A stretch of 64,000 nucleotides of DNA from Vibrio coralliilyticus (lineage in GTDB: Bacteria; Pseudomonadota; Gammaproteobacteria; Enterobacterales; Vibrionaceae). Below the pieces are notes generated by a model that saw only the letters and a list, made by a program, of their open reading frames with translations, was not told where the DNA came from and ran no database searches. The DNA lies in assembly GCF_024449095.1 (NCBI RefSeq), contig NZ_CP024627.1, positions 124,001 through 188,000 of the forward strand, given 5' to 3'. Every line of letters begins with the position of its first letter. Position 1 is the stretch's first letter. The translations under genes were made by a program, and so were the position numbers. This document shows positions 1 through 64,000 of this stretch, in pieces.

Positions 1-36
1 CCTTTGCCAAAGCGAAAAAATAACCCCTAGAAAGAC

Positions 37-64
37 AAATCCCCGCAATCGCGGGGATTTTTTC
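37..64 (+). terminator. Rho-independent terminator at the window edge
   Basis: A perfect GC-rich hairpin (arms at 37-46 and 51-60, AATC loop) is followed by a T run. The T run is better on the + strand, so it probably ends a + strand gene lying left of the window. The A-rich other side could also serve the minus-strand gene that stops at 93. Confidence 0.8.
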
Positions 65-92
65 GGCATTTCCTAATCATTTGGCTTAGGAA

Positions 93-563
93 CTACAACA
101 CCGCAATGACATCTGAAGGTGTATTGGGTGCAACCGCATCACCATAGTGAAACTTAATCACAGTTCTGCGTTTGGCCATTTTGCCTTCAGTTATCGCCGC
201 ATCGATTATGTGCCTAGGTAACCGAAAGCGCATTGCGTAGCCTTTGCCCTGATCTTCGCTGTAGCTATCCAGAGCAATCAGCTGGAAAATCCGTTCGAGT
301 GTATCTTTAGGATCTTCCTGATAAGTAGCTTTGACTTCTTCTTGTTCACCGGTTTCATAGCTTGGATGCTCTGCCGGATCCCAAGAGGATTGCCTTCGCC
401 TTTTATCATCGGCTTTAACTTTACGTTCAGCGTTACTTTTGGTTAATGCCACTGTTGGAGTGACGGGTTCGCGAACTTTATTGTCTCGAGCTGCCTGCTC
501 CGTTTGCACATTAACCGATGGGGCGATCAGCGGTACACTTACATTGGTAGGTGATACGAGCAT
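93..563 (-). CDS. Conserved hypothetical protein, 156 aa
   Basis: I do not recognise a named family. The ATG at 563 has a strong Shine-Dalgarno (GAGGAGG, 569-575 on the complement), so the start is well supported. The protein has no signal peptide or membrane segment. Its first ~75 residues are polar, low in complexity and rich in charged residues (KADDKRRRQSSWDP), and look disordered. The C-terminal half (about 85-156) looks folded, with a hydrophobic helix (ERIFQLIALDSY) and a segment rich in Arg and Lys. It lies downstream of bioH on the same strand, about 110 bp away, and next to a terminator, so it may be its own unit. Function unknown. Confidence 0.7.
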   Translation of the reverse strand: MLVSPTNVSVPLIAPSVNVQTEQAARDNKVREPVTPTVALTKSNAERKVKADDKRRRQSSWDPAEHPSYETGEQEEVKATYQEDPKDTLERIFQLIALDSYSEDQGKGYAMRFRLPRHIIDAAITEGKMAKRRTVIKFHYGDAVAPNTPSDVIAVL

Positions 564-672
564 TTAAACCTCCTCACGCCCAGCCAGAAAATGCAATAAA
601 ACAGCGTTTTCTTGGCTCGATTATTTATCGGCCTTGATAGTCAAAATTTTAGCGTATTAGGCAAAATAATTT

Positions 673-1470
673 CTATTTGCTGACTGAAAAGCGAATAACT
701 TGCTGACAAAAATCGCTAAATTCGGTCATGAAAGGGGCGTGAGAAGAGGCGTCAAACATATAGCTTTCACTGCCGGGCATGAGGTTATCGACTTCAGCGG
801 CGACTTTGGCTGGAACTAAGCCATCGAGGCGTCCGTAGAGGCGCAGAGTCGGTGTGGAAATCTCCGTGAGTGCTTGGCGGTAATCGATATCGGCTAGTAA
901 TTGCAGACCTGACAGCAAAGATTGAGGGTTCGGTTCAGGGCGAGATAATACCGCTTGCTTGAGACTTTTGACATCCTGACGCGCAGAGGGGCTCCCCATA
1001 GCTTGCAAGGCCATAAAGCGTTCAACCGTCACGCGAAAGTCTTCGACCAATTGCTCGGTGAATGCTCTCAAGACTTGAGGCTGTATGCCGCGCCAGCGTT
1101 TTTCAGCGGAAAATTTTGGTGAACTGGCCACGGTGATCAGTTTAGCGATCCGTTCTGGGTGATGAATCGCGATATGCGTTGCCACCAAGCCGCCCAAAGA
1201 CCAGCCTAGCCAAATCGCCTTGTCCGGTGCGTTTTGCAACACTTGCTGCGCGAGCTCTTCCATCGTGTCGAAGTGTAATTGATGGCTATGGCCAAAGCCT
1301 GGTAGGTCAACGACGTGCACACGAAAATGCAGGCTTAATTGCTCAACGGCTTGATGCCAGACCGCACCATTCATACCCCAGCCATGAACCAAGACCAAAT
1401 CCTCACCCTGACCGGTGGAGTGCCAGTAAGGCGTTTCTGGTTTGATCTCATTGTGTGCCACGTTTTTCAT
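673..1470 (-). CDS. bioH: Pimeloyl-[acyl-carrier protein] methyl ester esterase BioH
   Basis: Alpha/beta hydrolase that demethylates pimeloyl-ACP methyl ester, ending the BioC-BioH route to the pimelate part of biotin; cytoplasmic. Visible landmarks are the oxyanion-side HGWG motif (29-32), the nucleophile elbow GWSLGG with Ser91, Asp216 in LYGRLDGLVP and His244 in SSHAPF, matching the E. coli Ser/Asp/His triad in order and spacing. Length 265 aa against about 256 in E. coli. The ATG at 1470 abuts its AAAGG, so GTG at 1461 with 8 nt spacing may be the true start. It is divergent from comF, the same bioH/gntX arrangement as in E. coli. Confidence 0.93.
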   Translation of the reverse strand: MKNVAHNEIKPETPYWHSTGQGEDLVLVHGWGMNGAVWHQAVEQLSLHFRVHVVDLPGFGHSHQLHFDTMEELAQQVLQNAPDKAIWLGWSLGGLVATHIAIHHPERIAKLITVASSPKFSAEKRWRGIQPQVLRAFTEQLVEDFRVTVERFMALQAMGSPSARQDVKSLKQAVLSRPEPNPQSLLSGLQLLADIDYRQALTEISTPTLRLYGRLDGLVPAKVAAEVDNLMPGSESYMFDASSHAPFMTEFSDFCQQVIRFSVSK

Positions 1471-1529
1471 CCTTTACACCCGAGCTAAAGCGATAAGCTG
1501 ATTGCTAAATTCGTTGATACTTGGCCCCT

Positions 1530-2234
1530 ATGTTAACTGATTGGATTAAGAAACACACAACCTACCTGTTTCCGAGTCATTGTGAACTGTGCCATATGGT
1601 GATAGAGCCTGAGGCCTTTCATCCTCAATTTTGTGTCACTTGTCAGCTGAGGTTTGCGCCAACAATACGTTGTCGTCGTTGCGGCTTAGTGACGCCAGAA
1701 GTGACTGAGATGTGCGGAGAGTGTTTAGTTTCACCGCCATTATGGACGCGCTTGTATTGTGTTGGAGATTATCAGCCCCCTTTGGCGAGTTATGTTCATC
1801 GCCTTAAATATGAAGGGCAGTATTGGCAGGCAAAAACTTTGTCTGGGCTCTTGGCTCCGCGAATCGACACCCGACCAGACTTGATCACTTTTGTGCCTGT
1901 GCATTGGCGCCGTTATTGCTATCGAGGCTATAACCAAAGTGAGCATTTGGCGTGGCAGATCAGCCGAGAGTTAGCTATTCCTTGTGATGCGGTGTTTAAA
2001 AAAGTGCGTTCAACACCAAGACAGCAAGGGATGGATAAGAAGCAACGTAGGAACAATGTGCGTCAGGCTTTTTGCCTAACTAAGGCAATCGAGGTAGAGC
2101 ATATTGCTATTGTCGATGATGTGTTAACCACAGGGAGCACCGTACATCAATTATGTAAATTATTGCTTGGTAACGGGGTAAAAACCGTTGATATTTATTG
2201 TATTTGCCGCACTCCTGAACCGTCGAACCGTTAA
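1530..2234 (+). CDS. comF: ComF/GntX family phosphoribosyltransferase-like protein
   Basis: ComF-type protein needed for DNA uptake during natural transformation in competent bacteria; E. coli GntX/YhgH is the counterpart. Four CxxC pairs (18-21, 35-38, 48-51, 62-65) form an N-terminal double zinc-ribbon-like region. The C-terminal half carries the type I phosphoribosyltransferase PRPP loop (IVDDVLTTGST, about 194-204). ATG 1530 is preferred over the in-frame TTG at 1521, giving 234 aa. It is divergent from bioH and lies upstream of nfuA. Competence is common in vibrios, so the role fits, but it is inferred from family membership. Confidence 0.88.
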   Translation: MLTDWIKKHTTYLFPSHCELCHMVIEPEAFHPQFCVTCQLRFAPTIRCRRCGLVTPEVTEMCGECLVSPPLWTRLYCVGDYQPPLASYVHRLKYEGQYWQAKTLSGLLAPRIDTRPDLITFVPVHWRRYCYRGYNQSEHLAWQISRELAIPCDAVFKKVRSTPRQQGMDKKQRRNNVRQAFCLTKAIEVEHIAIVDDVLTTGSTVHQLCKLLLGNGVKTVDIYCICRTPEPSNR

Positions 2235-2327
2235 AGTGACGGTGATTTGATCTAAAAGGCTAGATCTTGAGGAAATCAGGAGTAAAATGGTGCTTAAATA
2301 GCCTACAAATTTACTCAGGTATTCGTC

Positions 2328-2915
2328 GTGTCAAATCCTATTACTATTACAGAAAATGCTCAAAAACACTTTGCTAACCTTTTGAGCCAGCAGCCAGAAG
2401 AGACAAACATCCGCGTATTCGTTGTGAACCCAGGAACGCAAAATGCAGAGTGTGGCGTTTCTTACTGTCCTCCTGAAGCTATTGAAGCTACAGATACGGA
2501 GTTTCAGTACGAGGGATTTTCGGCTTATGTTGATGAGCTAAGTTTGCCATTTCTAGAAGATGCTGAAATCGACTTCGTGACGGATAAAATGGGCTCTCAA
2601 CTGACGCTGAAAGCGCCTAATGCAAAAATGCGTAAAGTGTCTGACGATGCGCCTTTAGTCGAGCGTGTTGAATATGCGATTCAAACACAGGTAAATCCTC
2701 AGTTAGCGGGTCACGGTGGTCATGTCAATCTGGTAGAAATTACCGATGACGGCGTTGCGATTGTTGCCTTTGGTGGTGGTTGTAATGGTTGCTCAATGGT
2801 GGATGTGACGCTAAAAGAAGGCATTGAAAAAGAGCTGCTACAACAGTTTGAAGGTGAATTGTCTGCGGTTCGTGATGCAACAGAGCACGACCGTGGTGAG
2901 CACTCTTATTACTGA
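2328..2915 (+). CDS. nfuA: Fe/S biogenesis protein NfuA
   Basis: Fe-S carrier that receives and delivers [4Fe-4S] clusters, especially under oxidative stress or iron limitation; cytoplasmic. An N-terminal degenerate A-type carrier domain (1 to about 100) is followed by the NifU-like domain (about 110-190) with the cluster-binding CxxC, Cys152 and Cys155, in [11 protein letters not shown]. The start codon is GTG. Length 195 aa against 191 in E. coli. It follows comF by about 90 bp, as gntX-nfuA does in E. coli, and ends before a clear terminator. Confidence 0.96.
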
Positions 2916-2952
2916 TCATGACTTAAGTCTTTGATTTAACCATATGCAATAC

Positions 2953-2984
2953 AAGGGGTTGACGAGAGAGTCAGCCCTTTTTTT
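2953..2984 (+). terminator. Terminator of nfuA
   Basis: GGGTTGAC pairs with GTCAGCCC (one G-U pair) across a GAGA-type loop, followed by a run of seven T. It lies about 40 bp downstream of the nfuA stop. Confidence 0.85.
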
Positions 2985-3047
2985 GTTTTCAAACATAGTA
3001 ATTTTCTCATATATTAGTGGCTTCCCCCATGGCTAAGGAGTCAGCAA

Positions 3048-3596
3048 GTGGCTAAACGGAATCCACCAGAAATTCTGGCAAAACAAACAGTAGCTCGATC
3101 CAAGTTATTTGCTGTTGAGGCACTCGACTTACGCTTTAGCAATGGCGTCGAACGTACTTATGAACGCATGAAACCGAGTGGGCGCAATGCAGTAATGATG
3201 GTACCTGTGACAGCGGAAGGAGACATATTATTGGTTCGTGAGTATGCGGCGGGCACAGAGCGTTATGAGCTGGGTTTTCCTAAAGGTTTGATTGATGCTG
3301 GAGAGTCGCCAGTTGAAGCAGCAGATCGTGAGTTGAAGGAAGAAATTGGTTTAGGCACTCATAAGCTGACACCCTTGAAAGAGGTTGTGCTTGCCCCTTC
3401 TTATTTCTCAAGCAAAATGACTCTGTTTATCGCAGAAGAACTATACTCAGAACAATTAGAAGGGGATGAACCAGAACCTCTAGAAGTGATTCGCTGGCCA
3501 CTTGCTCAAGCTGAAGAGCTTCTGACTCACCTCGATTTTTGTGAGGCGCGCAGTATTACCGCGCTGATGCTGGCTCTACGTATCTTAAAACCATAA
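3048..3596 (+). CDS. nudE: ADP compounds hydrolase NudE (Nudix)
   Basis: Nudix hydrolase acting on ADP-ribose, NADH and Ap3A-type dinucleotides. The full Nudix box G-x5-E-x7-R-E-x2-E-E-x-G is visible at about 80-102, beginning GLIDAGE and ending RELKEEIGL. Start is GTG 3048, with AAGGAG at 3035-3040. Length 182 aa against 186 in E. coli NudE. It lies 26 bp upstream of cysQ and is probably co-transcribed with it; nudE-cysQ is a common vibrio pair. Confidence 0.93.
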   Translation: MAKRNPPEILAKQTVARSKLFAVEALDLRFSNGVERTYERMKPSGRNAVMMVPVTAEGDILLVREYAAGTERYELGFPKGLIDAGESPVEAADRELKEEIGLGTHKLTPLKEVVLAPSYFSSKMTLFIAEELYSEQLEGDEPEPLEVIRWPLAQAEELLTHLDFCEARSITALMLALRILKP

Positions 3597-3622
3597 TCAA
3601 TGTAGAGCGTGAAGGATTGACT

Positions 3623-4450
3623 ATGCCAATGACAGACGACCTTTCTCACCATTTGCCTGCCGTTATTGCCATTGCTCGCTCGGCAGGTCAGTTAATTCTC
3701 GATATCTACGAGAAAAAAGAATATCAAGCCTATACCAAAAGTGACGAAACACCAGTAACCAGTGCAGATATAGCTGCACATAAGCTGATCATGGAAAAGC
3801 TTTCTGAGCTTACCCCTGATATTCCCATCCTGTCCGAAGAAGACGCGGAGATAAGCCTTGATAAACGCTCTCAATGGGACCGTTATTGGTTGGTTGACCC
3901 GTTAGATGGGACACAAGAATTTATCGCTCGTAGCGGTGACTTTGCGACGATTATCGCCTTGGTCGAGAATAACCAACCTATTATGGGAGTGGTGTACGGT
4001 CCAGTGTCTGGTGTGACTTACTACGCATACAAGAACAAAGGCGCGTGGAAAATACCCGATATGGATGAAAGCGTTCGGATCTCATCCCACAACCATGATG
4101 GCCGAGCGCATCCGATTGCGATTGCCATTAGCCGCCGTCAAGATATCAACCGTATTACCAGCCGCATGAGCAGTGGTTGGAACTATGATTTAGTACCACT
4201 CGGCTCAGCAGCACTGAAAGCTTGCTTAGTGGCAGAAGGTGCGGTGGATTGTTACCTTCGCCTTGGCCCGACTGGTGAGTGGGACACTGCGGCAACGCAA
4301 TGTATCGTTGAAGAAGCGGGTGGCCGTATTTTGAGTACGCAGCTTGAACCTTTGTCTTACAATGAGCGCGAAACGTTGGAAAACCCTAATTTCATCGTGC
4401 TCGGTGATGAAGTGTTACCTTGGGATGAAATTCTTCAAGTTAAAGATTAG
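3623..4450 (+). CDS. cysQ: 3'(2'),5'-bisphosphate nucleotidase CysQ
   Basis: Mg-dependent, Li-sensitive phosphatase of the inositol monophosphatase fold that turns PAP into AMP, clearing the by-product of sulfate assimilation. Metal-binding motifs are visible: SEED (71-74), DPLDGT (92-97) and WDTAA (220-224). ATG 3623 is chosen over TTG 3617 because GAAGGA ends at 3616, directly against the TTG. Length 275 aa is somewhat longer than the 246 of E. coli. It follows nudE and ends at a strong hairpin that faces pyrE. Confidence 0.95.
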   Translation: MPMTDDLSHHLPAVIAIARSAGQLILDIYEKKEYQAYTKSDETPVTSADIAAHKLIMEKLSELTPDIPILSEEDAEISLDKRSQWDRYWLVDPLDGTQEFIARSGDFATIIALVENNQPIMGVVYGPVSGVTYYAYKNKGAWKIPDMDESVRISSHNHDGRAHPIAIAISRRQDINRITSRMSSGWNYDLVPLGSAALKACLVAEGAVDCYLRLGPTGEWDTAATQCIVEEAGGRILSTQLEPLSYNERETLENPNFIVLGDEVLPWDEILQVKD

Positions 4451-4483
4451 CGTCACAAGGGCGCTTAACGTCCGTGCTTGATG

Positions 4484-4519
4484 AAAGAAGGGCTGGTGTG
4501 AATACATCAGCCCTTCTTT
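4484..4519. terminator. Bidirectional terminator between cysQ and pyrE
   Basis: A 15-bp near-perfect stem (AAAGAAGGGCTG... paired with ...CAGCCCTTCTTT) around a TGAATA loop has A and T runs at its two ends. It can therefore stop transcripts from both convergent genes. Confidence 0.85.
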
Positions 4520-4598
4520 GTACGTGCAGAAAAAGAGCCAGTTTGGTGGCAGTTAGCGACTCGGGTCACTGCGGCACAACCAGCTCTCTAGCGATATT

Positions 4599-5240
4599 TT
4601 AGATACCATATTCAGCGCGATAAGCTTTAACAGCTTCAAGGTGTTCCGTCGCATTACCTTTTTCTTCAAGGTAAGTCACCAAGTCACCTAGGCTAACAAT
4701 CGAAATCACAGCACAACCAAAGTCACGCTCGACTTCTTGAATCGCAGACAGCTCACCCTTGCCCTTCTCTTGGCGGTCGATTGCCACTAAAACACCCGCT
4801 AGGTCAGCACCATTGGCTTTAATGATTTCCATTGATTCGCGGATTGCCGTGCCAGCAGTGATCACATCATCTACCAGCATGATGCGCCCCTCAAGTGCAC
4901 TACCGACTAAGTTACCGCCTTCGCCATGGTCTTTCGCTTCTTTACGGTTGAAGCAGTATGGCGTGTCGATATCATGATGATCGGCCAAGGCTACGGCTGT
5001 TGTCGTCGCAATTGGGATGCCTTTGTACGCTGGGCCAAATAGTACATCGAACTCAATTGCAGAATCCGCCAGTGCCGCTGCGTAAAAACGACCGAGACGC
5101 GCTAGGTCACGACCAGTATTGAAAAGACCAGCGTTAAAGAAGTAAGGGCTCTTACGGCCAGATTTTAAAGTAAATTCGCCAAATTTTAGGACTTCTTTCT
5201 CTAATGCAAACTCAATAAATTCACGCTGGTATGCTTTCAT
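4599..5240 (-). CDS. pyrE: Orotate phosphoribosyltransferase PyrE
   Basis: Converts orotate and PRPP to OMP, the fifth step of de novo UMP synthesis; cytoplasmic dimer. The PRPP-binding loop [10 protein letters not shown] and the N-terminal [10 protein letters not shown]...[11 protein letters not shown] segment closely match E. coli PyrE (213 aa). GTG 5243 directly precedes ATG 5240; the ATG gives the usual 213 residues. It lies downstream of rph on the same strand with a terminator-like attenuator in the gap, which predicts UTP-responsive expression as in E. coli. Confidence 0.97.
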
Positions 5241-5320
5241 CACTTTCTCTCTAAATAAAAGGTCTAGTTGTCTAGACGGTTTATAAACACTAATGAACTA
5301 TCTCCTAAAGAAATGGAGAT

Positions 5321-5350
5321 AAAAAAATAGCTTCCAAATGGAAGCTATTT
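5321..5350 (-). promoter_or_regulatory. pyrE attenuator (intrinsic terminator after rph)
   Basis: On the minus strand an 11-bp perfect stem (arms 5350-5340 and 5335-5325, loop ATTT) is followed by a run of T. It starts 9 nt after the rph stop codon and about 80 nt before pyrE. Placement and shape match the known E. coli rph-pyrE attenuator, where ribosomes translating the end of rph prevent the hairpin when UTP is low. Confidence 0.8.
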
Positions 5351-5358
5351 AATAACAA

Positions 5359-6075
5359 TCAATTTTCTAACGCCGCTTTCTGCGCCGCTACAATTTCGCT
5401 AATGCCTTTGGTCGCCGACTCCAGCAGCGTCATCAGCTCAGCATGAGTAAAGGGTTCGCCTTCTGCTGTGCCTTGAACTTCGATCATACGGCCATCTTCC
5501 GTCATCACCACATTCATATCAGTATCGGCTGCGGAGTCTTCGGTGTACTCAAGGTCACACAGAATGTCTTCACCTAAGATGCCCACAGATACAGCAGCCA
5601 CATGGCCCTTCATCGGATTAGCTTTTAATTTGCCTTTCTCAACTAGGTGTTGGAAAGCATCCGCCATTGCGACACTCGCGCCAGAGATAGACGCAGTACG
5701 TGTACCTCCATCAGCCTGAATCACGTCACAGTCAACCGTCACCATGATTTCACCCATTGCTTCTAGGTCTACGACAGCACGAAGACTGCGAGCAATCAGG
5801 CGTTGGATTTCCATCGTACGGCCGCCTTGTTTACCGCTTGCGGCTTCACGGCGCATACGTGAATGCGTTGAACGAGGTAGCATGCCGTATTCAGCGGTTA
5901 CCCAGCCTTTACCTTGACCTTTTAGCCAGCGAGGGACGTTTTCTTCAACGGTCGCATTACACAGCACTTTAGTATTGCCGAATTCAACCAGCACAGAGCC
6001 TTCTGCATACGCAGTGTAGTTACGAGTAATTTTGATTGGGCGAACTTGATCCGCCTTGCGATCGTTTGGACGCAT
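5359..6075 (-). CDS. rph: Ribonuclease PH
   Basis: Phosphate-dependent 3'-5' exoribonuclease that trims tRNA 3' ends. Near full-length resemblance to E. coli RNase PH is visible, including RPNDR at the start, [11 protein letters not shown], the phosphate-site region [16 protein letters not shown] and the Asp-rich [21 protein letters not shown] 6075 gives 238 aa, the family length; ATG 6081 sits only 3 nt from the AAGG and is less likely. Its stop lies just before the pyrE attenuator, so its translation likely doubles as the regulatory leader. Confidence 0.97.
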
Positions 6076-6245
6076 GGGCATCTACCTTAGTTATCTATCT
6101 GCTGATAGGGGGAGACGAATTTGGTTGGAGCAGGATTATAGCGAAGTTTAGTAGACAAAGCTATGTGGATTCCTTCAGCTAAGCACCAGTGCATGTGCTA
6201 CTATTGGCTCGCGTTATTTTCACAGATAATAAACAGGAAAATTCG

Positions 6246-7112
6246 ATGATCTACAGTATGACAGCCTATGCGCGTAAAGAGGCGAAAGGTGATTGGGGTA
6301 CAGCAGTATGGGAGATTCGCTCGGTAAACCAGCGTTACCTTGAGACCTACTTCCGTCTGCCAGAGCAGTTCCGCGGCTTGGAACCTGTATTGCGCGAGCG
6401 TTTTCGTAAGCGCCTTGCACGCGGTAAAGTCGAGTGTGCACTTCGATTTGAAGCCAACCCTGCAGCAAAAGGTGAGTTGACCATCAACGAAGATCTGGCG
6501 AAGCAAGTGATCAGTGCCGCTAACCAAGTGATGGCTTTATCTGGCGATGAGAGCCGTTTAAATCCTTTCCAGATCATGAACTGGCCTGGAGTGATGGAAA
6601 CACCAGAGCAAGATATGGACGCCGTCAATAAAGACCTGATTGCGGCTTTCGATGCCGCATTGAGCGACTTTATCGAAGCCCGTGGTCGTGAAGGCGACAA
6701 CATGAAGGCGCTTATTGAGCAGCGCTTAACGACTATTTCTGAAGAAGTCGTGAAAGTACGCGCGCGTATGCCGGAAATTCTAGAATGGCAACGTGAGCGC
6801 CTGTTTTCGAAGTTTGAAGATGCAAAGGTAGAACTCGACCCATCACGAGTAGAGCAAGAGCTTATCCTGCTGGCGCAAAAATCAGACGTAGCCGAAGAGC
6901 TTGACCGCCTAGATTCACACGTAAAAGAAACCACTAACATCATGAAGAAAGGGGGCGCAGTCGGACGTCGTCTCGACTTTATGATGCAAGAGTTCAACCG
7001 TGAGTCCAATACCTTAGCCTCTAAGTCTATTAGTACGGACATCACTGCGTCTGGTGTTGAGCTGAAAGTGCTCATCGAGCAAATGCGTGAACAGATCCAA
7101 AATATTGAATAG
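6246..7112 (+). CDS. yicC: YicC/YloC family endoribonuclease
   Basis: YicC-family protein; the E. coli member is an endoribonuclease linked to turnover of small RNAs such as RyhB. The N-terminal YicC domain (MIYSMTAYAR...SVNQRYLETYFRLPEQF) and the C-terminal DUF1732 part (VEQELILLAQKSDVAEELDRL..., then GRRLDFMMQEFNRE) are both recognisable. ATG 6246 gives 288 aa against 287 in E. coli, with AGGAAA upstream; the reading frame extends further 5' but lacks family sequence there. It is divergent from rph and ends at a strong terminator. Confidence 0.93.
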   Translation: MIYSMTAYARKEAKGDWGTAVWEIRSVNQRYLETYFRLPEQFRGLEPVLRERFRKRLARGKVECALRFEANPAAKGELTINEDLAKQVISAANQVMALSGDESRLNPFQIMNWPGVMETPEQDMDAVNKDLIAAFDAALSDFIEARGREGDNMKALIEQRLTTISEEVVKVRARMPEILEWQRERLFSKFEDAKVELDPSRVEQELILLAQKSDVAEELDRLDSHVKETTNIMKKGGAVGRRLDFMMQEFNRESNTLASKSISTDITASGVELKVLIEQMREQIQNIE

Positions 7113-7130
7113 GTTGACCTATGCTATGCA

Positions 7131-7161
7131 GCCCCCACTCTTGGAGTGGGGGCTTTTTTTT
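7131..7161 (+). terminator. Terminator of yicC
   Basis: A 10-bp perfect stem GCCCCCACTC / GAGTGGGGGC with a TTG loop, followed by eight T. It begins 18 nt after the yicC stop and faces the convergent permease gene. Confidence 0.95.
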
Positions 7162-7174
7162 AATCTAAATCTGA

Positions 7175-8545
7175 TTAAAGCAGGATCAAATACATCAAGA
7201 AGAGTGCGGATAGGGCGTAAATCACCGGATGAACTTGCTTACCTTTGCCGGCGACGACCATAGTAAATGCGTAGCTGATGAAGCCCATCGCCATGCCGTT
7301 GGCTGGTGAGAAACTCAGTACAGTGAACATGATGGTAAAGAATGCCGCAATGCGCGACTCTTTTTGCTCCCAGCTGATTTGTCCTAACCGTCCAATCATG
7401 TAGATGCCAACCACAACCATTGCTGGTGCTACCATCGCGGCTGAGAAAATAGAAAACAGCGGGTATAGGAATAATGAAAGCAGGAATAGCCCTGCGACCA
7501 TCACAGCGGCTAATCCGGTTTTTGCTCCCTGAGAAGAGGCGATGCCTGACTCTGAAAATGCCGTGATGGAGGTGGTGCCTAAAACGGAACCAATCACTGT
7601 CCCACCCGCATCTGCGACCAAAGCAGAGCGTGCATTCGGTACTTTACCATCCTTATCAATGATCCCTGCATCACGCCCAACACCAACAATCGTGCTCAGA
7701 CCATCAAAGAAATCGACGATGAGGAAAATAATCACAATAAACAGCAGATCGAACATTTTGTCTGCGGTCAGTCCAGAAAAGTCAAAGACGGCACCAAAAC
7801 TACTCGCTAAGCTTGGTGGGGCAGAGACAAATTGTTCTGGAATCGGCGCGTTATTGGTACCCATTATCATGTCTGCAAAGACTGTTAACACTATGGCTGT
7901 AATGAACGAAATAAAGGTCGCTAATTTGATATCACGGACCATGCATCCCAGAGCGACAAAAATACTGATGTACGCAATGATGACTTGTGGATCTGTCACC
8001 TTGCCCATACTGACGAGAATGATGGGGTTAGAAACAATAATGCCAGCGTTTTTTAGGCCGAGAAAGGCAATGAATAAACCAAGCGAAACGGTGATCGCCA
8101 GTTTCAGATCCTCTGGTATCGACTCAATCATCGCTTTGCGGATATTGGTCATCGACAAAATCAGGTACAGTACACCGGAGAGAAAAATGCCAAACAGGGC
8201 TTCGTGCCATACCAATGCCACCGAGCTACTCAGCAACATACCTTTGAAAAAGCCATTCATGCTCATTCCCGGTGCCAACATCACAGGGTAATTGCCCCAA
8301 ATGCCCATAATTAACGTGGCTGCTGCGGCTGCAATGGCTGTCGCGGTAAAGACTGCGCCTTTATCCATACCAGGAATACTACCTAGAATGGCGGGGTTCA
8401 CCGCCAGAATATAGCTCATCGCCAAAAAAGTAATGAAACCCGCGTACAACTCAGTACCTAGGGTCGTTTTACGTTGAGTAATTTTAAATACTGATTCCAG
8501 CACACCGGATTGATTCTGGCTTTTCAGGGTTGATTCGACACTCAC
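7175..8545 (-). CDS. NCS2 (AzgA-like) purine permease, probably guanine/hypoxanthine
   Basis: Inner-membrane proton symporter for nucleobases. Features of the AzgA/GhxP/AdeP branch are visible: GTELYAGFITFLAMSYILAVNP near the N terminus, MLAPGMSMNGFF (helix 3), FFDGLSTIVGVGRDAG, and GTTSITAFSESGIASSQGAKTGL. About 12-14 hydrophobic segments span 456 aa. The start is GTG 8545 with AAAGG upstream. The leader carries a guanine-type riboswitch and two PurR-like boxes, which argues for guanine/hypoxanthine rather than adenine transport. Substrate is inferred, not shown. Confidence 0.9.
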   Translation of the reverse strand: MSVESTLKSQNQSGVLESVFKITQRKTTLGTELYAGFITFLAMSYILAVNPAILGSIPGMDKGAVFTATAIAAAAATLIMGIWGNYPVMLAPGMSMNGFFKGMLLSSSVALVWHEALFGIFLSGVLYLILSMTNIRKAMIESIPEDLKLAITVSLGLFIAFLGLKNAGIIVSNPIILVSMGKVTDPQVIIAYISIFVALGCMVRDIKLATFISFITAIVLTVFADMIMGTNNAPIPEQFVSAPPSLASSFGAVFDFSGLTADKMFDLLFIVIIFLIVDFFDGLSTIVGVGRDAGIIDKDGKVPNARSALVADAGGTVIGSVLGTTSITAFSESGIASSQGAKTGLAAVMVAGLFLLSLFLYPLFSIFSAAMVAPAMVVVGIYMIGRLGQISWEQKESRIAAFFTIMFTVLSFSPANGMAMGFISYAFTMVVAGKGKQVHPVIYALSALFLMYLILL

Positions 8546-8617
8546 AATGAAACCTTTAAAAGTGGGGATAAACAGGCAACGGGTTCAATGCTGTAGCAGA
8601 AGAAAAGTAGTATAGCG

Positions 8618-8682
8618 ACTGTAGTCACCGAGATAGGCTCAATGGTAGAAACGTCTAATCCATTTCATCAGACATATACAGC
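8618..8682 (-). promoter_or_regulatory. Purine riboswitch aptamer, guanine type
   Basis: Minus-strand RNA 8682-8618 folds as the purine aptamer. P1 is GCUGUA/UACAGU, P2 is GUCUGAU/AUUAGAC with loop GAAAUGG, J2/3 is exactly GUUUCUACC, and P3 is CAUUGAG/CUCGGUG with a CCUAU loop. J3/1 is GAC, so the specificity base (position 74 in xpt/add numbering) is C, the guanine-binding form; adenine aptamers have U. The V. vulnificus add aptamer has the same J2/3 and nearly the same L2. P3 is one pair longer and L3 two bases shorter than usual. It lies 72 nt upstream of the permease start. Confidence 0.87.
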
Positions 8683-8686
8683 ATTT

Positions 8687-8698
8687 AATCGTTTGCGC
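8687..8698 (-). promoter_or_regulatory. Second PurR-like half-conserved box
   Basis: GCGCAAACGATT on the minus strand matches the PurR core CGCAAACGTTT at 10 of 11 positions. It overlaps the expected transcription start just downstream of the -10 at 8701-8706, a position suited to repression. Confidence 0.5.
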
Positions 8699-8700
8699 GG

Positions 8701-8728
8701 ATTGTAAGGATCTTGAGTGAAATCTCAA
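8701..8728 (-). promoter_or_regulatory. Sigma-70 promoter for the purine permease
   Basis: Minus strand: -35 TTGAGA (8728-8723), 16-nt spacer, -10 TACAAT (8706-8701), each one mismatch from consensus. Transcription would start near 8694, just ahead of the riboswitch. Confidence 0.7.
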
Positions 8729-8745
8729 TGCTTTTATAAAAATTT

Positions 8746-8759
8746 AGCAAACGTTTGCT
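8746..8759 (-). promoter_or_regulatory. PurR-like operator
   Basis: The perfect palindrome AGCAAACGTTTGCT contains the PurR core GCAAACGTTTGC. It lies about 20 bp upstream of the predicted -35 of the purine permease, so purine repressor control in addition to the riboswitch is likely. Confidence 0.65.
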
Positions 8760-9738
<979 letters not shown>

Positions 9739-9793
9739 ACCGGCTTGTTAACAAGCTGTTTATCAAGAAATACTGTCTCTGCCTACTCTGATC

Positions 9794-9823
9794 TAGACAC
9801 TGGGAACACAGAGACTGTATAAT
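9794..9823 (+). promoter_or_regulatory. Promoter of rpoZ-spoT
   Basis: TAGACA (9794-9799), 18-nt spacer and a perfect TATAAT (9818-9823), about 40 bp before rpoZ. An inverted repeat (GTCTCTG near 9775, CAGAGAC near 9809) flanks the -35, and a perfect 14-bp palindrome GCTTGTTAACAAGC lies just after gmk. Confidence 0.6.
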
Positions 9824-9865
9824 TTCTCGTCATACAAAATTTTAGTTAACTAATTTGGAGTCCTC

Positions 9866-10138
9866 ATGGCACGCGTAACTGTTCAAGACGCTGTTGAAAA
9901 AGTTGGCAACCGTTTCGACCTAGTTCTCATTGCGGCTCGCCGCGCTCGTCAAATGCAAACTGGCGGTAAAGATTCACTAGTGCCAGAAGAGAACGATAAG
10001 GCAACGGTTATCGCCCTTCGCGAAATCGAAGAAGGCCTGATCACGAAAGAAATCCTTGATGCTCGTGAGCGTCAGGAGCAGCAGGAACAAGAAGCAGCAG
10101 AGCTAGCAGCCGTAAGCAGCATTGCTCACAGTCGTTAA
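9866..10138 (+). CDS. rpoZ: RNA polymerase omega subunit
   Basis: Small subunit that helps assembly of the beta' subunit and, with it, forms one ppGpp binding site. The start [20 protein letters not shown] and the run [12 protein letters not shown] match E. coli omega closely. Length is 90 aa, as usual, with a Glu/Gln-rich C-terminal tail. GGAG lies upstream of the ATG. spoT begins 40 bp downstream, so the two are co-transcribed. Confidence 0.97.
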
Positions 10139-10178
10139 TCTGACGTCCTTCTCATCAACTATCTTCCGGGCCTAAAGT

Positions 10179-12302
10179 TTGTATCTATTCGATAGCCTAA
10201 AAGACGTTGCCCAAGAATACCTATCAGAGCCTCAAGTTGAGGCTCTGCGTCAATCTTATGTGGTAGCGAAAGACGCTCATGAAGGGCAAACCCGCTCCAG
10301 CGGTGAACCTTATATCATCCATCCTGTTGCTGTTGCTCGAATCTTGGCCGAAATGCGCCTTGATGTCGAAACACTGCAAGCCGCTCTACTTCATGATGTT
10401 ATTGAAGACACAGAAGTCACTAAAGAAGAGTTAGAAACTCAATTTGGCACCACAGTGGCTGAGTTGGTTGATGGTGTATCTAAGCTGGATAAGCTTAAAT
10501 TTCGTGATCGCAAAGAAGCTCAGGCTGAAAACTTCCGCAAAATGGTTCTTGCTATGGTGCAGGACATTCGCGTTATTCTGATCAAGCTTGCTGACCGTAC
10601 GCACAACATGCGCACGCTCGGTGCATTACGCGCGGACAAAAAACGCCGTATCGCTCGTGAAACCCTGGAGATTTATTCTCCGCTTGCGCATCGTCTCGGT
10701 ATCCATAACATCAAAACGGAACTCGAAGAGTTAGGTTTTGAAGCCCTTTACCCGAACCGCTACCGTGTTCTTAAAGCCGTGGTCAAATCGGCGCGTGGTA
10801 ATCGTAAAGAGATGATCCAAAATATCCATAGTGAGATTGAAGGACGTCTTGAAGAGGTTGGGCTGAAAGCACGCGTATTTGGTCGAGAAAAAAACCTGTT
10901 CTCCATCTACAACAAGATGAAGACCAAAGAGCAACGCTTCCACACCATCATGGATATTTACGCTTTTCGTATTGTGGTTGAAGATGCCGATACTTGTTAT
11001 CGGGTACTCGGACAGGTTCATAGCTTGTACAAGCCGCGTCCGGGGCGTGTAAAAGACTACATCGCGGTACCCAAGGCTAATGGTTATCAGTCCATTCATA
11101 CTTCGATGGTTGGCCCGCATGGGGTACCTGTCGAGGTGCAGATCCGCACCGAAGACATGGACCAGATGGCAGATAAAGGGGTGGCGGCACACTGGTCTTA
11201 CAAAGGGAATGGTGATCGTACTGGTACTACGGCGCAGGTGAAGGCTCAGCGTTGGATGCAAAGCCTGCTTGAGCTTCAGCAAAGTGCGGGTAACTCGTTT
11301 GAGTTCATCGAAAATGTGAAATCGGATCTGTTCCCGGATGAAATCTACGTCTTCACACCGAAAGGACGCATTGTCGAGCTGCCTGTTGGCGCAACTGCGG
11401 TTGATTTTGCTTATGCCGTCCACACTGATGTGGGTAATACTTGTGTAGGTGCTCGTGTTGACCGTAACCCTTATCCACTCAGCAAATCGCTGAAAAATGG
11501 TCAGACGATCGAAATCATTAGTGCGCCAGGAGCGCGTCCGAATGCGGCTTGGCTCAACTACGTGGTGACTTCACGTGCTCGCACGAAGATCCGCCAAGTG
11601 CTGAAAACCATGCGCCGTGAAGAGTCGGTGACACTTGGCCGACGTCTGCTCAATCATGCCTTGGGTGACCTGTCTCTTTCGGATATTGATGAAGAGAACA
11701 TCAACCACGTCCTGTCAGAACTGAAAGTCGATAGCGTTGAGGACTTGCTAGCCGATATTGGCCTTGGCGAATTGATGAGTATTGTTATTGCCCGTCGTCT
11801 ACTTGGTGATGTTGAGGAGCTGACTCAAGTTGAGCAGGCTGACAGTAATAAACCGAAGAAGAAGCTGCCAATTCGTGGTGCGGAAGGCCTGCTACTGACA
11901 TTTGCTAACTGTTGCCATCCAATTCCTGACGATCACATCATTGCTCATGTTTCTCCTGGGCGAGGGCTGGTTGTTCATCGTGAAACGTGTCCAAATGTGC
12001 GCGGCTACCAGAAAGAGCCAGATAAGTATATGGCAGTGGAATGGTCAGAAGATTATGACCAAGAGTTTATCACTGAGCTATATGTCGATGTCCAAAACCG
12101 TCAGGGGGTGTTGGCCGAGCTGACCAATGTGATCTCCAAAACAGGTTCGAATATCCATGGTCTTTCGACGGAAGAGAAAGATGGTCGATTGTATACGGTG
12201 ACGGTATTACTGACGACCAAAGATCGTGTTCATCTTGCGGGTATCATGCGTAAGATCAAGGCAATGCCGAACGCACTAAAAGTACGTCGCCGTAAAAACT
12301 AG
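10179..12302 (+). CDS. spoT: Bifunctional (p)ppGpp synthetase/hydrolase SpoT
   Basis: Makes and degrades (p)ppGpp during stringent and starvation responses. Domains in order: HD hydrolase (about 20-200; HD at 72-73, ED at 76-77 in LLHDVIEDT), synthetase (about 235-345), TGS (about 387-448; DEIYVFTPKGRIVELPVG), helical/zinc-finger-like region with Cys-Cys-His (FANCCHPIP), and C-terminal ACT (about 632-705). Length is 707 aa against 702 in E. coli. The start codon TTG (MYLFDSL) is the same rare codon as in E. coli spoT, suggesting deliberately weak initiation. Confidence 0.98.
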   Translation: MYLFDSLKDVAQEYLSEPQVEALRQSYVVAKDAHEGQTRSSGEPYIIHPVAVARILAEMRLDVETLQAALLHDVIEDTEVTKEELETQFGTTVAELVDGVSKLDKLKFRDRKEAQAENFRKMVLAMVQDIRVILIKLADRTHNMRTLGALRADKKRRIARETLEIYSPLAHRLGIHNIKTELEELGFEALYPNRYRVLKAVVKSARGNRKEMIQNIHSEIEGRLEEVGLKARVFGREKNLFSIYNKMKTKEQRFHTIMDIYAFRIVVEDADTCYRVLGQVHSLYKPRPGRVKDYIAVPKANGYQSIHTSMVGPHGVPVEVQIRTEDMDQMADKGVAAHWSYKGNGDRTGTTAQVKAQRWMQSLLELQQSAGNSFEFIENVKSDLFPDEIYVFTPKGRIVELPVGATAVDFAYAVHTDVGNTCVGARVDRNPYPLSKSLKNGQTIEIISAPGARPNAAWLNYVVTSRARTKIRQVLKTMRREESVTLGRRLLNHALGDLSLSDIDEENINHVLSELKVDSVEDLLADIGLGELMSIVIARRLLGDVEELTQVEQADSNKPKKKLPIRGAEGLLLTFANCCHPIPDDHIIAHVSPGRGLVVHRETCPNVRGYQKEPDKYMAVEWSEDYDQEFITELYVDVQNRQGVLAELTNVISKTGSNIHGLSTEEKDGRLYTVTVLLTTKDRVHLAGIMRKIKAMPNALKVRRRKN

Positions 12303-12324
12303 CGGTATATTCATCGAGCAAAAC

Positions 12325-12359
12325 GCCCTTGAAATTACGGTTTCAGGGGCTTTTATTTT
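12325..12359 (+). terminator. Terminator of spoT
   Basis: GCCCTTGAAA pairs with TTTCAGGGGC (one G-U pair) around TTACGG, followed by TTTTATTTT. It ends only about 10 nt before the trmH start, so trmH is expressed by read-through or from a promoter inside this element. Confidence 0.8.
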
Positions 12360-12368
12360 ACTATCATT

Positions 12369-13052
12369 ATGAACTTAGAACGTTACAACCGAATTCAACA
12401 AGTCCTCAAGTCTCGGCAGGCTGATCTGACTTTCTGTCTTGAAGAAGTGCACAAACCTAATAATGTTTCCGCAGTTATCCGTACCGCTGATGCGACGGGA
12501 ATTCATAAGATTCATGCTGTGTGGCCCAATGATATGCGCACGCTTAGCCATACTTCTGCGGGAGCACGAAACTGGGTTGAAGTCGACACTCACGATACGA
12601 TTAGCAAAGCCGTCAAAACGCTTAAAGAGCAAGGTATGCAGGTTCTAGTGACGAACCTGTCTGACAACGCGGTTGACTTTCGTGAGATTGACTACACTCA
12701 GCCGACGGCGATCATTCTAGGGAGCGAAAAAATTGGCGCTTCTGAAGAAGCAAAGCAACTGGCCGATCAAGATATCATCATTCCTATGATGGGCATGGTC
12801 CAGTCGCTTAATGTCTCGGTTGCCAGTGCTGTCATCATGTACGAAGCTCAGCGTCAGCGCGAAGCGGCTGGCATGTATAACAATCAGGTTAGCAAGCTAC
12901 CTGAAGAAACGATTCATCGTATTCTGTTTGAGCGAGGCCACCCTGTGCTTGCGAAAGTTGCAAAACGCAAGGGGCTACCTTATCCGCCGCTTGATGAAGA
13001 AGGTCAGATCATTGCTGATGAAGCGTGGTGGCAGGAAATGCAGAAGAAGTAA
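12369..13052 (+). CDS. trmH: tRNA (guanosine(18)-2'-O)-methyltransferase TrmH
   Basis: SPOUT-fold, SAM-dependent enzyme that methylates the ribose of G18 in tRNA D-loops. The three SpoU motifs are visible: NNVSAVIRTADA (about 32-43), AIILGSEKIGAS, and the knot segment IPMMGMVQSLNVSVASAVIMYEA. Length is 227 aa against 229 in E. coli. It sits between spoT and recG in the conserved enterobacterial and vibrio order. Confidence 0.96.
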   Translation: MNLERYNRIQQVLKSRQADLTFCLEEVHKPNNVSAVIRTADATGIHKIHAVWPNDMRTLSHTSAGARNWVEVDTHDTISKAVKTLKEQGMQVLVTNLSDNAVDFREIDYTQPTAIILGSEKIGASEEAKQLADQDIIIPMMGMVQSLNVSVASAVIMYEAQRQREAAGMYNNQVSKLPEETIHRILFERGHPVLAKVAKRKGLPYPPLDEEGQIIADEAWWQEMQKK

Positions 13053-13066
13053 TGTCAATGAACGTT

Positions 13067-13096
13067 AGGGGTTGAAGCGAATGCGTCAACCCTTTT
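13067..13096 (+). terminator. Probable terminator of trmH
   Basis: GGGTTGA and TCAACCC form a 7-bp stem around a 10-nt loop, followed by TTTT. It lies 17 bp after the trmH stop. Confidence 0.65.
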
Positions 13097-13245
13097 GATT
13101 TTCTGCTCATCACCAATGCCGACTGCTTGAAGGCGTTATACTCTTATTACCAGACTAAATTTCCCTGTACAAAAACACAGCTCAATGGTTAACTATTAGG
13201 TTTAGACACCTATGTAACTTACTGAATAACTTACCGAGCTCTGTT

Positions 13246-15324
13246 ATGTCCCAATTGCTATCTGCTATTCCTTTGACTTCTCTGACTGGTGTTGGTGCCA
13301 AAGTGGCAGAAAAGCTAGCAAAAGTCGGGCTACATTCGGTACAAGATCTCTTATTTCATCTCCCACTGCGTTACGAGGATCGAACGCGTATCTATCCTAT
13401 TGTGAAGTTACATGCCGGCTTATGGGCGGCAGTGCAGGGAAAGGTCATGAGCGTCGATACTTTGTTTGGTAAGCGTAAGATGCTGACGGTCAAAATCAGT
13501 GATGGTAATGGCACCATCACCTTGCGCTTTTTCAATTTTACCGCAGGGATGAAGAACAACTTTGCTGAGGGCAAAACTGTCCATGCCTATGGTGAAGTTA
13601 AACGGGGCAGCTATGGTTTAGAAATTGTCCACCCAGACTACAAATTCTATGCGCCGAATCAGCCTGCTGAGGTAGAACAGAGCCTGACACCGGTCTATCC
13701 GACCACAGATGGCCTACGTCAAATCACTTTACGTAACTTGACTGATCAAGCGTTAGAATTACTTGATAAGTCGGCAGTGCAAGAGCTCTTGCCTGCCGGC
13801 CTGTATGATCAGCAAATCTCGCTTGCTCAGGCGCTGCACACGATTCACAGGCCAACACCCGATATCGATTTACACGCCTTTGATGAAGGTAAGCACCCAG
13901 CGCAAATACGCCTGATTATGGAAGAGCTGCTGGCTCAGAACCTTTCGATGCTCTCAGTGCGGAGCAAAGGTCAGCAAGACATTGCTCTGCCACTGGCTGA
14001 ACGCAATGAACTGAAACAAAAGCTGCTCAGTCAGTTGCCTTTCTCCCCAACCAAAGCGCAATCTCGAGTTGTTGCGGAAATTGAACAAGATCTTGCGAAA
14101 CCTCACCCGATGATGCGTCTTGTTCAGGGAGATGTCGGCTCAGGAAAAACTTTGGTTGCCGCTTTAGCAGCGCTTCGAGCACTAGAACATGGCTATCAGG
14201 TGGCTTTAATGGCCCCGACTGAACTGCTGGCAGAGCAACATGCGATCAACTTTGCCCAGTGGCTGGAACCTATGGGGATACATGTAGGCTGGCTAGCAGG
14301 TAAACTGAAAGGTAAAGCCAAAGATGCTGAGTTAGCCAAGATAGCCAGTGGCGAAGCGCAAATGGTGGTTGGTACTCACGCTTTGTTTCAGGAACACGTT
14401 GCTTTTCATCATCTTGCGTTAGTCATTATTGATGAGCAACACAGATTCGGTGTACACCAGCGCCTCGAACTAAGAGAAAAAGGCGCGAAACAGGGCGTAT
14501 TTCCTCATCAACTGATCATGACGGCTACCCCGATCCCGCGTACATTGGCGATGACCGCCTATGCGGATCTTGAAACTTCCGTTATTGATGAATTACCCCC
14601 AGGGCGAACGCCTATCCAGACGGTCGCTATTCCAGATACCAAACGAGATGATATTGTTGAACGTGTACGCAATGCCTGCCTCAATGAAGGAAAGCAGGCC
14701 TATTGGGTGTGTACATTGATTGATGAATCAGAAGTATTAGAAGCTCAAGCTGCGGCTGACACCGCAGAAGAACTGCAAAGAAAGCTGCCTGATGTCAAAA
14801 TCGGTTTAGTGCATGGCCGGATGAAACCTGCAGAAAAACAGGCCGTAATGCAGGATTTTAAAGACAACAAACTTCACTTGCTGGTGGCTACTACCGTGAT
14901 CGAAGTCGGTGTTGATGTCCCCAATTCAAGCTTAATGATCATCGAGAATCCTGAGCGCTTAGGGTTGGCTCAGCTGCACCAGTTACGAGGACGAGTTGGA
15001 CGGGGGAGTGTTGCTAGTCACTGTGTGCTGCTTTACCATTCCCCATTGTCTAAAACCGCACAAAAGCGTTTAGGTGTGCTGCGTGAAAGTAATGATGGGT
15101 TTGTTATTGCTCAGCGCGATCTGGAAATTCGTGGCCCAGGTGAGCTACTAGGCACTAAGCAAACGGGCATGGCTGATTTTAAAATTGCTGATCTGATTCG
15201 AGATCAGCATTTGATTCCAGAAGTTCAGCGAGTTGCGCGTCATATTCATGAGTACTTCCCAGACAGCGCCGCGGCAATAATTGAACGTTGGCTGGGGGAT
15301 AGAGACATGTATTCGAAGGCATAG
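13246..15324 (+). CDS. recG: ATP-dependent DNA helicase RecG
   Basis: Superfamily 2 helicase that reverses stalled forks and migrates Holliday junctions and D-loops. An N-terminal wedge/OB domain (about 60-150) precedes the helicase core with Walker A GDVGSGKT (295-302) and DEQH (396-399). Motif III is TATPIPRTLAM, and motifs V-VI are TTVIEVGVDVPN and QLRGRVGRG. Length is 692 aa against 693 in E. coli. It ends convergently with the lipid A acyltransferase pair. Confidence 0.97.
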   Translation: MSQLLSAIPLTSLTGVGAKVAEKLAKVGLHSVQDLLFHLPLRYEDRTRIYPIVKLHAGLWAAVQGKVMSVDTLFGKRKMLTVKISDGNGTITLRFFNFTAGMKNNFAEGKTVHAYGEVKRGSYGLEIVHPDYKFYAPNQPAEVEQSLTPVYPTTDGLRQITLRNLTDQALELLDKSAVQELLPAGLYDQQISLAQALHTIHRPTPDIDLHAFDEGKHPAQIRLIMEELLAQNLSMLSVRSKGQQDIALPLAERNELKQKLLSQLPFSPTKAQSRVVAEIEQDLAKPHPMMRLVQGDVGSGKTLVAALAALRALEHGYQVALMAPTELLAEQHAINFAQWLEPMGIHVGWLAGKLKGKAKDAELAKIASGEAQMVVGTHALFQEHVAFHHLALVIIDEQHRFGVHQRLELREKGAKQGVFPHQLIMTATPIPRTLAMTAYADLETSVIDELPPGRTPIQTVAIPDTKRDDIVERVRNACLNEGKQAYWVCTLIDESEVLEAQAAADTAEELQRKLPDVKIGLVHGRMKPAEKQAVMQDFKDNKLHLLVATTVIEVGVDVPNSSLMIIENPERLGLAQLHQLRGRVGRGSVASHCVLLYHSPLSKTAQKRLGVLRESNDGFVIAQRDLEIRGPGELLGTKQTGMADFKIADLIRDQHLIPEVQRVARHIHEYFPDSAAAIIERWLGDRDMYSKA

Positions 15325-15338
15325 AGAGAAAGGCTTGT

Positions 15339-15364
15339 AGGGTTGGAGTGACAATACCAACCCT
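15339..15364. terminator. Hairpin between recG and lpxN
   Basis: AGGGTTGG and CCAACCCT form an 8-bp perfect stem around a 10-nt loop between the convergent genes. There is no good T run on either side, so this is a weak or partly Rho-dependent stop. Confidence 0.45.
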
Positions 15365-15373
15365 TATCGCTCG

Positions 15374-16354
15374 CTAGCTATTAGTACCTTTGTGAGAGTT
15401 ATCGTAAATCTCACTTCCATCGCGCTGAGTTTTGAGTAGCGATAGGTTCCACATGTATTGTTCTGGATGCGGTCTGACTAAGTCTTCAATGGCTTGGTTC
15501 ATTGCGCGAGCATCGGCTTCTTCATCGCCAGTTGGAAAGTTTTCGAGCGCAGGCAGAATATGCACTTCATACTTGCCTGATTTGTCGTTGTAGGCAGGTA
15601 ACACTGGGATCACTTTGGCTTTCGATAGGCGGGCCATTTTACCAAAGCCTTTTAGCGTTGCTTTTTCTGTACCAAAGAAAGGCACAAATACTGAGTTGGC
15701 CGGGCCAAAATCTTCATCTGGTAGCCAGTAACCAAGGTAACCATCTTTAATTGAACGCACGAAAGGCTTCACCCCGGCTTCACGAGCAAAAATACGACCG
15801 CCATATTGCATGCGTTGCACTTGCATCAACCAGTCCCCGATAGGGTTACGTTGCGGCTTCATGATGGTGGTGACTTTGTAGCCCTTTGCAGCCAACATGA
15901 CCGCAGGGTAATCGACCGCCCAAGCATGTGGCGCTAAGATGATGACTTTCTCTCCGGCATCAAGCAGCGGTAGGATGTTTTCTTCGCCAATCATGACGCC
16001 ACGCTCTTGGTTATGTTTGGTTGAACGAACCAAAAACTCCGAATAACCCAACAGATACTGTGCAGCCTTAACGAAGGTCTCTTCCAGAATATCTTGGCGT
16101 TCTTGGTCTGATTTTTCAGGAAAGCAATACTCAAGATTGACACGCGCTCGGCGTACCACTCGTCCGTTTTTACGCACTGCAAAGACAGACATTTTGCGTG
16201 CCAAGTTATCGCGCCAGCGGTACGGAATAAAAGCAAACAGGGCGGCAAATAAAATGCCCAGCCATGTCCCCCAGTGTTTAGGATGTAAAAATGCCCACTC
16301 GAAGGTAGGGTTATGCAAATGTTTATCGATGCTATTTTTATCGTTGTTGCTCAT
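15374..16354 (-). CDS. lpxN: Lipid A secondary acyltransferase, LpxM/LpxN type
   Basis: Late lipid A acyltransferase of the HtrB/MsbB family at the inner face of the inner membrane. The HX4D catalytic motif is HAWAVD (143-148). A hydrophobic anchor lies near residues 30-45, and the WNLSLLKTQRDG tail is MsbB-like. ATG 16354 (MSNNDK) is preferred; a GTG at 16366 is also possible. It lies 17 bp downstream of the LpxL-type gene. In V. cholerae the gene in this position (VC0212) is LpxN, which adds a 3-hydroxylaurate. The symbol rests on that synteny; plain LpxM activity cannot be excluded. Confidence 0.85.
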   Translation of the reverse strand: MSNNDKNSIDKHLHNPTFEWAFLHPKHWGTWLGILFAALFAFIPYRWRDNLARKMSVFAVRKNGRVVRRARVNLEYCFPEKSDQERQDILEETFVKAAQYLLGYSEFLVRSTKHNQERGVMIGEENILPLLDAGEKVIILAPHAWAVDYPAVMLAAKGYKVTTIMKPQRNPIGDWLMQVQRMQYGGRIFAREAGVKPFVRSIKDGYLGYWLPDEDFGPANSVFVPFFGTEKATLKGFGKMARLSKAKVIPVLPAYNDKSGKYEVHILPALENFPTGDEEADARAMNQAIEDLVRPHPEQYMWNLSLLKTQRDGSEIYDNSHKGTNS

Positions 16355-16371
16355 TGAAAGCAGCACCTATG

Positions 16372-17322
16372 TTATTGATATCTTGAGTTAGTGAGAGAGT
16401 GGTCTGGCATCGACTTGAAACGCTTGTGTAGCCACATCCACTGTTCCGGAGCGCGCATGATAATCTCTTCGACGAATTTATTCATGTAGGCCGCGGCCGC
16501 CGTTTCATCTTTTTGTGGAAAATCTTGGTCGATAGACTTATCCGCCATGATTTCATACTTGCCGTTTTGGTTACGGAATCCAGAACCTGGAACGATGGCA
16601 CTCTTACTAGTGTAAGCAAGGATGCTGGTTCCTGTCGTTGTACAGGCTTCTTCGACGGCAAAGAAAGGCACGAACACAGATTTGTTATGGCCGTAGTCCT
16701 GATCTGGTAGGTAGAACAGGCGATGGCCTTGGCGCAACACGCGTACCATCTGTTTAAGATCGCGACGATAAATGAGTTGGTTGCCGTTACGTGTGCGTCC
16801 TCTATATTGGATGAACTCGTAAGCCGGGTTTGTGTGGGGACGGTAAGCGCCATAACCCGGTAGGCCAAGTACACCAAAAGCTCGCGCGGTAATTTCCAAA
16901 TTGAGGGCATGCACGCAGCAAAGTAGTACACCTTTACCTTCGTCATTGAGTCTCTTTAGCTCTTCGATATCTTTCGCAATCAAAATACGTTTGAAACGCC
17001 ACGTCGGCCAAAACCAAGTGATGCCTGTCTCAATCAAAGCCATACCGGTATTTTTGAAGTTTTCTACGACCATGCGCTCGACTTCTGTCTCTTCCATCTC
17101 TGGAAAGGCCAGTTCAAGATTACGCTTAGCGATCTTTACCCGGGATTTACCCAGCTTCATACCGATCGCTCCGATGCCTCGGCCTATTTTAAGTAGTACC
17201 GCATAAGGTAGAAGGTTGACTGTCAGAGCCAACAAACCAAACCCAAACCAAACCCCCCAATATTTGGGGTGGAGCAGGGCTAGTGTAAATTGAGGCTTTT
17301 CGACGCTATTTTTTTTGCTCAT
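16372..17322 (-). CDS. lpxL: Lipid A acyltransferase LpxL
   Basis: First late acyltransferase acting on Kdo2-lipid IVA. The catalytic HX4E-type motif is HALNLE (138-143). A membrane segment lies near 22-45, and YLPDQDYG and the C-terminal PEQWMWLHKRFKSMP are LpxL hallmarks. Length is 316 aa against 306 in E. coli. It sits between slmA (6 bp upstream) and lpxN in what looks like one minus-strand operon, and corresponds in position to V. cholerae VC0213. Confidence 0.9.
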   Translation of the reverse strand: MSKKNSVEKPQFTLALLHPKYWGVWFGFGLLALTVNLLPYAVLLKIGRGIGAIGMKLGKSRVKIAKRNLELAFPEMEETEVERMVVENFKNTGMALIETGITWFWPTWRFKRILIAKDIEELKRLNDEGKGVLLCCVHALNLEITARAFGVLGLPGYGAYRPHTNPAYEFIQYRGRTRNGNQLIYRRDLKQMVRVLRQGHRLFYLPDQDYGHNKSVFVPFFAVEEACTTTGTSILAYTSKSAIVPGSGFRNQNGKYEIMADKSIDQDFPQKDETAAAAYMNKFVEEIIMRAPEQWMWLHKRFKSMPDHSLTNSRYQ

Positions 17323-17327
17323 AGTGT

Positions 17328-17918
17328 TTACTTGATCTGTGCACTTAAGAGTGACCAGTATTGTTCAAAATTTGCTGTTGGTTGATATTTAAAGTCTGAA
17401 CGCACAAAACGGTTCAAGCTACCTTCCACCTGACCGAGTAACTGCGTTGCCAGAATGGTCTCATCGACAGGGAAGGATTTGCCTTCTCTCAGCTTGCGCT
17501 CACGCAAGATCTGACGGATGGATGTTTCAATGCGTTCAAACAATTGATTGATACGATCACGTAGGCGTTCATTCTCGAACATCAATGCGTGTCCTGAAAG
17601 AATACGGGTTAGGCCAGGGTTACGCTCAGCAAATGCCAGAATCAACTGGAGAACCAGTCGTATACGTGTCAGCGTGTCTTTTTCTTCATCCAGAATACGG
17701 TTAATACGTGACATTAAGGACTCTTCAATGAACTCGATCAGGCCTTCAAACATGCGAGCTTTACTGGGGAAATGGCGATATAACGCCGCCTCCGAGACTC
17801 CAACATGCTTGGCAAGTTTGGCGGTGGTGATACGAGAGCCACCATCGTTGGATTCCAACATTTGAGCAAGTGCTTGTAAGATTTCTTCCCGGCGATTACT
17901 TTTTCTTGTTCCGGCCAT
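17328..17918 (-). CDS. slmA: Nucleoid occlusion factor SlmA
   Basis: TetR-family DNA-binding protein that blocks FtsZ ring assembly over the nucleoid. The N-terminal helix-turn-helix is visible at about 30-50 ([20 protein letters not shown]). The C-terminal part keeps [19 protein letters not shown] and the [11 protein letters not shown] end. ATG 17918 ([13 protein letters not shown]) gives 196 aa, near the 198 of E. coli, with AAGGAA upstream; earlier in-frame starts add non-family sequence. It lies upstream of lpxL-lpxN. Confidence 0.95.
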
Positions 17919-18029
17919 GAACGAGTTCCTTTTGTTACCACTGTTGATGCCCATAAACACAGGCATTCGTCCACCTTACTAAGCTAAGGTGAACGAAATA
18001 GACGAATTTCTGATTGTTAGAATAGCGAC

Positions 18030-19235
18030 TTAATTGTCTAACTTTGCGGCGATAATTGTAAGTATCTGCTTCGCAATTTGTTGTTTTGATGCAAGGGTAA
18101 GTGATTGCTCACCATCTTTCCAGTATAGGTTAATCGCATTGTTGTTGCTGTTGAAGCCTTGCCCCTCTAATGAGACATCGTTGGCACAAATCATATCGAG
18201 ATTTTTCTTGGTCAGCTTAGTTCGCGCGTAATGTTCCACATCTTGCGTTTCTGCAGCGAAACCGACGGTAAAGGGACGCTGCTGAGTCATACCGGCAACG
18301 GACGCGACAATATCTGGGTTTTTAACCATAGTGATGGTCATTTGATCGCTGTCATCCGTCTTCTTAATTTTCTGCTCAGACACTGCTTGTGGGCGATAAT
18401 CCGCTACAGCGGCACAGCTAATGAAAACATCATGTTCACAAGCTTTATCCATGACAGCGTTGTGCATGTCTTCTGCGCTGGAAACATCAATGCGCTTCGA
18501 GCCGACTGGCGTTGGAAGAGTCACTGGGCCAGCGACTAACGTGACCGTCGCACCGAGCTGAGCTGCTGCTTCTGCTAATGAAAAGCCCATTTTCCCTGAG
18601 CTATGATTGGTAATGTAGCGTACCGGATCAATAGCTTCGCGGGTTGGACCGGCAGAAATCAATATCGATTTACCGCTAAGAGGTTTGTCGCCCCAAAACT
18701 GTTCACATAAGTCAACTAATTGCATCGGCTCTAACATGCGGCCAGGGCCAATATCACCACAAGCTTGCTCACCAGCAGCGGGCCCCCAAATATGCATGCC
18801 ACGCCTTTTTAACGTCGCGATATTTTCTTGTGTGGCTGGATTGCGATACATCTGCTGGTTCATGGCCGGAGAGACTGCAATTGGAGCATCGGTCGCAAGT
18901 ACCAGTGTGGTGAGTAAATCATTGCCCATGCCAGCTGCCATACGCGCAATTAGATCAGCGGTGGCTGGTGCAAGTAAGACCAAATCCGCCCATTTAGCCA
19001 GCTCAATATGGCCCATAGAGGCTTCTGCTGCCGGATCTAATAAGCTGTCGGAAACTGGGCGACCAGAGACTGCCTGCATCGTTAAGGGGGTAATGAACTC
19101 TTTTGCTGCTTTGGTCATAACAACCTGAACTTCAGCGCCACGTTCAATCAGACGACGTGTTAGGTCGGCACATTTATAAGCGGCAATACCACCACCGATA
19201 CCAAGTAGGATCTTTTTGCCCGCGAGTGTTTGCAT
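18030..19235 (-). CDS. coaBC: Coenzyme A biosynthesis bifunctional protein CoaBC
   Basis: Couples 4'-phosphopantothenate with cysteine using CTP (CoaB), then decarboxylates the product to 4'-phosphopantetheine (CoaC). The N-terminal flavoprotein CoaC part shows the active-site His76 in GHIELA, the PAMNQQM loop (123-129) and Cys159 in GEQACGD. The C-terminal CoaB part starts near 185 with [22 protein letters not shown], including Asn210. ATG 19235 gives 401 aa (406 in E. coli) with AAGGATG upstream. It is divergent from radC, as in E. coli. Confidence 0.97.
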
Positions 19236-19477
19236 GATGAACATCCTTAAAAAATACTGGAGGTAGATTACCACGCAGCAATTAGAGACTCTAGAAATGG
19301 AAAGTGTTGTTGCAGATTCAGCACGTTTTTGCTTTTTTATTTTTTGCTTCTTTATATACCTATTATTTACAGAAAATCTTTCACTACTTCGAAGATAAAG
19401 TTTCAGCGCACGAGCTTGATGACAAGCTTGTTTAAGCTAGAGGTACTGTGTTTACCGTAGAAGGGTGTGTTCTAACT

Positions 19478-20140
19478 ATGTTACCTCGTGAGTCAATGCC
19501 GAGAGAAAAGCTGTTAACCAGAGGCCCGCAGTCACTTACCGATGCTGAATTGCTGGCGATTTTCTTGCGTACTGGTACTCAGGGCATGAATGTTCTTCAG
19601 CTGTCAGACAAACTACTCAAAGAGCTGGGTTCGTTACGAAGTTTATTCGCTGCGAGCAAAGAAGAGTTCTGCCAGCATAAAGGGCTCGGTGAAGCGAAAT
19701 ATGTTCAGCTTCAAGCGGTACTTGAGATGACACAGCGCTATTTGAGTGAAACCTTACAGCGAGGGGAGGCTCTGACCAGCCCGCAACAAACCAAACTTTA
19801 CCTTTCGAGTATGCTGCGCGATCGCCAGCGTGAAGCTTTCTATATTTTGTTTCTCGATAATCAGCATCGGGTAATTAAAGACGAAATGATGTTCGAAGGT
19901 ACGATTGATGCAGCGTCTGTTTATCCAAGAGAAGTTGTCAAACGGGCATTAGAGTTTAACTCGGCAGCGTTGATTCTTGCTCATAACCACCCATCAGGGA
20001 TTGCGGAACCAAGCCAAGCCGACCGTAGAATTACCCAGCGAATCAGTGATGCATTGGCGCTAGTGGATATTCGAATTCTCGACCATTTCGTCGTCGGAGA
20101 TGGAGAGGTGGTCTCCTTTGCAGAACGTGGATGGATTTAA
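19478..20140 (+). CDS. radC: RadC family JAB-domain protein
   Basis: RadC/YicR family. An N-terminal helix-hairpin-helix-like UPF0758 region is followed by an MPN/JAMM metal-binding domain. The JAMM residues are visible as His169-x-His171 in AHNHPSG and Asp182. The cellular role is unsettled despite the name. ATG 19478 ([12 protein letters not shown]) is the likelier start; a GTG at 19448 is in frame. It lies between coaBC and rpmB as in E. coli and many vibrios. Confidence 0.92.
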
Positions 20141-20259
20141 ATCACATTATTTGTTGTGAGTTGCGCGAATTCTGCTACAATCCCCCGACATTTTTTGAAC
20201 TATTATCAGCTCTGCCTAAAAAAGATCACGAAAACCTTGAAAAAGGATCTGTTCGGGTC

Positions 20260-20288
20260 TTGAGCAATGCTAGTCAAGTTAGTATAAT
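20260..20288 (+). promoter_or_regulatory. Strong sigma-70 promoter for rpmB-rpmG
   Basis: TTGAGC (20260-20265), 17-nt spacer and perfect TATAAT (20283-20288), about 125 bp before rpmB. A second, weaker candidate lies upstream (TTGTGA 20154, TACAAT 20176). The long leader could hold regulation, but I see no conserved fold. Confidence 0.75.
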
Positions 20289-20416
20289 GCGCGACCTTTG
20301 ATAGCCTTGTATGGGTTTCCATAGCGGTATAAGACCTCGAAATTCTTCTTAGAGAACTAGAGAGGTTCGGCCACCAAGGTTGATATCGAGCTGAAACGAT
20401 TTTGGAGAAGACATTC

Positions 20417-20653
20417 ATGTCACGAGTATGCCAAGTAACTGGTAAGCGTCCAGTAACGGGTAACAACCGTTCACACGCACGCAATGCTACTAAGCGTCGT
20501 TTTCTGCCGAACCTACAAACTCATCGTTTCTGGGTAGAGAGCGAAAAACGTTTTGTTAAACTACGTCTATCTGCTAAAGGTATGCGTATCATCGATAAGA
20601 AGGGCATTGATGCTGTTCTTGTTGACATTCGCGCAAACGGCGAAAACGTTTAA
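20417..20653 (+). CDS. rpmB: 50S ribosomal protein L28
   Basis: Large-subunit protein. The N terminus [20 protein letters not shown] and [19 protein letters not shown] are nearly identical to E. coli L28. Length is 78 aa, the family standard, from ATG 20417; an upstream in-frame TTG at 20402 is not needed. rpmG follows 13 bp downstream. Confidence 0.98.
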
Positions 20654-20666
20654 GAGGAAATAGGCA

Positions 20667-20837
20667 ATGGCAAAGAAAGGCGTACGTGAGAAAATCCGTC
20701 TAGTATCTTCTGCAGGTACTGGTCACTTCTACACTACTGACAAGAACAAACGTAACATGCCAGGCAAATTTGAGATCAAAAAGTTTGATCCAGTTGTTCG
20801 CCAGCACGTTATGTACAAAGAAGCGAAAATCAAGTAA
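20667..20837 (+). CDS. rpmG: 50S ribosomal protein L33
   Basis: The 56-codon frame [20 protein letters not shown]...YKEAKIK is L33. It has no cysteine pairs, so it is the zinc-independent form found in E. coli. GAGGAAA lies 9 nt before the ATG. It is the second gene of the rpmB-rpmG operon and is followed by a strong terminator. Confidence 0.98.
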
Positions 20838-20880
20838 TTGATTCTTCTTTGAAGCTTCTTAAACAGAAGTCTGTATTTGA

Positions 20881-20906
20881 AACCCAGCGTTCTCGCTGGG
20901 TTTTTT
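20881..20906 (+). terminator. Terminator of rpmB-rpmG
   Basis: AACCCAGCG / CGCTGGGTT form a 9-bp perfect stem with a TTCT loop, followed by a T run. Confidence 0.95.
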
Positions 20907-21015
20907 ATTGCCTGTTATCCTAATAGCAACCAACCGTTCTTCCTCTTTGTTTCATTCCCCCCTTTGCTATTTTCTGCTACCTTTCTTGTAGTTACCTTTA
21001 GGGAAGTATAAGTTC

Positions 21016-21501
21016 ATGCGTGTTTCTACCTCACGACGCCGTCGCTGGAATAACATCATGATATTGGGCATTATCGCGTTTATCGCGATCCTCAATTTGC
21101 CGACTATCATCAAAACCTATTTGATTGACGACCAAACAACCGCTGAAGTTAGTCCTTACCCTTATTTGCTCAACCCCTCCGCAGAATTGAAAGCTCTGCA
21201 TTTTTCTGACTGGTCGTTGGAATTCGTAAATGGTGAATGGGTTCTGACTCAGCAAAGCCCCCTTGCTGCGCAGGAATTGGTTGAGCGCTGGGTGGGTCTC
21301 GTCGGGACCGAAGTAGACCAGAAAACGTTTGATAGCTTAAAGCCTCAATTGTCCGCACCGCAGACGATTGAAGTCTGGTATCGTGATCAGGAAGAGCCTC
21401 AAAGGATCACCTTCTACCAAACGCCGCAATTTTGGCTGCTGAAAAACTGGCAGGATCAATGGATCGCTGTTTCAGTTGCTCCGGAATATCTGCTACCTTA
21501 A
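21016..21501 (+). CDS. Hypothetical single-pass membrane protein, 161 aa
   Basis: Not recognised as a named family. A basic N terminus (MRVSTSRRRRW) precedes one hydrophobic helix (about residues 13-33). The remaining ~125 residues would be periplasmic. The soluble part is rich in Trp and Gln and shows repeated beta-like segments (WSLEFVNGEWVL, IEVWYRD, RITFYQTPQFWLL, WIAVSVAPEYLLP). The ATG is preceded by GGGAAG. It lies 30 bp upstream of mutM and is probably co-transcribed. No function is proposed beyond envelope location. Confidence 0.75.
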   Translation: MRVSTSRRRRWNNIMILGIIAFIAILNLPTIIKTYLIDDQTTAEVSPYPYLLNPSAELKALHFSDWSLEFVNGEWVLTQQSPLAAQELVERWVGLVGTEVDQKTFDSLKPQLSAPQTIEVWYRDQEEPQRITFYQTPQFWLLKNWQDQWIAVSVAPEYLLP

Positions 21502-21531
21502 ACGCCCAGAATTATTAATTGCTTAACCACT

Positions 21532-22338
21532 ATGCCTGAATTACCTGAAGTTGAAGTCAGTCGTATGGGGATCACCCCTCATCTGGCTGGACAAATTGTT
21601 GCCAAGCTGACTTTTCGTACCCCTAAGCTGCGTTGGGATATCCCGCATGAGCTAAAGAAGATGGAAGGTCAGGTGATCCGCAGTATTTCTCGCCGGGCTA
21701 AATATTTGCTGATTGAAACCGATGTGGGTAGCGCGATTGTCCATTTGGGTATGTCGGGGTCTTTACGTGTACTGGATGCAGACATGGAGCCGGGAAAACA
21801 CGATCATGTCGATCTGAAACTGACCAATGGCAAGGTACTACGTTATAACGACCCTAGACGTTTTGGAGCCTGGTTATGGACCGAAGATGGTGAACATGAT
21901 GCGTTGGGCCATATGGGGCCAGAGCCGCTAACGGAAGACTTTGATGCACAATATATCGCAGACAAGGCAAAGAATAAGCGCGTCGCGGTGAAGCAGTTCA
22001 TTATGGATAACAAAGTCGTAGTTGGGGTAGGAAATATCTACGCCAATGAGTCATTATTTAGTGCACGTATCCATCCGACACGGGCAGCAGGCACACTAAC
22101 GGCGAAAGAGTGGCAACGTTTGGTTAAAGAGATTAAACAGGTGCTCGATACGGCCATTAAGCAGGGCGGGACGACATTAAAAGATTTTGCTCAGGCGGAT
22201 GGTAAACCGGGCTATTTTGCTCAAGAGCTGCAAATTTATGGCAAAGCAGGTGAAGCTTGCCCTAGCTGTGGTGAAGCGATTGAAGAGCAGAAAATTGGCC
22301 AGCGCAATACGTTTTTTTGTAGCCATTGCCAGAAGTAG
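21532..22338 (+). CDS. mutM: Formamidopyrimidine-DNA glycosylase MutM (Fpg)
   Basis: Base excision repair glycosylase/AP lyase that removes 8-oxoguanine and FaPy lesions. Pro2 and Glu3 of MPELPEVEV are the catalytic N terminus. The Lys-containing HLGMSGSLR loop is present. The C-terminal zinc finger has Cys243, Cys246, Cys263 and Cys266. Length is 268 aa against 269 in E. coli. It is convergent with coaD across a long hairpin. Confidence 0.97.
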
Positions 22339-22340
22339 TT

Positions 22341-22377
22341 AAATATAGAGCTGAGGTTTTATGCCAGCTCTATATTT
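22341..22377. terminator. Bidirectional terminator between mutM and coaD
   Basis: A 13-bp perfect stem AAATATAGAGCTG / CAGCTCTATATTT around an 11-nt loop, with A/T-rich ends on both strands. Confidence 0.8.
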
Positions 22378-22386
22378 CTATTAAAG

Positions 22387-22887
<501 letters not shown>

Positions 22888-22992
22888 TTACTCAAATGAT
22901 TCTTTTATATCGCTTAATGGTAACAAAAAGGCTCACATTTACCCAACTTAGCCGTTATCATTGGGAGTAAAGATTGAGAGTTAGGAAAAGTA

Positions 22993-24027
22993 ATGAAAAA
23001 GATACTGGTAGTTCGTAACGACAAAATAGGCGACTTTATGCTGGCTTGGCCCAGTTTCGCGATGCTGAAAGCTTCGATGCCGGATTGTCAGATTACAGCG
23101 CTGGTACCTAATTACACTGTGGCCCTGGCAGAGCTTTGCCCTTGGATTGATAACGTGTTGGTTGATCCTACTAAGAATAGCTCTAAACAGGCGCAATTGA
23201 CTTTAATTGAGCAGATAAAAGCGGAGCGCTTTGATGCATCCATTAACCTTTTCTCTACGACATATAACGCTAAATTGGTCTGGAAAGCGAAAATTCCATA
23301 TCGCCTTGCTCCGGCGACAAAGCTGGCGCAGATCTTTTACAACAAACGTATCAAACAAAAGCGTTCACAATCAGCAAAACCAGAATACGAATACAACCTA
23401 GATTTAGTGCGTGCGTTTTTAACGGATATTGGTCAAGCAGTGGTTGAGCCTGATGCACCTTACCTCTCTTTCTCAGCTGACGATCTGCAGCAACAAAAGC
23501 ACAAACTCTCACTACAGTTGGATTTAAATGTAGAGAAACAATGGGTGTTCGTTCATGCCGGTAGTGGTGGCTCAGCCAATAACTTATCTCTTCAGCAGTA
23601 CTCTCAGTTAATTTGCGATATGCCGGAGCCGTTTGAAATTATACTGACAGCTGGGCCGGGAGAAGAACAGAAAGCCGCTGAGTTACATAGCCTACTGAAA
23701 GAAAAGGGCAGAGCCTCGGTGGTGTACGACAAGAACGATGGCTTGGTCGATTTCTCTTGTTCTATTGCTTGTGCCGACTTGTTTATTGCAGGTTCTACTG
23801 GGCCCTTGCATATCGCGGCGGCGATAGATGTACCGACCGTTGGCTTTTTTCCAAGTAAGCGTTCAGCGACTCCTCTACGCTGGAAGCCAATTAACTCGGC
23901 AGGCAACCATATCGCTTTTTGCCCACCAGTGGCTGAAGATAAAGCCAGTCAGGAAAATATGGCCAGAATTGATATAGATGTGGTCTTGAGAGAGTTACAA
24001 CCATGGATAAGTCGTAAGCTGAATTGA
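22993..24027 (+). CDS. GT9 family glycosyltransferase (heptosyltransferase type)
   Basis: GT-B enzyme of the ADP-heptose:LPS heptosyltransferase family. The N terminus (ILVVRNDKIGDFMLAWP) has the family's R-x-D-x2-GD pattern. The donor-site region includes HAGSGGSANNLS and AGSTGPLHIAAA. The acceptor and exact linkage are not readable. It stands alone on the + strand between coaD and a convergent hairpin. It is one of four GT9 genes in the core locus and is less close to WaaC or WaaF than the others. Confidence 0.85.
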   Translation: MKKILVVRNDKIGDFMLAWPSFAMLKASMPDCQITALVPNYTVALAELCPWIDNVLVDPTKNSSKQAQLTLIEQIKAERFDASINLFSTTYNAKLVWKAKIPYRLAPATKLAQIFYNKRIKQKRSQSAKPEYEYNLDLVRAFLTDIGQAVVEPDAPYLSFSADDLQQQKHKLSLQLDLNVEKQWVFVHAGSGGSANNLSLQQYSQLICDMPEPFEIILTAGPGEEQKAAELHSLLKEKGRASVVYDKNDGLVDFSCSIACADLFIAGSTGPLHIAAAIDVPTVGFFPSKRSATPLRWKPINSAGNHIAFCPPVAEDKASQENMARIDIDVVLRELQPWISRKLN

Positions 24028-24029
24028 TA

Positions 24030-24056
24030 AAAAGGGCGATAGAAATATCGCCTTTT
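24030..24056. terminator. Hairpin terminator between GT9 and GT2 genes
   Basis: GGCGATA / TATCGCC with a GAAA tetraloop, flanked by A and T runs, between two convergent genes. Confidence 0.7.
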
Positions 24057-24072
24057 GTCTGGATTGAAAAGA

Positions 24073-24858
24073 TTAGAATTTATCCGGCATCTTGTCTGTT
24101 TCACTGCGAATCCACAGAGCCGCATATTTCACAAAAGTAGAGTGTGCTGAAAGTAGGGAGAGCAAGAAGCCTTGCTTGCCATCAAGAAAGCCGGCTTTAA
24201 CAACATACATTTTCAAGAAGCAGCCTAATGCGTGCAAAATGCCTTGTGAGATGCTGCTTTTCTTACCTTTTTTCTCGCGCTGTTCAGCCCAGGCTTTGGC
24301 ATAGCCCGCCGACTTCACTAAGTAGTGATTCATGTCGTTATAGGTGAAGTGAATCAAGTCGCCATTCAAGTTTTCGACTTTCATGGTTTTCGCCACCTCG
24401 ACTTTTTCATGAACCAGAGCGTCATTGTACTGCGTCAGCTTTGTCGGGTATAAGCGCAGTACACGGTCTGGGTACCAACCGCAATGACGAATATAGCGTC
24501 CAAACACCCAGCTTAGACGCGCCGTTTGATAAATGGTATCCGGCTTGTTGGCACTCACTGAATCTAAAATACTTTGCTTGAGCTCAGGAGTGACCCGCTC
24601 ATCGGCATCTAACCACAGGACGTAATCCGACTCAACATAGGACTGAGCTAAGCGGCGCTGAGGGCCAAAGCCAGGCCATTCAGGATTGACGAAAAACTTG
24701 TCCGTAAAACGGCGTGCAATCTGTTCGGTATTGTCTGTACTTCCGGAGTCAAGTACCACAATCTCGTCAACCCAGTCGTGAACAGTTTCTAAACAAGCTT
24801 TCAGGTGCTGCGCTTCGTTCTTGACGATAAGTGCGACGGCAATGGTTGGTTTACTCAC
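24073..24858 (-). CDS. waaE: GT2 glycosyltransferase, WaaE/LgtF (KdtX) type
   Basis: Single-domain GT-A enzyme that in relatives adds beta-1,4-glucose to the first heptose of the LPS inner core. Motifs are [15 protein letters not shown], the first Asp in [11 protein letters not shown], and the donor DxD in [17 protein letters not shown] hydrophobic C-terminal half may sit on the membrane. Start is GTG 24858 with GAGG upstream. It lies 27 bp after the OpsX-like gene and belongs to the same operon. The substrate assignment is by family resemblance. Confidence 0.82.
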
Positions 24859-24885
24859 TGTGGTACCTCTGAAGTCTCTCGGAGT

Positions 24886-25941
24886 TTATTTTAAATGGAG
24901 TTCTGCGGTTACTTTATCAAACATGGCGATGACTTGCTGAGGTTGAATGCGCTGCATGGCATTTTTGTCTTTTACGCGTGCACGCCAGCTAAGCTGAGTT
25001 GCAGATTTCCCCGTTTCAGCTTGAATTGCGTCTTCATAAGCAGACACTACATATTGGCGATATTGATAAGGCCCAGTGCGTTCAGGATTATGGTGGGCAT
25101 ACAAACCAATAACCGGTGTATTGACCGCATTGGCCATATGAGCTGGGCCAGTGTCAGGGGCGATCACCAAATCAGCTTGGTCTAACAGTGCCAGCATTTG
25201 CTTCAGCGAACTTTGGCCGACCTGATTGTTGACAGTGCATGTCAGCTTGCTCTCAATTTTCTTTGCGAGGTCTAATTCTACTTGCGCTGGGCTACCAGCT
25301 AAGGTGACCTGCCAGCCTTGATTGACGGCGTGCTGGATAAGTTCGACGTAGCCTTCTGCTGTCCAGTTCTTGTAGGCTTTACTTGCCGCAGGCACGACAA
25401 CTAGGTTGCGTTTGTCGGCAGATAATTGCTGTTGTGCCCAATGTTTATCTGAATCTGAATATTCAAGCGTCCAGACGGGGCTCATATCTTCAACGCCAAG
25501 TGTGCGGCCAAAGGCGAGCAGCCCATCTAAGACGTGCATGGAATCAGGTGACGCCACTTTGACATTGGTGAACAGAGTTTGGAAGTCCTGACTGCGGATA
25601 GAATCAAAGCCGAGCTTGTATTTTGCCTTAATGCCAAGGGTGGCAATACTGGCTCTAAATGCGTACTGCATGTGCAGCAGTGCATCGAATTTTTGTCCTT
25701 TTAATGCAGCCCAGAGTTTTTTATAGCCCTGCCAGCCTTCCTTCTTATCAAACACAATCACACAAATACCGGGTATGCCTTCAATAAGCTTGGCTTCAAG
25801 CTTACCTGTGACCCAGACAATGTCGGTCTGCGGCCACTGACGCTGAATGGCTTGCACTGCCGCAACGGTATTACACACATCACCAATCGCAGATAAACGC
25901 AGAATACACAAAGAGTCAGGGGCAGAAGAAAAAAGGCTCAT
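24886..25941 (-). CDS. opsX: LPS heptosyltransferase I, OpsX/WaaC type (GT9)
   Basis: Adds the first heptose to Kdo in the inner core. The N terminus CILRLSAIGDVCNTVAAVQ has the R-x-SAIGD motif. The donor region VVVPAASKAYKNW and the motif ADLVIAPDTGPAHMANAVNTPVIGLYAHHNPERTGP are typical of GT9. Length 351 aa. Likeness is to the OpsX branch known from Haemophilus, which works on phosphorylated Kdo; this agrees with the divergent neighbour kdkA. Together they imply a core with one phosphorylated Kdo. Confidence 0.85.
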   Translation of the reverse strand: MSLFSSAPDSLCILRLSAIGDVCNTVAAVQAIQRQWPQTDIVWVTGKLEAKLIEGIPGICVIVFDKKEGWQGYKKLWAALKGQKFDALLHMQYAFRASIATLGIKAKYKLGFDSIRSQDFQTLFTNVKVASPDSMHVLDGLLAFGRTLGVEDMSPVWTLEYSDSDKHWAQQQLSADKRNLVVVPAASKAYKNWTAEGYVELIQHAVNQGWQVTLAGSPAQVELDLAKKIESKLTCTVNNQVGQSSLKQMLALLDQADLVIAPDTGPAHMANAVNTPVIGLYAHHNPERTGPYQYRQYVVSAYEDAIQAETGKSATQLSWRARVKDKNAMQRIQPQQVIAMFDKVTAELHLK

Positions 25942-26035
25942 AAATAATTCTTTTGGCTAGCAATGGTGAAGATTATGCAGAGGCAGTCAATAAATGTAAA
26001 ATGGCCACTGAAATTTAATCAGAGATAGCCACCGC

Positions 26036-26731
26036 ATGAAAACCGTGCAATTGGACAACCAAACCATCTGGTATGACGAAAGCTTGCTTAAGGAAGACCC
26101 TAGGCAGGTGTTTGACGCTGAATTTTGGCAAAATGCCGGTAAAGTCATCGGTAGCGCCCAAGGACGTGGTACCACTTGGTTTGTACAAACGGAAACTATT
26201 GAAGCGGCACTCAGGCATTATCGCCGCGGTGGTTTGTTTGGAAAACTAGTGGAAGATAGTTATCTCTTTTCAAGCTGGGAAAAAACTCGCAGCTATCAGG
26301 AATTTCAGCTGCTAAATACTTTGATTGAAGCTGGTGTCAACGTGCCTAGGCCAGTTGCTGCCCGAGCGGTGAAAGCTGGCTTCACTTACCAAGCGGACCT
26401 TCTGAGTGAGAAAATCCCCAATGCACGAGATTTGGTTTCTATTCTGATAGAAAAGCCACTTCCCGCAGAAATGTATCAGAAGATTGGCTGCGAAATTCGC
26501 AAGATGCATGATGCGCAAGTCAATCACACCGACCTTAATATTCACAATATCCTGATAGATGAACAGAACAAAGTGTGGATAATCGATTTTGATAAATGCT
26601 ATCAGCAATCAGGAAATGGCTGGAAGCAGAGCAACTTGGATAGATTGAAAAGGTCGTTTGAGAAGGAAGTCGGTAAGCGCAATATTCATTGGTGTGAGGT
26701 GGATTGGTTATCAATCCAAATAACCCCCTGA
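26036..26731 (+). CDS. kdkA: 3-deoxy-D-manno-octulosonic acid kinase KdkA
   Basis: ATP-dependent kinase that phosphorylates O-4 of the single Kdo in lipid A-core; inner-membrane associated. The protein-kinase-like catalytic loop HTDLNIHNIL includes Asp166, and the metal motif IIDFDK lies at 182-187. RGGLFGK near 64-70 is part of the ATP-binding lobe. Length 231 aa, close to H. influenzae KdkA. It is divergent from the opsX-like gene. Its presence is the usual partner of a monofunctional WaaA (34853-36124). Confidence 0.92.
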   Translation: MKTVQLDNQTIWYDESLLKEDPRQVFDAEFWQNAGKVIGSAQGRGTTWFVQTETIEAALRHYRRGGLFGKLVEDSYLFSSWEKTRSYQEFQLLNTLIEAGVNVPRPVAARAVKAGFTYQADLLSEKIPNARDLVSILIEKPLPAEMYQKIGCEIRKMHDAQVNHTDLNIHNILIDEQNKVWIIDFDKCYQQSGNGWKQSNLDRLKRSFEKEVGKRNIHWCEVDWLSIQITP

Positions 26732-26812
26732 TTGTTGCTTTTCGTCTCGCACAGTCTTGCCCTAAATACTATAATCTAGGCCTATTTTCTTGTAACTTAA
26801 TACATAAAACCG

Positions 26813-27778
26813 ATGCAATATGACATAACCCTTTCTCCCTCAGGAGTGCGTTTTAGCAGCCAAGATAATTTATTAGATGATGCACTATCGCAGGAGATCA
26901 CGCTGGAACATAGTTGTAAAAACGGAGATTGTGGTGTCTGCGAAGCAAAGGTTATTTCCGGAGAAGTGCTGAATGAACTTGGTGAAAAAGTACACTCTGG
27001 GAGCATTCTGACCTGCCAGTCTAAAGCCATATCGGACTTGGTTCTTGAAGCTGAATTCTATCCAGAACTTAGCGCAATTAAACAGCAAACCCTGCCGTGT
27101 AAAGTGTCTAATATCACTTTTCCTACAGAGGATATCTTGATCATCAAGTTTCGCTTTCCTCCCACGGCTAACTTCATTTTTCGTCCGGGGCAGTATCTAG
27201 ACCTCATTTTTAAGGGAGTGAAACGCAGTTATTCAATTGCTAATGCAATGGTTGATAGTCAGGAGTTAGAACTGCATATTCGTAAGGTCCCTAAGGGCAA
27301 GATGTCAGATCTTCTGTTTAATGACCTAAAAGACAATCAGTTGATGCGCATTGAAGGGCCTAAAGGTACATTCTTTGTGAGAGCGTCCAATCGGCCCATT
27401 GTTTTCTTAGCGACAGGGACGGGAATTGCGCCTGTAAAAGCCATGGTCGAACAACTAATTCACGATAATGATAAAAGGGATGTAGCCATTTATTGGGGGA
27501 TGAGAACGCCAGATGAAATTTATGATGAGGCGTTTATAAAACTTCTGAAAGGTAACAAGCACATCCGCTTTATCCCTGTTTTGTCTCGATCTCCAGAATG
27601 GGGAGGTCGAGTAGGTTATGTGCAAAATGCCGTTATCGAGGACATTGCCAATTTAGAACCGTATGATGTATATGCATGCGGTTCTCTTTCTATGATTGAA
27701 GCAGCCAAAGCATTATTCTCAGATCATAATTTACCATTGAAACACTTTCACTCGGACGCCTTTACTCCCGCAAAGTAG
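26813..27778 (+). CDS. ddhD: CDP-6-deoxy-L-threo-D-glycero-4-hexulose-3-dehydrase reductase (E3)
   Basis: Iron-sulfur flavoprotein that passes electrons from NADH to DdhC during C-3 deoxygenation. Three modules are visible: a plant-type [2Fe-2S] ferredoxin with Cys35, Cys40, Cys43 and Cys68, an FAD-binding barrel (RPGQYLDL, RSYSIA), and the NAD-binding part (LATGTGIAP, then YACGSLSMIEAA). Length 321 aa, as expected. It is the first gene of the ddhD-A-B-C order, the order used in Yersinia pseudotuberculosis. A TATAAT at 26770-26775 may be part of its promoter. Confidence 0.93.
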   Translation: MQYDITLSPSGVRFSSQDNLLDDALSQEITLEHSCKNGDCGVCEAKVISGEVLNELGEKVHSGSILTCQSKAISDLVLEAEFYPELSAIKQQTLPCKVSNITFPTEDILIIKFRFPPTANFIFRPGQYLDLIFKGVKRSYSIANAMVDSQELELHIRKVPKGKMSDLLFNDLKDNQLMRIEGPKGTFFVRASNRPIVFLATGTGIAPVKAMVEQLIHDNDKRDVAIYWGMRTPDEIYDEAFIKLLKGNKHIRFIPVLSRSPEWGGRVGYVQNAVIEDIANLEPYDVYACGSLSMIEAAKALFSDHNLPLKHFHSDAFTPAK

Positions 27779-27800
27779 CGTCTAATAACTGGAGATAGTA

Positions 27801-28574
27801 ATGAAAGCAGTTATTCTCGCAGGCGGCTTAGGAACGCGCCTAAGTGAAGAAACCTCTGTAAAACCTAAGCCAATGGTTGAGATCGGTGGAAAACCGATCT
27901 TATGGCACATCATGAAACAGTATTCCTCGCATGGTATTAATGAATTCATTATTTGCTGTGGCTATAAAGGTTATGTCATTAAAGAATATTTCGCTAACTA
28001 CTTTCTGCATATGTCTGATGTTACATTTGATATGCAAAATAATGAGATGAAGGTTCACCGTAAGCGTGCAGAGCCTTGGACTGTCACACTGGTAGATACA
28101 GGTGACAATTCTATGACAGGTGGACGCTTAGGGCGTGTCGCAGACTACCTGAAGGACGATGAGGCTTTCTGCTTTACTTATGGCGATGGTGTCGGTGATA
28201 TTGATATTACTGAAACTATCAAATTTCATAAGTCACATGGTAAGAAAGCAACATTGACGGCAACGTTTCCACCTGGTCGCTTTGGTGCCTTGGACATGAA
28301 AGAGGGCCAAGTACAGAGCTTTAAAGAAAAACCCAAAGGTGATGGGGCGATGATTAACGGCGGCTTCTTTGTTCTCTCACCAGAGGTATTGAACTACATT
28401 GATGGTGATGACTGTGTTTGGGAGCAGTATCCTTTAAATCAATTAGCGAAAGATGGCGAACTGATGGCTTTTGAGCACCATGGCTTTTGGCAGCCAATGG
28501 ATACATTGCGTGACAAGGTGTATCTTGAAAGCCTTTGGCAGTCAGGTAAAGCGCCTTGGAAAGTTTGGGAGTAA
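27801..28574 (+). CDS. ddhA: Glucose-1-phosphate cytidylyltransferase
   Basis: Makes CDP-glucose from glucose-1-phosphate and CTP, the first step of all CDP-3,6-dideoxyhexose pathways (also named rfbF/ascA). The nucleotide-binding signature [20 protein letters not shown] is at the N terminus, with the metal Asp in TYGDGVGD. Length 257 aa equals Salmonella RfbF. GGAGATAG lies upstream, and it is 22 bp after ddhD. Confidence 0.96.
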
Positions 28575-28577
28575 AGC

Positions 28578-29660
28578 ATGAATCCTAAGTTTTGGACAGG
28601 TAAGCGAGTTTTTGTCACTGGCCATACAGGTTTTAAAGGAAGTTGGCTGTCTCTGTGGTTACAAGAAATGGGGGCGGTTGTCCAAGGTTACTCTCTAGCA
28701 GCGCCAACGACCCCAAGCCTGTTTGAAGAAGCAAAGGTATGGGAGGGGATGTCATCGCAAGAAGGAGACATTCGCGACTTTACGCATTTAAGACAGGCAA
28801 TACACGACTTTAAGCCTGAAATTGTTTTCCATATGGCTGCTCAGCCTCTCGTTCGTCTTTCGTATGAAGAACCCATCGAAACTTATTCGACAAACGTTAT
28901 GGGCACCGTGTATCTCCTGGAAGCCATTAAACAAGTTGGTGGTGTCAAATCGGTCGTCAATATCACTTCCGATAAATGTTATGAAAACCGTGAGTGGGTA
29001 TGGGGTTACCGAGAAGATGAACCCATGGGAGGGTATGACCCATACAGTAATAGCAAAGGCTGTGCTGAATTGGTGGCCTCATCTTATCGTCAATCTTTCT
29101 TCAACTCAGATAAGTATCAAGAACATGGCTGTGCACTCGCATCGGTTCGAGCTGGTAACGTGATCGGTGGTGGTGACTGGGCTGAGGACCGCCTTATCCC
29201 TGATATTCTTCAAGGATTTGCCAATAATAAGAAAGTTGAGATCAGAAGCCCCTACGCCATTCGACCATGGCAGCATGTTTTAGAGCCATTATCAGGTTAT
29301 ATCGCTATCGCTGAAAAGTTATACTTAGAAGGCCCGAGCTTTGCCGAAGGATGGAACTTTGGCCCTAGAGATGAAGATGCTCAACCTGTTGAGCACATCG
29401 TCAATCGAATAGCACAGTTGTGGGGTGAAGATGCTCAATGGTTCTTGAGCCAAGAGGTTCATCCTCATGAAGCTCATTACCTAAAGTTGGATTGTTCTAA
29501 AGCAAAGATGCGCTTGAACTGGCAACCTGTTTGGAGCCTAGAGACGACGCTGGAGAAAATTGTAAGCTGGCAAAAAGCTTGGCTTAGTGGTGAAGACATT
29601 AAGTCCTACACGATAAATGAAATCAAAGAATACATGACCGCAAGAGCAGGTAATAGATAA
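28578..29660 (+). CDS. ddhB: CDP-glucose 4,6-dehydratase
   Basis: NAD-dependent short-chain dehydrogenase/reductase that turns CDP-glucose into CDP-4-keto-6-deoxyglucose. The Rossmann motif [10 protein letters not shown] (about 15-24) is the variant typical of RfbG. The active-site segment is [10 protein letters not shown], and the catalytic YSNSK lies in [11 protein letters not shown]. Length 360 aa. It is 3 bp after ddhA, and its stop overlaps the ddhC start by one base (TAATG). Confidence 0.96.
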
Positions 29661-30973
29661 TGTCGAAAGAGCAATTAAGAGCTCAAATTGCAGACCTTGT
29701 AGAGCAATATGCAGAGCTAGAGTACGCACCTAAAGAGTTTGTTGGTGGAAAAAGTGTGGTTCCTCCTTCAGGTAAAGTGCTTGGAGCAAGAGAACTACAA
29801 TTAATGGTTGAAGCCTCTCTTGATGGCTGGTTAACAACTGGTCGATTCAATGACGCTTTTGAGCAGCGCCTGGGAGAGTACTTGGGGGTTCCTTATGTGT
29901 TGACTACGACGTCAGGTTCTTCAGCTAACCTTCTTGCGTTAACTGCACTAACATCCCCTAAACTAGGTGAACGTCAACTAAAGCCTGGTGATGAAGTGAT
30001 TACCGTTGCTGCAGGTTTCCCTACGACAGTAAACCCAACGATCCAAAATGGCTTGGTGCCTGTATTTGTTGATGTCGATATTCCAACCTACCAAATTAAG
30101 CCAGAAATGATAGAAGCTGCCGTTTCGGAGAAAACTAAGGCAATCATGGTGGCTCACACTTTGGGTAATACATTTGACCTTACCGAAGCGCGTCGTGTTG
30201 CCGATAAGTACAACCTTTGGTTAATCGAAGATTGTTGTGATGCTTTAGGCTCAACATACAATGGTCAAATGGTTGGAACGATTGGTGATATTGCCACTGT
30301 CAGCTTTTATCCTGCTCACCATATCACCATGGGTGAGGGAGGCGCTGTTTTTACAAAAGATAAAGAACTACGCAAGTTAGTAGAGTCTTTTCGTGATTGG
30401 GGACGTGACTGCTATTGTCCACCGGGCTGTGACAATACTTGTGGCAAGCGCTTTGACCAGCAGCTAGGCTCACTTCCTGATGGTTATGACCATAAGTACA
30501 CCTACTCTCATCTAGGTTACAACTTGAAAATTACCGACATGCAGGCAGCATGCGGCCTTGCTCAGATGGATAGAGTAGAAGAGCTCGTTCAAAAACGTAA
30601 GTACAACTATGTGTATTTACGTGACGGCTTAGCGTCATGTGAAGAGTTTATTATTCTGCCAGAAGCGACGGAGAACTCAGAGCCTTCTTGGTTTGGTTTC
30701 CCAATTACTATACGTGAAGACTCAGGTATTGATCGCGTCGATCTGCTGAGGTTCATGGACCAATATAAGATTGGTACTCGTCTTCTGTTTGCCGGTAACC
30801 TGACCCGTCAACCGTATTTTGAGAATGTGCATTATCGAGTGGTTGGTGATTTAACTAACACAGACTTGATCATGAATAACACTTTCTGGATTGGTGTTTA
30901 TCCAGGTCTAGGGCAAGATCACTTGGACTTTGTTATCGAAAAGTTTGAAGAGTTTTTCGGTGTTAGTTTCTAA
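29660..30973 (+). CDS. ddhC: CDP-4-keto-6-deoxyglucose 3-dehydratase (E1)
   Basis: PMP- and [2Fe-2S]-dependent enzyme that removes the C-3 hydroxyl with DdhD. The usual PLP lysine is replaced by His220 in [13 protein letters not shown], the diagnostic change of this enzyme. Cluster cysteines are Cys251, Cys253, Cys257 and Cys261. Length 437 aa equals Salmonella RfbH. It is translationally coupled to ddhB. Together, ddhA-D commit the pathway to a 3,6-dideoxyhexose. Confidence 0.97.
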
Positions 30974-30992
30974 AAACAGCAATAAAGAATGG

Positions 30993-31023
30993 AAAGCCAA
31001 TGAGAAATCATTGGCTTTATTTT
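30993..31023 (+). terminator. Intra-operon hairpin between ddhC and the epimerase gene
   Basis: A 10-bp perfect stem AAAGCCAATG / CATTGGCTTT with an AGAAAT loop is followed by ATTTT. It ends at the ATG (31024) of the next gene. It looks like an internal attenuator or an RNA-processing stop rather than an operon end. Confidence 0.6.
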
Positions 31024-31575
31024 ATGAATATAACGCACCTCGATGTTTCAGGCTGCTACTTAATTGATCTTCCAAAGTTTGAAGATCATCGCGGCGCCTT
31101 TATTAAAACCTTCCATCCAAGCTTCTTTGAAGGTACGCCAATTTCTGAGTTTGACCTTCAAGAAGAGTTTTATTCTGTATCGAAAAAGAATGTTCTGCGG
31201 GGGCTTCACTTTCAAGAGCCACCTGCTGCACATAATAAAATCGTGACTTGCCTAGAGGGGGAAGTACTCGACTTCTTCGTTGATATCCGGAAATCATCCC
31301 AGACTTATGGCAAGCTTGTTACGGTGGAATTGAATGCAAATAAACCGCAACTTGTCTATCTCCCTAAAGGTATCGCCCATGGCTTTCTTACGCGATCAGA
31401 GCATGCGACGTTGCTTTACAAAACTGATAATGTTTATGCACCAGAGCTAGATAAGGGTATTTTATGGTCAAGTGTGGGCCTAGACACTGAGGGTGCATCA
31501 CTAGGAGAATTGATTATTTCTGAGAGAGATCAATCATTTCCCAGTTTAGAAAACTATGAGAGCCCATTCTTATGA
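31024..31575 (+). CDS. ascE: RmlC-like CDP-3,6-dideoxyhexulose 5-epimerase (AscE type)
   Basis: Cupin epimerase of the RmlC family. The catalytic region VLRGLHFQEPPAAHNKIVTCLEG and KGIAHGFLT are visible. In the ascarylose pathway the AscE enzyme epimerises C-5 of the dideoxyhexulose, giving the L-series. That role fits the position right after ddhC and before a reductase; a dTDP-specific RmlC is instead found at 46184. ATG 31024 follows the hairpin directly. The alternative ATG 31000 adds eight residues and lies inside the hairpin. The specific product is inferred. Confidence 0.75.
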   Translation: MNITHLDVSGCYLIDLPKFEDHRGAFIKTFHPSFFEGTPISEFDLQEEFYSVSKKNVLRGLHFQEPPAAHNKIVTCLEGEVLDFFVDIRKSSQTYGKLVTVELNANKPQLVYLPKGIAHGFLTRSEHATLLYKTDNVYAPELDKGILWSSVGLDTEGASLGELIISERDQSFPSLENYESPFL

Positions 31576-32438
31576 AAGTATTAGTGACAGGTGCGACAGG
31601 CTTTATTGGTCAGCAATTTATTGCCACCTGGAGAAATGAGTATGACATTCATGCATTGGTAAGGGCGAACAATGGCTCTATTACAGGTGCTCATATTCAT
31701 GAATACGATGGAACAATCAGTTCAATTAAGGCTGCGTTAACGGACATTGATGTCGTCTTGCATCTTGCTACCTGTTATCGGGCTGCCCATCAGGAAAGCG
31801 ATATCACCCCGATGCTAGAGGCTAATATTGTATTTGGCACTCAACTACTCGAAGCGATGAATCAAACGGGCACATGCCGAATCGTCAATGTAGGTACAAC
31901 ATGGCAAAAGTTTGAGGGAGAGCATTATCGTTACGCCAATCTATATGCTGCGACCAAGCAGGCTTTTCAGGAGTTATTGAATTTCTACTCTGATGCGTAT
32001 AAATGGCATAGCCTACATTTACATTTCAACGATACCTACGGCAAAGAAGATCATCGAAAAAAAATTATTCAATTACTGATTGAAACCGCTGAGAAAGGCA
32101 ATGATTTAGATATGAGCCTCGGGGAGCAAAGGTTTGAAGCTTGCCACATTAGTGATGCTATTAACGCGTTGAACGTAGCATTAAAGCGAGTCGCCTTATC
32201 AGATACTCCTAGATGTGAGGAATTTTCCATTTTAACTGGGGATGACACGTCGCTAAGAGAGCTAGTTAGCCTTGTTGAAAGTGTTACCCAGCTACCACTC
32301 AGAATCAATTGGGGGATGCGCCCTTATCGTGACAGAGAAGTTATGGCTCCTCCTCATCATGCTTATACCCCACTTCCCGGGTGGAAGAAAAAAATTTCAC
32401 TGCAAGAAGGTATTAAAGATCTTTTAGGGCCAAAATAA
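31572..32438 (+). CDS. ascF: NAD(P)-dependent SDR, CDP-3,6-dideoxyhexulose 4-reductase (AscF type)
   Basis: Extended short-chain dehydrogenase/reductase. The N-terminal TGATGFIGQQF binds NAD(P), and the catalytic YAATK lies in YANLYAATKQAF. Length 288 aa. It overlaps the epimerase gene by 4 bp (ATGA), so the two are translationally coupled. As the last sugar-nucleotide gene of the ddh block it should reduce C-4 and fix the final dideoxyhexose; with a C-5 epimerase the expected product is CDP-ascarylose. Abequose-, paratose- or tyvelose-type reductases act without such an epimerase. Confidence 0.75.
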   Translation: MKVLVTGATGFIGQQFIATWRNEYDIHALVRANNGSITGAHIHEYDGTISSIKAALTDIDVVLHLATCYRAAHQESDITPMLEANIVFGTQLLEAMNQTGTCRIVNVGTTWQKFEGEHYRYANLYAATKQAFQELLNFYSDAYKWHSLHLHFNDTYGKEDHRKKIIQLLIETAEKGNDLDMSLGEQRFEACHISDAINALNVALKRVALSDTPRCEEFSILTGDDTSLRELVSLVESVTQLPLRINWGMRPYRDREVMAPPHHAYTPLPGWKKKISLQEGIKDLLGPK

Positions 32439-32439
32439 A

Positions 32440-33429
32440 ATGTTTGATTTAACATCGACTACCAATCACTTTAATAAATATACAGCAGTAAAGTCTCAAT
32501 TATTGTGGAGTAATGTAATAGAGCAAGAAGAGGCGGTCGAAGTCTCAATCACAATTCCTACTTATAGAAGGCCAAAACTTCTACTGGAAGCCGTAAAGTC
32601 TGCTGCTCAGCAATCGGGACATATCAAGTTTGAAATAGTGATTGTTGATAATGACGATAGTCGAGAATTCTCTAAGCAAATAATAGAGAGTTTAAAAGGT
32701 ATAGACAGTAATATTCGTTATTATATTAATGATGAAAATATCGGTATGTTTGGGAATTGGAATCGATGTATTGAACTTGCCGACGCAAGTAGAATTACAA
32801 TACTTAATGATGATGATTTACTCGATAAAGACTGGTTAGATATTGTTTCAAAATACAGAAAATATAGTTTTGTTAAAGTAGATAACCAGAGCTTTACCAA
32901 CCAAAGTGATATTCATCCATATAATGGTGATAAGAAAATAAAAGAAAAAGAACTTAAATTAAAGGATTGCTTTTGGGGAAATATTAACCCAGGCTCGTTG
33001 GGCATACTTATGGATAAACAGGTGTGCTTGGATATTGGAGGCTTTAACCCGGATTTATACCCTACAGCAGATTATGACTTCTTATGTCGCTATATCAATA
33101 GTTATAATTCGATTAGAGTTAAAGCGAATCTTTCTTATTATCGATGGGCTGAGAATGAAAGCATGAAGAAAGAGGTATTAGAAAGGTTTGTTTGTAATGA
33201 TTTTGATATGAGAACACGTTTTTATAAGCAGACACCTCTAACGACTTTAACATGCAGAGTGCTATCTATGAGGTATTTTGAACGTTTATCTCGGGTTAAC
33301 CCTAATCTTGATTTCAATGTCATTAAAGAACATATGAATATTACAGATCGTGATTTGAAGATCATGCGTATTTTCCGTATTCGATTTTTCTGGTCTGTGC
33401 TTAAAGACGTAACAAAGTTGTTTTTATAA
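32440..33429 (+). CDS. GT2 family glycosyltransferase
   Basis: GT-A fold transferase. Motifs are SITIPTYRRPKLLLEAV, VIVDNDDSREF and the DxD-like LNDDDLLDKDWLDI. The C terminus is basic and hydrophobic, fit for membrane association. It starts 1 bp after the reductase stop, so it probably uses the dideoxyhexose made by the upstream genes. It is visibly more AT-rich than the ddh genes before it, a sign of separate acquisition. Donor and acceptor are not readable. Confidence 0.8.
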   Translation: MFDLTSTTNHFNKYTAVKSQLLWSNVIEQEEAVEVSITIPTYRRPKLLLEAVKSAAQQSGHIKFEIVIVDNDDSREFSKQIIESLKGIDSNIRYYINDENIGMFGNWNRCIELADASRITILNDDDLLDKDWLDIVSKYRKYSFVKVDNQSFTNQSDIHPYNGDKKIKEKELKLKDCFWGNINPGSLGILMDKQVCLDIGGFNPDLYPTADYDFLCRYINSYNSIRVKANLSYYRWAENESMKKEVLERFVCNDFDMRTRFYKQTPLTTLTCRVLSMRYFERLSRVNPNLDFNVIKEHMNITDRDLKIMRIFRIRFFWSVLKDVTKLFL

Positions 33430-33440
33430 AGGTGTTCTCT

Positions 33441-34169
33441 ATGAAAGTTTTTGTAATATCGTTGATAGAGTCTACTGAGCGACAAGAGAGAATCCAGAAT
33501 ACGCTAGAAGCTCAAGACATCAAATTTGAGTTCTTCAATGCTGTCGATGGACGAAAAGGCCTACCTGAAGACTTGATCAATTTACCGGATGATCAACATC
33601 GGAGAATATTTCGTAGCAGACCATTAACTCCAGGTGAGCGTGGTTGTTATGCCAGTCATTATCGTCTATGGCAAAAATGCATAGAACTCAATGAGCCGAT
33701 TTTGATTATTGAAGACGATTGTTTGCCTACTCACTTTATGAAGTCGTCTTTAAACACTTTAGGGCAAATGCATAATAGAGGTTATGAATATATTCGAGTT
33801 GAGCCGCAAAATGGCAAAGCGACTCTATTAGAAGAAATTAATGGTTCTCACAGTGTATTTTGGCACGATAACCGTGGGGGAACACGTGGATACAGTATTT
33901 CTCCTAGCGGCGCAAAGAAGCTTCTTGATAAGAGTAAGCGCTGGTTATGCGCAGTGGATAACCATATCGGTGAGTCATACCGCACAGGTTTAAAGTGTAC
34001 CGGTATTATTCCTTATTTAGTGTTAGATCCTGCAGACATGGGAACCACGATTCAAAATAGCGGAGCGAAACTCAAAACGCCTATTTATTTTAAAGTGACT
34101 CGTGAAATTTATCGTTTTTACGTTTTTATACGACTGTCTTTATGGAATATGAAAAATAGCAGGCTCTAA
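33441..34169 (+). CDS. GT25 family LPS glycosyltransferase
   Basis: GT25 (LOS galactosyltransferase-type) enzyme. The family start is MKVFVISLIESTERQERI, with the conserved FFNAVDGR, GCYASHYRLWQKC and the acidic IIEDDC. ATG 33441 with AAAGGTG upstream is preferred over GTG 33432. It is paralogous to the gene at 39913-40638, with about the same length and motif order. It ends 3 bp from the convergent acyltransferase gene, leaving no room for a terminator. Confidence 0.87.
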   Translation: MKVFVISLIESTERQERIQNTLEAQDIKFEFFNAVDGRKGLPEDLINLPDDQHRRIFRSRPLTPGERGCYASHYRLWQKCIELNEPILIIEDDCLPTHFMKSSLNTLGQMHNRGYEYIRVEPQNGKATLLEEINGSHSVFWHDNRGGTRGYSISPSGAKKLLDKSKRWLCAVDNHIGESYRTGLKCTGIIPYLVLDPADMGTTIQNSGAKLKTPIYFKVTREIYRFYVFIRLSLWNMKNSRL

Positions 34170-34172
34170 GTG

Positions 34173-34853
34173 TTATAGGTGGAACGTTTTCCCTGTAAAG
34201 TCTGCAATGGCATGTGCTGGGTTTCCACCGATAACGGTATTGCCGTCAAACTGACGAGACACAGTAGAAGTACTTGCGATAACGGAATTGGTTGCTATGT
34301 GAGCCCCTTTAAGAATCGTAGACCTAGCGCCAACCCATACTTTATCTTCAATGGTTATTGGTTGATCTGGATTAGTTTGTTGGTTTTCTGAATCGGTAAT
34401 TTTGTGTAGATCTGAATCCATAAATAGAGTCTGCCAAGAGACTAAACAGTTGTGACCGAAAGATATTTCTCGATGACAAACAATAGTCGCTTCGCCTGTA
34501 AAGTTGCTTCCCGAACCAATGGTTAATGTTCCAGTGATGTGAAGTTTGGAACCTGTACCTATCTTAATGTGATGGCCTAACTTAATGTGCCCGTTTTGAT
34601 CTACGTTCCATATAAAGCGAGAGTACTTGTTGTCTGCAATTTGTACACGGCCAAACCCTAGTTTGATTTTCCCTAGCTTGGCAGACTCAGGAATAGATAC
34701 TTTACCGCCTAAAGACACAAACTTGGTGCGATGATTAACCAGAATTGGCAATTTTATCGCTTGGCTCAATGGAAGGTAATAAAAATTAAAAAAGAGTGTT
34801 TTGGGTACGCATCTCACATAGTGGTATAACTTGGACAACTTCTTCAAACTCAT
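34173..34853 (-). CDS. Left-handed beta-helix (hexapeptide repeat) acyltransferase
   Basis: Acyltransferase of the LbetaH type (WbbJ/Maa-like), probably acetylating an LPS sugar. Hexapeptide repeats run through the centre (IKIGTGSKLHITGTLTIGSG), and the C-terminal coil is IEDKVWVGARSTILKGAHIATNSVIAS, ending in GGNPAHAI. ATG 34853 overlaps the waaA stop (TGATG), so it is coupled to waaA. Acceptor sugar unknown. Confidence 0.8.
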   Translation of the reverse strand: MSLKKLSKLYHYVRCVPKTLFFNFYYLPLSQAIKLPILVNHRTKFVSLGGKVSIPESAKLGKIKLGFGRVQIADNKYSRFIWNVDQNGHIKLGHHIKIGTGSKLHITGTLTIGSGSNFTGEATIVCHREISFGHNCLVSWQTLFMDSDLHKITDSENQQTNPDQPITIEDKVWVGARSTILKGAHIATNSVIASTSTVSRQFDGNTVIGGNPAHAIADFTGKTFHL

Positions 34854-36124
34854 CACTTTTCTCCAAATATGTATTGGACTGTTTTTTCGAGTGCGCCTCG
34901 GTTCCGCTCCACTACATCTAAGGCTGCTTGGCCTTGTTCACCCCTGAGCGCTGGAGACTGAAGAAGCAAAATGATTTTGTCTGCTAGATCAGACTCTGAA
35001 TTGATAATTTGACAACTATTTGCAGTCAATAACTGTTGTGTGATGTCGGCAAAATTAAAATAACTCGGTCCAGTCAGGGTTGGTTTTGAGAGTGCGGCCG
35101 GCTCTAATAGGTTATGCCCTCCCACTTTACTTCCAACCAAGCTCCCCCCCATAAAGCAGACGTCACTCGCGCCAATAAGTGTCAACATTTCACCCATAGT
35201 GTCACCTAAATACACTTTTGTATTTTCTGTAACTGCTACTTTGGTTGTCCGACGTACAGTTGTGAAGTGTTCACTGCATTGTACCATGACATCATTAAAT
35301 CGTTCGGGGTGTCTAGGAACCAGTATGAGTAGGGCATTTGGTACATGCTCAACAACTTGTGAGTGGGCAGCGAGTATTTTTTCATCTTCACCTTCATGGG
35401 TGCTGGCAGCAATCCAAATCGGGCGAGAGTAGCCTAACTCAGACCTGAGTCGGTTTGCCGTTTCTAATTGCTTAGCTGAAATAGAGATATCGAACTTTAT
35501 GGAGCCTGAGACATAGACTTTACTTTGTGGTATTCCCAGTTTCTCAAACCTTTTAGCATCATCTTTGTGCTGACAGATGACTTGGCTTAAAGCAGGAGAA
35601 AAGCTATCAAACAAAGGCTTGATTTTTGTATAGCCTCGAAACGATTTATCGGATAAACGTGCGTTTGCGATAGTGATAGGAATATTCTGTTTAGATACCG
35701 CTATCAATGTATTGGGCCATAGTTCAGTTTCGATAATGATTAACTGTTTTGGCCTGACTGTTTTTAAAAAGGTTTTGACTGCCCAAGTAAAATCCAGAGG
35801 CATATATCTATGTTCGGCATATTTCTTTAAATTTTCTGCCTGCTTAGCACCTGTTGGAGTTGTAGTAGTGACAAGGATTTTAGCATTTGGCTGGGCTTGA
35901 TGTATCTTCTTAATCAACGGTGATACAGCAATAACTTCTCCCACTGAAACAGCGTGAATCCATATGACAGGCTTTTTCTCAGGGTTTTTCAGGCTAGGTG
36001 TGAAACCGAAATGTTCTTTCCAGCGAGAGCCCACGGAAGGTTTACCAAGCTTATGTTTATATAAGCTTGGTAAAAGGAAAGGAAGAGCAATGGCTAGTAA
36101 AAGTGTATATAGAGCTCGTATCAC
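34853..36124 (-). CDS. waaA: 3-deoxy-D-manno-octulosonic acid transferase WaaA
   Basis: Transfers Kdo from CMP-Kdo to lipid IVA at the inner membrane. An N-terminal membrane anchor (LYTLLLAIALPFLLPSLY) precedes the GT-B domains with KPSVGSRWKEHFG and IWIHAVSVGEV. IIIETELWPN and GGHNLLEPAALSKPTLTGPSYFNF are also conserved. Length 423 aa. Start is GTG 36124, overlapping the upstream GT32 stop. Presence of kdkA and an OpsX-type heptosyltransferase suggests one Kdo is added, as in Haemophilus and vibrios. Confidence 0.95.
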   Translation of the reverse strand: MIRALYTLLLAIALPFLLPSLYKHKLGKPSVGSRWKEHFGFTPSLKNPEKKPVIWIHAVSVGEVIAVSPLIKKIHQAQPNAKILVTTTTPTGAKQAENLKKYAEHRYMPLDFTWAVKTFLKTVRPKQLIIIETELWPNTLIAVSKQNIPITIANARLSDKSFRGYTKIKPLFDSFSPALSQVICQHKDDAKRFEKLGIPQSKVYVSGSIKFDISISAKQLETANRLRSELGYSRPIWIAASTHEGEDEKILAAHSQVVEHVPNALLILVPRHPERFNDVMVQCSEHFTTVRRTTKVAVTENTKVYLGDTMGEMLTLIGASDVCFMGGSLVGSKVGGHNLLEPAALSKPTLTGPSYFNFADITQQLLTANSCQIINSESDLADKIILLLQSPALRGEQGQAALDVVERNRGALEKTVQYIFGEK

Positions 36125-36900
36125 TTGAGGAGATCTTCCGGTTTTTTATGTGTCCATTTACTACGAGGTTTATCTAGGTATTGAAAGTGCTCATTCGTAA
36201 ATGTGCCTTGTATACAAACGTACTTTCTTTCTTTGTAAGCAACCTGTTTATTTTCTAGAACCTCAGTGATCACCATCGGGCCCGTTAAAAAATAGACGCC
36301 TTGCGCAATATTTCGACTTTCAATGTTCTCGACAATCTTGTTGATGGCTAATTCATAATCTGGGTTTTTGGGTTCTGATGCGAGAAAGAAGTTTGTAAAG
36401 TGTTGATTCTTTTCAAGCTTCACATACATCGCGTTATCATCTTGAGGCAGGATATGCTTGAGCGGCCATACGAGTGTTGCGTCTATATCCATGTAAATAC
36501 CACCATGGGTATAGATAGTAATGAGTCGCCATAAATCAGCTTGTGCAGCACCATCATTTAATTGCATGTAAGCGTTATATACTCGCTCAGAAGCATTTGC
36601 TTTGATGAACTCGGCACGTTCTTCTGTACTAACATAGCGATACTCATAATCTAATGACATCAGGCGATTGAACAGGTAGTTAAGATAAACAGGTAAAGTA
36701 CTTCGTGCAGAGAAGTTGGTTTGCCATATTATCTTGGGAATCTTGGTTTGCTCACTAGAAAACACTTTCGGCTTAGACAAAGATGGAATCGTAAAGCGTT
36801 TATTTGGAAACAAAGCATGAAAAGGGTATGACAACATTTTAAAAATGTTGCCGATGAGCCTAATGAGTCGATTGGAAACTAAAATTGATAGATTTTTCAT
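36121..36900 (-). CDS. GT32-type glycosyltransferase with DxD sugar-binding motif
   Basis: Family GT32 (Och1/capsular transferase type). IPKIIWQTNFS near the N terminus and the DxD region AAQADLWRLITIYTHGGIYMDIDATLV are diagnostic. A basic hydrophobic N terminus (about 1-25) suggests membrane association. The stop overlaps the waaA GTG by 4 bp, so the two are coupled. Probably adds a hexose or hexosamine to the core. Confidence 0.82.
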   Translation of the reverse strand: MKNLSILVSNRLIRLIGNIFKMLSYPFHALFPNKRFTIPSLSKPKVFSSEQTKIPKIIWQTNFSARSTLPVYLNYLFNRLMSLDYEYRYVSTEERAEFIKANASERVYNAYMQLNDGAAQADLWRLITIYTHGGIYMDIDATLVWPLKHILPQDDNAMYVKLEKNQHFTNFFLASEPKNPDYELAINKIVENIESRNIAQGVYFLTGPMVITEVLENKQVAYKERKYVCIQGTFTNEHFQYLDKPRSKWTHKKPEDLLK

Positions 36901-36927
36901 TGCTGCTTATAAAATTCCGAAATGAAG

Positions 36928-37947
36928 TTATTGGCTCGATAGGGCACGGGAAATTGCATCTGTGATTTGTACCGTGGTCGGTATTGAGCCATTAGCATTC
37001 ATCACGATATCATGGTGCTCATACAAAGGCGTATATCTAAACGGTACTGTCGCATAGAAAATGCCTACAGTTGGTGTATGGGTTGATATTGCAATGTTCC
37101 GGACGCCAGTATCAGGAGCGACCATTAACGTTGCTTTCGCCGTTAAGTCTACGAGTTCGTCAAGTGGCAAACACGGCTGAATTTTAAAGTTAGGATATTT
37201 TAAAAGGCTTTGACAAAAATCCCCTTTCTCAAAGTCATTTTTGCCTTCCAGATACACGTGAGTATGATTTGGGTTCTCTTGGACTGCCTTCTCTAATACC
37301 GCAAACATTTGTTCTTTGGATAATATTTTTCGCAGCTGCGAGGCGCCGTTAAAATAGAGCACATAGGGAACTTCAGTGTCTACCAGTTCGCGATGATCTG
37401 GATAGGCAAAGTCTAGTGGGTGAGAGGGGTTGTGGCCTAGTAGCTTGAGCATATCTAACATGCATTCCACTTCTGGCTGAAAATCAGAGCGATGAACGGC
37501 AACATTAAATAAAGTACCGCAGAAGTACCATTTGTATGGAAAGCCTATTTTTAGCTTGGCTTTACTTAATGCTGTCATCCAATGAGAACGGTTAGTGCTC
37601 GCCAAATCGAAAATTATGTCTTGTTCGCCTAGTTGTTTGATGTTTTGAATTTTTTCTTTGACAGATGTTGTTTTCCCTGGCTCTTTTCCTGGCATCACAT
37701 GAACATGATCAACTAAGTCACTCGGTATACCATACATATAGTTAGAGACTGGCACTAAGGTTATCTCTGCGTTAGGAAAAAACTTCCGTGCTTCAACCAA
37801 AAATGGGCGAACAACAACCTGATCCCCAAGTGCTGCGTGTCTAATTACTGCTATTTTCTTGATTTTTTGAGGCTGAAAATCATCTTGAATATACTTGCGT
37901 GCTTTTTTAGAAGCGTAAGCACCACGCTCAAACCATAGGTGTTTCAT
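36928..37947 (-). CDS. GT9 family heptosyltransferase-like protein
   Basis: GT9 enzyme. The N-terminal IAVIRHAALGDQVVVRPFL has the R-x-x-ALGD motif. The donor-site region includes LMVAPDTGVRNIAISTHTPTVGIF, and YFNGASQLRKIL stands where most members have an aromatic/GA-x-W motif. About 30 extra N-terminal residues precede the usual start. It follows waaF by 3 bp and precedes GT32-waaA in one minus-strand operon. It could add the third heptose (WaaQ role), but that is inference. Confidence 0.82.
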   Translation of the reverse strand: MKHLWFERGAYASKKARKYIQDDFQPQKIKKIAVIRHAALGDQVVVRPFLVEARKFFPNAEITLVPVSNYMYGIPSDLVDHVHVMPGKEPGKTTSVKEKIQNIKQLGEQDIIFDLASTNRSHWMTALSKAKLKIGFPYKWYFCGTLFNVAVHRSDFQPEVECMLDMLKLLGHNPSHPLDFAYPDHRELVDTEVPYVLYFNGASQLRKILSKEQMFAVLEKAVQENPNHTHVYLEGKNDFEKGDFCQSLLKYPNFKIQPCLPLDELVDLTAKATLMVAPDTGVRNIAISTHTPTVGIFYATVPFRYTPLYEHHDIVMNANGSIPTTVQITDAISRALSSQ

Positions 37948-37950
37948 GAA

Positions 37951-38982
37951 TTATTGCTCTAGAAATTTATCAACAGCATTGATGACTTGAGAAGGCATTA
38001 GTTTATTGAGACAGTCTTGGTGACCAAGTGGGCATTCTCGTTTGAAGCACGGCCGACACTCAACGTCAGTATGCACCATTTCTAACGTGTCAGTCAGAGG
38101 TGGCGTATATTTTGGTGAACTAGAGCCGTAAATAGCGACTATATTACACCCGACCGCCGCAGAAACATGCATTAAGCCTGAATCGTTTGATACAACGGTA
38201 TGACAGGCTGCCAACAAATCCACCGCCTCGATAAGGGACGTTTTCCCTGCTAAATTAAAACAGTATTGTTGTTGTTCTGGTGTAAGAGCTGATTTGATTT
38301 GTTCGGTGACAGCTTTGTCTTTTTCTGAGCCAAACAACCAAACTTGCTGGCCTTTATCTATAAGATATTTGGTAAGAGCTGAGTAGTGCTTTTCTGGCCA
38401 GCGCTTTGCTGGGCCAAACTCTGCCCCAGGACATAGGCCTACGACTGGAAGTTGCTTCTCTAGACCTAATTTCTGACGAGCCGCGAGTTGTGAAGTAATG
38501 TCGACTGTTAGGCTTGGCTTTGGACAATTGGCTAACTTAACCTCTTCCAACATCTTTTTAGAAGTTGAAGCCAGAGCGACGTACCTTTCAACCATATATT
38601 GAAATACACGCTTATCAGGACGAAGATCTGTCAGCAGACCGTATCTGAACTCTCCTTTCCAACCTGTTCGTTTCGGTATTCGAGCAAAGCATGGAATTAG
38701 AGCTGATTTTGCTGAATTAGGTAAGATGTATGCATGACTATAATTATTTTTACGTAGTTCATACCCAATAGCTCTTCGACCAAACAGGTTGAAGTCACCA
38801 TGACCAATCGGCATCTCTATGGCTTGATGTACTTCAGGCATACGCTCTAGTATGGGCTTACACCAAGCAGGAGCAAGGACATCCAGCTCACAGTCTGGAT
38901 GTTTGGCTTTGAGTGTCGTATACAAGCTTTGCGACATAACCATGTCGCCAACCCAAGAGGGACCGATAATGAGAATTTTCAT
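37951..38982 (-). CDS. waaF: LPS heptosyltransferase II WaaF
   Basis: Adds the second L,D-heptose to the inner core from ADP-heptose. Strong WaaF signatures are ILIIGPSWVGDMVMSQSLY at the start, LPNSAKSALIP, TGWKGEFRYGLL, CPGAEFGPAKRWP and VSNDSGLMHVSAAVG. Length 343 aa against 348 in E. coli. Its substrate comes from HldD, encoded nearby at 43012-43953. Confidence 0.95.
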   Translation of the reverse strand: MKILIIGPSWVGDMVMSQSLYTTLKAKHPDCELDVLAPAWCKPILERMPEVHQAIEMPIGHGDFNLFGRRAIGYELRKNNYSHAYILPNSAKSALIPCFARIPKRTGWKGEFRYGLLTDLRPDKRVFQYMVERYVALASTSKKMLEEVKLANCPKPSLTVDITSQLAARQKLGLEKQLPVVGLCPGAEFGPAKRWPEKHYSALTKYLIDKGQQVWLFGSEKDKAVTEQIKSALTPEQQQYCFNLAGKTSLIEAVDLLAACHTVVSNDSGLMHVSAAVGCNIVAIYGSSSPKYTPPLTDTLEMVHTDVECRPCFKRECPLGHQDCLNKLMPSQVINAVDKFLEQ

Positions 38983-39001
38983 TTAGGAAGCTAGGGTTCA
39001 T

Positions 39002-39556
39002 CTAATAAGTCAGTTCATGCTGCCATGATACTTCATTCTGTACGACTTTGGCAGGGTTACCAACCGCAATGACGCCCGATGGGACTGACTTAGTCAAAGT
39101 AGAATTAATGCCAATGATCGATCCTTCACCGATAGTCACTCCTTTTAAAACGGTTACATTATCGGTTAGCCAAACCTTAGAGCCAATGTCGATACTTTGA
39201 GCACTGTTGATGCGTTTTCCATCTTTAGTAATATTATGACCATCACTGGTCATGATTTTTACGTTTCGGGATAGCATGCTTCCTTCACCTATTCTGAGCT
39301 TAATTCCATTTTCTCTGGCGGATAGGTAGCAGTCATGGCCTATGATTGTGTTGTCATCAATTATTAAATGACAATTATTACCATCTATTTCAATGTTGCA
39401 ACGACGCAAGTTTGCATTTTTTCCTATTTTTAGGCTGTTGTTATCTCCTTTAATAACAATCTTACATTGTCGTATTTTTGAAGATGGATCTATTGCGAAT
39501 TGATGTCGACCCGATATTTTTATTTTGTTTCTTAGTCTGTTAGTAAAACTGAACAT
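39002..39556 (-). CDS. Hexapeptide-repeat acyltransferase
   Basis: Left-handed beta-helix acetyltransferase-like protein. Irregular hexapeptide turns run from about residue 45 (LKIGKNANLRRCNIEIDGN) to the canonical C-terminal IGSKVWLTDNVTVLKGVTIGEGSIIGINS, ending VGNPAKVV. Start ATG 39556 is chosen over GTG 39565 because AGGTG lies 7 nt before it. It lies 20 bp upstream of waaF and likely heads this minus-strand operon. Substrate unknown. Confidence 0.78.
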   Translation of the reverse strand: MFSFTNRLRNKIKISGRHQFAIDPSSKIRQCKIVIKGDNNSLKIGKNANLRRCNIEIDGNNCHLIIDDNTIIGHDCYLSARENGIKLRIGEGSMLSRNVKIMTSDGHNITKDGKRINSAQSIDIGSKVWLTDNVTVLKGVTIGEGSIIGINSTLTKSVPSGVIAVGNPAKVVQNEVSWQHELTY

Positions 39557-39912
39557 TGTATTCACCTATATCTATCCATATCATTTTTATATGGTATAGC
39601 TCATTAACTAAAATATAAAGCAATGACCATGAAATGACGTTGTCTATTACTGTGTTGAAAACACAGTTAATATAGTTGGGTTTATGGCTATTGAACGTAG
39701 TTATGATTGAGTTGTGCTAAACACTTGGACAAGTCTTTGGGTGAAACCAGTTGCTTTCGTGTTCTTGATTCGTCGGGTAAACATCAACTATTAAGAAGGT
39801 CGTGGGATGTATATGTGACGTTAGGTTTGTGTGAGTGTTGGTGAAATTCGGTTCAATTTAATTGTCATATATGGTCTAATGGCGTCCATTTCTCTTGGTT
39901 TGGTAGTGTTTA
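39557..39912. other. Intergenic region between divergent LPS operons
   Basis: About 355 bp without a gene, between the waaF-side operon (minus) and the GT25-waaL pair (plus). It holds a perfect 8-bp hairpin, ACTGTGTT / AACACAGT with a GAA loop, at 39649-39667. It presumably carries both promoters, but I could not pick convincing -35/-10 pairs. No JUMPstart or ops element (GGCGGTAG) is present. Confidence 0.5.
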
Positions 39913-40638
39913 GTGAAAGTTTTTGTTATTAGTTTAAAACGTAGCCCTGAGCGTAGAGAGTACATCAAGAAGCAGCTAGACCAACTTAATATTGATTTTG
40001 AGTTTTTTGATGCAGTTGATGGCAGGGCTGAGCCTCCTCACAAGTTGTTCGAAAATTACAACTATGCTAAACGATTATGGCTTACCAGCGGCAGAATGCC
40101 CTCGAAAGGAGAGCTAGGTGTATACGGAAGTCATTACCTTTTGTGGAAAAAGTCGATTGAGCTTGATGAGCCTATTATAGTTTTTGAGGATGACGCAGCA
40201 ATCTTGCCTTCATTTCCGAGTAGTTTAAAAGTGGTTCAAGAAAAAATCGATAGTTATGGATTTTTGCGTTTAGAGCCTAAAACTGACAAAGGGGTTTTGT
40301 ACCTCAAAGAAGAAAGTGATAATTTTAGTATCTCTTTTATGACAAATAACTATGGCGGACTCAGGTGCTATGCGATTTCACCGAGTGCTGCCAAAAAACT
40401 TGTTCGCCACTCTAAACGATGGTGCATGCCAGTAGATAACTATGTTGGCTCTTTGTATCTGCATGACATGCCGTCTTATATACTTTCCCCTGCTGTTGTT
40501 GAAAACCCCCAAGAATTCGAAACAACAATTCAATTAGGTGAAGAAAGTAAAGCTAGTTGGTATCGAAAACCTACTCGAGAGCTGTACTCTCTATATAGAA
40601 AGATTGTCTTACGTATTTACAATAGAAAGTATCAATGA
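39913..40638 (+). CDS. GT25 family LPS glycosyltransferase (second copy)
   Basis: GT25 enzyme with MKVFVISLKRSPERREYI, FFDAVDGR, GVYGSHYLLWKKS and IVFEDDAA in the same order as its paralogue at 33441. The CYAISPSAAKKLV and RWCMPVDNYVG segments are also shared. Start is GTG 39913. The stop overlaps the WaaL-type gene by 4 bp (ATGA). It probably adds an outer-core hexose. Confidence 0.86.
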   Translation: MKVFVISLKRSPERREYIKKQLDQLNIDFEFFDAVDGRAEPPHKLFENYNYAKRLWLTSGRMPSKGELGVYGSHYLLWKKSIELDEPIIVFEDDAAILPSFPSSLKVVQEKIDSYGFLRLEPKTDKGVLYLKEESDNFSISFMTNNYGGLRCYAISPSAAKKLVRHSKRWCMPVDNYVGSLYLHDMPSYILSPAVVENPQEFETTIQLGEESKASWYRKPTRELYSLYRKIVLRIYNRKYQ

Positions 40639-41804
40639 AGAATGCAGTTCAGCAATTGGAGAAGGTGTTTCTTTTCTCTCCAACTTTTTTAGTTTTAATC
40701 TCAATATTTAACTTTATTGATACTAAATATTTAGTTTCAAGAGCCACAGTTATTGTTATTATTTATAGTGTTGTAAGATATAGGCAACATATTAAGGTTA
40801 ATTTTGAACAGAATAATTATAAAAAGTTTTTTTTAGCTAGCATTTTGACCTTTACATACTGCTCTTTTATGTATGTTTTGAGGGGAGATAATTTTGGGTT
40901 GCCTCGAACTTTAATTACTTGTTTAATCTATTTGTCAGTTATTCCTTGGAGTAAGTTTTCTAGAGCTTGGGTATATAATACAATTATATTTTCCGCATAT
41001 GTATGTGGGCTTAATGCTATATTCGAACACTACTATTTAAATGTGGCTAGGGTCGGCATGGCAACTAATCCAATACCTTATGCGCTGTACTGTTCATTTT
41101 TATCTTTATCATCTTTGGTTTTGGCTAAGCGCTATACATCTAGAATTATTCAAAGTTTATGTATTATTGGTTTTGTACTGTCTCTATGGGCACTAGTCTT
41201 GACTGACACTCGTGGGGTCTGGGTAGCATACCCAATAGTGATGATGTTTGTAATGTACAGAAGCTTTAATACTTTGTCATTTGTGAAAATAGGGGCTTTA
41301 ACATTGATTGGTTTGAACGTTGTTTATTTTTCATTTAAACCGATGATAAATGAGCGTATTGACCGAACAGTGGCTGAGTTTAATTCTATAAGCAAAGGAA
41401 ACTATGAAACATCTATTGGAGCGCGATTAGCACTATGGGAATTGGGGGCTGACATTTGGATTGAAGTGCCTATTGCTGGGGCTGGCGATGTTGTGTTAGA
41501 GAAAAAAATTAGTGAAGTTCCTAATAGAGTTGCCTATCGACAACCTCATCTCCATAATCAATATATAGACACTTTTGCTAGATACGGTTTTGTTGGCCTG
41601 TTAATTATGATGATTTGGCTTTTTTACCCAATAAAGCTGAATAAGGCCAAAGAAGAAGAGAATGTAATTACCCAAGTGTTGATTATGCTTCTCTTCATTG
41701 CAGGCCTATCCGATGTACCTTTTCACCATACGCATGTAGTTTATTTGTTCACCTTGGTGGTTGGTTTATTCTCTATGAATCAGATGGACTCAAGGTCAAG
41801 TTAA
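40635..41804 (+). CDS. waaL: O-antigen ligase, WaaL type
   Basis: Polytopic inner-membrane protein (389 aa, about 10-12 hydrophobic segments) of the Wzy_C/O-antigen ligase family. It would join undecaprenyl-linked O-antigen to lipid A-core on the periplasmic side. The large periplasmic loop carries SIGARLALWELGADIW, then PHLHNQYIDTFARYGFVG with the conserved His. TDTRGVWVAY is also typical. Location in the core locus and coupling to a core transferase favour ligase over polymerase; a Wzy-like protein is at 62300. Confidence 0.8.
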   Translation: MKNAVQQLEKVFLFSPTFLVLISIFNFIDTKYLVSRATVIVIIYSVVRYRQHIKVNFEQNNYKKFFLASILTFTYCSFMYVLRGDNFGLPRTLITCLIYLSVIPWSKFSRAWVYNTIIFSAYVCGLNAIFEHYYLNVARVGMATNPIPYALYCSFLSLSSLVLAKRYTSRIIQSLCIIGFVLSLWALVLTDTRGVWVAYPIVMMFVMYRSFNTLSFVKIGALTLIGLNVVYFSFKPMINERIDRTVAEFNSISKGNYETSIGARLALWELGADIWIEVPIAGAGDVVLEKKISEVPNRVAYRQPHLHNQYIDTFARYGFVGLLIMMIWLFYPIKLNKAKEEENVITQVLIMLLFIAGLSDVPFHHTHVVYLFTLVVGLFSMNQMDSRSS

Positions 41805-41819
41805 TCTGGTTGATGGAGG

Positions 41820-42928
41820 TTACTCATGATAGTACTTTGCTAGCTTCTCAATATGTGCACTCATCGAAAATTCTGACTGTGCTCGTTGATAAGCTAGAGC
41901 TGAATTTTTCTTCATCAACTCATTGTCAAGAAGATAGGACTCTAGGCTAGCTGCTATTTTCTGAGGCTCTAATGGGCTTGTTAGTATAGCTGTTGATACT
42001 AGTATTTCTGGCAGCGCTCCAGTATTGGCAGCTACTATGGGTTTCTTGGCTGCCATGGCTTCTATTGCAGTTAAACCAAAAGCTTCATTGTGATTTGGTA
42101 GGCATACAATATCCATTGCTGCTAGCATACGATTAGTATCTGTCCTAAATCCAACTAGATGAACGCGCTGGGTTAAATTTAGGTGTTTAATTTTATCTTT
42201 TAGCTTGTGAACGAAAGTGTTGTCCGAACCTTCTGAAACATCTAACCCTCCGACTAGTAATAGATGAAGCTTGGGGTATGTGTCTTTCAGTAAATTGAAG
42301 GCCTCTAAAAGTTCCATTTGACCCTTACCAGAGCAGACCCTACCAAGATTACCAACAATTACACTATCTGTAGGTAATCCCAATTCAACCTTTATAGTGG
42401 CAATTTGATTTGGGTTATCAATTGGCTGCTCTGGGATGTCAGTGCCTAGCCAGAGTCGGGTAATTCTATTTTCAGGTATAGGGAGTGCTTTTAGGTTACG
42501 TCTATAGGTTTCATCACTGATCGAAAAAATCTGGTCAACATGTGAATATGCCCACTTATGGTAAAGGTCTTTTTTAGGGCGAGTAACCCCCATGTGTTCT
42601 GTGAAAAAAGTTTTCCGTCTAGTTAATAAACTCAGTAGTGCAGAAACAAGAATATCACCAGATTTATGACAATGAATAATTTCGATGTTTCTTTGCTCTA
42701 ACCAGTGGTTCAGTCGTAAAAGTTGAGATGCTATTTGCCCTTTGCTTGATACCTCAAAGACTTCAATACCAGACTCTCGCATTCCTGAGGCAACTTGTGT
42801 CCCCCTAGTACATAGGCCATAAACTTTATAGCCACGCTGAAGAAACTCTTTGCCAGTTCTAATCGGATACATCTCTAATCCCCCCAGCCTTGGGAAAGAC
42901 AAATATGAAGAATTGCTGGTTTTGTCAC
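41820..42928 (-). pseudogene. GT4 glycosyltransferase frameshifted in a G tract
   Basis: GT-B family 4 transferase. From GTG 42928, with AAAGG 6 nt upstream, the frame reads VTKPAILHICLSQGWG, then hits TAG. The other frame continues directly with GLEMYPIRTGKEFLQRGYKV and the whole GT4 domain, including GRVCSGKGQMELLEAF and HNEAFGLTAIEAMA. The break is in a run of six G on the minus strand (42885-42880). Seven G would restore LSQGWGGLEMYP and a 369-aa protein. Without correction only a TTG at 42902 could start the long frame, missing the N-terminal strand. Phase variation, mutation or sequencing error are all possible. Confidence 0.85.
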
Positions 42929-42954
42929 AACTTACCTTTATCTAGTGAAGAGGC

Positions 42955-42983
42955 AATAAAAAGGTGGCATTGAAACCACCTTT
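42955..42983 (-). terminator. Terminator of hldD
   Basis: On the minus strand AAAGGTGG / CCACCTTT form an 8-bp perfect stem around TTTCAATG, followed by TTATT. It lies about 30 bp after the hldD stop and before the GT4 gene. Confidence 0.75.
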
Positions 42984-43011
42984 CTATAGTAAGCTTTTAA
43001 AATATCAGAGG

Positions 43012-43953
43012 CTACTTGTTTATCTTCTGCATATATTCAGCAACACCTTCGGATACTGTTTTAAACTGGTGATCACAGCCTGCTGCACGTAGTTTTGTTA
43101 GGTCTGCTTGAGTAAACTCTTGGTATGCGCCTTTAAGGTGCTCAGGGAATGGAATAGTTTCTATTTCACCTTTACCATGGAACTTAATCACGGCTTTAGC
43201 GACTTCTTCGAAAGATTCAGCATTCCCTGTACCTAAGTTAAAGATACCTGACTGGCCACTTTCTAAAAATGATAAGTTTACTGCTGCAACATCACCGACA
43301 TAAACGAAGTCACGCTTGAATGTTTCACTGCCAGCAAATAGTTTAGGATTTTCACCTGCGTTCATCTGGTTGTTTAGATGAAAGGCAACAGATGCCATTG
43401 AACCTTTGTGTTGCTCACGTGGACCATAAACGTTGAAGTAACGGAAGCCAGTGATTTGAGACAATTGCTCACCATGCTCTTCTGCGTCTTGCCAAATACG
43501 GCGTACGTAATTGTCAAATTGCTGCTTTGAGTAGCCGTATACGTTTAATGCTCCTTCGTACTTTTTCTCTTCAATGAAAGTATCTGTTTCACCGTAAGTT
43601 GCAGCTGAAGAGGCATAAAGAAATGGTATCTCACGATCTAGACAGAAGTGTAGTAGTTCTTTTGAATACTCATAATTGTTGAGCATCATGTATTTGCCAT
43701 CCCACTCTGTCGTTGCAGAACAAGCACCTTCATGGAAAATAGCCTCGATAGGGCCAAAGTCATCACCCGCCATGACTTGAGTTAGAAAATCGTCACGGTC
43801 CATGTAGTCTGTGATATCTAAATCAACCAAATTCTGGAACTTTTTACCATTCTTAAGGTTGTCGACTACCAAAATATCGTTAATGCCTTTTTCATTAAGT
43901 GCTTTAACGATGTTGCTGCCAATCATGCCAGCACCGCCTGTTACGATTATCAT
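43012..43953 (-). CDS. hldD: ADP-L-glycero-D-manno-heptose-6-epimerase HldD
   Basis: Makes ADP-L-glycero-D-manno-heptose, donor for the heptosyltransferases in this locus. NADP-binding [10 protein letters not shown] is at the N terminus. The catalytic [13 protein letters not shown] follows LNV near residue 140, and [10 protein letters not shown] is conserved. Length 313 aa against 310 in E. coli. In vibrios hldD (gmhD) marks the boundary between core locus and O-antigen cluster, and the + strand cluster here starts 270 bp beyond it. Confidence 0.97.
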
Positions 43954-44223
43954 GTAATACGCCTACGCAAATTGATTTTCAATCGTAGTATAACATGCTT
44001 CTTGCAATGTCCAACTGTCTGTTAAGTTTGGGGGGAGCTATATCTATGTATCAATTAGTTTAAAGCGGACTAACCTTAAGGTCGATCCAGTAAGGATGTT
44101 ACGGTATAATTTGTCATATTTTACATTGATTAAGAATAAATATTACTGGGTTTAACTACTCACTATTGACAAGTGTTTTGATTTAGGTGTGAGTGAAAGT
44201 TGATGCAGTTAGGGAACAGCTAA

Positions 44224-45300
44224 ATGAAAATATTAGTTACAGGTGGAGCAGGGTTTATTGGCTCAGCAGTCATTCGTCACATTATTAATGACACCTCTGA
44301 CAGCGTTATAAACGTAGATAAATTAACTTACGCGGGCAATTTAGAGTCGCTTCGGGACATAGCTTTAAACTCTAGATATGTATTTGAAGAAGTTGATATC
44401 TGTGACCGTAATGAGCTAGACCGAATTTTTAATGAGTACAAACCTGATGTAGTAATGCACTTAGCCGCTGAATCTCATGTTGACCGCTCAATCGATGGCC
44501 CAGCGGCATTTATCAGAACGAATATTGTTGGCACTTACACTTTACTAGAAGCGACTCGTTCATATTGGAATGAACTTCATCTAGAGTCTAAACGTGCATT
44601 CCGATTTCATCATATCTCAACAGATGAAGTGTATGGTGATCTTGAAGGTACAAATGACCTATTTACTGAGATGACTTCATACGAGCCATCCAGTCCCTAT
44701 TCGGCATCAAAAGCATCGAGTGATCACTTAGTTAGAGCTTGGTTACGCACATATGGCTTACCCACTATTGTGACTAACTGCTCGAACAACTACGGCCCTT
44801 ATCACTTCCCTGAAAAGTTAATCCCTCTAATGATCTTAAATGCTTTGGACGGTAAAGCATTGCCAGTGTATGGTGATGGCATGCAAATTCGCGATTGGCT
44901 ATTTGTTGAAGACCATGCAAGAGCTTTATACAAAGTTGTTACTGACGGAGTTGTTGGTGAAACATACAACATTGGTGGGCATAATGAGAAGGCCAATATA
45001 GAAGTTGTGAAAGCGATCTGTAGCCTCCTTGAAGAGTTGGTTCCGAATAAACCGTCAGGTGTAGCTCGATACCATGACCTCATTACATATGTAACGGACC
45101 GCCCTGGCCATGATGTTCGATATGCAATTGATGCGAGTAAAATTGAACGTGAACTAGGGTGGAAGCCAGAAGAAACATTCGAGTCAGGTATCCGTAAAAC
45201 AGTAGAATGGTACTTACAGAATAAAACTTGGTGGTCTCGTGTACTTGACGGATCTTATGCGGGTGAACGTTTGGGTGTATCTATAGAGGGGCAAAAATAA
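44224..45300 (+). CDS. rmlB: dTDP-glucose 4,6-dehydratase RmlB
   Basis: Converts dTDP-glucose to dTDP-4-keto-6-deoxyglucose. NAD-binding TGGAGFIGS, then [10 protein letters not shown] and catalytic [15 protein letters not shown] are visible. Length 358 aa, the family length. It is first in the AT-rich + strand cluster and overlaps rmlA by one base (TAATG). The 270 bp upstream holds a TTGACA (44166-44171) without a clear -10. Confidence 0.96.
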
Positions 45301-46187
45301 TGAAGGGTATTGTTCTTGCTGGTGGTTCTGGTACTCGTTTATATCCACTGACTCGTGGTGTATCTAAGCAACTTTTGCCTATATATGACAAACCAATGGT
45401 ATTTTATCCAATATCAACACTAATGTTAGCAGGTATCAAAGATATTTTGATTATCACAACGCCAGAGGATAATGCAGGCTTTAAGCGCTTATTGGGTGAC
45501 GGTACAGATTTTGGTATTAATCTAGAATACGCGATCCAACCTAGTCCAGATGGCCTTGCTCAGGCCTTTATCATCGGCGAAGAATTTATTGGTGAAGAAA
45601 GTGTTTGTTTGGTGTTAGGTGACAACATATTCTATGGACAATCTTTTTCAAACACGTTGAAGCGAGCAGCAGAGCGAGAATATGGTGCCACGGTGTTTGG
45701 ATATCAAGTGAAAGACCCTGAGCGATTTGGAGTCGTTGAGTTTGATAAAGAAATGAAAGCTGTTTCTATAGAAGAAAAGCCTCTCATTCCTAAATCAAAC
45801 TATGCCGTGACTGGGCTCTATTTTTATGACAACCGCGTAGTAGAGATGGCAAGACAAGTAAAGCCATCAGCGCGAGGAGAATTAGAGATTACAACACTTA
45901 ATGAAATGTATCTAAATGACAACTCTCTCAATGTAGAGCTTCTTGGGCGTGGTTTTGCTTGGTTAGATACAGGAACTCATGAAAGTCTTCATGAGGCATC
46001 TTCTTTTGTTCAAACTATTGAACATGTACAAGGGTTGAAAGTAGCTTGCTTAGAAGAAATAGCTTGGAGAAATCATTGGATTGATGATAGCCAACTACTG
46101 ACTTTGGCTCGAAAGATGGACAAGAATGATTATGGTAGATACCTAGTTAAACTTCTAAAAGAGAAAGAAAAAGAGAAAGAGAAATGA
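45300..46187 (+). CDS. rmlA: Glucose-1-phosphate thymidylyltransferase RmlA
   Basis: Makes dTDP-glucose from glucose-1-phosphate and dTTP. The signature [20 protein letters not shown] is at residues 8-27, with LGDNIFYG and the C-terminal [19 protein letters not shown] motif ([17 protein letters not shown]). Length 295 aa. The last nine residues are a Lys/Glu repeat (EKEKEKEK) encoded by GAGAAA repeats. It overlaps rmlC by 4 bp. Confidence 0.96.
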
Positions 46188-46726
46188 AGGTATTAGAAAC
46201 AAACCTTGAAGGATGCTTATTAATTGAACCTCGTATTTTTAATGATAATAGAGGGCACTTTCTAGAAACCTATAACTATACTAGGTATATGGAACTTGCT
46301 GGACTTAATATTAATTTTGTTCAAGATAACCAATCACTATCAAAAAAAGGCATTCTAAGAGGCCTACATTTTCAAAAGAGTAATCCTCAAGGAAAGTTAG
46401 TATCAGTAGCATACGGGGAAGTTTTTGATGTAGCAGTTGACATGCGCCCCAAGTCGAAAACATTTGGAGAATATTTTTCTGTAATACTAGACTCCGAGAA
46501 GAAAAAACAATTATATGTACCTCCTGGTTTTGCTCATGGTTTTTATGTGCTTAGCGATATGGCTATTTTCAATTACAAGTGTACTGACTATTACAATCCT
46601 AATGATGAAGGTGGGATAATTTGGAATGATCCCTGTTTAAATATAAATTGGCCTAATGAGTGCCCCGAAATATCGGAAAAAGACAAGTTACTACCAAAGT
46701 TTTCAAACTTAAAGGAAATATATTGA
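46184..46726 (+). CDS. rmlC: dTDP-4-dehydrorhamnose 3,5-epimerase RmlC
   Basis: Cupin enzyme that epimerises C-3 and C-5 of dTDP-4-keto-6-deoxyglucose. Active-site residues are in [13 protein letters not shown] and [13 protein letters not shown], and [13 protein letters not shown] is typical. Length 180 aa. It is coupled to rmlA by a 4-bp overlap, and the next gene is 1 bp away. No RmlD reductase follows; an aminotransferase takes its place. Confidence 0.94.
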
Positions 46727-46727
46727 T

Positions 46728-47834
46728 ATGATACCGCAATTTAAAGTTTTTATGCCAGACTCTGTAGATAAGCCACTTTTGGAAGTAATTCATTCAGGTT
46801 TTATCGGTCAAGGAAAAAAAGTTAATGAATTTGAAAAAAAACTTGGTGACTATTTTGGTAATAGTAATGTTCTAACTTTAAACTCAGGAACATCGGGTTT
46901 ACATCTTGCTTTAAGGTTGTCGAATGTTGGGGCCGGAGATGAAGTTATTACAACCGCAATGACTTGTACGGCGACAAATATGCCTATAATTTCGTCTGGT
47001 GCAAAGATTGTTTGGGCTGATGTAGATCCTGTAACTGGATTAATATCCCCTGAGAGTATAGAGGAAAAAATAACCCAAAAGACCAAAGCAATTGTTATTG
47101 TTCATTTTGGCGGTATTCCTTGCGAAATTTCTAAAATTTCTAAAATTGCAAAAGCCCGAGGTATTAAAGTAATAGAAGATGGAGCTCATGCGTTTGGTAG
47201 TGAATATAATGGCGAGAAGATAGGATGTCATTCTGATTTTGTAATGTTCTCATTGCAAGCAATCAAGCATATCACGACAGTCGATGGCGGTTTACTTTTA
47301 TGTAAGTCCAAAAGTGACTATCAAAGAGGGAAGTTGCTGCGATGGTATGGTATAGACCGAGAAACAAAAGCTAAAGGTTTTCGCTGCGAAGATGACATCC
47401 CAGAATATGGATATAAATATCATATGAACGATGTTTGTGCTGTAATTGGTATAGAGCAGCTTAAATATGTTGATGAAATAGTTAGTAAGCACATTGATAA
47501 TAAAGACTACTATGATAAGCAATTAGAAAATATCAAGGGTGTTCGATTAATTCCTTCTGAAATAAAAAGAGGAAGCTCTAGTTGGCTATATACTCTACAT
47601 ATTGAAAAAAGAGACTTTTTCATGGACTGGATGAGTAATAAGGGGATTCAGGTCTCGCGAGTTCACGAAAGAAATGATAAGCATAGTGCATTCTCGGAGT
47701 ATAAAAGCGAACTCCCTTTTTTAGATATATTTAACGCAACTCAAGTATCAATTCCTGTAGGCTGGTGGCTAGAGGATAACGAGAGAAAATATATTGTAGA
47801 TTCTATCAAAGAGTTTTCAGAATCATGTCTGTAA
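46728..47834 (+). CDS. DegT/DnrJ/EryC1-family sugar nucleotide aminotransferase
   Basis: PLP-dependent aminotransferase for 4-keto sugars, perosamine/viosamine synthase type. The Schiff-base lysine is Lys180 in FSLQAIKHITTVDGG; LNSGTSGLHLAL and VIEDGAHAFGS bind the cofactor. Length 368 aa. Directly after rmlBAC it would most simply aminate C-4 of dTDP-4-keto-L-rhamnose or its unepimerised precursor. It overlaps the acetyltransferase gene by 10 bp. Product stereochemistry cannot be read. Confidence 0.87.
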   Translation: MIPQFKVFMPDSVDKPLLEVIHSGFIGQGKKVNEFEKKLGDYFGNSNVLTLNSGTSGLHLALRLSNVGAGDEVITTAMTCTATNMPIISSGAKIVWADVDPVTGLISPESIEEKITQKTKAIVIVHFGGIPCEISKISKIAKARGIKVIEDGAHAFGSEYNGEKIGCHSDFVMFSLQAIKHITTVDGGLLLCKSKSDYQRGKLLRWYGIDRETKAKGFRCEDDIPEYGYKYHMNDVCAVIGIEQLKYVDEIVSKHIDNKDYYDKQLENIKGVRLIPSEIKRGSSSWLYTLHIEKRDFFMDWMSNKGIQVSRVHERNDKHSAFSEYKSELPFLDIFNATQVSIPVGWWLEDNERKYIVDSIKEFSESCL

Positions 47835-48355
47835 TTAAAAGTTCATATCTATCTAAAGGAGATCTATCTATTGATTTGGCCTGTAGCGAAGACGCAAACT
47901 TTATGTTTCACCTTCGTAACAGTAAAGATATATGGGAAAATTTAGAAAATATTGAACCACTAAATATGGACGGCCAATCTGAATGGATAAAGTCTATTCA
48001 AAGTTCTAAAAATAAGTATTTTATAATAAGATCTTCAGGTGAGCGTGTTGGCATTGTAAGACTGAATAATATTGATATGATCAATAGATGTGCGTGTATT
48101 GGTGTTGACGTTCATCCTTCATATCAGCGCAAGGGAATAGCTAAAGGAACTTACCATATTATGATGGAGTATTGTTTTAACAGTTTGAATTTGAATCGCC
48201 TTTATCTTTATGTATTAGATGAAAATGTCAAAGCTATTTCTTTGTATGAAGGTCTTAACTTTCAAAAAGAAGGTGTTTTGAGAGAAGCCATTTATCGAAA
48301 TGGTAAGTATATAAATTATTACCTCTATGGTATTTTAAGAAATGAATTTAAATGA
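47825..48355 (+). CDS. GNAT family N-acetyltransferase (sugar amine type)
   Basis: GNAT fold of the RimJ/RimL-PseH-like group. The acetyl-CoA loop is visible in GVDVHPSYQRKGIAKGTYHIMM (Q/R-x-x-G-x-A). C-terminal LDENVKAISLYEGLNFQKEG matches the family. Length 176 aa. The overlap with the aminotransferase gene suggests it acetylates that enzyme's amino sugar. It could alternatively serve the nonulosonate pathway downstream, which lacks its own acetyltransferase. Confidence 0.85.
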   Translation: MSVIKSSYLSKGDLSIDLACSEDANFMFHLRNSKDIWENLENIEPLNMDGQSEWIKSIQSSKNKYFIIRSSGERVGIVRLNNIDMINRCACIGVDVHPSYQRKGIAKGTYHIMMEYCFNSLNLNRLYLYVLDENVKAISLYEGLNFQKEGVLREAIYRNGKYINYYLYGILRNEFK

Positions 48356-49310
48356 ACTTACGATAGTTATTGGTGCGTATGGTGATGTAAATAAGCTTAA
48401 TGACACATTAAATAGTTTCCTTGCTTATGAACATTCTGGAATAAATATTATTGTTATAGATGACAATCAGAGTGAGGATTTAATTAACTCTAGTAAATCT
48501 GTTTGTCAAAGTTATAAAGCATTGAAAATAAAATATATAAGAAATGATAGCAGAATCGGTGTTCCTCATGTATTTAAAAAATGGCATGATGTAGTCGAGA
48601 CTAAGTTTTTTATGTTTTTCGGTGTTGGAGACAGAGTGATGCCTAATACATTACAAGTCTTGGTAAAGGCTCTGTATGATCATCCTGAAGCTTCTTTAGC
48701 ACACGGGGGGCAAAAACAGAAAATAACAGTAGGTAAGGATAGCATAAATGCGGACCAAATAGTTTCTAAAGATAGACTTGAAATTATAAGTACTGATAAG
48801 TACCTGAAGAGCTTATTAATTGGTGGGGATTACAAAATGTCCCAGATGGCAACGGTTATAAGAACTGAACAGTTTAGATATAAAGTGAAAATGTCTAAAA
48901 ATTGGTTCTGGGATTATGATTTTCATTTGGAGTATCATCTTTTTAATGATTTTATCGCTTCCATTCCTCTATTTGTAACTGAGAGAGAAGAACGAATAAT
49001 TTCTAGAGATTATTATAGTGACCTTTATCAATTTAGACTAGTTTTAGAACAAAAGTTGCAAGCTATTAAGTTTATCGAAAATTATGAGTCAAATTTGATT
49101 GAGAAAAATATTCCTGTTGTTAGGTATAGAAATAAAATCGCATTGTCCCTATTGATTAACTCGTCTCGAATTTCTAACTTATCTCGAAGAATGTATATTA
49201 TTAGAGAAGCATTAAAGGTTATAACTGGCGACTTCTTTACTTTTATTCTGTCAAAGATATTAATTCCAACCAATTACTTGTTTAAATTAATAGTTAGACT
49301 TAAACGTTAA
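48342..49310 (+). CDS. GT2 family glycosyltransferase
   Basis: GT-A fold. The N-terminal LTIVIGAYGDVNKLNDTLNSF and NIIVIDDNQSEDL are visible. FGVGDR stands in place of a clear DxD, and WFWDYDFHLEY suits an acceptor-side motif. About 300 residues, with a basic C terminus. It overlaps the acetyltransferase gene by 14 bp and is followed by a weak terminator, so it closes the first transcription unit. Probably adds the amino sugar. Confidence 0.75.
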   Translation: MNLNELTIVIGAYGDVNKLNDTLNSFLAYEHSGINIIVIDDNQSEDLINSSKSVCQSYKALKIKYIRNDSRIGVPHVFKKWHDVVETKFFMFFGVGDRVMPNTLQVLVKALYDHPEASLAHGGQKQKITVGKDSINADQIVSKDRLEIISTDKYLKSLLIGGDYKMSQMATVIRTEQFRYKVKMSKNWFWDYDFHLEYHLFNDFIASIPLFVTEREERIISRDYYSDLYQFRLVLEQKLQAIKFIENYESNLIEKNIPVVRYRNKIALSLLINSSRISNLSRRMYIIREALKVITGDFFTFILSKILIPTNYLFKLIVRLKR

Positions 49311-49335
49311 CCCTTCGATAAGCGGGTTATTTTTA
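49309..49335 (+). terminator. Weak terminator after the first O-antigen gene group
   Basis: TAACCC / GGGTTA stem around a 10-nt loop followed by TTTTT, directly after the GT2 stop. It separates the rmlBAC-aminosugar group from the exporter and leg genes, though read-through is likely. Confidence 0.5.
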
Positions 49336-49443
49336 ATGAGTCATATAGTGAAGTTGTATATTTGAATTTATAGCCTATGATTTATGGGTTTTATTCGTAC
49401 AAATAATGATTGTGGTTTTAATTCGGTATTTAGAGTTTTTAAT

Positions 49444-51225
49444 ATGAGCAGAGATATAAAAAGGCTGTGGGACCTTTTCTCTTCGAAGCAGAAAAAAAAA
49501 TTGGTTTTACTACAGGTAATGGTAGTTGCGATCTCAGTCTTTGAGATTGTTACCATTGGAATGGTAGCTGGATTCATGAGTATCATTAGTGATACTGGCA
49601 AACTGGAAGAATATTCATACTTGTTTGATATCTTATTTTCTGGAAAGCTGACTACTCAATCTATTTTACTTTATTTATCACTACTTATAGTTACTTGTCT
49701 CACAGTAAGTTCTTTACTCTCTGTTATCATGACTAAAAAAATAAATAGAATTTCACTTATTTTAGGTCATGATATTACGCTGCGTTTATTTAAATATTAT
49801 CAAAGCCAAGATTGGCTGTATTACTTGAATAAAAATACTAGCGATCTTTCTAATCGAGTACTCATCGAAAGCGGACGTCTGGCTATAGCAATACTTACCC
49901 CAGCTGTAAATCTACTATCTAGGCTAGTGTTCATCACCTTAATTGGATTCGCTATTTTATACTATGATGTTAAAATGACATTAATAATAATGACCTTTTT
50001 TATATGTAGCTATATTATTATATCCTTACTTCTCAAGAATAAGCTGATAAGGAATAGTAAGAATCTTGTGAGAGCTAATAAATATAAAAGCAAAGTTGTT
50101 AAGGAGTCATTTTTAAACATAAAGTCTTCAATATTGCTTGGTAAAAAAGATTACTTTATTAAATCTTTCGAAGTGGAAAGTTTGAACTATTCCGAGTCTC
50201 ATGCCAGCACAATGACGATCTCGGGTGCTCCCAAGTACTTGATGGAGTGGTTAGCCTATATAAGCATGATCATGATAATAGTTTTAAACCTTGTGATAAA
50301 TGGAGATGATTTTTCCTCTGTACTACCCTTACTTACTATTTATGGTTTGGCCGCTTTCAAGTTATTACCGTCACTCCAACAAGTTTATCATAACCTCTCT
50401 ACAATAAAGGGTAATATATCAGTACTACATATATTGTATTCAGACTTGAAGCATGGTTTAGATGACACTGAGCCGAAGAAGTCTGCTGAATCATTCCATT
50501 TTAAAGATGTGCTTGAAATAGAAAAAGGGACATTTTCCTATAATAATAACAAGGAGCTAGCTTTAGACTCTGTGAGTCTTAAAATTAGGCGTCTAGAAAA
50601 AATAGGAATAGTCGGACATTCCGGTTCTGGTAAGTCAACTTTAATTGACGTTCTTTGTGGGTTGATACCTTTACAGGAAGGTAACTTTAAGGTTGATGGG
50701 AATGCTATTAACGATAATTCATCATGGTCGAGCAATATTTCTTATGTACCGCAGTTAGTTACCTTGTTGGATGCTTCTATTGCTGAGAATATTGCTTTTG
50801 GCGTGAGTTATAATGATATTGATTGGGAAAAACTGAACCAAGCAATTGAACTTTCTTGTTTGTCAGAACTAATAGAACGATTACCTGAAGGCGTTAATAG
50901 CCAAATTGGAGAGAATGGCGTTCAAATCTCTGGGGGCCAAAGACAAAGAATTAGTATTGCACGAGCGTTATACTTCGAGTCAGATATTATTATTTTTGAT
51001 GAAGCTACTAGCGCTTTAGATGGAATAACTGAGAGTCAAATCATGGAATCCATCAAAAACTTGTCTGGGAAAAAGACGATTATAATGATTGCTCATCGGC
51101 TTAAAACTATAAAGAGTTGTGACCGTATTTATTTTATGGATAAAGGTAGGGTAGTCGATGAAGGTAGTTATGAATACTTATTAGAGAATAATGAAAAGTT
51201 TAAAGAAATGGATAAGTTCTCATAA
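49444..51225 (+). CDS. ABC transporter, fused permease and ATPase (MsbA/PglK type)
   Basis: Half-transporter with about six membrane helices (residues ~20-310) and an ATPase domain (~340-590). Walker A is GHSGSGKST, the signature SGGQRQRISIARAL, and Walker B IIIFDEATSALD. ATG 49444 (MSRDIKRLWDLF) is preferred over ATG 49384. It resembles PglK/WlaB, which flips lipid-linked oligosaccharide across the inner membrane. No Wzx flippase is seen in the window, so this may move the O-unit. Lipid or protein export cannot be excluded. Confidence 0.85.
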   Translation: MSRDIKRLWDLFSSKQKKKLVLLQVMVVAISVFEIVTIGMVAGFMSIISDTGKLEEYSYLFDILFSGKLTTQSILLYLSLLIVTCLTVSSLLSVIMTKKINRISLILGHDITLRLFKYYQSQDWLYYLNKNTSDLSNRVLIESGRLAIAILTPAVNLLSRLVFITLIGFAILYYDVKMTLIIMTFFICSYIIISLLLKNKLIRNSKNLVRANKYKSKVVKESFLNIKSSILLGKKDYFIKSFEVESLNYSESHASTMTISGAPKYLMEWLAYISMIMIIVLNLVINGDDFSSVLPLLTIYGLAAFKLLPSLQQVYHNLSTIKGNISVLHILYSDLKHGLDDTEPKKSAESFHFKDVLEIEKGTFSYNNNKELALDSVSLKIRRLEKIGIVGHSGSGKSTLIDVLCGLIPLQEGNFKVDGNAINDNSSWSSNISYVPQLVTLLDASIAENIAFGVSYNDIDWEKLNQAIELSCLSELIERLPEGVNSQIGENGVQISGGQRQRISIARALYFESDIIIFDEATSALDGITESQIMESIKNLSGKKTIIMIAHRLKTIKSCDRIYFMDKGRVVDEGSYEYLLENNEKFKEMDKFS

Positions 51226-51270
51226 AGATAAACCAAAATAACATATCTCTATAACATAGGAAGGTAGTTA

Positions 51271-52461
51271 ATGAATACTATTTTGTCTTTAATTGGCCGT
51301 AATAAAGACTTATTTACCCAAGACATTTGTTGTTACGAAGTCGAATTGTCTAATATTGTCAGTGAATCACGGTTTTTGGTGTTGGGTGGCGCTGGGTCAA
51401 TTGGACAAGCCGTAACTAAAGAGATCTTCAAACGTAATCCCAAGAAGTTACATGTTGTTGATATTAGTGAAAACAACATGGTGGAGCTTGTTCGAGATAT
51501 TCGCAGTTCGTTTGGTTACATAGATGGTGACTTCCAAACATTTGCTTTGGACATAGGTTCTCTAGAGTACGATGCATTCATTAAAGCCGACGGTCAGTTC
51601 GATTATGTGCTGAACTTATCTGCGCTTAAGCATGTTAGAAGTGAAAAAGATCCTTATACATTGATGCGCATGATCGATGTAAATGTTTTTAATACAGAGA
51701 AAACGATCCAACAGTCTATTGATGCTGGTGCGAAAAAGTATTTCTGTGTTTCAACAGATAAAGCTGCAAACCCAGTCAATATGATGGGGGCGTCTAAGCG
51801 TATTATGGAAATGTTCCTGATGCGTAAAAGCGAACAAATGGCAATCTCAACTGCTCGATTTGCAAATGTAGCATTCTCGGATGGCTCTTTGCTTCACGGG
51901 TTTAACCAACGTATCCAAAAGCGTCAACCTATCGTGGCGCCGAACGACATCAAACGCTACTTTGTTACTCCTCAAGAGTCAGGCGAACTGTGTTTAATGT
52001 CTTGTATTTTTGGTGAAAATCGTGACATTTTTTTCCCGAAATTGAGTGAAGCTCTACATCTTATTTCGTTTGCAGATATTGCGGTGAAATACCTAGAGCA
52101 ACTTGGCTTTGAGCCTCACCTATGTGAAACAGAAGAAGAAGCCCGCCAACTTGCACATACGCTTCCAGAGCAAGGGAAATGGCCATGTTTGTTTACTGCA
52201 AGTGATACGACGGGTGAAAAAGACTTTGAAGAGTTTTTTACAGATAAAGAAGAGTTAGATATGTCGCGATTCGAAAATCTGGGCATCATCAAAAATGAAC
52301 CTCTTTATGAGCAAGAACTTCTCACCTTGTTTGAAAACAGCATTTCTGAGATGAAAGGTGAGCGAGCTTGGACTAAAGAGCAGATTGTGAAACTGTTCTT
52401 TACCATGATCCCTGATTTTGGGCACAAAGAAACGGGGAAATACCTCGATAGTAAGATGTAA
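51271..52461 (+). CDS. legB: Nucleotide-GlcNAc 4,6-dehydratase, LegB type
   Basis: First committed enzyme of legionaminic-type sugar synthesis, making the 4-keto-6-deoxy derivative of GDP- or UDP-GlcNAc. Rossmann GGAGSIG lies at 39-45 and STDK at 161-164. The active site is MMGASK (171-176), with Met in the place of the usual Tyr as in the FlaA1/PglF-related group. Length 396 aa. SD GGAAGG lies before the ATG. It leads the leg block; a ptmE gene downstream suggests the GDP-linked route. Confidence 0.87.
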   Translation: MNTILSLIGRNKDLFTQDICCYEVELSNIVSESRFLVLGGAGSIGQAVTKEIFKRNPKKLHVVDISENNMVELVRDIRSSFGYIDGDFQTFALDIGSLEYDAFIKADGQFDYVLNLSALKHVRSEKDPYTLMRMIDVNVFNTEKTIQQSIDAGAKKYFCVSTDKAANPVNMMGASKRIMEMFLMRKSEQMAISTARFANVAFSDGSLLHGFNQRIQKRQPIVAPNDIKRYFVTPQESGELCLMSCIFGENRDIFFPKLSEALHLISFADIAVKYLEQLGFEPHLCETEEEARQLAHTLPEQGKWPCLFTASDTTGEKDFEEFFTDKEELDMSRFENLGIIKNEPLYEQELLTLFENSISEMKGERAWTKEQIVKLFFTMIPDFGHKETGKYLDSKM

Positions 52462-52473
52462 GTGGAGCATTCA

Positions 52474-53622
52474 ATGAAAGCGACAACTATTGTTGAATTT
52501 GTGAGAGATACTTACAAAACAGACGAATTTATTCCCTTACATGCACCAACGTTCGATGGCAACGAAAAAGCGTACGTAATGGAAACGATTGAAAGTACAT
52601 TTGTTTCTAGCGTCGGTAAGTTTGTTGATGATTTTGAGAGAAAAATTGAAGCTTACACTGGTACGGCTAAAGCTGTAGCGACAGTGAACGGTACAGCAGC
52701 ATTGCATGCTGCATTGTACATGGCTGATGTTCAAAGAGGCGACTTGGTCGTCACACAAGCTTTGACTTTTGTTGCAACCTGCAACGCTCTTTATCATATG
52801 GGGGCTGAGCCTATTTTTCTGGATGTATCTCCAGTGAGTTTAGGGTTGTGTCCGAAGGCTGTAGATGCATTTTTAGAAGAGAATGCTGAAGTCACAGACG
52901 CGGGGTGTATCCATAAAAAAACAGGTAGAAGAATCAAAGCCGTTGTACCAATGCACACGTTTGGTCACCCTGTAGAGCTTGATGAACTGGTTGCCGTTTG
53001 CTTGAAATGGAACATCACGTTGGTTGAAGATGCAGCAGAAAGTCTAGGATCGCTCTATAAGGGCAAACACACCGGTACTATTGGTGATTTTGGTGCTGTC
53101 AGCTTCAATGGCAATAAGATCATCACCACAGGCGGTGGTGGCATGGTGTTATGTAAGACTCAAGAATTAGGCGCGCATACTAAGCATGTTACTACGACAG
53201 CAAAAGTTCCTCATCCGTATGAGTTCTTCCATGATGAACCTGGTTTCAACTATCGTATGCCAAACCTGAATGCGGCTCTAGGGTGTGCTCAGATGGAAGT
53301 TATCGAGCAGTACCTAAAACAAAAGAGAGTGCTCGCCGAAGGTTACAATAACTTTTTTAAAGGTTCAGACATCAAGTTTGTCACTGAACCTGAATATGCG
53401 CAGTCAAACTATTGGTTAAATGCGATCATTTGTCCAGATAAAGAGAGCCGCGAAGAGATTATTGCTACTACGAATAGTTTGGGTGTTATGACTCGACCAA
53501 TTTGGCAACTTATGCATAGATTACCTATGTTTGAAAATGCAATACGTAGTGATTTAACTCACTCTGAGTTTATCGAAGCACGCTTGGTGAATTTACCTAG
53601 TACTCCTACGGAGATGTCATGA
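52474..53622 (+). CDS. legC: LegC-type aminotransferase
   Basis: DegT/DnrJ family PLP enzyme that aminates C-4 of the LegB product. The PLP lysine is Lys215 in SFNGNKIITTGGGGM; VNGTAALHAAL and VEDAAESLGSLYKG bind cofactor. ATG 52474 has GGAG upstream; a GTG at 52462 is in frame. Length 382 aa fits the LegC family. It overlaps legG by 4 bp. Confidence 0.9.
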   Translation: MKATTIVEFVRDTYKTDEFIPLHAPTFDGNEKAYVMETIESTFVSSVGKFVDDFERKIEAYTGTAKAVATVNGTAALHAALYMADVQRGDLVVTQALTFVATCNALYHMGAEPIFLDVSPVSLGLCPKAVDAFLEENAEVTDAGCIHKKTGRRIKAVVPMHTFGHPVELDELVAVCLKWNITLVEDAAESLGSLYKGKHTGTIGDFGAVSFNGNKIITTGGGGMVLCKTQELGAHTKHVTTTAKVPHPYEFFHDEPGFNYRMPNLNAALGCAQMEVIEQYLKQKRVLAEGYNNFFKGSDIKFVTEPEYAQSNYWLNAIICPDKESREEIIATTNSLGVMTRPIWQLMHRLPMFENAIRSDLTHSEFIEARLVNLPSTPTEMS

Positions 53623-54776
53623 GAGTTGCAATAGTAACTAGCACACGAGCGGATTTCGGGATCCTATTACCACTTATTCATAAGTTAGAAGCAGACCCTT
53701 TTTTTAGCGTTACCATTTTAGCTACGGGCAGTCATACAGACACTGTTCGAGGAGGCACACTGCAAGAAATTAAATCTGAAGGTTTCAAAGACCTTGCCGT
53801 TATTGATATTGATACTTCAGATACGACTGAAATTGGCGTTGCAAAATCTGCGGCTGAAACTGTAGAAAAGTTTGCGTTTGAGCTTGATAAATTGCACCCG
53901 GATCTTGTCATCCTGCTAGGTGACCGTTATGAGATTTTATCGGTAGCCATGGCTGCATTTCTACTGAAAATCCCAGTAGCTCATATTTCAGGAGGAGACG
54001 TAACTTCAGGTGCGTTGGACGACTCTATTCGACATAGCATTACAAAACTATCTCATATTCATTTTCCAACAACGGAAGAGTATAGAGAGCGAGTAATACA
54101 ACTTGGTGAACAGCCTGATAAGGTATTTAACGTCGGAAATTTATGTATCGACAACGTTAAAAAAGTGTTACCAGTATCCAAAGCTGAGTTAGAATCTTTC
54201 TTAGATTTTGATTTGGATAAATTTGAGAGAAACATTCTAGTCACTCTTCACCCAGAAACAACATATGGTGATCAACGAGTTTTAAACGATATTTTCTTTG
54301 ATGCTTTATCAAACCTAAAGGATGTGGGAATCATAATCACGTACCCAAACCATGATGCGGGGGGCGATACGATAATCGAAAGTATTTTAAAAGTTAAGTC
54401 AGAAAGCCCATATTCAATCTGTGTTCGCGAATCATTGGGTATGCGTCGTTATCACTCATTATTAAGGTATGTTGATGCTGTTGTAGGAAACTCTTCGAGT
54501 GGAATAACAGAAGTCCCTTCTTATGGAATACCGACCATTGACATTGGAAGTCGACAACAGGGGCGCATACGTGCTTACTCTGTGATAAATGTCGGATATG
54601 AGTCTGATGACATACAGCGTGCACTTAAGCTAGCTCTTAGTGATGAGTTTAAACATAAATGCCAAGAAGTTAAAAACCCTTATGGTGAGGGTGATAGTGC
54701 AGAGAAAATTGTAAATATCCTTAAAAGTATCAAACTTAAAGGGCTTATCAAGAAGGAATTCTATGATGCAAAATAA
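53619..54776 (+). CDS. legG: Hydrolysing nucleotide-sugar 2-epimerase, LegG (NeuC family)
   Basis: Inverts C-2 and removes the nucleotide, giving 2,4-diamino-2,4,6-trideoxymannose-type substrate for LegI. Family features are TSTRADFGILLPLIHKL, ILLGDRYEIL and HISGGDVTSGALDDSIRHSI. The C-terminal part has VVGNSSSGITEVPSYGIPTI. Length 385 aa. It overlaps legI by 14 bp. Confidence 0.92.
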   Translation: MRVAIVTSTRADFGILLPLIHKLEADPFFSVTILATGSHTDTVRGGTLQEIKSEGFKDLAVIDIDTSDTTEIGVAKSAAETVEKFAFELDKLHPDLVILLGDRYEILSVAMAAFLLKIPVAHISGGDVTSGALDDSIRHSITKLSHIHFPTTEEYRERVIQLGEQPDKVFNVGNLCIDNVKKVLPVSKAELESFLDFDLDKFERNILVTLHPETTYGDQRVLNDIFFDALSNLKDVGIIITYPNHDAGGDTIIESILKVKSESPYSICVRESLGMRRYHSLLRYVDAVVGNSSSGITEVPSYGIPTIDIGSRQQGRIRAYSVINVGYESDDIQRALKLALSDEFKHKCQEVKNPYGEGDSAEKIVNILKSIKLKGLIKKEFYDAK

Positions 54777-55782
54777 TAGTCATGTCTACATTATTGCAGA
54801 GGCAGGCGTTAACCATAATGCAGACTACCAAATGGCAAAACAAATGATCGAAGTTGCTAAGGATTCTGGTGTTGATGCAGTTAAATTTCAAATCGCTATT
54901 CCCGAATTAGTGATGACAAAATGGGCCGGTAAAGCAGACTACCAAGAAGTAAATACCGGTAGTGATGAAAGCCAACTAGAAATGTGTAAAAAGCTGCATC
55001 TAGATCTATCAGATTACGCGGGATTAAAAGCTTATTGTGATGATCTTGGGATTACGTTTCTTGCGACTGCTTTTGATCACCCATCTTTTGAGGTGCTTAA
55101 GACTTTAGGTGTAGATACCTATAAAATCCCATCAGGCGAAGTAAACAATTTGCCGTATCTACGTATGCACTGTGAAGAAGGTATTAAGATTATCTTATCT
55201 ACTGGTATGGCAGATATGGCAGAGGTTACAGAAGCCGTAAATGTGTTGGTGAAAGGTGGTGTAGATAAAGCAAACATCACAGTTCTCCACTGTAATACAG
55301 AATACCCAACACCTATGGGGGATGTGAACCTTAAGGCCATGACTCAAATCAAAGATGAGTTGGATGTTGCTGTTGGGTACTCAGATCATACAAAAGGGAT
55401 TGAGGTTCCAATTGCTGCTGTTGCATTAGGAGCTACATGTATTGAGAAACACTTTACTTTAGATCGTACTTTACCGGGACCAGATCATGTTGCGAGCATT
55501 GAGCCAGACGAGTTAGCGCTGATGGTTCAATCAATTAGAAATATTCAAGCGGCTATTGGTGGCTCTGGTGAAAAGATCCCTTCTGAAAGTGAGAAGAAAA
55601 ACATTGAGATAGCGCGTCGCTCGATTGTAGCTAGCTGTGAGATAAAAAAAGGTGAGTTGCTTACAGTTGATAATATTACCACCAAGCGTCCAGCTACGGG
55701 ACTAAGTCCAATGCTTTGGGATGAGGTAATTGGGACTGTCGCTGAACGAGACTATATCGAAGACGACTTGATTGAGAAATAA
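54763..55782 (+). CDS. legI: Nonulosonic acid synthase, LegI (NeuB family)
   Basis: Condenses the 6-deoxy amino sugar with phosphoenolpyruvate to form a nine-carbon sialic-like acid. An N-terminal TIM barrel (IAEAGVNHN, VKFQ, YKIPSGEVNN, GYSDHTKGIEVPIAA, EKHFTLDR) is followed by a C-terminal antifreeze-like SAF domain (about 280-339, RRSIVASCEIKKGELLT). Length 339 aa. It sits between legG and the ATP-grasp gene. Confidence 0.94.
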   Translation: MMQNNSHVYIIAEAGVNHNADYQMAKQMIEVAKDSGVDAVKFQIAIPELVMTKWAGKADYQEVNTGSDESQLEMCKKLHLDLSDYAGLKAYCDDLGITFLATAFDHPSFEVLKTLGVDTYKIPSGEVNNLPYLRMHCEEGIKIILSTGMADMAEVTEAVNVLVKGGVDKANITVLHCNTEYPTPMGDVNLKAMTQIKDELDVAVGYSDHTKGIEVPIAAVALGATCIEKHFTLDRTLPGPDHVASIEPDELALMVQSIRNIQAAIGGSGEKIPSESEKKNIEIARRSIVASCEIKKGELLTVDNITTKRPATGLSPMLWDEVIGTVAERDYIEDDLIEK

Positions 55783-55783
55783 T

Positions 55784-56731
55784 ATGAAAAAGACAGTACT
55801 TTTTCCAAATGCAGGGCGTCGAGTTGAGTTGATTCAACGTTTTCAAATGGCAGCTAAAGAAAATGATATTGACCTTACTATTATTGGTACCGATATCACA
55901 ACAAACGCACCTGCGCTGTCATTTTGTGATAAGACTTATCTCCTCCCGAAAGAGCGAAATTTAAACACACTTGAGCGTTTTCTTGAAATTATAGAAACAA
56001 ATAGTGTGGACATTGTGGTTTGCACGATTGACCCTGATTTAGAGTTTTTTTCGCAGCACAGGGGCGCTTTGTCGACTGTAAACAGCAAGAATGTGGAACT
56101 CCTGCTTTCAGATGTAAATATCATTGATGCGTCATCAGATAAGCGAAAAACTGCACAGTTTTTCAATCAAATTGGAGTATCCACACCGCAGTTATATGAC
56201 CAAGCATCTATAAACTTCCCCACCTTTGCGAAACCAGTAAAAGGAAGTGGTTCCTTTGGCGCTAAACTACTGGTTGATGCCTCCGATTTAGAAAGCTATT
56301 TAATTGAATTTGGAGAGCATGATCCTATTTTTCAAGAGTACGTTTCGGGGAAAGAGTACACTCTAGATTGCTTTGTTGATATTAATGGCGAAACGGTAGT
56401 TTCCCCAAGAGAAAGACTGAGAGTCCGAGGTGGGGAAGTAACCGTAAGTAAAACAGTTGAGCTACCAGAATTAGAGAAGCAAGCTAAAAAGGTATTATCT
56501 TCAGGTGGTTTCTTTGGGCCTGTGACTTTACAAGCGATTGTGGATGAGACTACTTCTCGTCCGTACTTTATTGAGATCAATGCTAGATTTGGGGGTGGTT
56601 CAATTCTGTCCATTGAGGCTGGATTGAATAGCCCATATCACATTTTAAGTCAGGATCATGATTGGTTTTCTGGTTTGAAAAGAAACCTGACTATGATGAG
56701 ATATGATATGTCAGTATTCTCTGAAGGTTGA
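55784..56731 (+). CDS. ATP-grasp domain ligase in nonulosonate cluster
   Basis: ATP-grasp enzyme (carbamoyl-phosphate-synthase-like; carboxylate-amine ligase group). A PreATP-grasp N-terminal Rossmann part (VLFPNAGRRVELIQRF) precedes the grasp folds with FAKPVKGSGSFGAKLL, the Glu-containing FQEYVSGKEYTLDC, and the metal site YFIEINARFGGG. ATG 55784 is used, giving 315 aa. It lies within the leg operon and is paired with a HAD phosphatase. Such enzymes join a carboxylate to an amine through an acyl phosphate, so it may N-acylate the C-4 or C-2 amine or a later intermediate. Specific substrate unknown. Confidence 0.85.
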   Translation: MKKTVLFPNAGRRVELIQRFQMAAKENDIDLTIIGTDITTNAPALSFCDKTYLLPKERNLNTLERFLEIIETNSVDIVVCTIDPDLEFFSQHRGALSTVNSKNVELLLSDVNIIDASSDKRKTAQFFNQIGVSTPQLYDQASINFPTFAKPVKGSGSFGAKLLVDASDLESYLIEFGEHDPIFQEYVSGKEYTLDCFVDINGETVVSPRERLRVRGGEVTVSKTVELPELEKQAKKVLSSGGFFGPVTLQAIVDETTSRPYFIEINARFGGGSILSIEAGLNSPYHILSQDHDWFSGLKRNLTMMRYDMSVFSEG

Positions 56732-56732
56732 G

Positions 56733-57425
56733 ATGAAAAAACTCGTAATTTTTGACTTGGACGATACTATTTATCCAGAGCAGCAATACAATTTAGCATG
56801 TTATAGGGCTGCTGCTGATAGATTTCTTGAAGATTACTCTGTAGATATCTATCCATATATCGAAGAGCAGTTTAAGAAAAAAAACTACCAGAACCTTTTT
56901 TGTTTAGCGCTCGAGAATGCTGGAATAGCTTGTTCTGAAGACTATATTTTTAACGTATTAGTTCAGACTTACCGAAGCTTTAAGCCCGAGTTAACACCTT
57001 ATAAAGGCTTTAACGAGTATATTGAAAAGCTAAAAGAAAAGTTTCAGCTTGCTATCATCACGGATGGGCCTCTTGATATACAAAAATCTAAGGTCAATGC
57101 TTTAGGTATTGCCTCAGACTTTGATTTGATACTGTGTTCCTCTGAGTTGGGGGATAATGTCAAAAAACCTAGTTCAGAGCCCTTTGAATACGTATTGAGC
57201 AAGTTGAAGGTTCATCATCAAGATAGCGTTTATATTGGTGATAACATCAAGAAGGACTTCGTATACCCAAACCATTCTGGGATGCATTCAATTCATTTAT
57301 CTAATAAGTCAGAGAATGACAATTTAATTTATGAGTCGCAAGTTGGTGAAGCTGCTCATCATTATTGTGAGTCTTATGATGAGTTATATTTATTACTACA
57401 CCAGATATTCAACGATGGAAAATAA
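56733..57425 (+). CDS. HAD superfamily hydrolase
   Basis: Haloacid dehalogenase-like phosphatase, subfamily I. The nucleophile motif is FDLDDTIY (Asp8, Asp10). Motif II is AIITDGP, the Lys motif KKPSSEPF, and motif IV VYIGDNIKKDF. A helical cap lies between (about 15-90). ATG 56733 follows the ATP-grasp stop by one base and uses a GAAGG ribosome site inside that gene's end. The pair looks obligately co-expressed. The substrate is not readable; a phosphorylated sugar or ligase product is plausible. Confidence 0.85.
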   Translation: MKKLVIFDLDDTIYPEQQYNLACYRAAADRFLEDYSVDIYPYIEEQFKKKNYQNLFCLALENAGIACSEDYIFNVLVQTYRSFKPELTPYKGFNEYIEKLKEKFQLAIITDGPLDIQKSKVNALGIASDFDLILCSSELGDNVKKPSSEPFEYVLSKLKVHHQDSVYIGDNIKKDFVYPNHSGMHSIHLSNKSENDNLIYESQVGEAAHHYCESYDELYLLLHQIFNDGK

Positions 57426-57497
57426 ATTACTATTAATCTATAAATTTATCAGAGCACCTTTGAGTTTTTTATCTTTCTACAATAGAAATAAAGTTAT

Positions 57498-58544
57498 ATG
57501 AGTCATAATTGGAAAGAAATATTGGTCTCTTCGGCAGAGACTATAAGATCAGTATTGAAAACCATTGATCAACAAGCCCTTAAACTTGCATTAGTGGTTG
57601 ATCAAGATAATAAGTTGCTCGGTACTGTTAGTGATGGTGATATTCGCCGGGCTATTTTAAAAGATTCTTCATTAGAAGACGAAGTGGTGACGGTGATGAA
57701 TTCCAATCCAACCACTGCTGACGTCAGTATGACTCGTGAGAGTATCTTATTGCTAATGGAAAAAAAGGAACTTCATGCGATACCAGTACTTGATAACCAA
57801 GTAGTGATCGGATTAGAAACTCTGCATGGCATATTGCATAAGCCGCAATATGATAATCCTGTTTTTTTGATGGCGGGTGGGTTTGGTACACGCCTTAAAC
57901 CTTTGACAGACAATTGTCCTAAGCCGTTGCTGAAGGTAGGTGATCGACCAATCTTAGAAACTGTGATTCTGAGCTTTATCCGATATGGTTTCAGCAACTT
58001 TTATATCTCTACCCATTACTTACCCGAGATGATTCAAAATACCATTGGTGATGGTTCTCGATGGGGGGTGAACATTCAGTATATTCATGAGGATACACCG
58101 TTGGGTACGGGGGGAGCTCTTGGACTATTGCCAGAGGATTTACCAGATCTACCTGTGATAGTGATGAATGGAGACGTGTTGACAAAGATCAATTTCGAGG
58201 ACGTACTTGCCTTTCATAATAGTAAACAATCTAACGCTACTATGTGTGTACGGGAATTTGAATATCAGGTTCCTTTTGGGGTTGTTGAAGAACATGATTT
58301 TAAAATCACCAACATTGTTGAGAAACCAACGTATCGCTTTCATGTAAATGCGGGTATCTACGTCATTAACAAGTCATTGATTTCAAAGGTTAAAAAAGAA
58401 GAGTACCTGGATATGCCGACCTTGTTTGAATCGCATATTGGCAATGATGCTCATGTCTTCCCTTTCCACGAATATTGGTTGGATATCGGACGCATGGATG
58501 ACTTCAAACGTGCACAAGTTGATATTTTGACATTAGGTCTATAA
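57498..58544 (+). CDS. ptmE: CBS-domain nucleotidyltransferase, PtmE type
   Basis: Two CBS modules (about 8-60 and 65-112) are fused to a sugar-nucleotidyltransferase domain (about 120-345). The catalytic loop is GGFGTRL (127-133) followed by KPLTDNCPKPLLKVG, with VMNGDVL as metal site. In Campylobacter jejuni the same architecture (PtmE) makes GDP-glucosamine for the legionaminic route. Its presence predicts a GDP-linked pathway here. A 72-bp AT-rich gap precedes it. Confidence 0.87.
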   Translation: MSHNWKEILVSSAETIRSVLKTIDQQALKLALVVDQDNKLLGTVSDGDIRRAILKDSSLEDEVVTVMNSNPTTADVSMTRESILLLMEKKELHAIPVLDNQVVIGLETLHGILHKPQYDNPVFLMAGGFGTRLKPLTDNCPKPLLKVGDRPILETVILSFIRYGFSNFYISTHYLPEMIQNTIGDGSRWGVNIQYIHEDTPLGTGGALGLLPEDLPDLPVIVMNGDVLTKINFEDVLAFHNSKQSNATMCVREFEYQVPFGVVEEHDFKITNIVEKPTYRFHVNAGIYVINKSLISKVKKEEYLDMPTLFESHIGNDAHVFPFHEYWLDIGRMDDFKRAQVDILTLGL

Positions 58545-58549
58545 TACGA

Positions 58550-59251
58550 ATGAAAATACTAGCGATTGTACCTGCGCGAGGTGGAAGCAAACGCCTACCA
58601 GGAAAAAATATAAAATGCTTACATGGTAAGCCTTTGATTCAGTGGGCAATTGAGTCGGCATCTGACATCGAAGAAATCAGCCGCGTTATAGTCTCTACAG
58701 ACTCTCCTGAGATTGCAAAAATTGCGTCACAATCTGGTGGTGAAGTACCATTTATGCGCCCAAAAGAGCTAGCTAGTGATACTAGCTCAAGCACGGATGT
58801 GGTCAAACATGCCCTTAAATTTTACGAAAGACAAGGTGAATACTTTGATTATGTTCTATTGCTACAGCCGACCTCTCCAATTCGCAATGCTGAACACGTT
58901 ACCGAGGCTATAAAATTATTACAATTGAAAGAGGCAGATGCAGTCGTATCCGTATGTAAAAGTGAGCATTCTCCACTATGGACCAATACGTTACCTGATG
59001 ATTTATCTATGGACCAGTTCATAACGGATGATATAAAAAATACTCGTAGTCAGGATCTTCCCTCTTTTTATAGGCTGAATGGCGCTATTTATTTATCAAA
59101 TGTCAAAAGGTTTTATGAAGAGAGTACCATGTTATTATCATCAAATATTTATGCTTATAAAATGGACAACGAATGTTCTGTAGATATTGATCATGAACTA
59201 GACTTTCTAGTAGCCGAAGCAATTCTAAAATATAAGGAAAAAAATGTATAA
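58550..59251 (+). CDS. legF: CMP-nonulosonate (CMP-legionaminate) cytidylyltransferase
   Basis: NeuA/LegF family enzyme that activates the nonulosonic acid with CTP. The N-terminal motif IVPARGGSKRLPGKNIKCL is diagnostic. Other landmarks are VVSTDSPEIAKIA, LLQPTSPIRNAEHV and the C-terminal VDIDHELDFLVAEAI. Length 233 aa. It overlaps the next gene by 8 bp. Confidence 0.93.
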   Translation: MKILAIVPARGGSKRLPGKNIKCLHGKPLIQWAIESASDIEEISRVIVSTDSPEIAKIASQSGGEVPFMRPKELASDTSSSTDVVKHALKFYERQGEYFDYVLLLQPTSPIRNAEHVTEAIKLLQLKEADAVVSVCKSEHSPLWTNTLPDDLSMDQFITDDIKNTRSQDLPSFYRLNGAIYLSNVKRFYEESTMLLSSNIYAYKMDNECSVDIDHELDFLVAEAILKYKEKNV

Positions 59252-60206
59252 TGTTTTAATTATTGGAGCTGGCCAATTAGGAAGCCGGCACTTACAGGGT
59301 GCGCTGTTGAGTGTTAATCAATTAAATATCACGGTTGTTGATCCTTCACCGAAATCATTGGATGTTGCTAAAGAAAGAGCAGGCCAAGTTCAGTTTGGGA
59401 ATGCTAATTCGACAATTATTTACTCCTCGGACATCCCAAAAAATAAATCATATGATGTTTGTATTATAGCTACAGCTGCGAAAGTTCGTGCTGCTGTAAC
59501 AAAGCAGCTTTTGGCTTTCAGTAGGGTCGAACATATTATTTTTGAAAAGGTATTATTTCAAAAGCTAGTAGATTATACGGAAGTCAGAAAAATTTTAAAA
59601 GATACCAATACTACTGGATGGGTTAATTGCCCTAGGCGACTATTTTCAACATATGTAGAATTAAAAGAAGCATTAAATACATCTAAGCCAATTAGCATGG
59701 CGGTTAAAGGCAATGCTTGGGGTATGTCATGTAATAGTATTCACTTTATTGATATTTTTTCTTATTTGATTGACAGTACATCATTAAATTTAACTGAATC
59801 AGAACTAAGCCCAGAGTTAATTGAAAGTAAACGTGTGGGATTCTATGAGACAACAGGGAAAATGAAATTTATTTCAGAAGAGCATTCGCTGGTGTTAGAA
59901 TGTAATCGCGGTGATGAGTTAAACTTGAGTTTATCTATTGAAAATGGTGTTGATAAATATATCATTAATGAGTCTGATGGCAATTGGACACAGAGTGTTG
60001 GTGGAGTTCAGACTGAGAAAGCATATATCCCGTTACTTCAAAGCGAGTTAACTGGCGGGAATATTGATGACTTAGTGTTATCGAATACTTGCGGATTAAC
60101 ACCATTTTCACAGTCATGTGCTCTTCATATCCCTTTTATTAAATCTCAGTTGATGCATATGTCAGCAGTTCTTGAAAAAGAATTGGACGCTTGTCCTATT
60201 ACCTAA
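59244..60206 (+). CDS. Gfo/Idh/MocA family oxidoreductase (first of a pair)
   Basis: NAD(P)-dependent sugar dehydrogenase-like fold. The N-terminal GAGQLGSRHLQ is the dinucleotide motif, and FEKVL stands where the family has EKP. The C-terminal part is diverged from the classical family. Length 320 aa. It overlaps legF by 8 bp. In C. jejuni, oxidoreductases (PtmA, PtmF) take part in the legionaminic gene set, but I cannot say that this is PtmF. Confidence 0.75.
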   Translation: MYNVLIIGAGQLGSRHLQGALLSVNQLNITVVDPSPKSLDVAKERAGQVQFGNANSTIIYSSDIPKNKSYDVCIIATAAKVRAAVTKQLLAFSRVEHIIFEKVLFQKLVDYTEVRKILKDTNTTGWVNCPRRLFSTYVELKEALNTSKPISMAVKGNAWGMSCNSIHFIDIFSYLIDSTSLNLTESELSPELIESKRVGFYETTGKMKFISEEHSLVLECNRGDELNLSLSIENGVDKYIINESDGNWTQSVGGVQTEKAYIPLLQSELTGGNIDDLVLSNTCGLTPFSQSCALHIPFIKSQLMHMSAVLEKELDACPIT

Positions 60207-60221
60207 ATATTTGGAGAAATA

Positions 60222-61160
60222 ATGATTTGGCTAGTTGGCTCCGGCCTTATGTCCATAGATTACGCTAAAGTTTTAGAATCGCAACAACACGATTACTTAG
60301 TGATTGGTAGAGGAAAACGTTCAGCTACTGACTTTACAGCGCAAACGGGTAAAGAAGTGATTCAAGGGGGACTTGAGAGCTTTCTGGATTCAGCTCCTGA
60401 GTTACCTAAAGCAGCAATAGTTAGTGTTGGTGTTGCTCAGTTGTATGAAACAACCTTGGCACTTATTGAAGCTGGTGTAAAAAAAATTTTGGTTGAAAAG
60501 CCTGGTGGGATGAGTCAGATTGAAGTAGATACTCTTCATCAGCGCAGCCAGACTAACGCGTGTAAAGTATATATTGCTTACAATAGAAGGTTCTTTTCTT
60601 CAGTTCTAGCTTTGGAAAATAAGATCAAAGAAGAGGGAGGTGTCACCTCGTTTAATTTTGAACTGACAGAATGGGCGCATGTTATTGAAAAAATTGACAA
60701 ACCTGAAAGTGCCTTAAAAAAATGGTTTTTAGCTAACTCAACTCATGTAGCAGATTTAGCATTTTATTTAGGAGGCAGGCCAAAAGAGCTAGCCAGTTTT
60801 GTTCAAGGTAAATTGGCATGGCATCCTGCAGCTTCTGTCTTTTCTGGCGCAGGCATTAGCGACTCAGGTGCATTATTCAATTATGCGGCAAATTGGGAGT
60901 CGGCAGGCCGTTGGTCCGTTGAAGTATTGACTAAAGAAAATCGTTATATTCTCCGTCCAATAGAAACACTTCAAGTGCAGAGAAGAGGAACGATTCCTAT
61001 TGTGGATATAGATATTGACAACTCTTTGGATTTACAGTTTAAGCCTGGTCTTTATAAACAAGTTGAATCATTCTTATCAGGTGACGACAAGTTTTTATGT
61101 AAAATCGAAGAGCAAGTGCTTTTGTTTTCGACTTATGAAAAAATGGCTGGCTATCTATAA
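60222..61160 (+). CDS. Gfo/Idh/MocA family oxidoreductase (second of a pair)
   Basis: Second NAD(P)-dependent oxidoreductase. The nucleotide motif VGSGLMSIDYAKVL is at the N terminus, and the family EKP motif appears in ILVEKPGGMSQIEV. YIAYNRRFFSS and NSTHVADLAFYLGG carry conserved Tyr/Arg and His. Length 312 aa. It has GGAG before the ATG and lies 15 bp after the first. The tandem arrangement suggests an oxidise-then-reduce epimerisation or a heterodimer; both are inference. Confidence 0.82.
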   Translation: MIWLVGSGLMSIDYAKVLESQQHDYLVIGRGKRSATDFTAQTGKEVIQGGLESFLDSAPELPKAAIVSVGVAQLYETTLALIEAGVKKILVEKPGGMSQIEVDTLHQRSQTNACKVYIAYNRRFFSSVLALENKIKEEGGVTSFNFELTEWAHVIEKIDKPESALKKWFLANSTHVADLAFYLGGRPKELASFVQGKLAWHPAASVFSGAGISDSGALFNYAANWESAGRWSVEVLTKENRYILRPIETLQVQRRGTIPIVDIDIDNSLDLQFKPGLYKQVESFLSGDDKFLCKIEEQVLLFSTYEKMAGYL

Positions 61161-61234
61161 ACTGCAACCTGCTTAGTTTTAGCAATAGCTAATGTGGTTT
61201 TGGTTGGAATCAATTGAAATAGGTGTCAAAAGTA

Positions 61235-62227
61235 ATGAGTGTCATTAAATTTAAAAAGATAACCAAGATATATAATAAGTTAATGATCTCAGAATCTTTG
61301 TATTCGATTGCGTTATATAGACACATTATGAATGATGACGTATCGGATACAATTTTTTTAATTGGAGATAATATATCATACACTGAAGTGTTAAATAGTT
61401 TGGAAAATGTTATTGTTTTTGATAAAAAACAAGTGGGTTTTTTGGGCATCTCCGATGCCCTGTTTTTTTTGCTTGGCATAAAAAGGAAAAGGTTTGATGA
61501 GTTATGGGGATTATTGAGTACTATCGATAGTATTTATGGACATGATCACTTAGTAGTGTCGAGATTATTTAAAGATCATAAGATAACATTAGTTGAAGAC
61601 GGCTTGTCAAACTATTTTGAACCAAAAAAACAAGGAGTTTGTAAGGAGTTTTTGAAGAAGGTTATTTTCAAAAGAGCACACTCAAAAGGATATAACAGTA
61701 AACATGACGAAATATACTTGACAGGATTATTACCTCTTCCAAAAAGCTTTAAGGCAAAGGTAAACTGGATAGATAAACAGTTGTTTTTAAAGTCGTTAAC
61801 TACTTTAGGGAATGGGGTATTTTCACCTGACTTACAAAGCCAAAAACTGTATTCATTGATTATTACGCAACCCTTATCGGAAGAAGGCGCGATAACTGAG
61901 TTGGAGAAAGTAAACTTATATAAAGGGGTAATTTCAAAGTATAGGTTGAAAAATGTAATAATTAAACCACACCCTAGAGAAACAACCATGTATCAAGAAT
62001 ATTTTGATGAATCGGAAAACGTGAATGTGTTAAAGCCGCATATTTTATCTGAATCGTTATTTTTAGCATTAAAGTTTAGTGTGATATGTACGGTTTCATC
62101 TGCGTCAGTGTATAGCTCAGATGTTGGTTCTGCTAGGCTAATTGTATTAGGAACTGGAATTCATCCAGCTTTGAAGGGAAAACTAGGTGAAATTCCATTT
62201 TTTGATAGCTATGACTCTAACTACTAA
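61235..62227 (+). CDS. Probable CMP-nonulosonate glycosyltransferase (sialyltransferase-like)
   Basis: The three short motifs shared by several bacterial sialyltransferase families are present in order: EDG (121-123, in TLVEDGLSNYF), HP (246-247, in IIKPHPRET) and SS (288-289, in CTVSSASVYSS). YGHDH precedes them. Such enzymes use CMP-activated sialic-type sugars. ATG 61235 is preferred over GTG 61223, giving 330 aa. It directly follows the leg genes, whose product is a CMP-nonulosonate. Exact GT family (52, 38 or relatives) is not decided. Confidence 0.72.
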   Translation: MSVIKFKKITKIYNKLMISESLYSIALYRHIMNDDVSDTIFLIGDNISYTEVLNSLENVIVFDKKQVGFLGISDALFFLLGIKRKRFDELWGLLSTIDSIYGHDHLVVSRLFKDHKITLVEDGLSNYFEPKKQGVCKEFLKKVIFKRAHSKGYNSKHDEIYLTGLLPLPKSFKAKVNWIDKQLFLKSLTTLGNGVFSPDLQSQKLYSLIITQPLSEEGAITELEKVNLYKGVISKYRLKNVIIKPHPRETTMYQEYFDESENVNVLKPHILSESLFLALKFSVICTVSSASVYSSDVGSARLIVLGTGIHPALKGKLGEIPFFDSYDSNY

Positions 62228-62299
62228 TATTTTAGGTTTTACTCATAGCGCCTGAATTTAGTATAGGTACCCCCTTAATGATCTCTATTACTCTCAATT

Positions 62300-63499
62300 A
62301 TGAAATTACTTAATAAGATTTTACTATTATCCCCTTGCCTATTATTACCATTTATGAACTATGGTATTGATGTGGGTTTTAGTTTAAAACCGTATATGTT
62401 GGCAAGTTTGGTGGTTTTTTTTCTATATTTCAAGTATTTAAAGTTACCAGCTTTGTCTATTGAAATGAGTGCTTTTTTGTTTTTTATTTTTTATTTTTGC
62501 ATGACGAGCCTTTGGTCTGAATATGTTGAGTCAAGCTCAAGAATGGTTTTCTTAATGATTATCAATTTGTTTTGTTTCTCAGTTATTTATGCATGCTTAA
62601 ATAGTTATACATCTCAATACGGATTATATGATCTAGTTACATTTTTTATTAAGTTTAACTTGGTAATATTTTCTATAGCTTTCGTGATCTATATAATAAC
62701 TTTGTTCGCATATGGAAATTCTTATACTAGTTACGAAGGTAGTATTTTAGGTGTATTTATGGTTAATAAAGGGATGCCTAGGTTAGTAGCATATGCTCCG
62801 GATCCTAATATGGTCTCTTTATTTATTTCGGCACCATTGTTTTTGCGGTTATTTTTAAATAGAGGTAAATTCGATATAGTAGTTTTGTTCTTTTCACTAC
62901 TATTATTCATGACATGGTCACGAGCCGCAATAGCGGTGTTGGTAGTTGTTCTGCTATTTTTGATTTTATTTAATAGTATGTCTTTTATTAAAAACTTCAC
63001 TTTTAGCTATAGAACTTTAATTTTTGTTTTTTTGTTTACTCTAATTATTTACTTCTCTGTTGAAATTTTCTCTTTACAAGAATTAATTGAAAGAAGGCTT
63101 AGTGATGTGCACCGTGCCAGCGGCCGTTTTGATATTTGGTCAAATGCTATTGATATTATTATCGACAATCCTTATTTTGGTGTTGGTGTTTATAGTTTTG
63201 CTAAATGGAATATGGCATTATTTAATGACGCACATCATACACATAATACTTATCTAGATATATTGGTTGAGTCAGGAATATTTGGCTTCACATTATTCTC
63301 TATTTCATTATCTTTATTTTTCGTTAAAATATTAAATGTTAATATGAGTCTAAAACGGAAATCAGTTCTTTTTTCTTGGCTTGTTTTTAGTCTGGGTATG
63401 ATATTATCCCTGTCTGCAATAAGTCATGAGGGATTCATTTTTACACTGGTATTTCTTTCATTTTTATTATCGAGGATGAATTTTTTTGAAGAACAATAA
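62300..63499 (+). CDS. wzy: O-antigen polymerase, Wzy-like
   Basis: Polytopic inner-membrane protein, 399 aa with about 10-12 hydrophobic segments. The large loop ends in the Wzy_C-type pattern ASGRFDIWSNAIDIIIDNPYFGVGVY, then HHTHNTYLDILVESGIFGFTLF. In a Wzx/Wzy-type cluster it would polymerise O-units in the periplasm. A second protein of this superfamily (40635-41804) in the core locus is taken as the ligase. Confidence 0.78.
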   Translation: MKLLNKILLLSPCLLLPFMNYGIDVGFSLKPYMLASLVVFFLYFKYLKLPALSIEMSAFLFFIFYFCMTSLWSEYVESSSRMVFLMIINLFCFSVIYACLNSYTSQYGLYDLVTFFIKFNLVIFSIAFVIYIITLFAYGNSYTSYEGSILGVFMVNKGMPRLVAYAPDPNMVSLFISAPLFLRLFLNRGKFDIVVLFFSLLLFMTWSRAAIAVLVVVLLFLILFNSMSFIKNFTFSYRTLIFVFLFTLIIYFSVEIFSLQELIERRLSDVHRASGRFDIWSNAIDIIIDNPYFGVGVYSFAKWNMALFNDAHHTHNTYLDILVESGIFGFTLFSISLSLFFVKILNVNMSLKRKSVLFSWLVFSLGMILSLSAISHEGFIFTLVFLSFLLSRMNFFEEQ

Positions 63500-64000
63500 G
63501 CATACTATCACTGTTGCAATATCGACCATGGGGCAAGGAATACATAAGATTCTAGAGAACTCTTATCCTCAACATGACAATATGAACTATTTGGTCATCC
63601 ATCAAGTACTAGACTCAACAGAAGATGAGTATTCATCGGTATATAAGAAAGTCAAAGCGCATAATAATGCCGAGATTATCATCTCCCGGACAAAAGGACT
63701 GTCTCTTAGTCGCAATATAGCTTTAAGTAAATGTAAAACAGATTTCATAATATTTAGTGATGATGATAATTCGTACAACGATAACCTATATCAAATTGTT
63801 ACTAATGAAATAAAAAACAACTCAAATGCCCATTTCTTTTCTTTTATTATTGGCGATAAAATGGGTGGGCTATTCAAAGATTATAAAGATAAACCTTATT
63901 ACCATACAAAACGAACTATCTTGAGATTGTCTTCTATTGAAAACTGCTATGATATGTCATTTATCAAGAAACATTCTGTTCGATTTGATGAAATGTTTGG
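63486..64000 (+). CDS. GT2-like glycosyltransferase, truncated by the window end
   Basis: Open frame from TTG 63486 to the edge with no stop (171 codons seen). The N terminus reads KNNKHTITVAISTMGQGIHK. SLSRNIALSKCKTDFIIFSDDD is a GT-A nucleotide/metal motif of the kind found in family 2. A stop lies just upstream in frame, so TTG is the only early start, and it overlaps the wzy end. The C-terminal half lies outside the window. Confidence 0.75.
   Translation, partial: MKNNKHTITVAISTMGQGIHKILENSYPQHDNMNYLVIHQVLDSTEDEYSSVYKKVKAHNNAEIIISRTKGLSLSRNIALSKCKTDFIIFSDDDNSYNDNLYQIVTNEIKNNSNAHFFSFIIGDKMGGLFKDYKDKPYYHTKRTILRLSSIENCYDMSFIKKHSVRFDEMF

Follow-up and report, generated by a model that had tools for sequence, protein, structure and literature searches.

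A legionaminic acid-type gene cluster of Vibrio coralliilyticus in which an ATP-grasp ligase and a HAD phosphatase may take the place of LegH

The window analysed in the present study, 64,000 nucleotides of Vibrio coralliilyticus DNA (contig NZ_CP024627.1, positions 124,001 to 188,000), carries eight intact open reading frames at 51271-59251 in the order legB-legC-legG-legI-[ATP-grasp]-[HAD]-ptmE-legF. The original prediction had recognised legB, legC, legG, legI, ptmE and legF here, with an ATP-grasp ligase and a HAD phosphatase between legI and ptmE, and the reading frames, coordinates and family matches agree with it. The genes of the cluster and its flanks are given below.

46728..48355, + strand: DegT aminotransferase and GNAT, rival candidate acetyltransferase, downstream of rmlB, rmlA and rmlC
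49384..51225, + strand: ABC transporter (ABC_tran and ABC_membrane, Pfam), candidate flippase
51271..52461, + strand: legB, NDP-GlcNAc 4,6-dehydratase (Polysacc_synt_2, PF02719, 155 bits)
52462..53622, + strand: legC, 4-aminotransferase, GTG start (TIGR04181, 539.5 bits, cut-off 420)
53619..54776, + strand: legG, hydrolysing NDP-sugar 2-epimerase (TIGR03568, 414.9 bits, cut-off 235.9)
54763..55782, + strand: legI, nonulosonate synthase with NeuB and SAF domains (TIGR03569, 459.9 bits, cut-off 399.65)
55784..56731, + strand: ATP-grasp carboxylate-amine ligase (PF21360, PF02655 and PF15632 over cut-off)
56733..57425, + strand: HAD phosphatase (HAD_2, 83.5 bits)
57498..58544, + strand: ptmE, CBS and NTP_transferase domains (PF00571, PF00483), GlcN-1-P guanylyltransferase type
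58550..59251, + strand: legF, CMP-nonulosonate cytidylyltransferase (CTP_transf_3, PF02348, 99.3 bits, over cut-off)
59244..60206, + strand: Gfo/Idh oxidoreductase 1 (PF01408, 29 bits, cut-off 24)
60222..61160, + strand: Gfo/Idh oxidoreductase 2 (PF01408, 21.8 bits, under the cut-off of 24)
61223..62227, + strand: GT52/polysialyltransferase-like, candidate CMP-nonulosonate transferase (PF07922, 50.1 bits; PF07388, 49.6 bits)

LegB, LegC, LegG, LegI and LegF, which together mark a CMP-legionaminic acid cluster, are all present, and the product is predicted to be a legionaminic acid, whose configuration cannot be read from sequence. LegB had no NCBIfam match over cut-off and is 85% identical to its Pseudoalteromonas luteoviolacea counterpart, LegI is the single NeuB-family match in the whole genome, and LegF scored 173.4 bits with the PseF family TIGR03584, under the cut-off of 205.7. 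The role of PtmE is presumably that in the Campylobacter GDP pathway. Since the likely starts are ATG 55784 for the ligase and ATG 56733 for the HAD gene (preferred over the upstream ATG 56703), the spacing between legI, ligase and HAD is 1 nt each. Furthermore, the identical eight genes in identical order were found in two P. luteoviolacea records (L011, L012), which argues that the arrangement is not due to chance. Among the flanking genes, relatives of the ABC transporter, which we take to resemble PglK, occur in five leg-cluster loci (L103, L106, L172, L182, L184) and in other loci, and the two Gfo/Idh oxidoreductases have homologues adjoining the leg cluster of L172 (31% identity) and in the same locus (43% identity), respectively.

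The CMP-legionaminic acid pathway of Campylobacter is GDP-linked and includes LegH, a NeuD-type hexapeptide N-acetyltransferase. The window encodes the same LegB, LegC, LegG, LegI, LegF and PtmE-type enzymes, but its genome has no LegH over the family cut-off, and the ATP-grasp and HAD genes are found instead. In the assembly (5.02 Mb, listed as 100% complete), none of 17 places matching NeuD/LegH (TIGR03570) exceeded the cut-off of 160.8 bits, the best reaching 56.3, while two LegH proteins from other clusters, used as positive controls, scored 213.9 and 187 bits. Likewise, none of 13 places matching PseH (TIGR03585) exceeded 93.1 bits genome-wide, and the best was the GNAT of the window at 47825 with 83.6 bits. 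The absence of LegH, noted originally from the window and with a genome-wide search for both families proposed as the check, was therefore borne out over the whole genome at the family cut-offs. In the class sample of 27 leg clusters, LegH was found in none of the three with an ATP-grasp gene and in 17 of the 24 without (Fisher p 0.041); the corresponding counts for a PseH-like match in Pse clusters were 0/2 and 21/29 (p 0.097). The lack of LegH is not specific, because both LegH and an ATP-grasp gene are missing from seven of the 27 leg clusters. An ATP-grasp gene in a 4-amino-sugar locus without the cognate LegH, as expected of a PglB2-type ligase, is what the window contains.

The window ligase belongs to the ATP-grasp superfamily by domain (PylC-like_N 56.1, ATP-grasp_3 55.7 and ATPgrasp_Ter 47.3 bits, each over cut-off) and by conserved residues, with K120, K150, E191, D195, R209, R211, Q250, E264, N266, R268 and R306 invariant across 20 aligned sequences, and no second copy was detected in the genome at E 1e-3. 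In the HAD protein, D8, D10, T110, K145, D170 and D175 are invariant across 13 aligned sequences including that of the window; these we assign to the DxD, T/S, K and acidic motif IV positions of HAD phosphatases, a family whose membership names no substrate. The pair recurs in the position otherwise taken by the C-4 N-acyltransferase, namely in legionaminic loci (L011/L012, L032, L229 and the window), pseudaminic loci (L030, L031, L036, L157) and bacillosamine-type loci with a dehydratase, an aminotransferase and a sugar transferase (L025, L026, L028, L029, L212). The pair is therefore not unique to the variant pathway suggested by the original prediction but also occurs in loci of other pathways. 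Among the 120 relatives listed, 15 were ATP-grasp+HAD fusions and two were sugar transferase+ATP-grasp fusions (P0043, P0065). Ligase and HAD distances correlated at 0.91 over 12 pairs and at 0.52 for pairs with ligase distance above 0.6; the overall value is inflated by close pairs. For ligase and aminotransferase, the correlation was 0.83 overall and 0.05 above the same distance (11 loci).

In addition, the ligases were grouped by residue (numbered as in the window ligase) into a Q type (Q250/N266) and a K type (K209/K211/D250), a grouping made post hoc on data already seen; the window ligase has R209/R211/Q250. A phosphatase match lay within 1.5 kb of 23 of the 27 Q250/N266 ligases (HAD 15, calcineurin-like 6, PHP 2) and of none of the seven K209/K211/D250 ligases (p 6e-5). 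It lay near none of the 50 other ligases when all those outside the Q type were pooled, the phosphatase profiles being built from neighbours of window-type ligases and hence biased against finding phosphatases elsewhere. The fold was over the Pfam cut-off in the window and in L229, L231, L232, L235, L236, L246, L106, L135 and L214. Four Q-type loci had no phosphatase match nearby (L027, L145, L158, L258), and one of them, L145, also has a weak PseH-like match (64 bits). The prediction set beforehand, that R209 with R211 implies a phosphatase, held in 2/8 phylum-sample matches (3/9 including the genus match L229). HAD, calcineurin-like and PHP phosphatases are three unrelated folds, and their replacement of one another beside related ligases strengthens the earlier suggestion that the HAD enzyme processes a phosphorylated intermediate.

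The nearest known parallel is PglB2 of Neisseria, an ATP-grasp/phosphoglycosyltransferase inserted together with ORF8 and credited, in excerpts of two papers, with the sugar GATDH, a 4-glyceramido-2-acetamido-trideoxyhexose (PMC11130364, PMC6959607). According to the same excerpts, pglB and pglB2 are mutually exclusive, and the ATP-grasp domain stands in for an acetyltransferase that acts at the 4-amino group of UDP-2-acetamido-4-amino-2,4,6-trideoxyglucose; the glyceramide step is called 'proposed' in that of PMC6959607, and the GATDH structure on the pilus was confirmed by cryo-EM, as an extract of PMC10948894 states. The likeness is one of domain name and order of genes: sugar transferase+ATP-grasp fusions occur in the family of the window ligase as well, and L212 has the order sugar transferase-ATP-grasp-HAD-aminotransferase-dehydratase. 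Unlike PglB2, the window ligase is encoded on its own, as part of a nonulosonate pathway. In the class sample, the Neisseria uptake motif reached at most 6 copies in any genome.

We believe that the ATP-grasp enzyme is likely an N-acyl ligase replacing LegH. With such a ligase in the LegH position, an unusual N-acyl group is probable in the product. The HAD enzyme would, on balance, handle a phosphorylated donor or product, while glyceroyl as the particular acyl group has a little under an even chance. Taken as a whole, the reading that ligase and phosphatase set the 7-N group of legionaminic acid via phosphoglycerate to N-glyceroyl could equally well hold or fail. We infer the enzyme activity, the acceptor, the donor and the order of steps; a literature search found no biochemical assay of an ATP-grasp+phosphatase pair. 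LegB and LegC would give NDP-4-amino-4,6-dideoxy-GlcNAc, which should bear a free C-4 amine. The ATP-grasp enzyme would convert a phosphorylated hydroxy-carboxylate, for which 3-phosphoglycerate is the most likely candidate, into an acyl phosphate and couple it to this amine, and the HAD enzyme would strip the ester phosphate from the N-phosphoacyl product or would first yield the free acid from the donor. LegG, LegI and LegF would then lead to CMP-Leg5Ac7(N-glyceroyl), with a computed [M-H]- of 684.177 (CMP-Leg5Ac7Ac 638.172; CMP-Leg5Ac7-glycolyl 654.167). Relative to di-N-acetyl, the computed shifts are +46.005 (glyceroyl), +15.995 (glycolyl) and +45.021 Da (seryl).

It is rather unlikely that the same module uses another phosphorylated donor, 2-phosphoglycolate (7-N-glycolyl) or phosphoserine (7-N-seryl). 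The phosphatase link leaves the identity of the acid undecided, and the m/z of 654.3 given in an extract of PMC6388019 for a modified CMP-Leg of Tannerella forsythia UB4 fits the computed glycolyl value if it is [M-H]-. However, PglB2, the sole such ATP-grasp protein with a product found in the literature search, is credited with glyceramide in the excerpts cited above. No sequence feature was found that tells the acids apart.

A ligase coupling a free amino acid such as alanine, with the HAD enzyme doing something else, is unlikely. The relatives of the ligase include PylC, an L-amino acid ligase and D-Ala-D-Ala ligases, which use amino acids. PylC (4ffl) scored 50.2 bits with the profile and 2pn1 scored 219.7 bits, but 2pn1 aligns K/K and D with R209/R211 and Q250 of the window, the K-type pattern. 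GNAT or PLP-enzyme genes lie near 6/7 K-type loci (L033, L034, L035, L172, L215, L230) and go with that type, not with that of the window, and the recurrent phosphatase partner would be left unexplained. In favour of an amino acid, an extract of PMC7371886 reports Leg5Ac7AcAla from Vibrio vulnificus CMCP6. The variant N-acyl ligase of the original prediction keeps the support of its position and of the cluster counts, but an amino acid as its donor is now less supported.

The weaker proposal that the GNAT at 47825-48355 is LegH/PseH, giving ordinary di-N-acetyl-legionaminic acid while the pair modifies something else, has a low probability. This GNAT, the top TIGR03585 match of the genome, reached 110 bits with our own PseH profile, but it is under the family cut-off and shares a 10-nt overlap with the DegT gene behind rmlB, rmlA and rmlC in an rml-type operon. 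Moreover, our profile had no match in the 20.9 kb examined at each of the two P. luteoviolacea loci that share the eight genes, and the ligase gene lies midway along the leg operon at 1-nt spacing. Nonulosonate-9-phosphate phosphatases belong to the HAD superfamily, but such a role in a sialate-type route, unrelated to the ligase, is very improbable, as the pair occurs without a NeuB match in the fetched stretch of L025, L026, L028, L029 and L212, is found fused, and stands beside a LegI of the NeuB type, which presumably uses unphosphorylated sugar.

Returning to the N-glyceroyl reading, we tentatively suggest an interchangeable cassette of ATP-grasp ligase and independently recruited phosphatase (HAD, calcineurin-like or PHP), in which the arginines would bind the phospho-acid. 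It would acylate NDP-4-amino-4,6-dideoxyhexoses of the bacillosamine, pseudaminic and legionaminic routes at the C-4 amine with a group derived from a phospho-hydroxy-acid (glyceroyl or perhaps glycolyl), giving 5-N-acetyl-7-N-glyceroyl-legionaminic acid in the window. N-acyl groups influence the way in which phages, hosts and antibodies see these sialic-acid-like sugars. With a recognisable signature of ligase plus phosphatase, such modifications could be predicted from genomes, and the question is testable with two enzymes. In Tannerella forsythia, Pse5Am7Gra is reported to carry N-glyceroyl at C-7, a position derived from the C-4 amine, on pseudaminic rather than legionaminic acid, and the gene for the glyceroyl group of the Tannerella nonulosonate is called elusive in an extract of PMC6120980. 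Ligase and phosphatase probably attach an acid other than the usual acetyl group, with glyceric acid as the best guess, and are a candidate for this modification. In the flagellin nonulosonate locus of Shewanella oneidensis, the ATP-grasp gene sfmE and a NeuB gene belong to one operon; the sfmE product differs from the window ligase in having 412 aa and an ATP-grasp_4 domain, and the word 'phosphatase' is absent from the available text of PMC3765264. As reported in that text, deletion of sfmE shifted the flagellin mass and reduced soft-agar spreading (PMC3765264).

In the present study, the eight genes of the legionaminic-type row were found in the order legB-legC-legG-legI-ATP-grasp-HAD-ptmE-legF, with the ATP-grasp and HAD genes between legI and ptmE as the original prediction had placed them, and with intergenic gaps of 0, -4, -14, 1, 1, 72 and 5 nt. 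The genes in and around this row are as follows.

49384-51225, ABC transporter gene, upstream of legB
51271-59251, all on one strand, the row from legB to legF
55784-56731, same strand, ATP-grasp gene (the ligase)
56733-57425, same strand, HAD phosphatase gene
59244-61160, two Gfo/Idh-type genes in tandem, downstream of legF
Also downstream of legF, a GT52/polysialyltransferase-like gene and a Wzy-type gene

The reading of this cluster as a known pathway, in which the acetyltransferase has been exchanged for an ATP-grasp/phosphatase cassette, is partly supported. NeuB was found in 109 of 369 genomes of the class sample (140 matches in total), and we examined 111 regions around these matches together with the window, the matches left out being among the lower-scoring ones. 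For co-occurrence, one NeuB was counted per locus and neighbours were taken within 6 kb, at thresholds of >150 bits for ATP-grasp, >150 for LegH (the usual C-4 N-acetyltransferase after LegC) and >50 for PseH-like proteins (its pseudaminic counterpart). In these regions legC, legG and legI lay within 6 kb in 27 loci, of which 17 had a match to the LegH profile, three had an ATP-grasp (the window and the loci L106 and L172 from other genomes), seven had neither and none had both (p 0.041). The ligase occupies the place expected for the acyltransferase. In pseudaminic loci, a PseH-like match was present in 0/2 with ATP-grasp versus 21/29 others (p 0.097); L145, in which an ATP-grasp and a weak PseH-like match occur together, fell outside this count for want of an aminotransferase match.

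The absence of LegH, noted originally from the window, was borne out by a genome-wide NeuD/LegH check of the assembly (5.02 Mb, 3 contigs), where none of 17 places scored above the cut-off of TIGR03570, a model that recognises two LegH from other clusters; a LegH hidden elsewhere in the genome was set aside on this result. The window also encodes two hexapeptide proteins (34173-34856 and 39002-39565), but these gave their best scores, under cut-off, with WcaF/WbbJ-type models, and their genes lie near heptosyltransferase and Kdo-transferase genes. The genome-wide check for PseH, which had also been proposed, gave as best match to TIGR03585 the GNAT of the window (47825-48355), under cut-off. 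Since its gene follows rmlB, rmlA and rmlC and overlaps with the DegT gene there, this GNAT would most simply acetylate a dTDP-4-amino sugar. A formyltransferase or FemAB protein as the acylating enzyme was rejected, as none is found among the leg genes of the window, although both occur in other leg clusters. Among leg clusters without a LegH match, FemAB-type genes were seen in L101 and L167 and a formyltransferase in L119, which suggests further kinds of 7-N group.

Gene order and covariation indicate that the ligase and the HAD phosphatase are a unit. A search of the order sample at E 1e-20 gave ligase relatives in 13 of its 394 genomes, counting that of the window, and flanks were examined up to about 10 kb. 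The ligase adjoins a HAD gene in four loci with the order dehydratase, aminotransferase, HAD, ligase, sugar transferase (L025, L026, L028, L029), in three among pseudaminic genes (L030, L031, L036) and in L032, where the order is legB, legC, ligase, HAD, legG; the HAD profile gave no match in L027, L033, L034 and L035. Among the best 120 of 250 relatives listed in a protein database search, 15 were ATP-grasp+HAD fusions and two were sugar transferase+ATP-grasp fusions. Ligase and HAD distances were correlated at 0.91 (12 pairs) and at 0.52 for distant pairs, and ligase and aminotransferase distances at 0.83 overall and 0.05 for distant pairs (11 loci). A role of the HAD as nonulosonate-9-phosphatase was set aside, because the pair is also found in loci without a NeuB match. 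In L157 (7535-9550), HAD and NeuB matches share a single 671-aa open frame beside an ATP-grasp, which may be a true HAD-NeuB fusion or arise artefactually from the high G+C of that genome.

We grouped 77 distinct ATP-grasp matches by residue in window numbering, after dropping 25 locus ids that duplicated a place already counted (L012 is of the same species as L011) and, from the first set, matches that did not exceed 100 bits (L174, L177, L211). With phosphatase profiles built from neighbours of the ligases of the window's kind, which carry Q250/N266 (one with H266), 23 of the 27 such loci had a phosphatase match no more than 1.5 kb away (the exceptions being L027, L145, L158 and L258), against 0/7 with K209/K211/D250 ligases and 0/43 of the remaining groups. 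The Q250/N266 partners were of HAD fold in 15 loci, calcineurin-like in six (L135, L214, L235, L246, and by a small custom profile only L237 and L265) and PHP in two (L106, L236). Pfam confirmed HAD in L229, L232 and L231 (marginal in the last, 26.9 versus 26.4 bits), the first four calcineurin-like calls and both PHP calls. That a single kind of ligase is accompanied by phosphatases of three unrelated folds argues for phosphate removal, rather than HAD itself, as the requirement. Neighbours of the K209/K211/D250 ligases were GNAT in L035, L172, L215 and L230 (the last by custom profile, 35 bits), PALP in L033 and L230, and a PLP decarboxylase-like protein in L034, with no GNAT or PLP-type neighbour seen in L213. 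L172 (1036-13429) is a leg cluster in which such a ligase is accompanied by a GNAT, a class I aminotransferase and a D-2-hydroxyacid dehydrogenase, with no LegH match; its candidate product is an N-acetyl-aminoacyl legionaminic acid like the reported Leg5Ac7AcAla.

The prediction that R209/R211 marks a phosphatase partner was fixed before the result of the phylum search was known (47 places listed, those with a locus examined). It held in 2/8 phylum matches with both arginines, or 3/9 with the genus match L229: a phosphatase was present at L232 and L246 and absent at L234, L239, L256, L266, L267 and L269. The failures fell in two groups, one with E250, which by custom profiles had no amino-sugar gene nearby, and one that combines Q250 with A/S/G266. 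The single new K-type match, L230 from the genus sample, was as predicted. R209/R211 alone was accordingly rejected as a marker and Q250/N266 substituted post hoc; on genus and phylum matches this rule gave 8/8 (L229, L231, L232, L235, L236, L237, L246, L265), but it was set afterwards and the count is no independent test. The Q250 ligases with A/S/G266 (L216-L219, L234, L239) had a LegC-type aminotransferase within 1.5 kb in 5/6 and a phosphatase in 0/6, and form a separate group.

ATP-grasp ligases form an acyl phosphate and then transfer the acyl group to an amine. Before LegG, the amine that is free in the leg route is the one on C-4 of LegC's product, a position that ends up as C-7 in legionaminic acid. 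3-Phosphoglycerate is abundant. The ligase would activate an acid as acyl phosphate for transfer to this C-4 amine, and the phosphatase link suggests that the donor may be a phosphorylated acid, the HAD acting before or after ligation. The original interpretation is supported for the ligase replacing LegH and strengthened for the HAD acting on a phosphorylated intermediate; an amino acid donor is less supported. By analogy, 3-phosphoglycerate would be the preferred donor, because PglB2 is credited with 4-glyceramide and an N-glyceroyl group exists at C-7 of a nonulosonate. In extracts of PMC11130364, PMC6959607 and PMC10948894, Neisseria PglB2 is described as an ATP-grasp protein replacing the acetyltransferase and credited with the 4-glyceramide; like the window ligase, it stands at the acetyltransferase's place. 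With a sugar-transferase/ATP-grasp fusion as query, no Neisseria name occurred among the 120 matches listed. The N-glyceroyl group at C-7 is that of Tannerella Pse5Am7Gra, according to extracts of PMC6388019 and PMC6120980. For Tannerella forsythia UB4, an extract of PMC6388019 also gives a modified CMP-Leg at m/z 654.3, which would fit N-glycolyl (computed 654.167) if the ion is [M-H]-. No report of the ATP-grasp/HAD pair in a legionaminic route was found in the literature searched, whose coverage leaves subscription papers largely outside.

All eight leg genes stand in identical order in two P. luteoviolacea records, with ligase identity of 71-72%, and a contig scan for ligase relatives returned these two loci only. 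These matches suggest that the genome is close to Pseudoalteromonas. In the genus sample, evidently without P. luteoviolacea, the ligase was matched at E 1e-15 in 5/148 genomes, one of them that of the window and the other four with identities of 28-32%, so that its close form is patchy. Relatives on plasmid records were all below 60% identity (best 33%). G+C of the surface-sugar genes (44224-63499) was 0.29-0.43 per gene versus 0.449 in positions 1-40000, a low value fitting horizontal exchange. The tandem Gfo/Idh-type genes that follow legF here precede legB in L172 (104-1995), at 31% and 43% identity, and Gfo/Idh-like genes, judged by eye, were also seen in the leg clusters L106, L119 and L184. 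Relatives of the ABC transporter, possibly a dedicated flippase, were present in the leg-cluster loci L103, L106, L172, L182 and L184.
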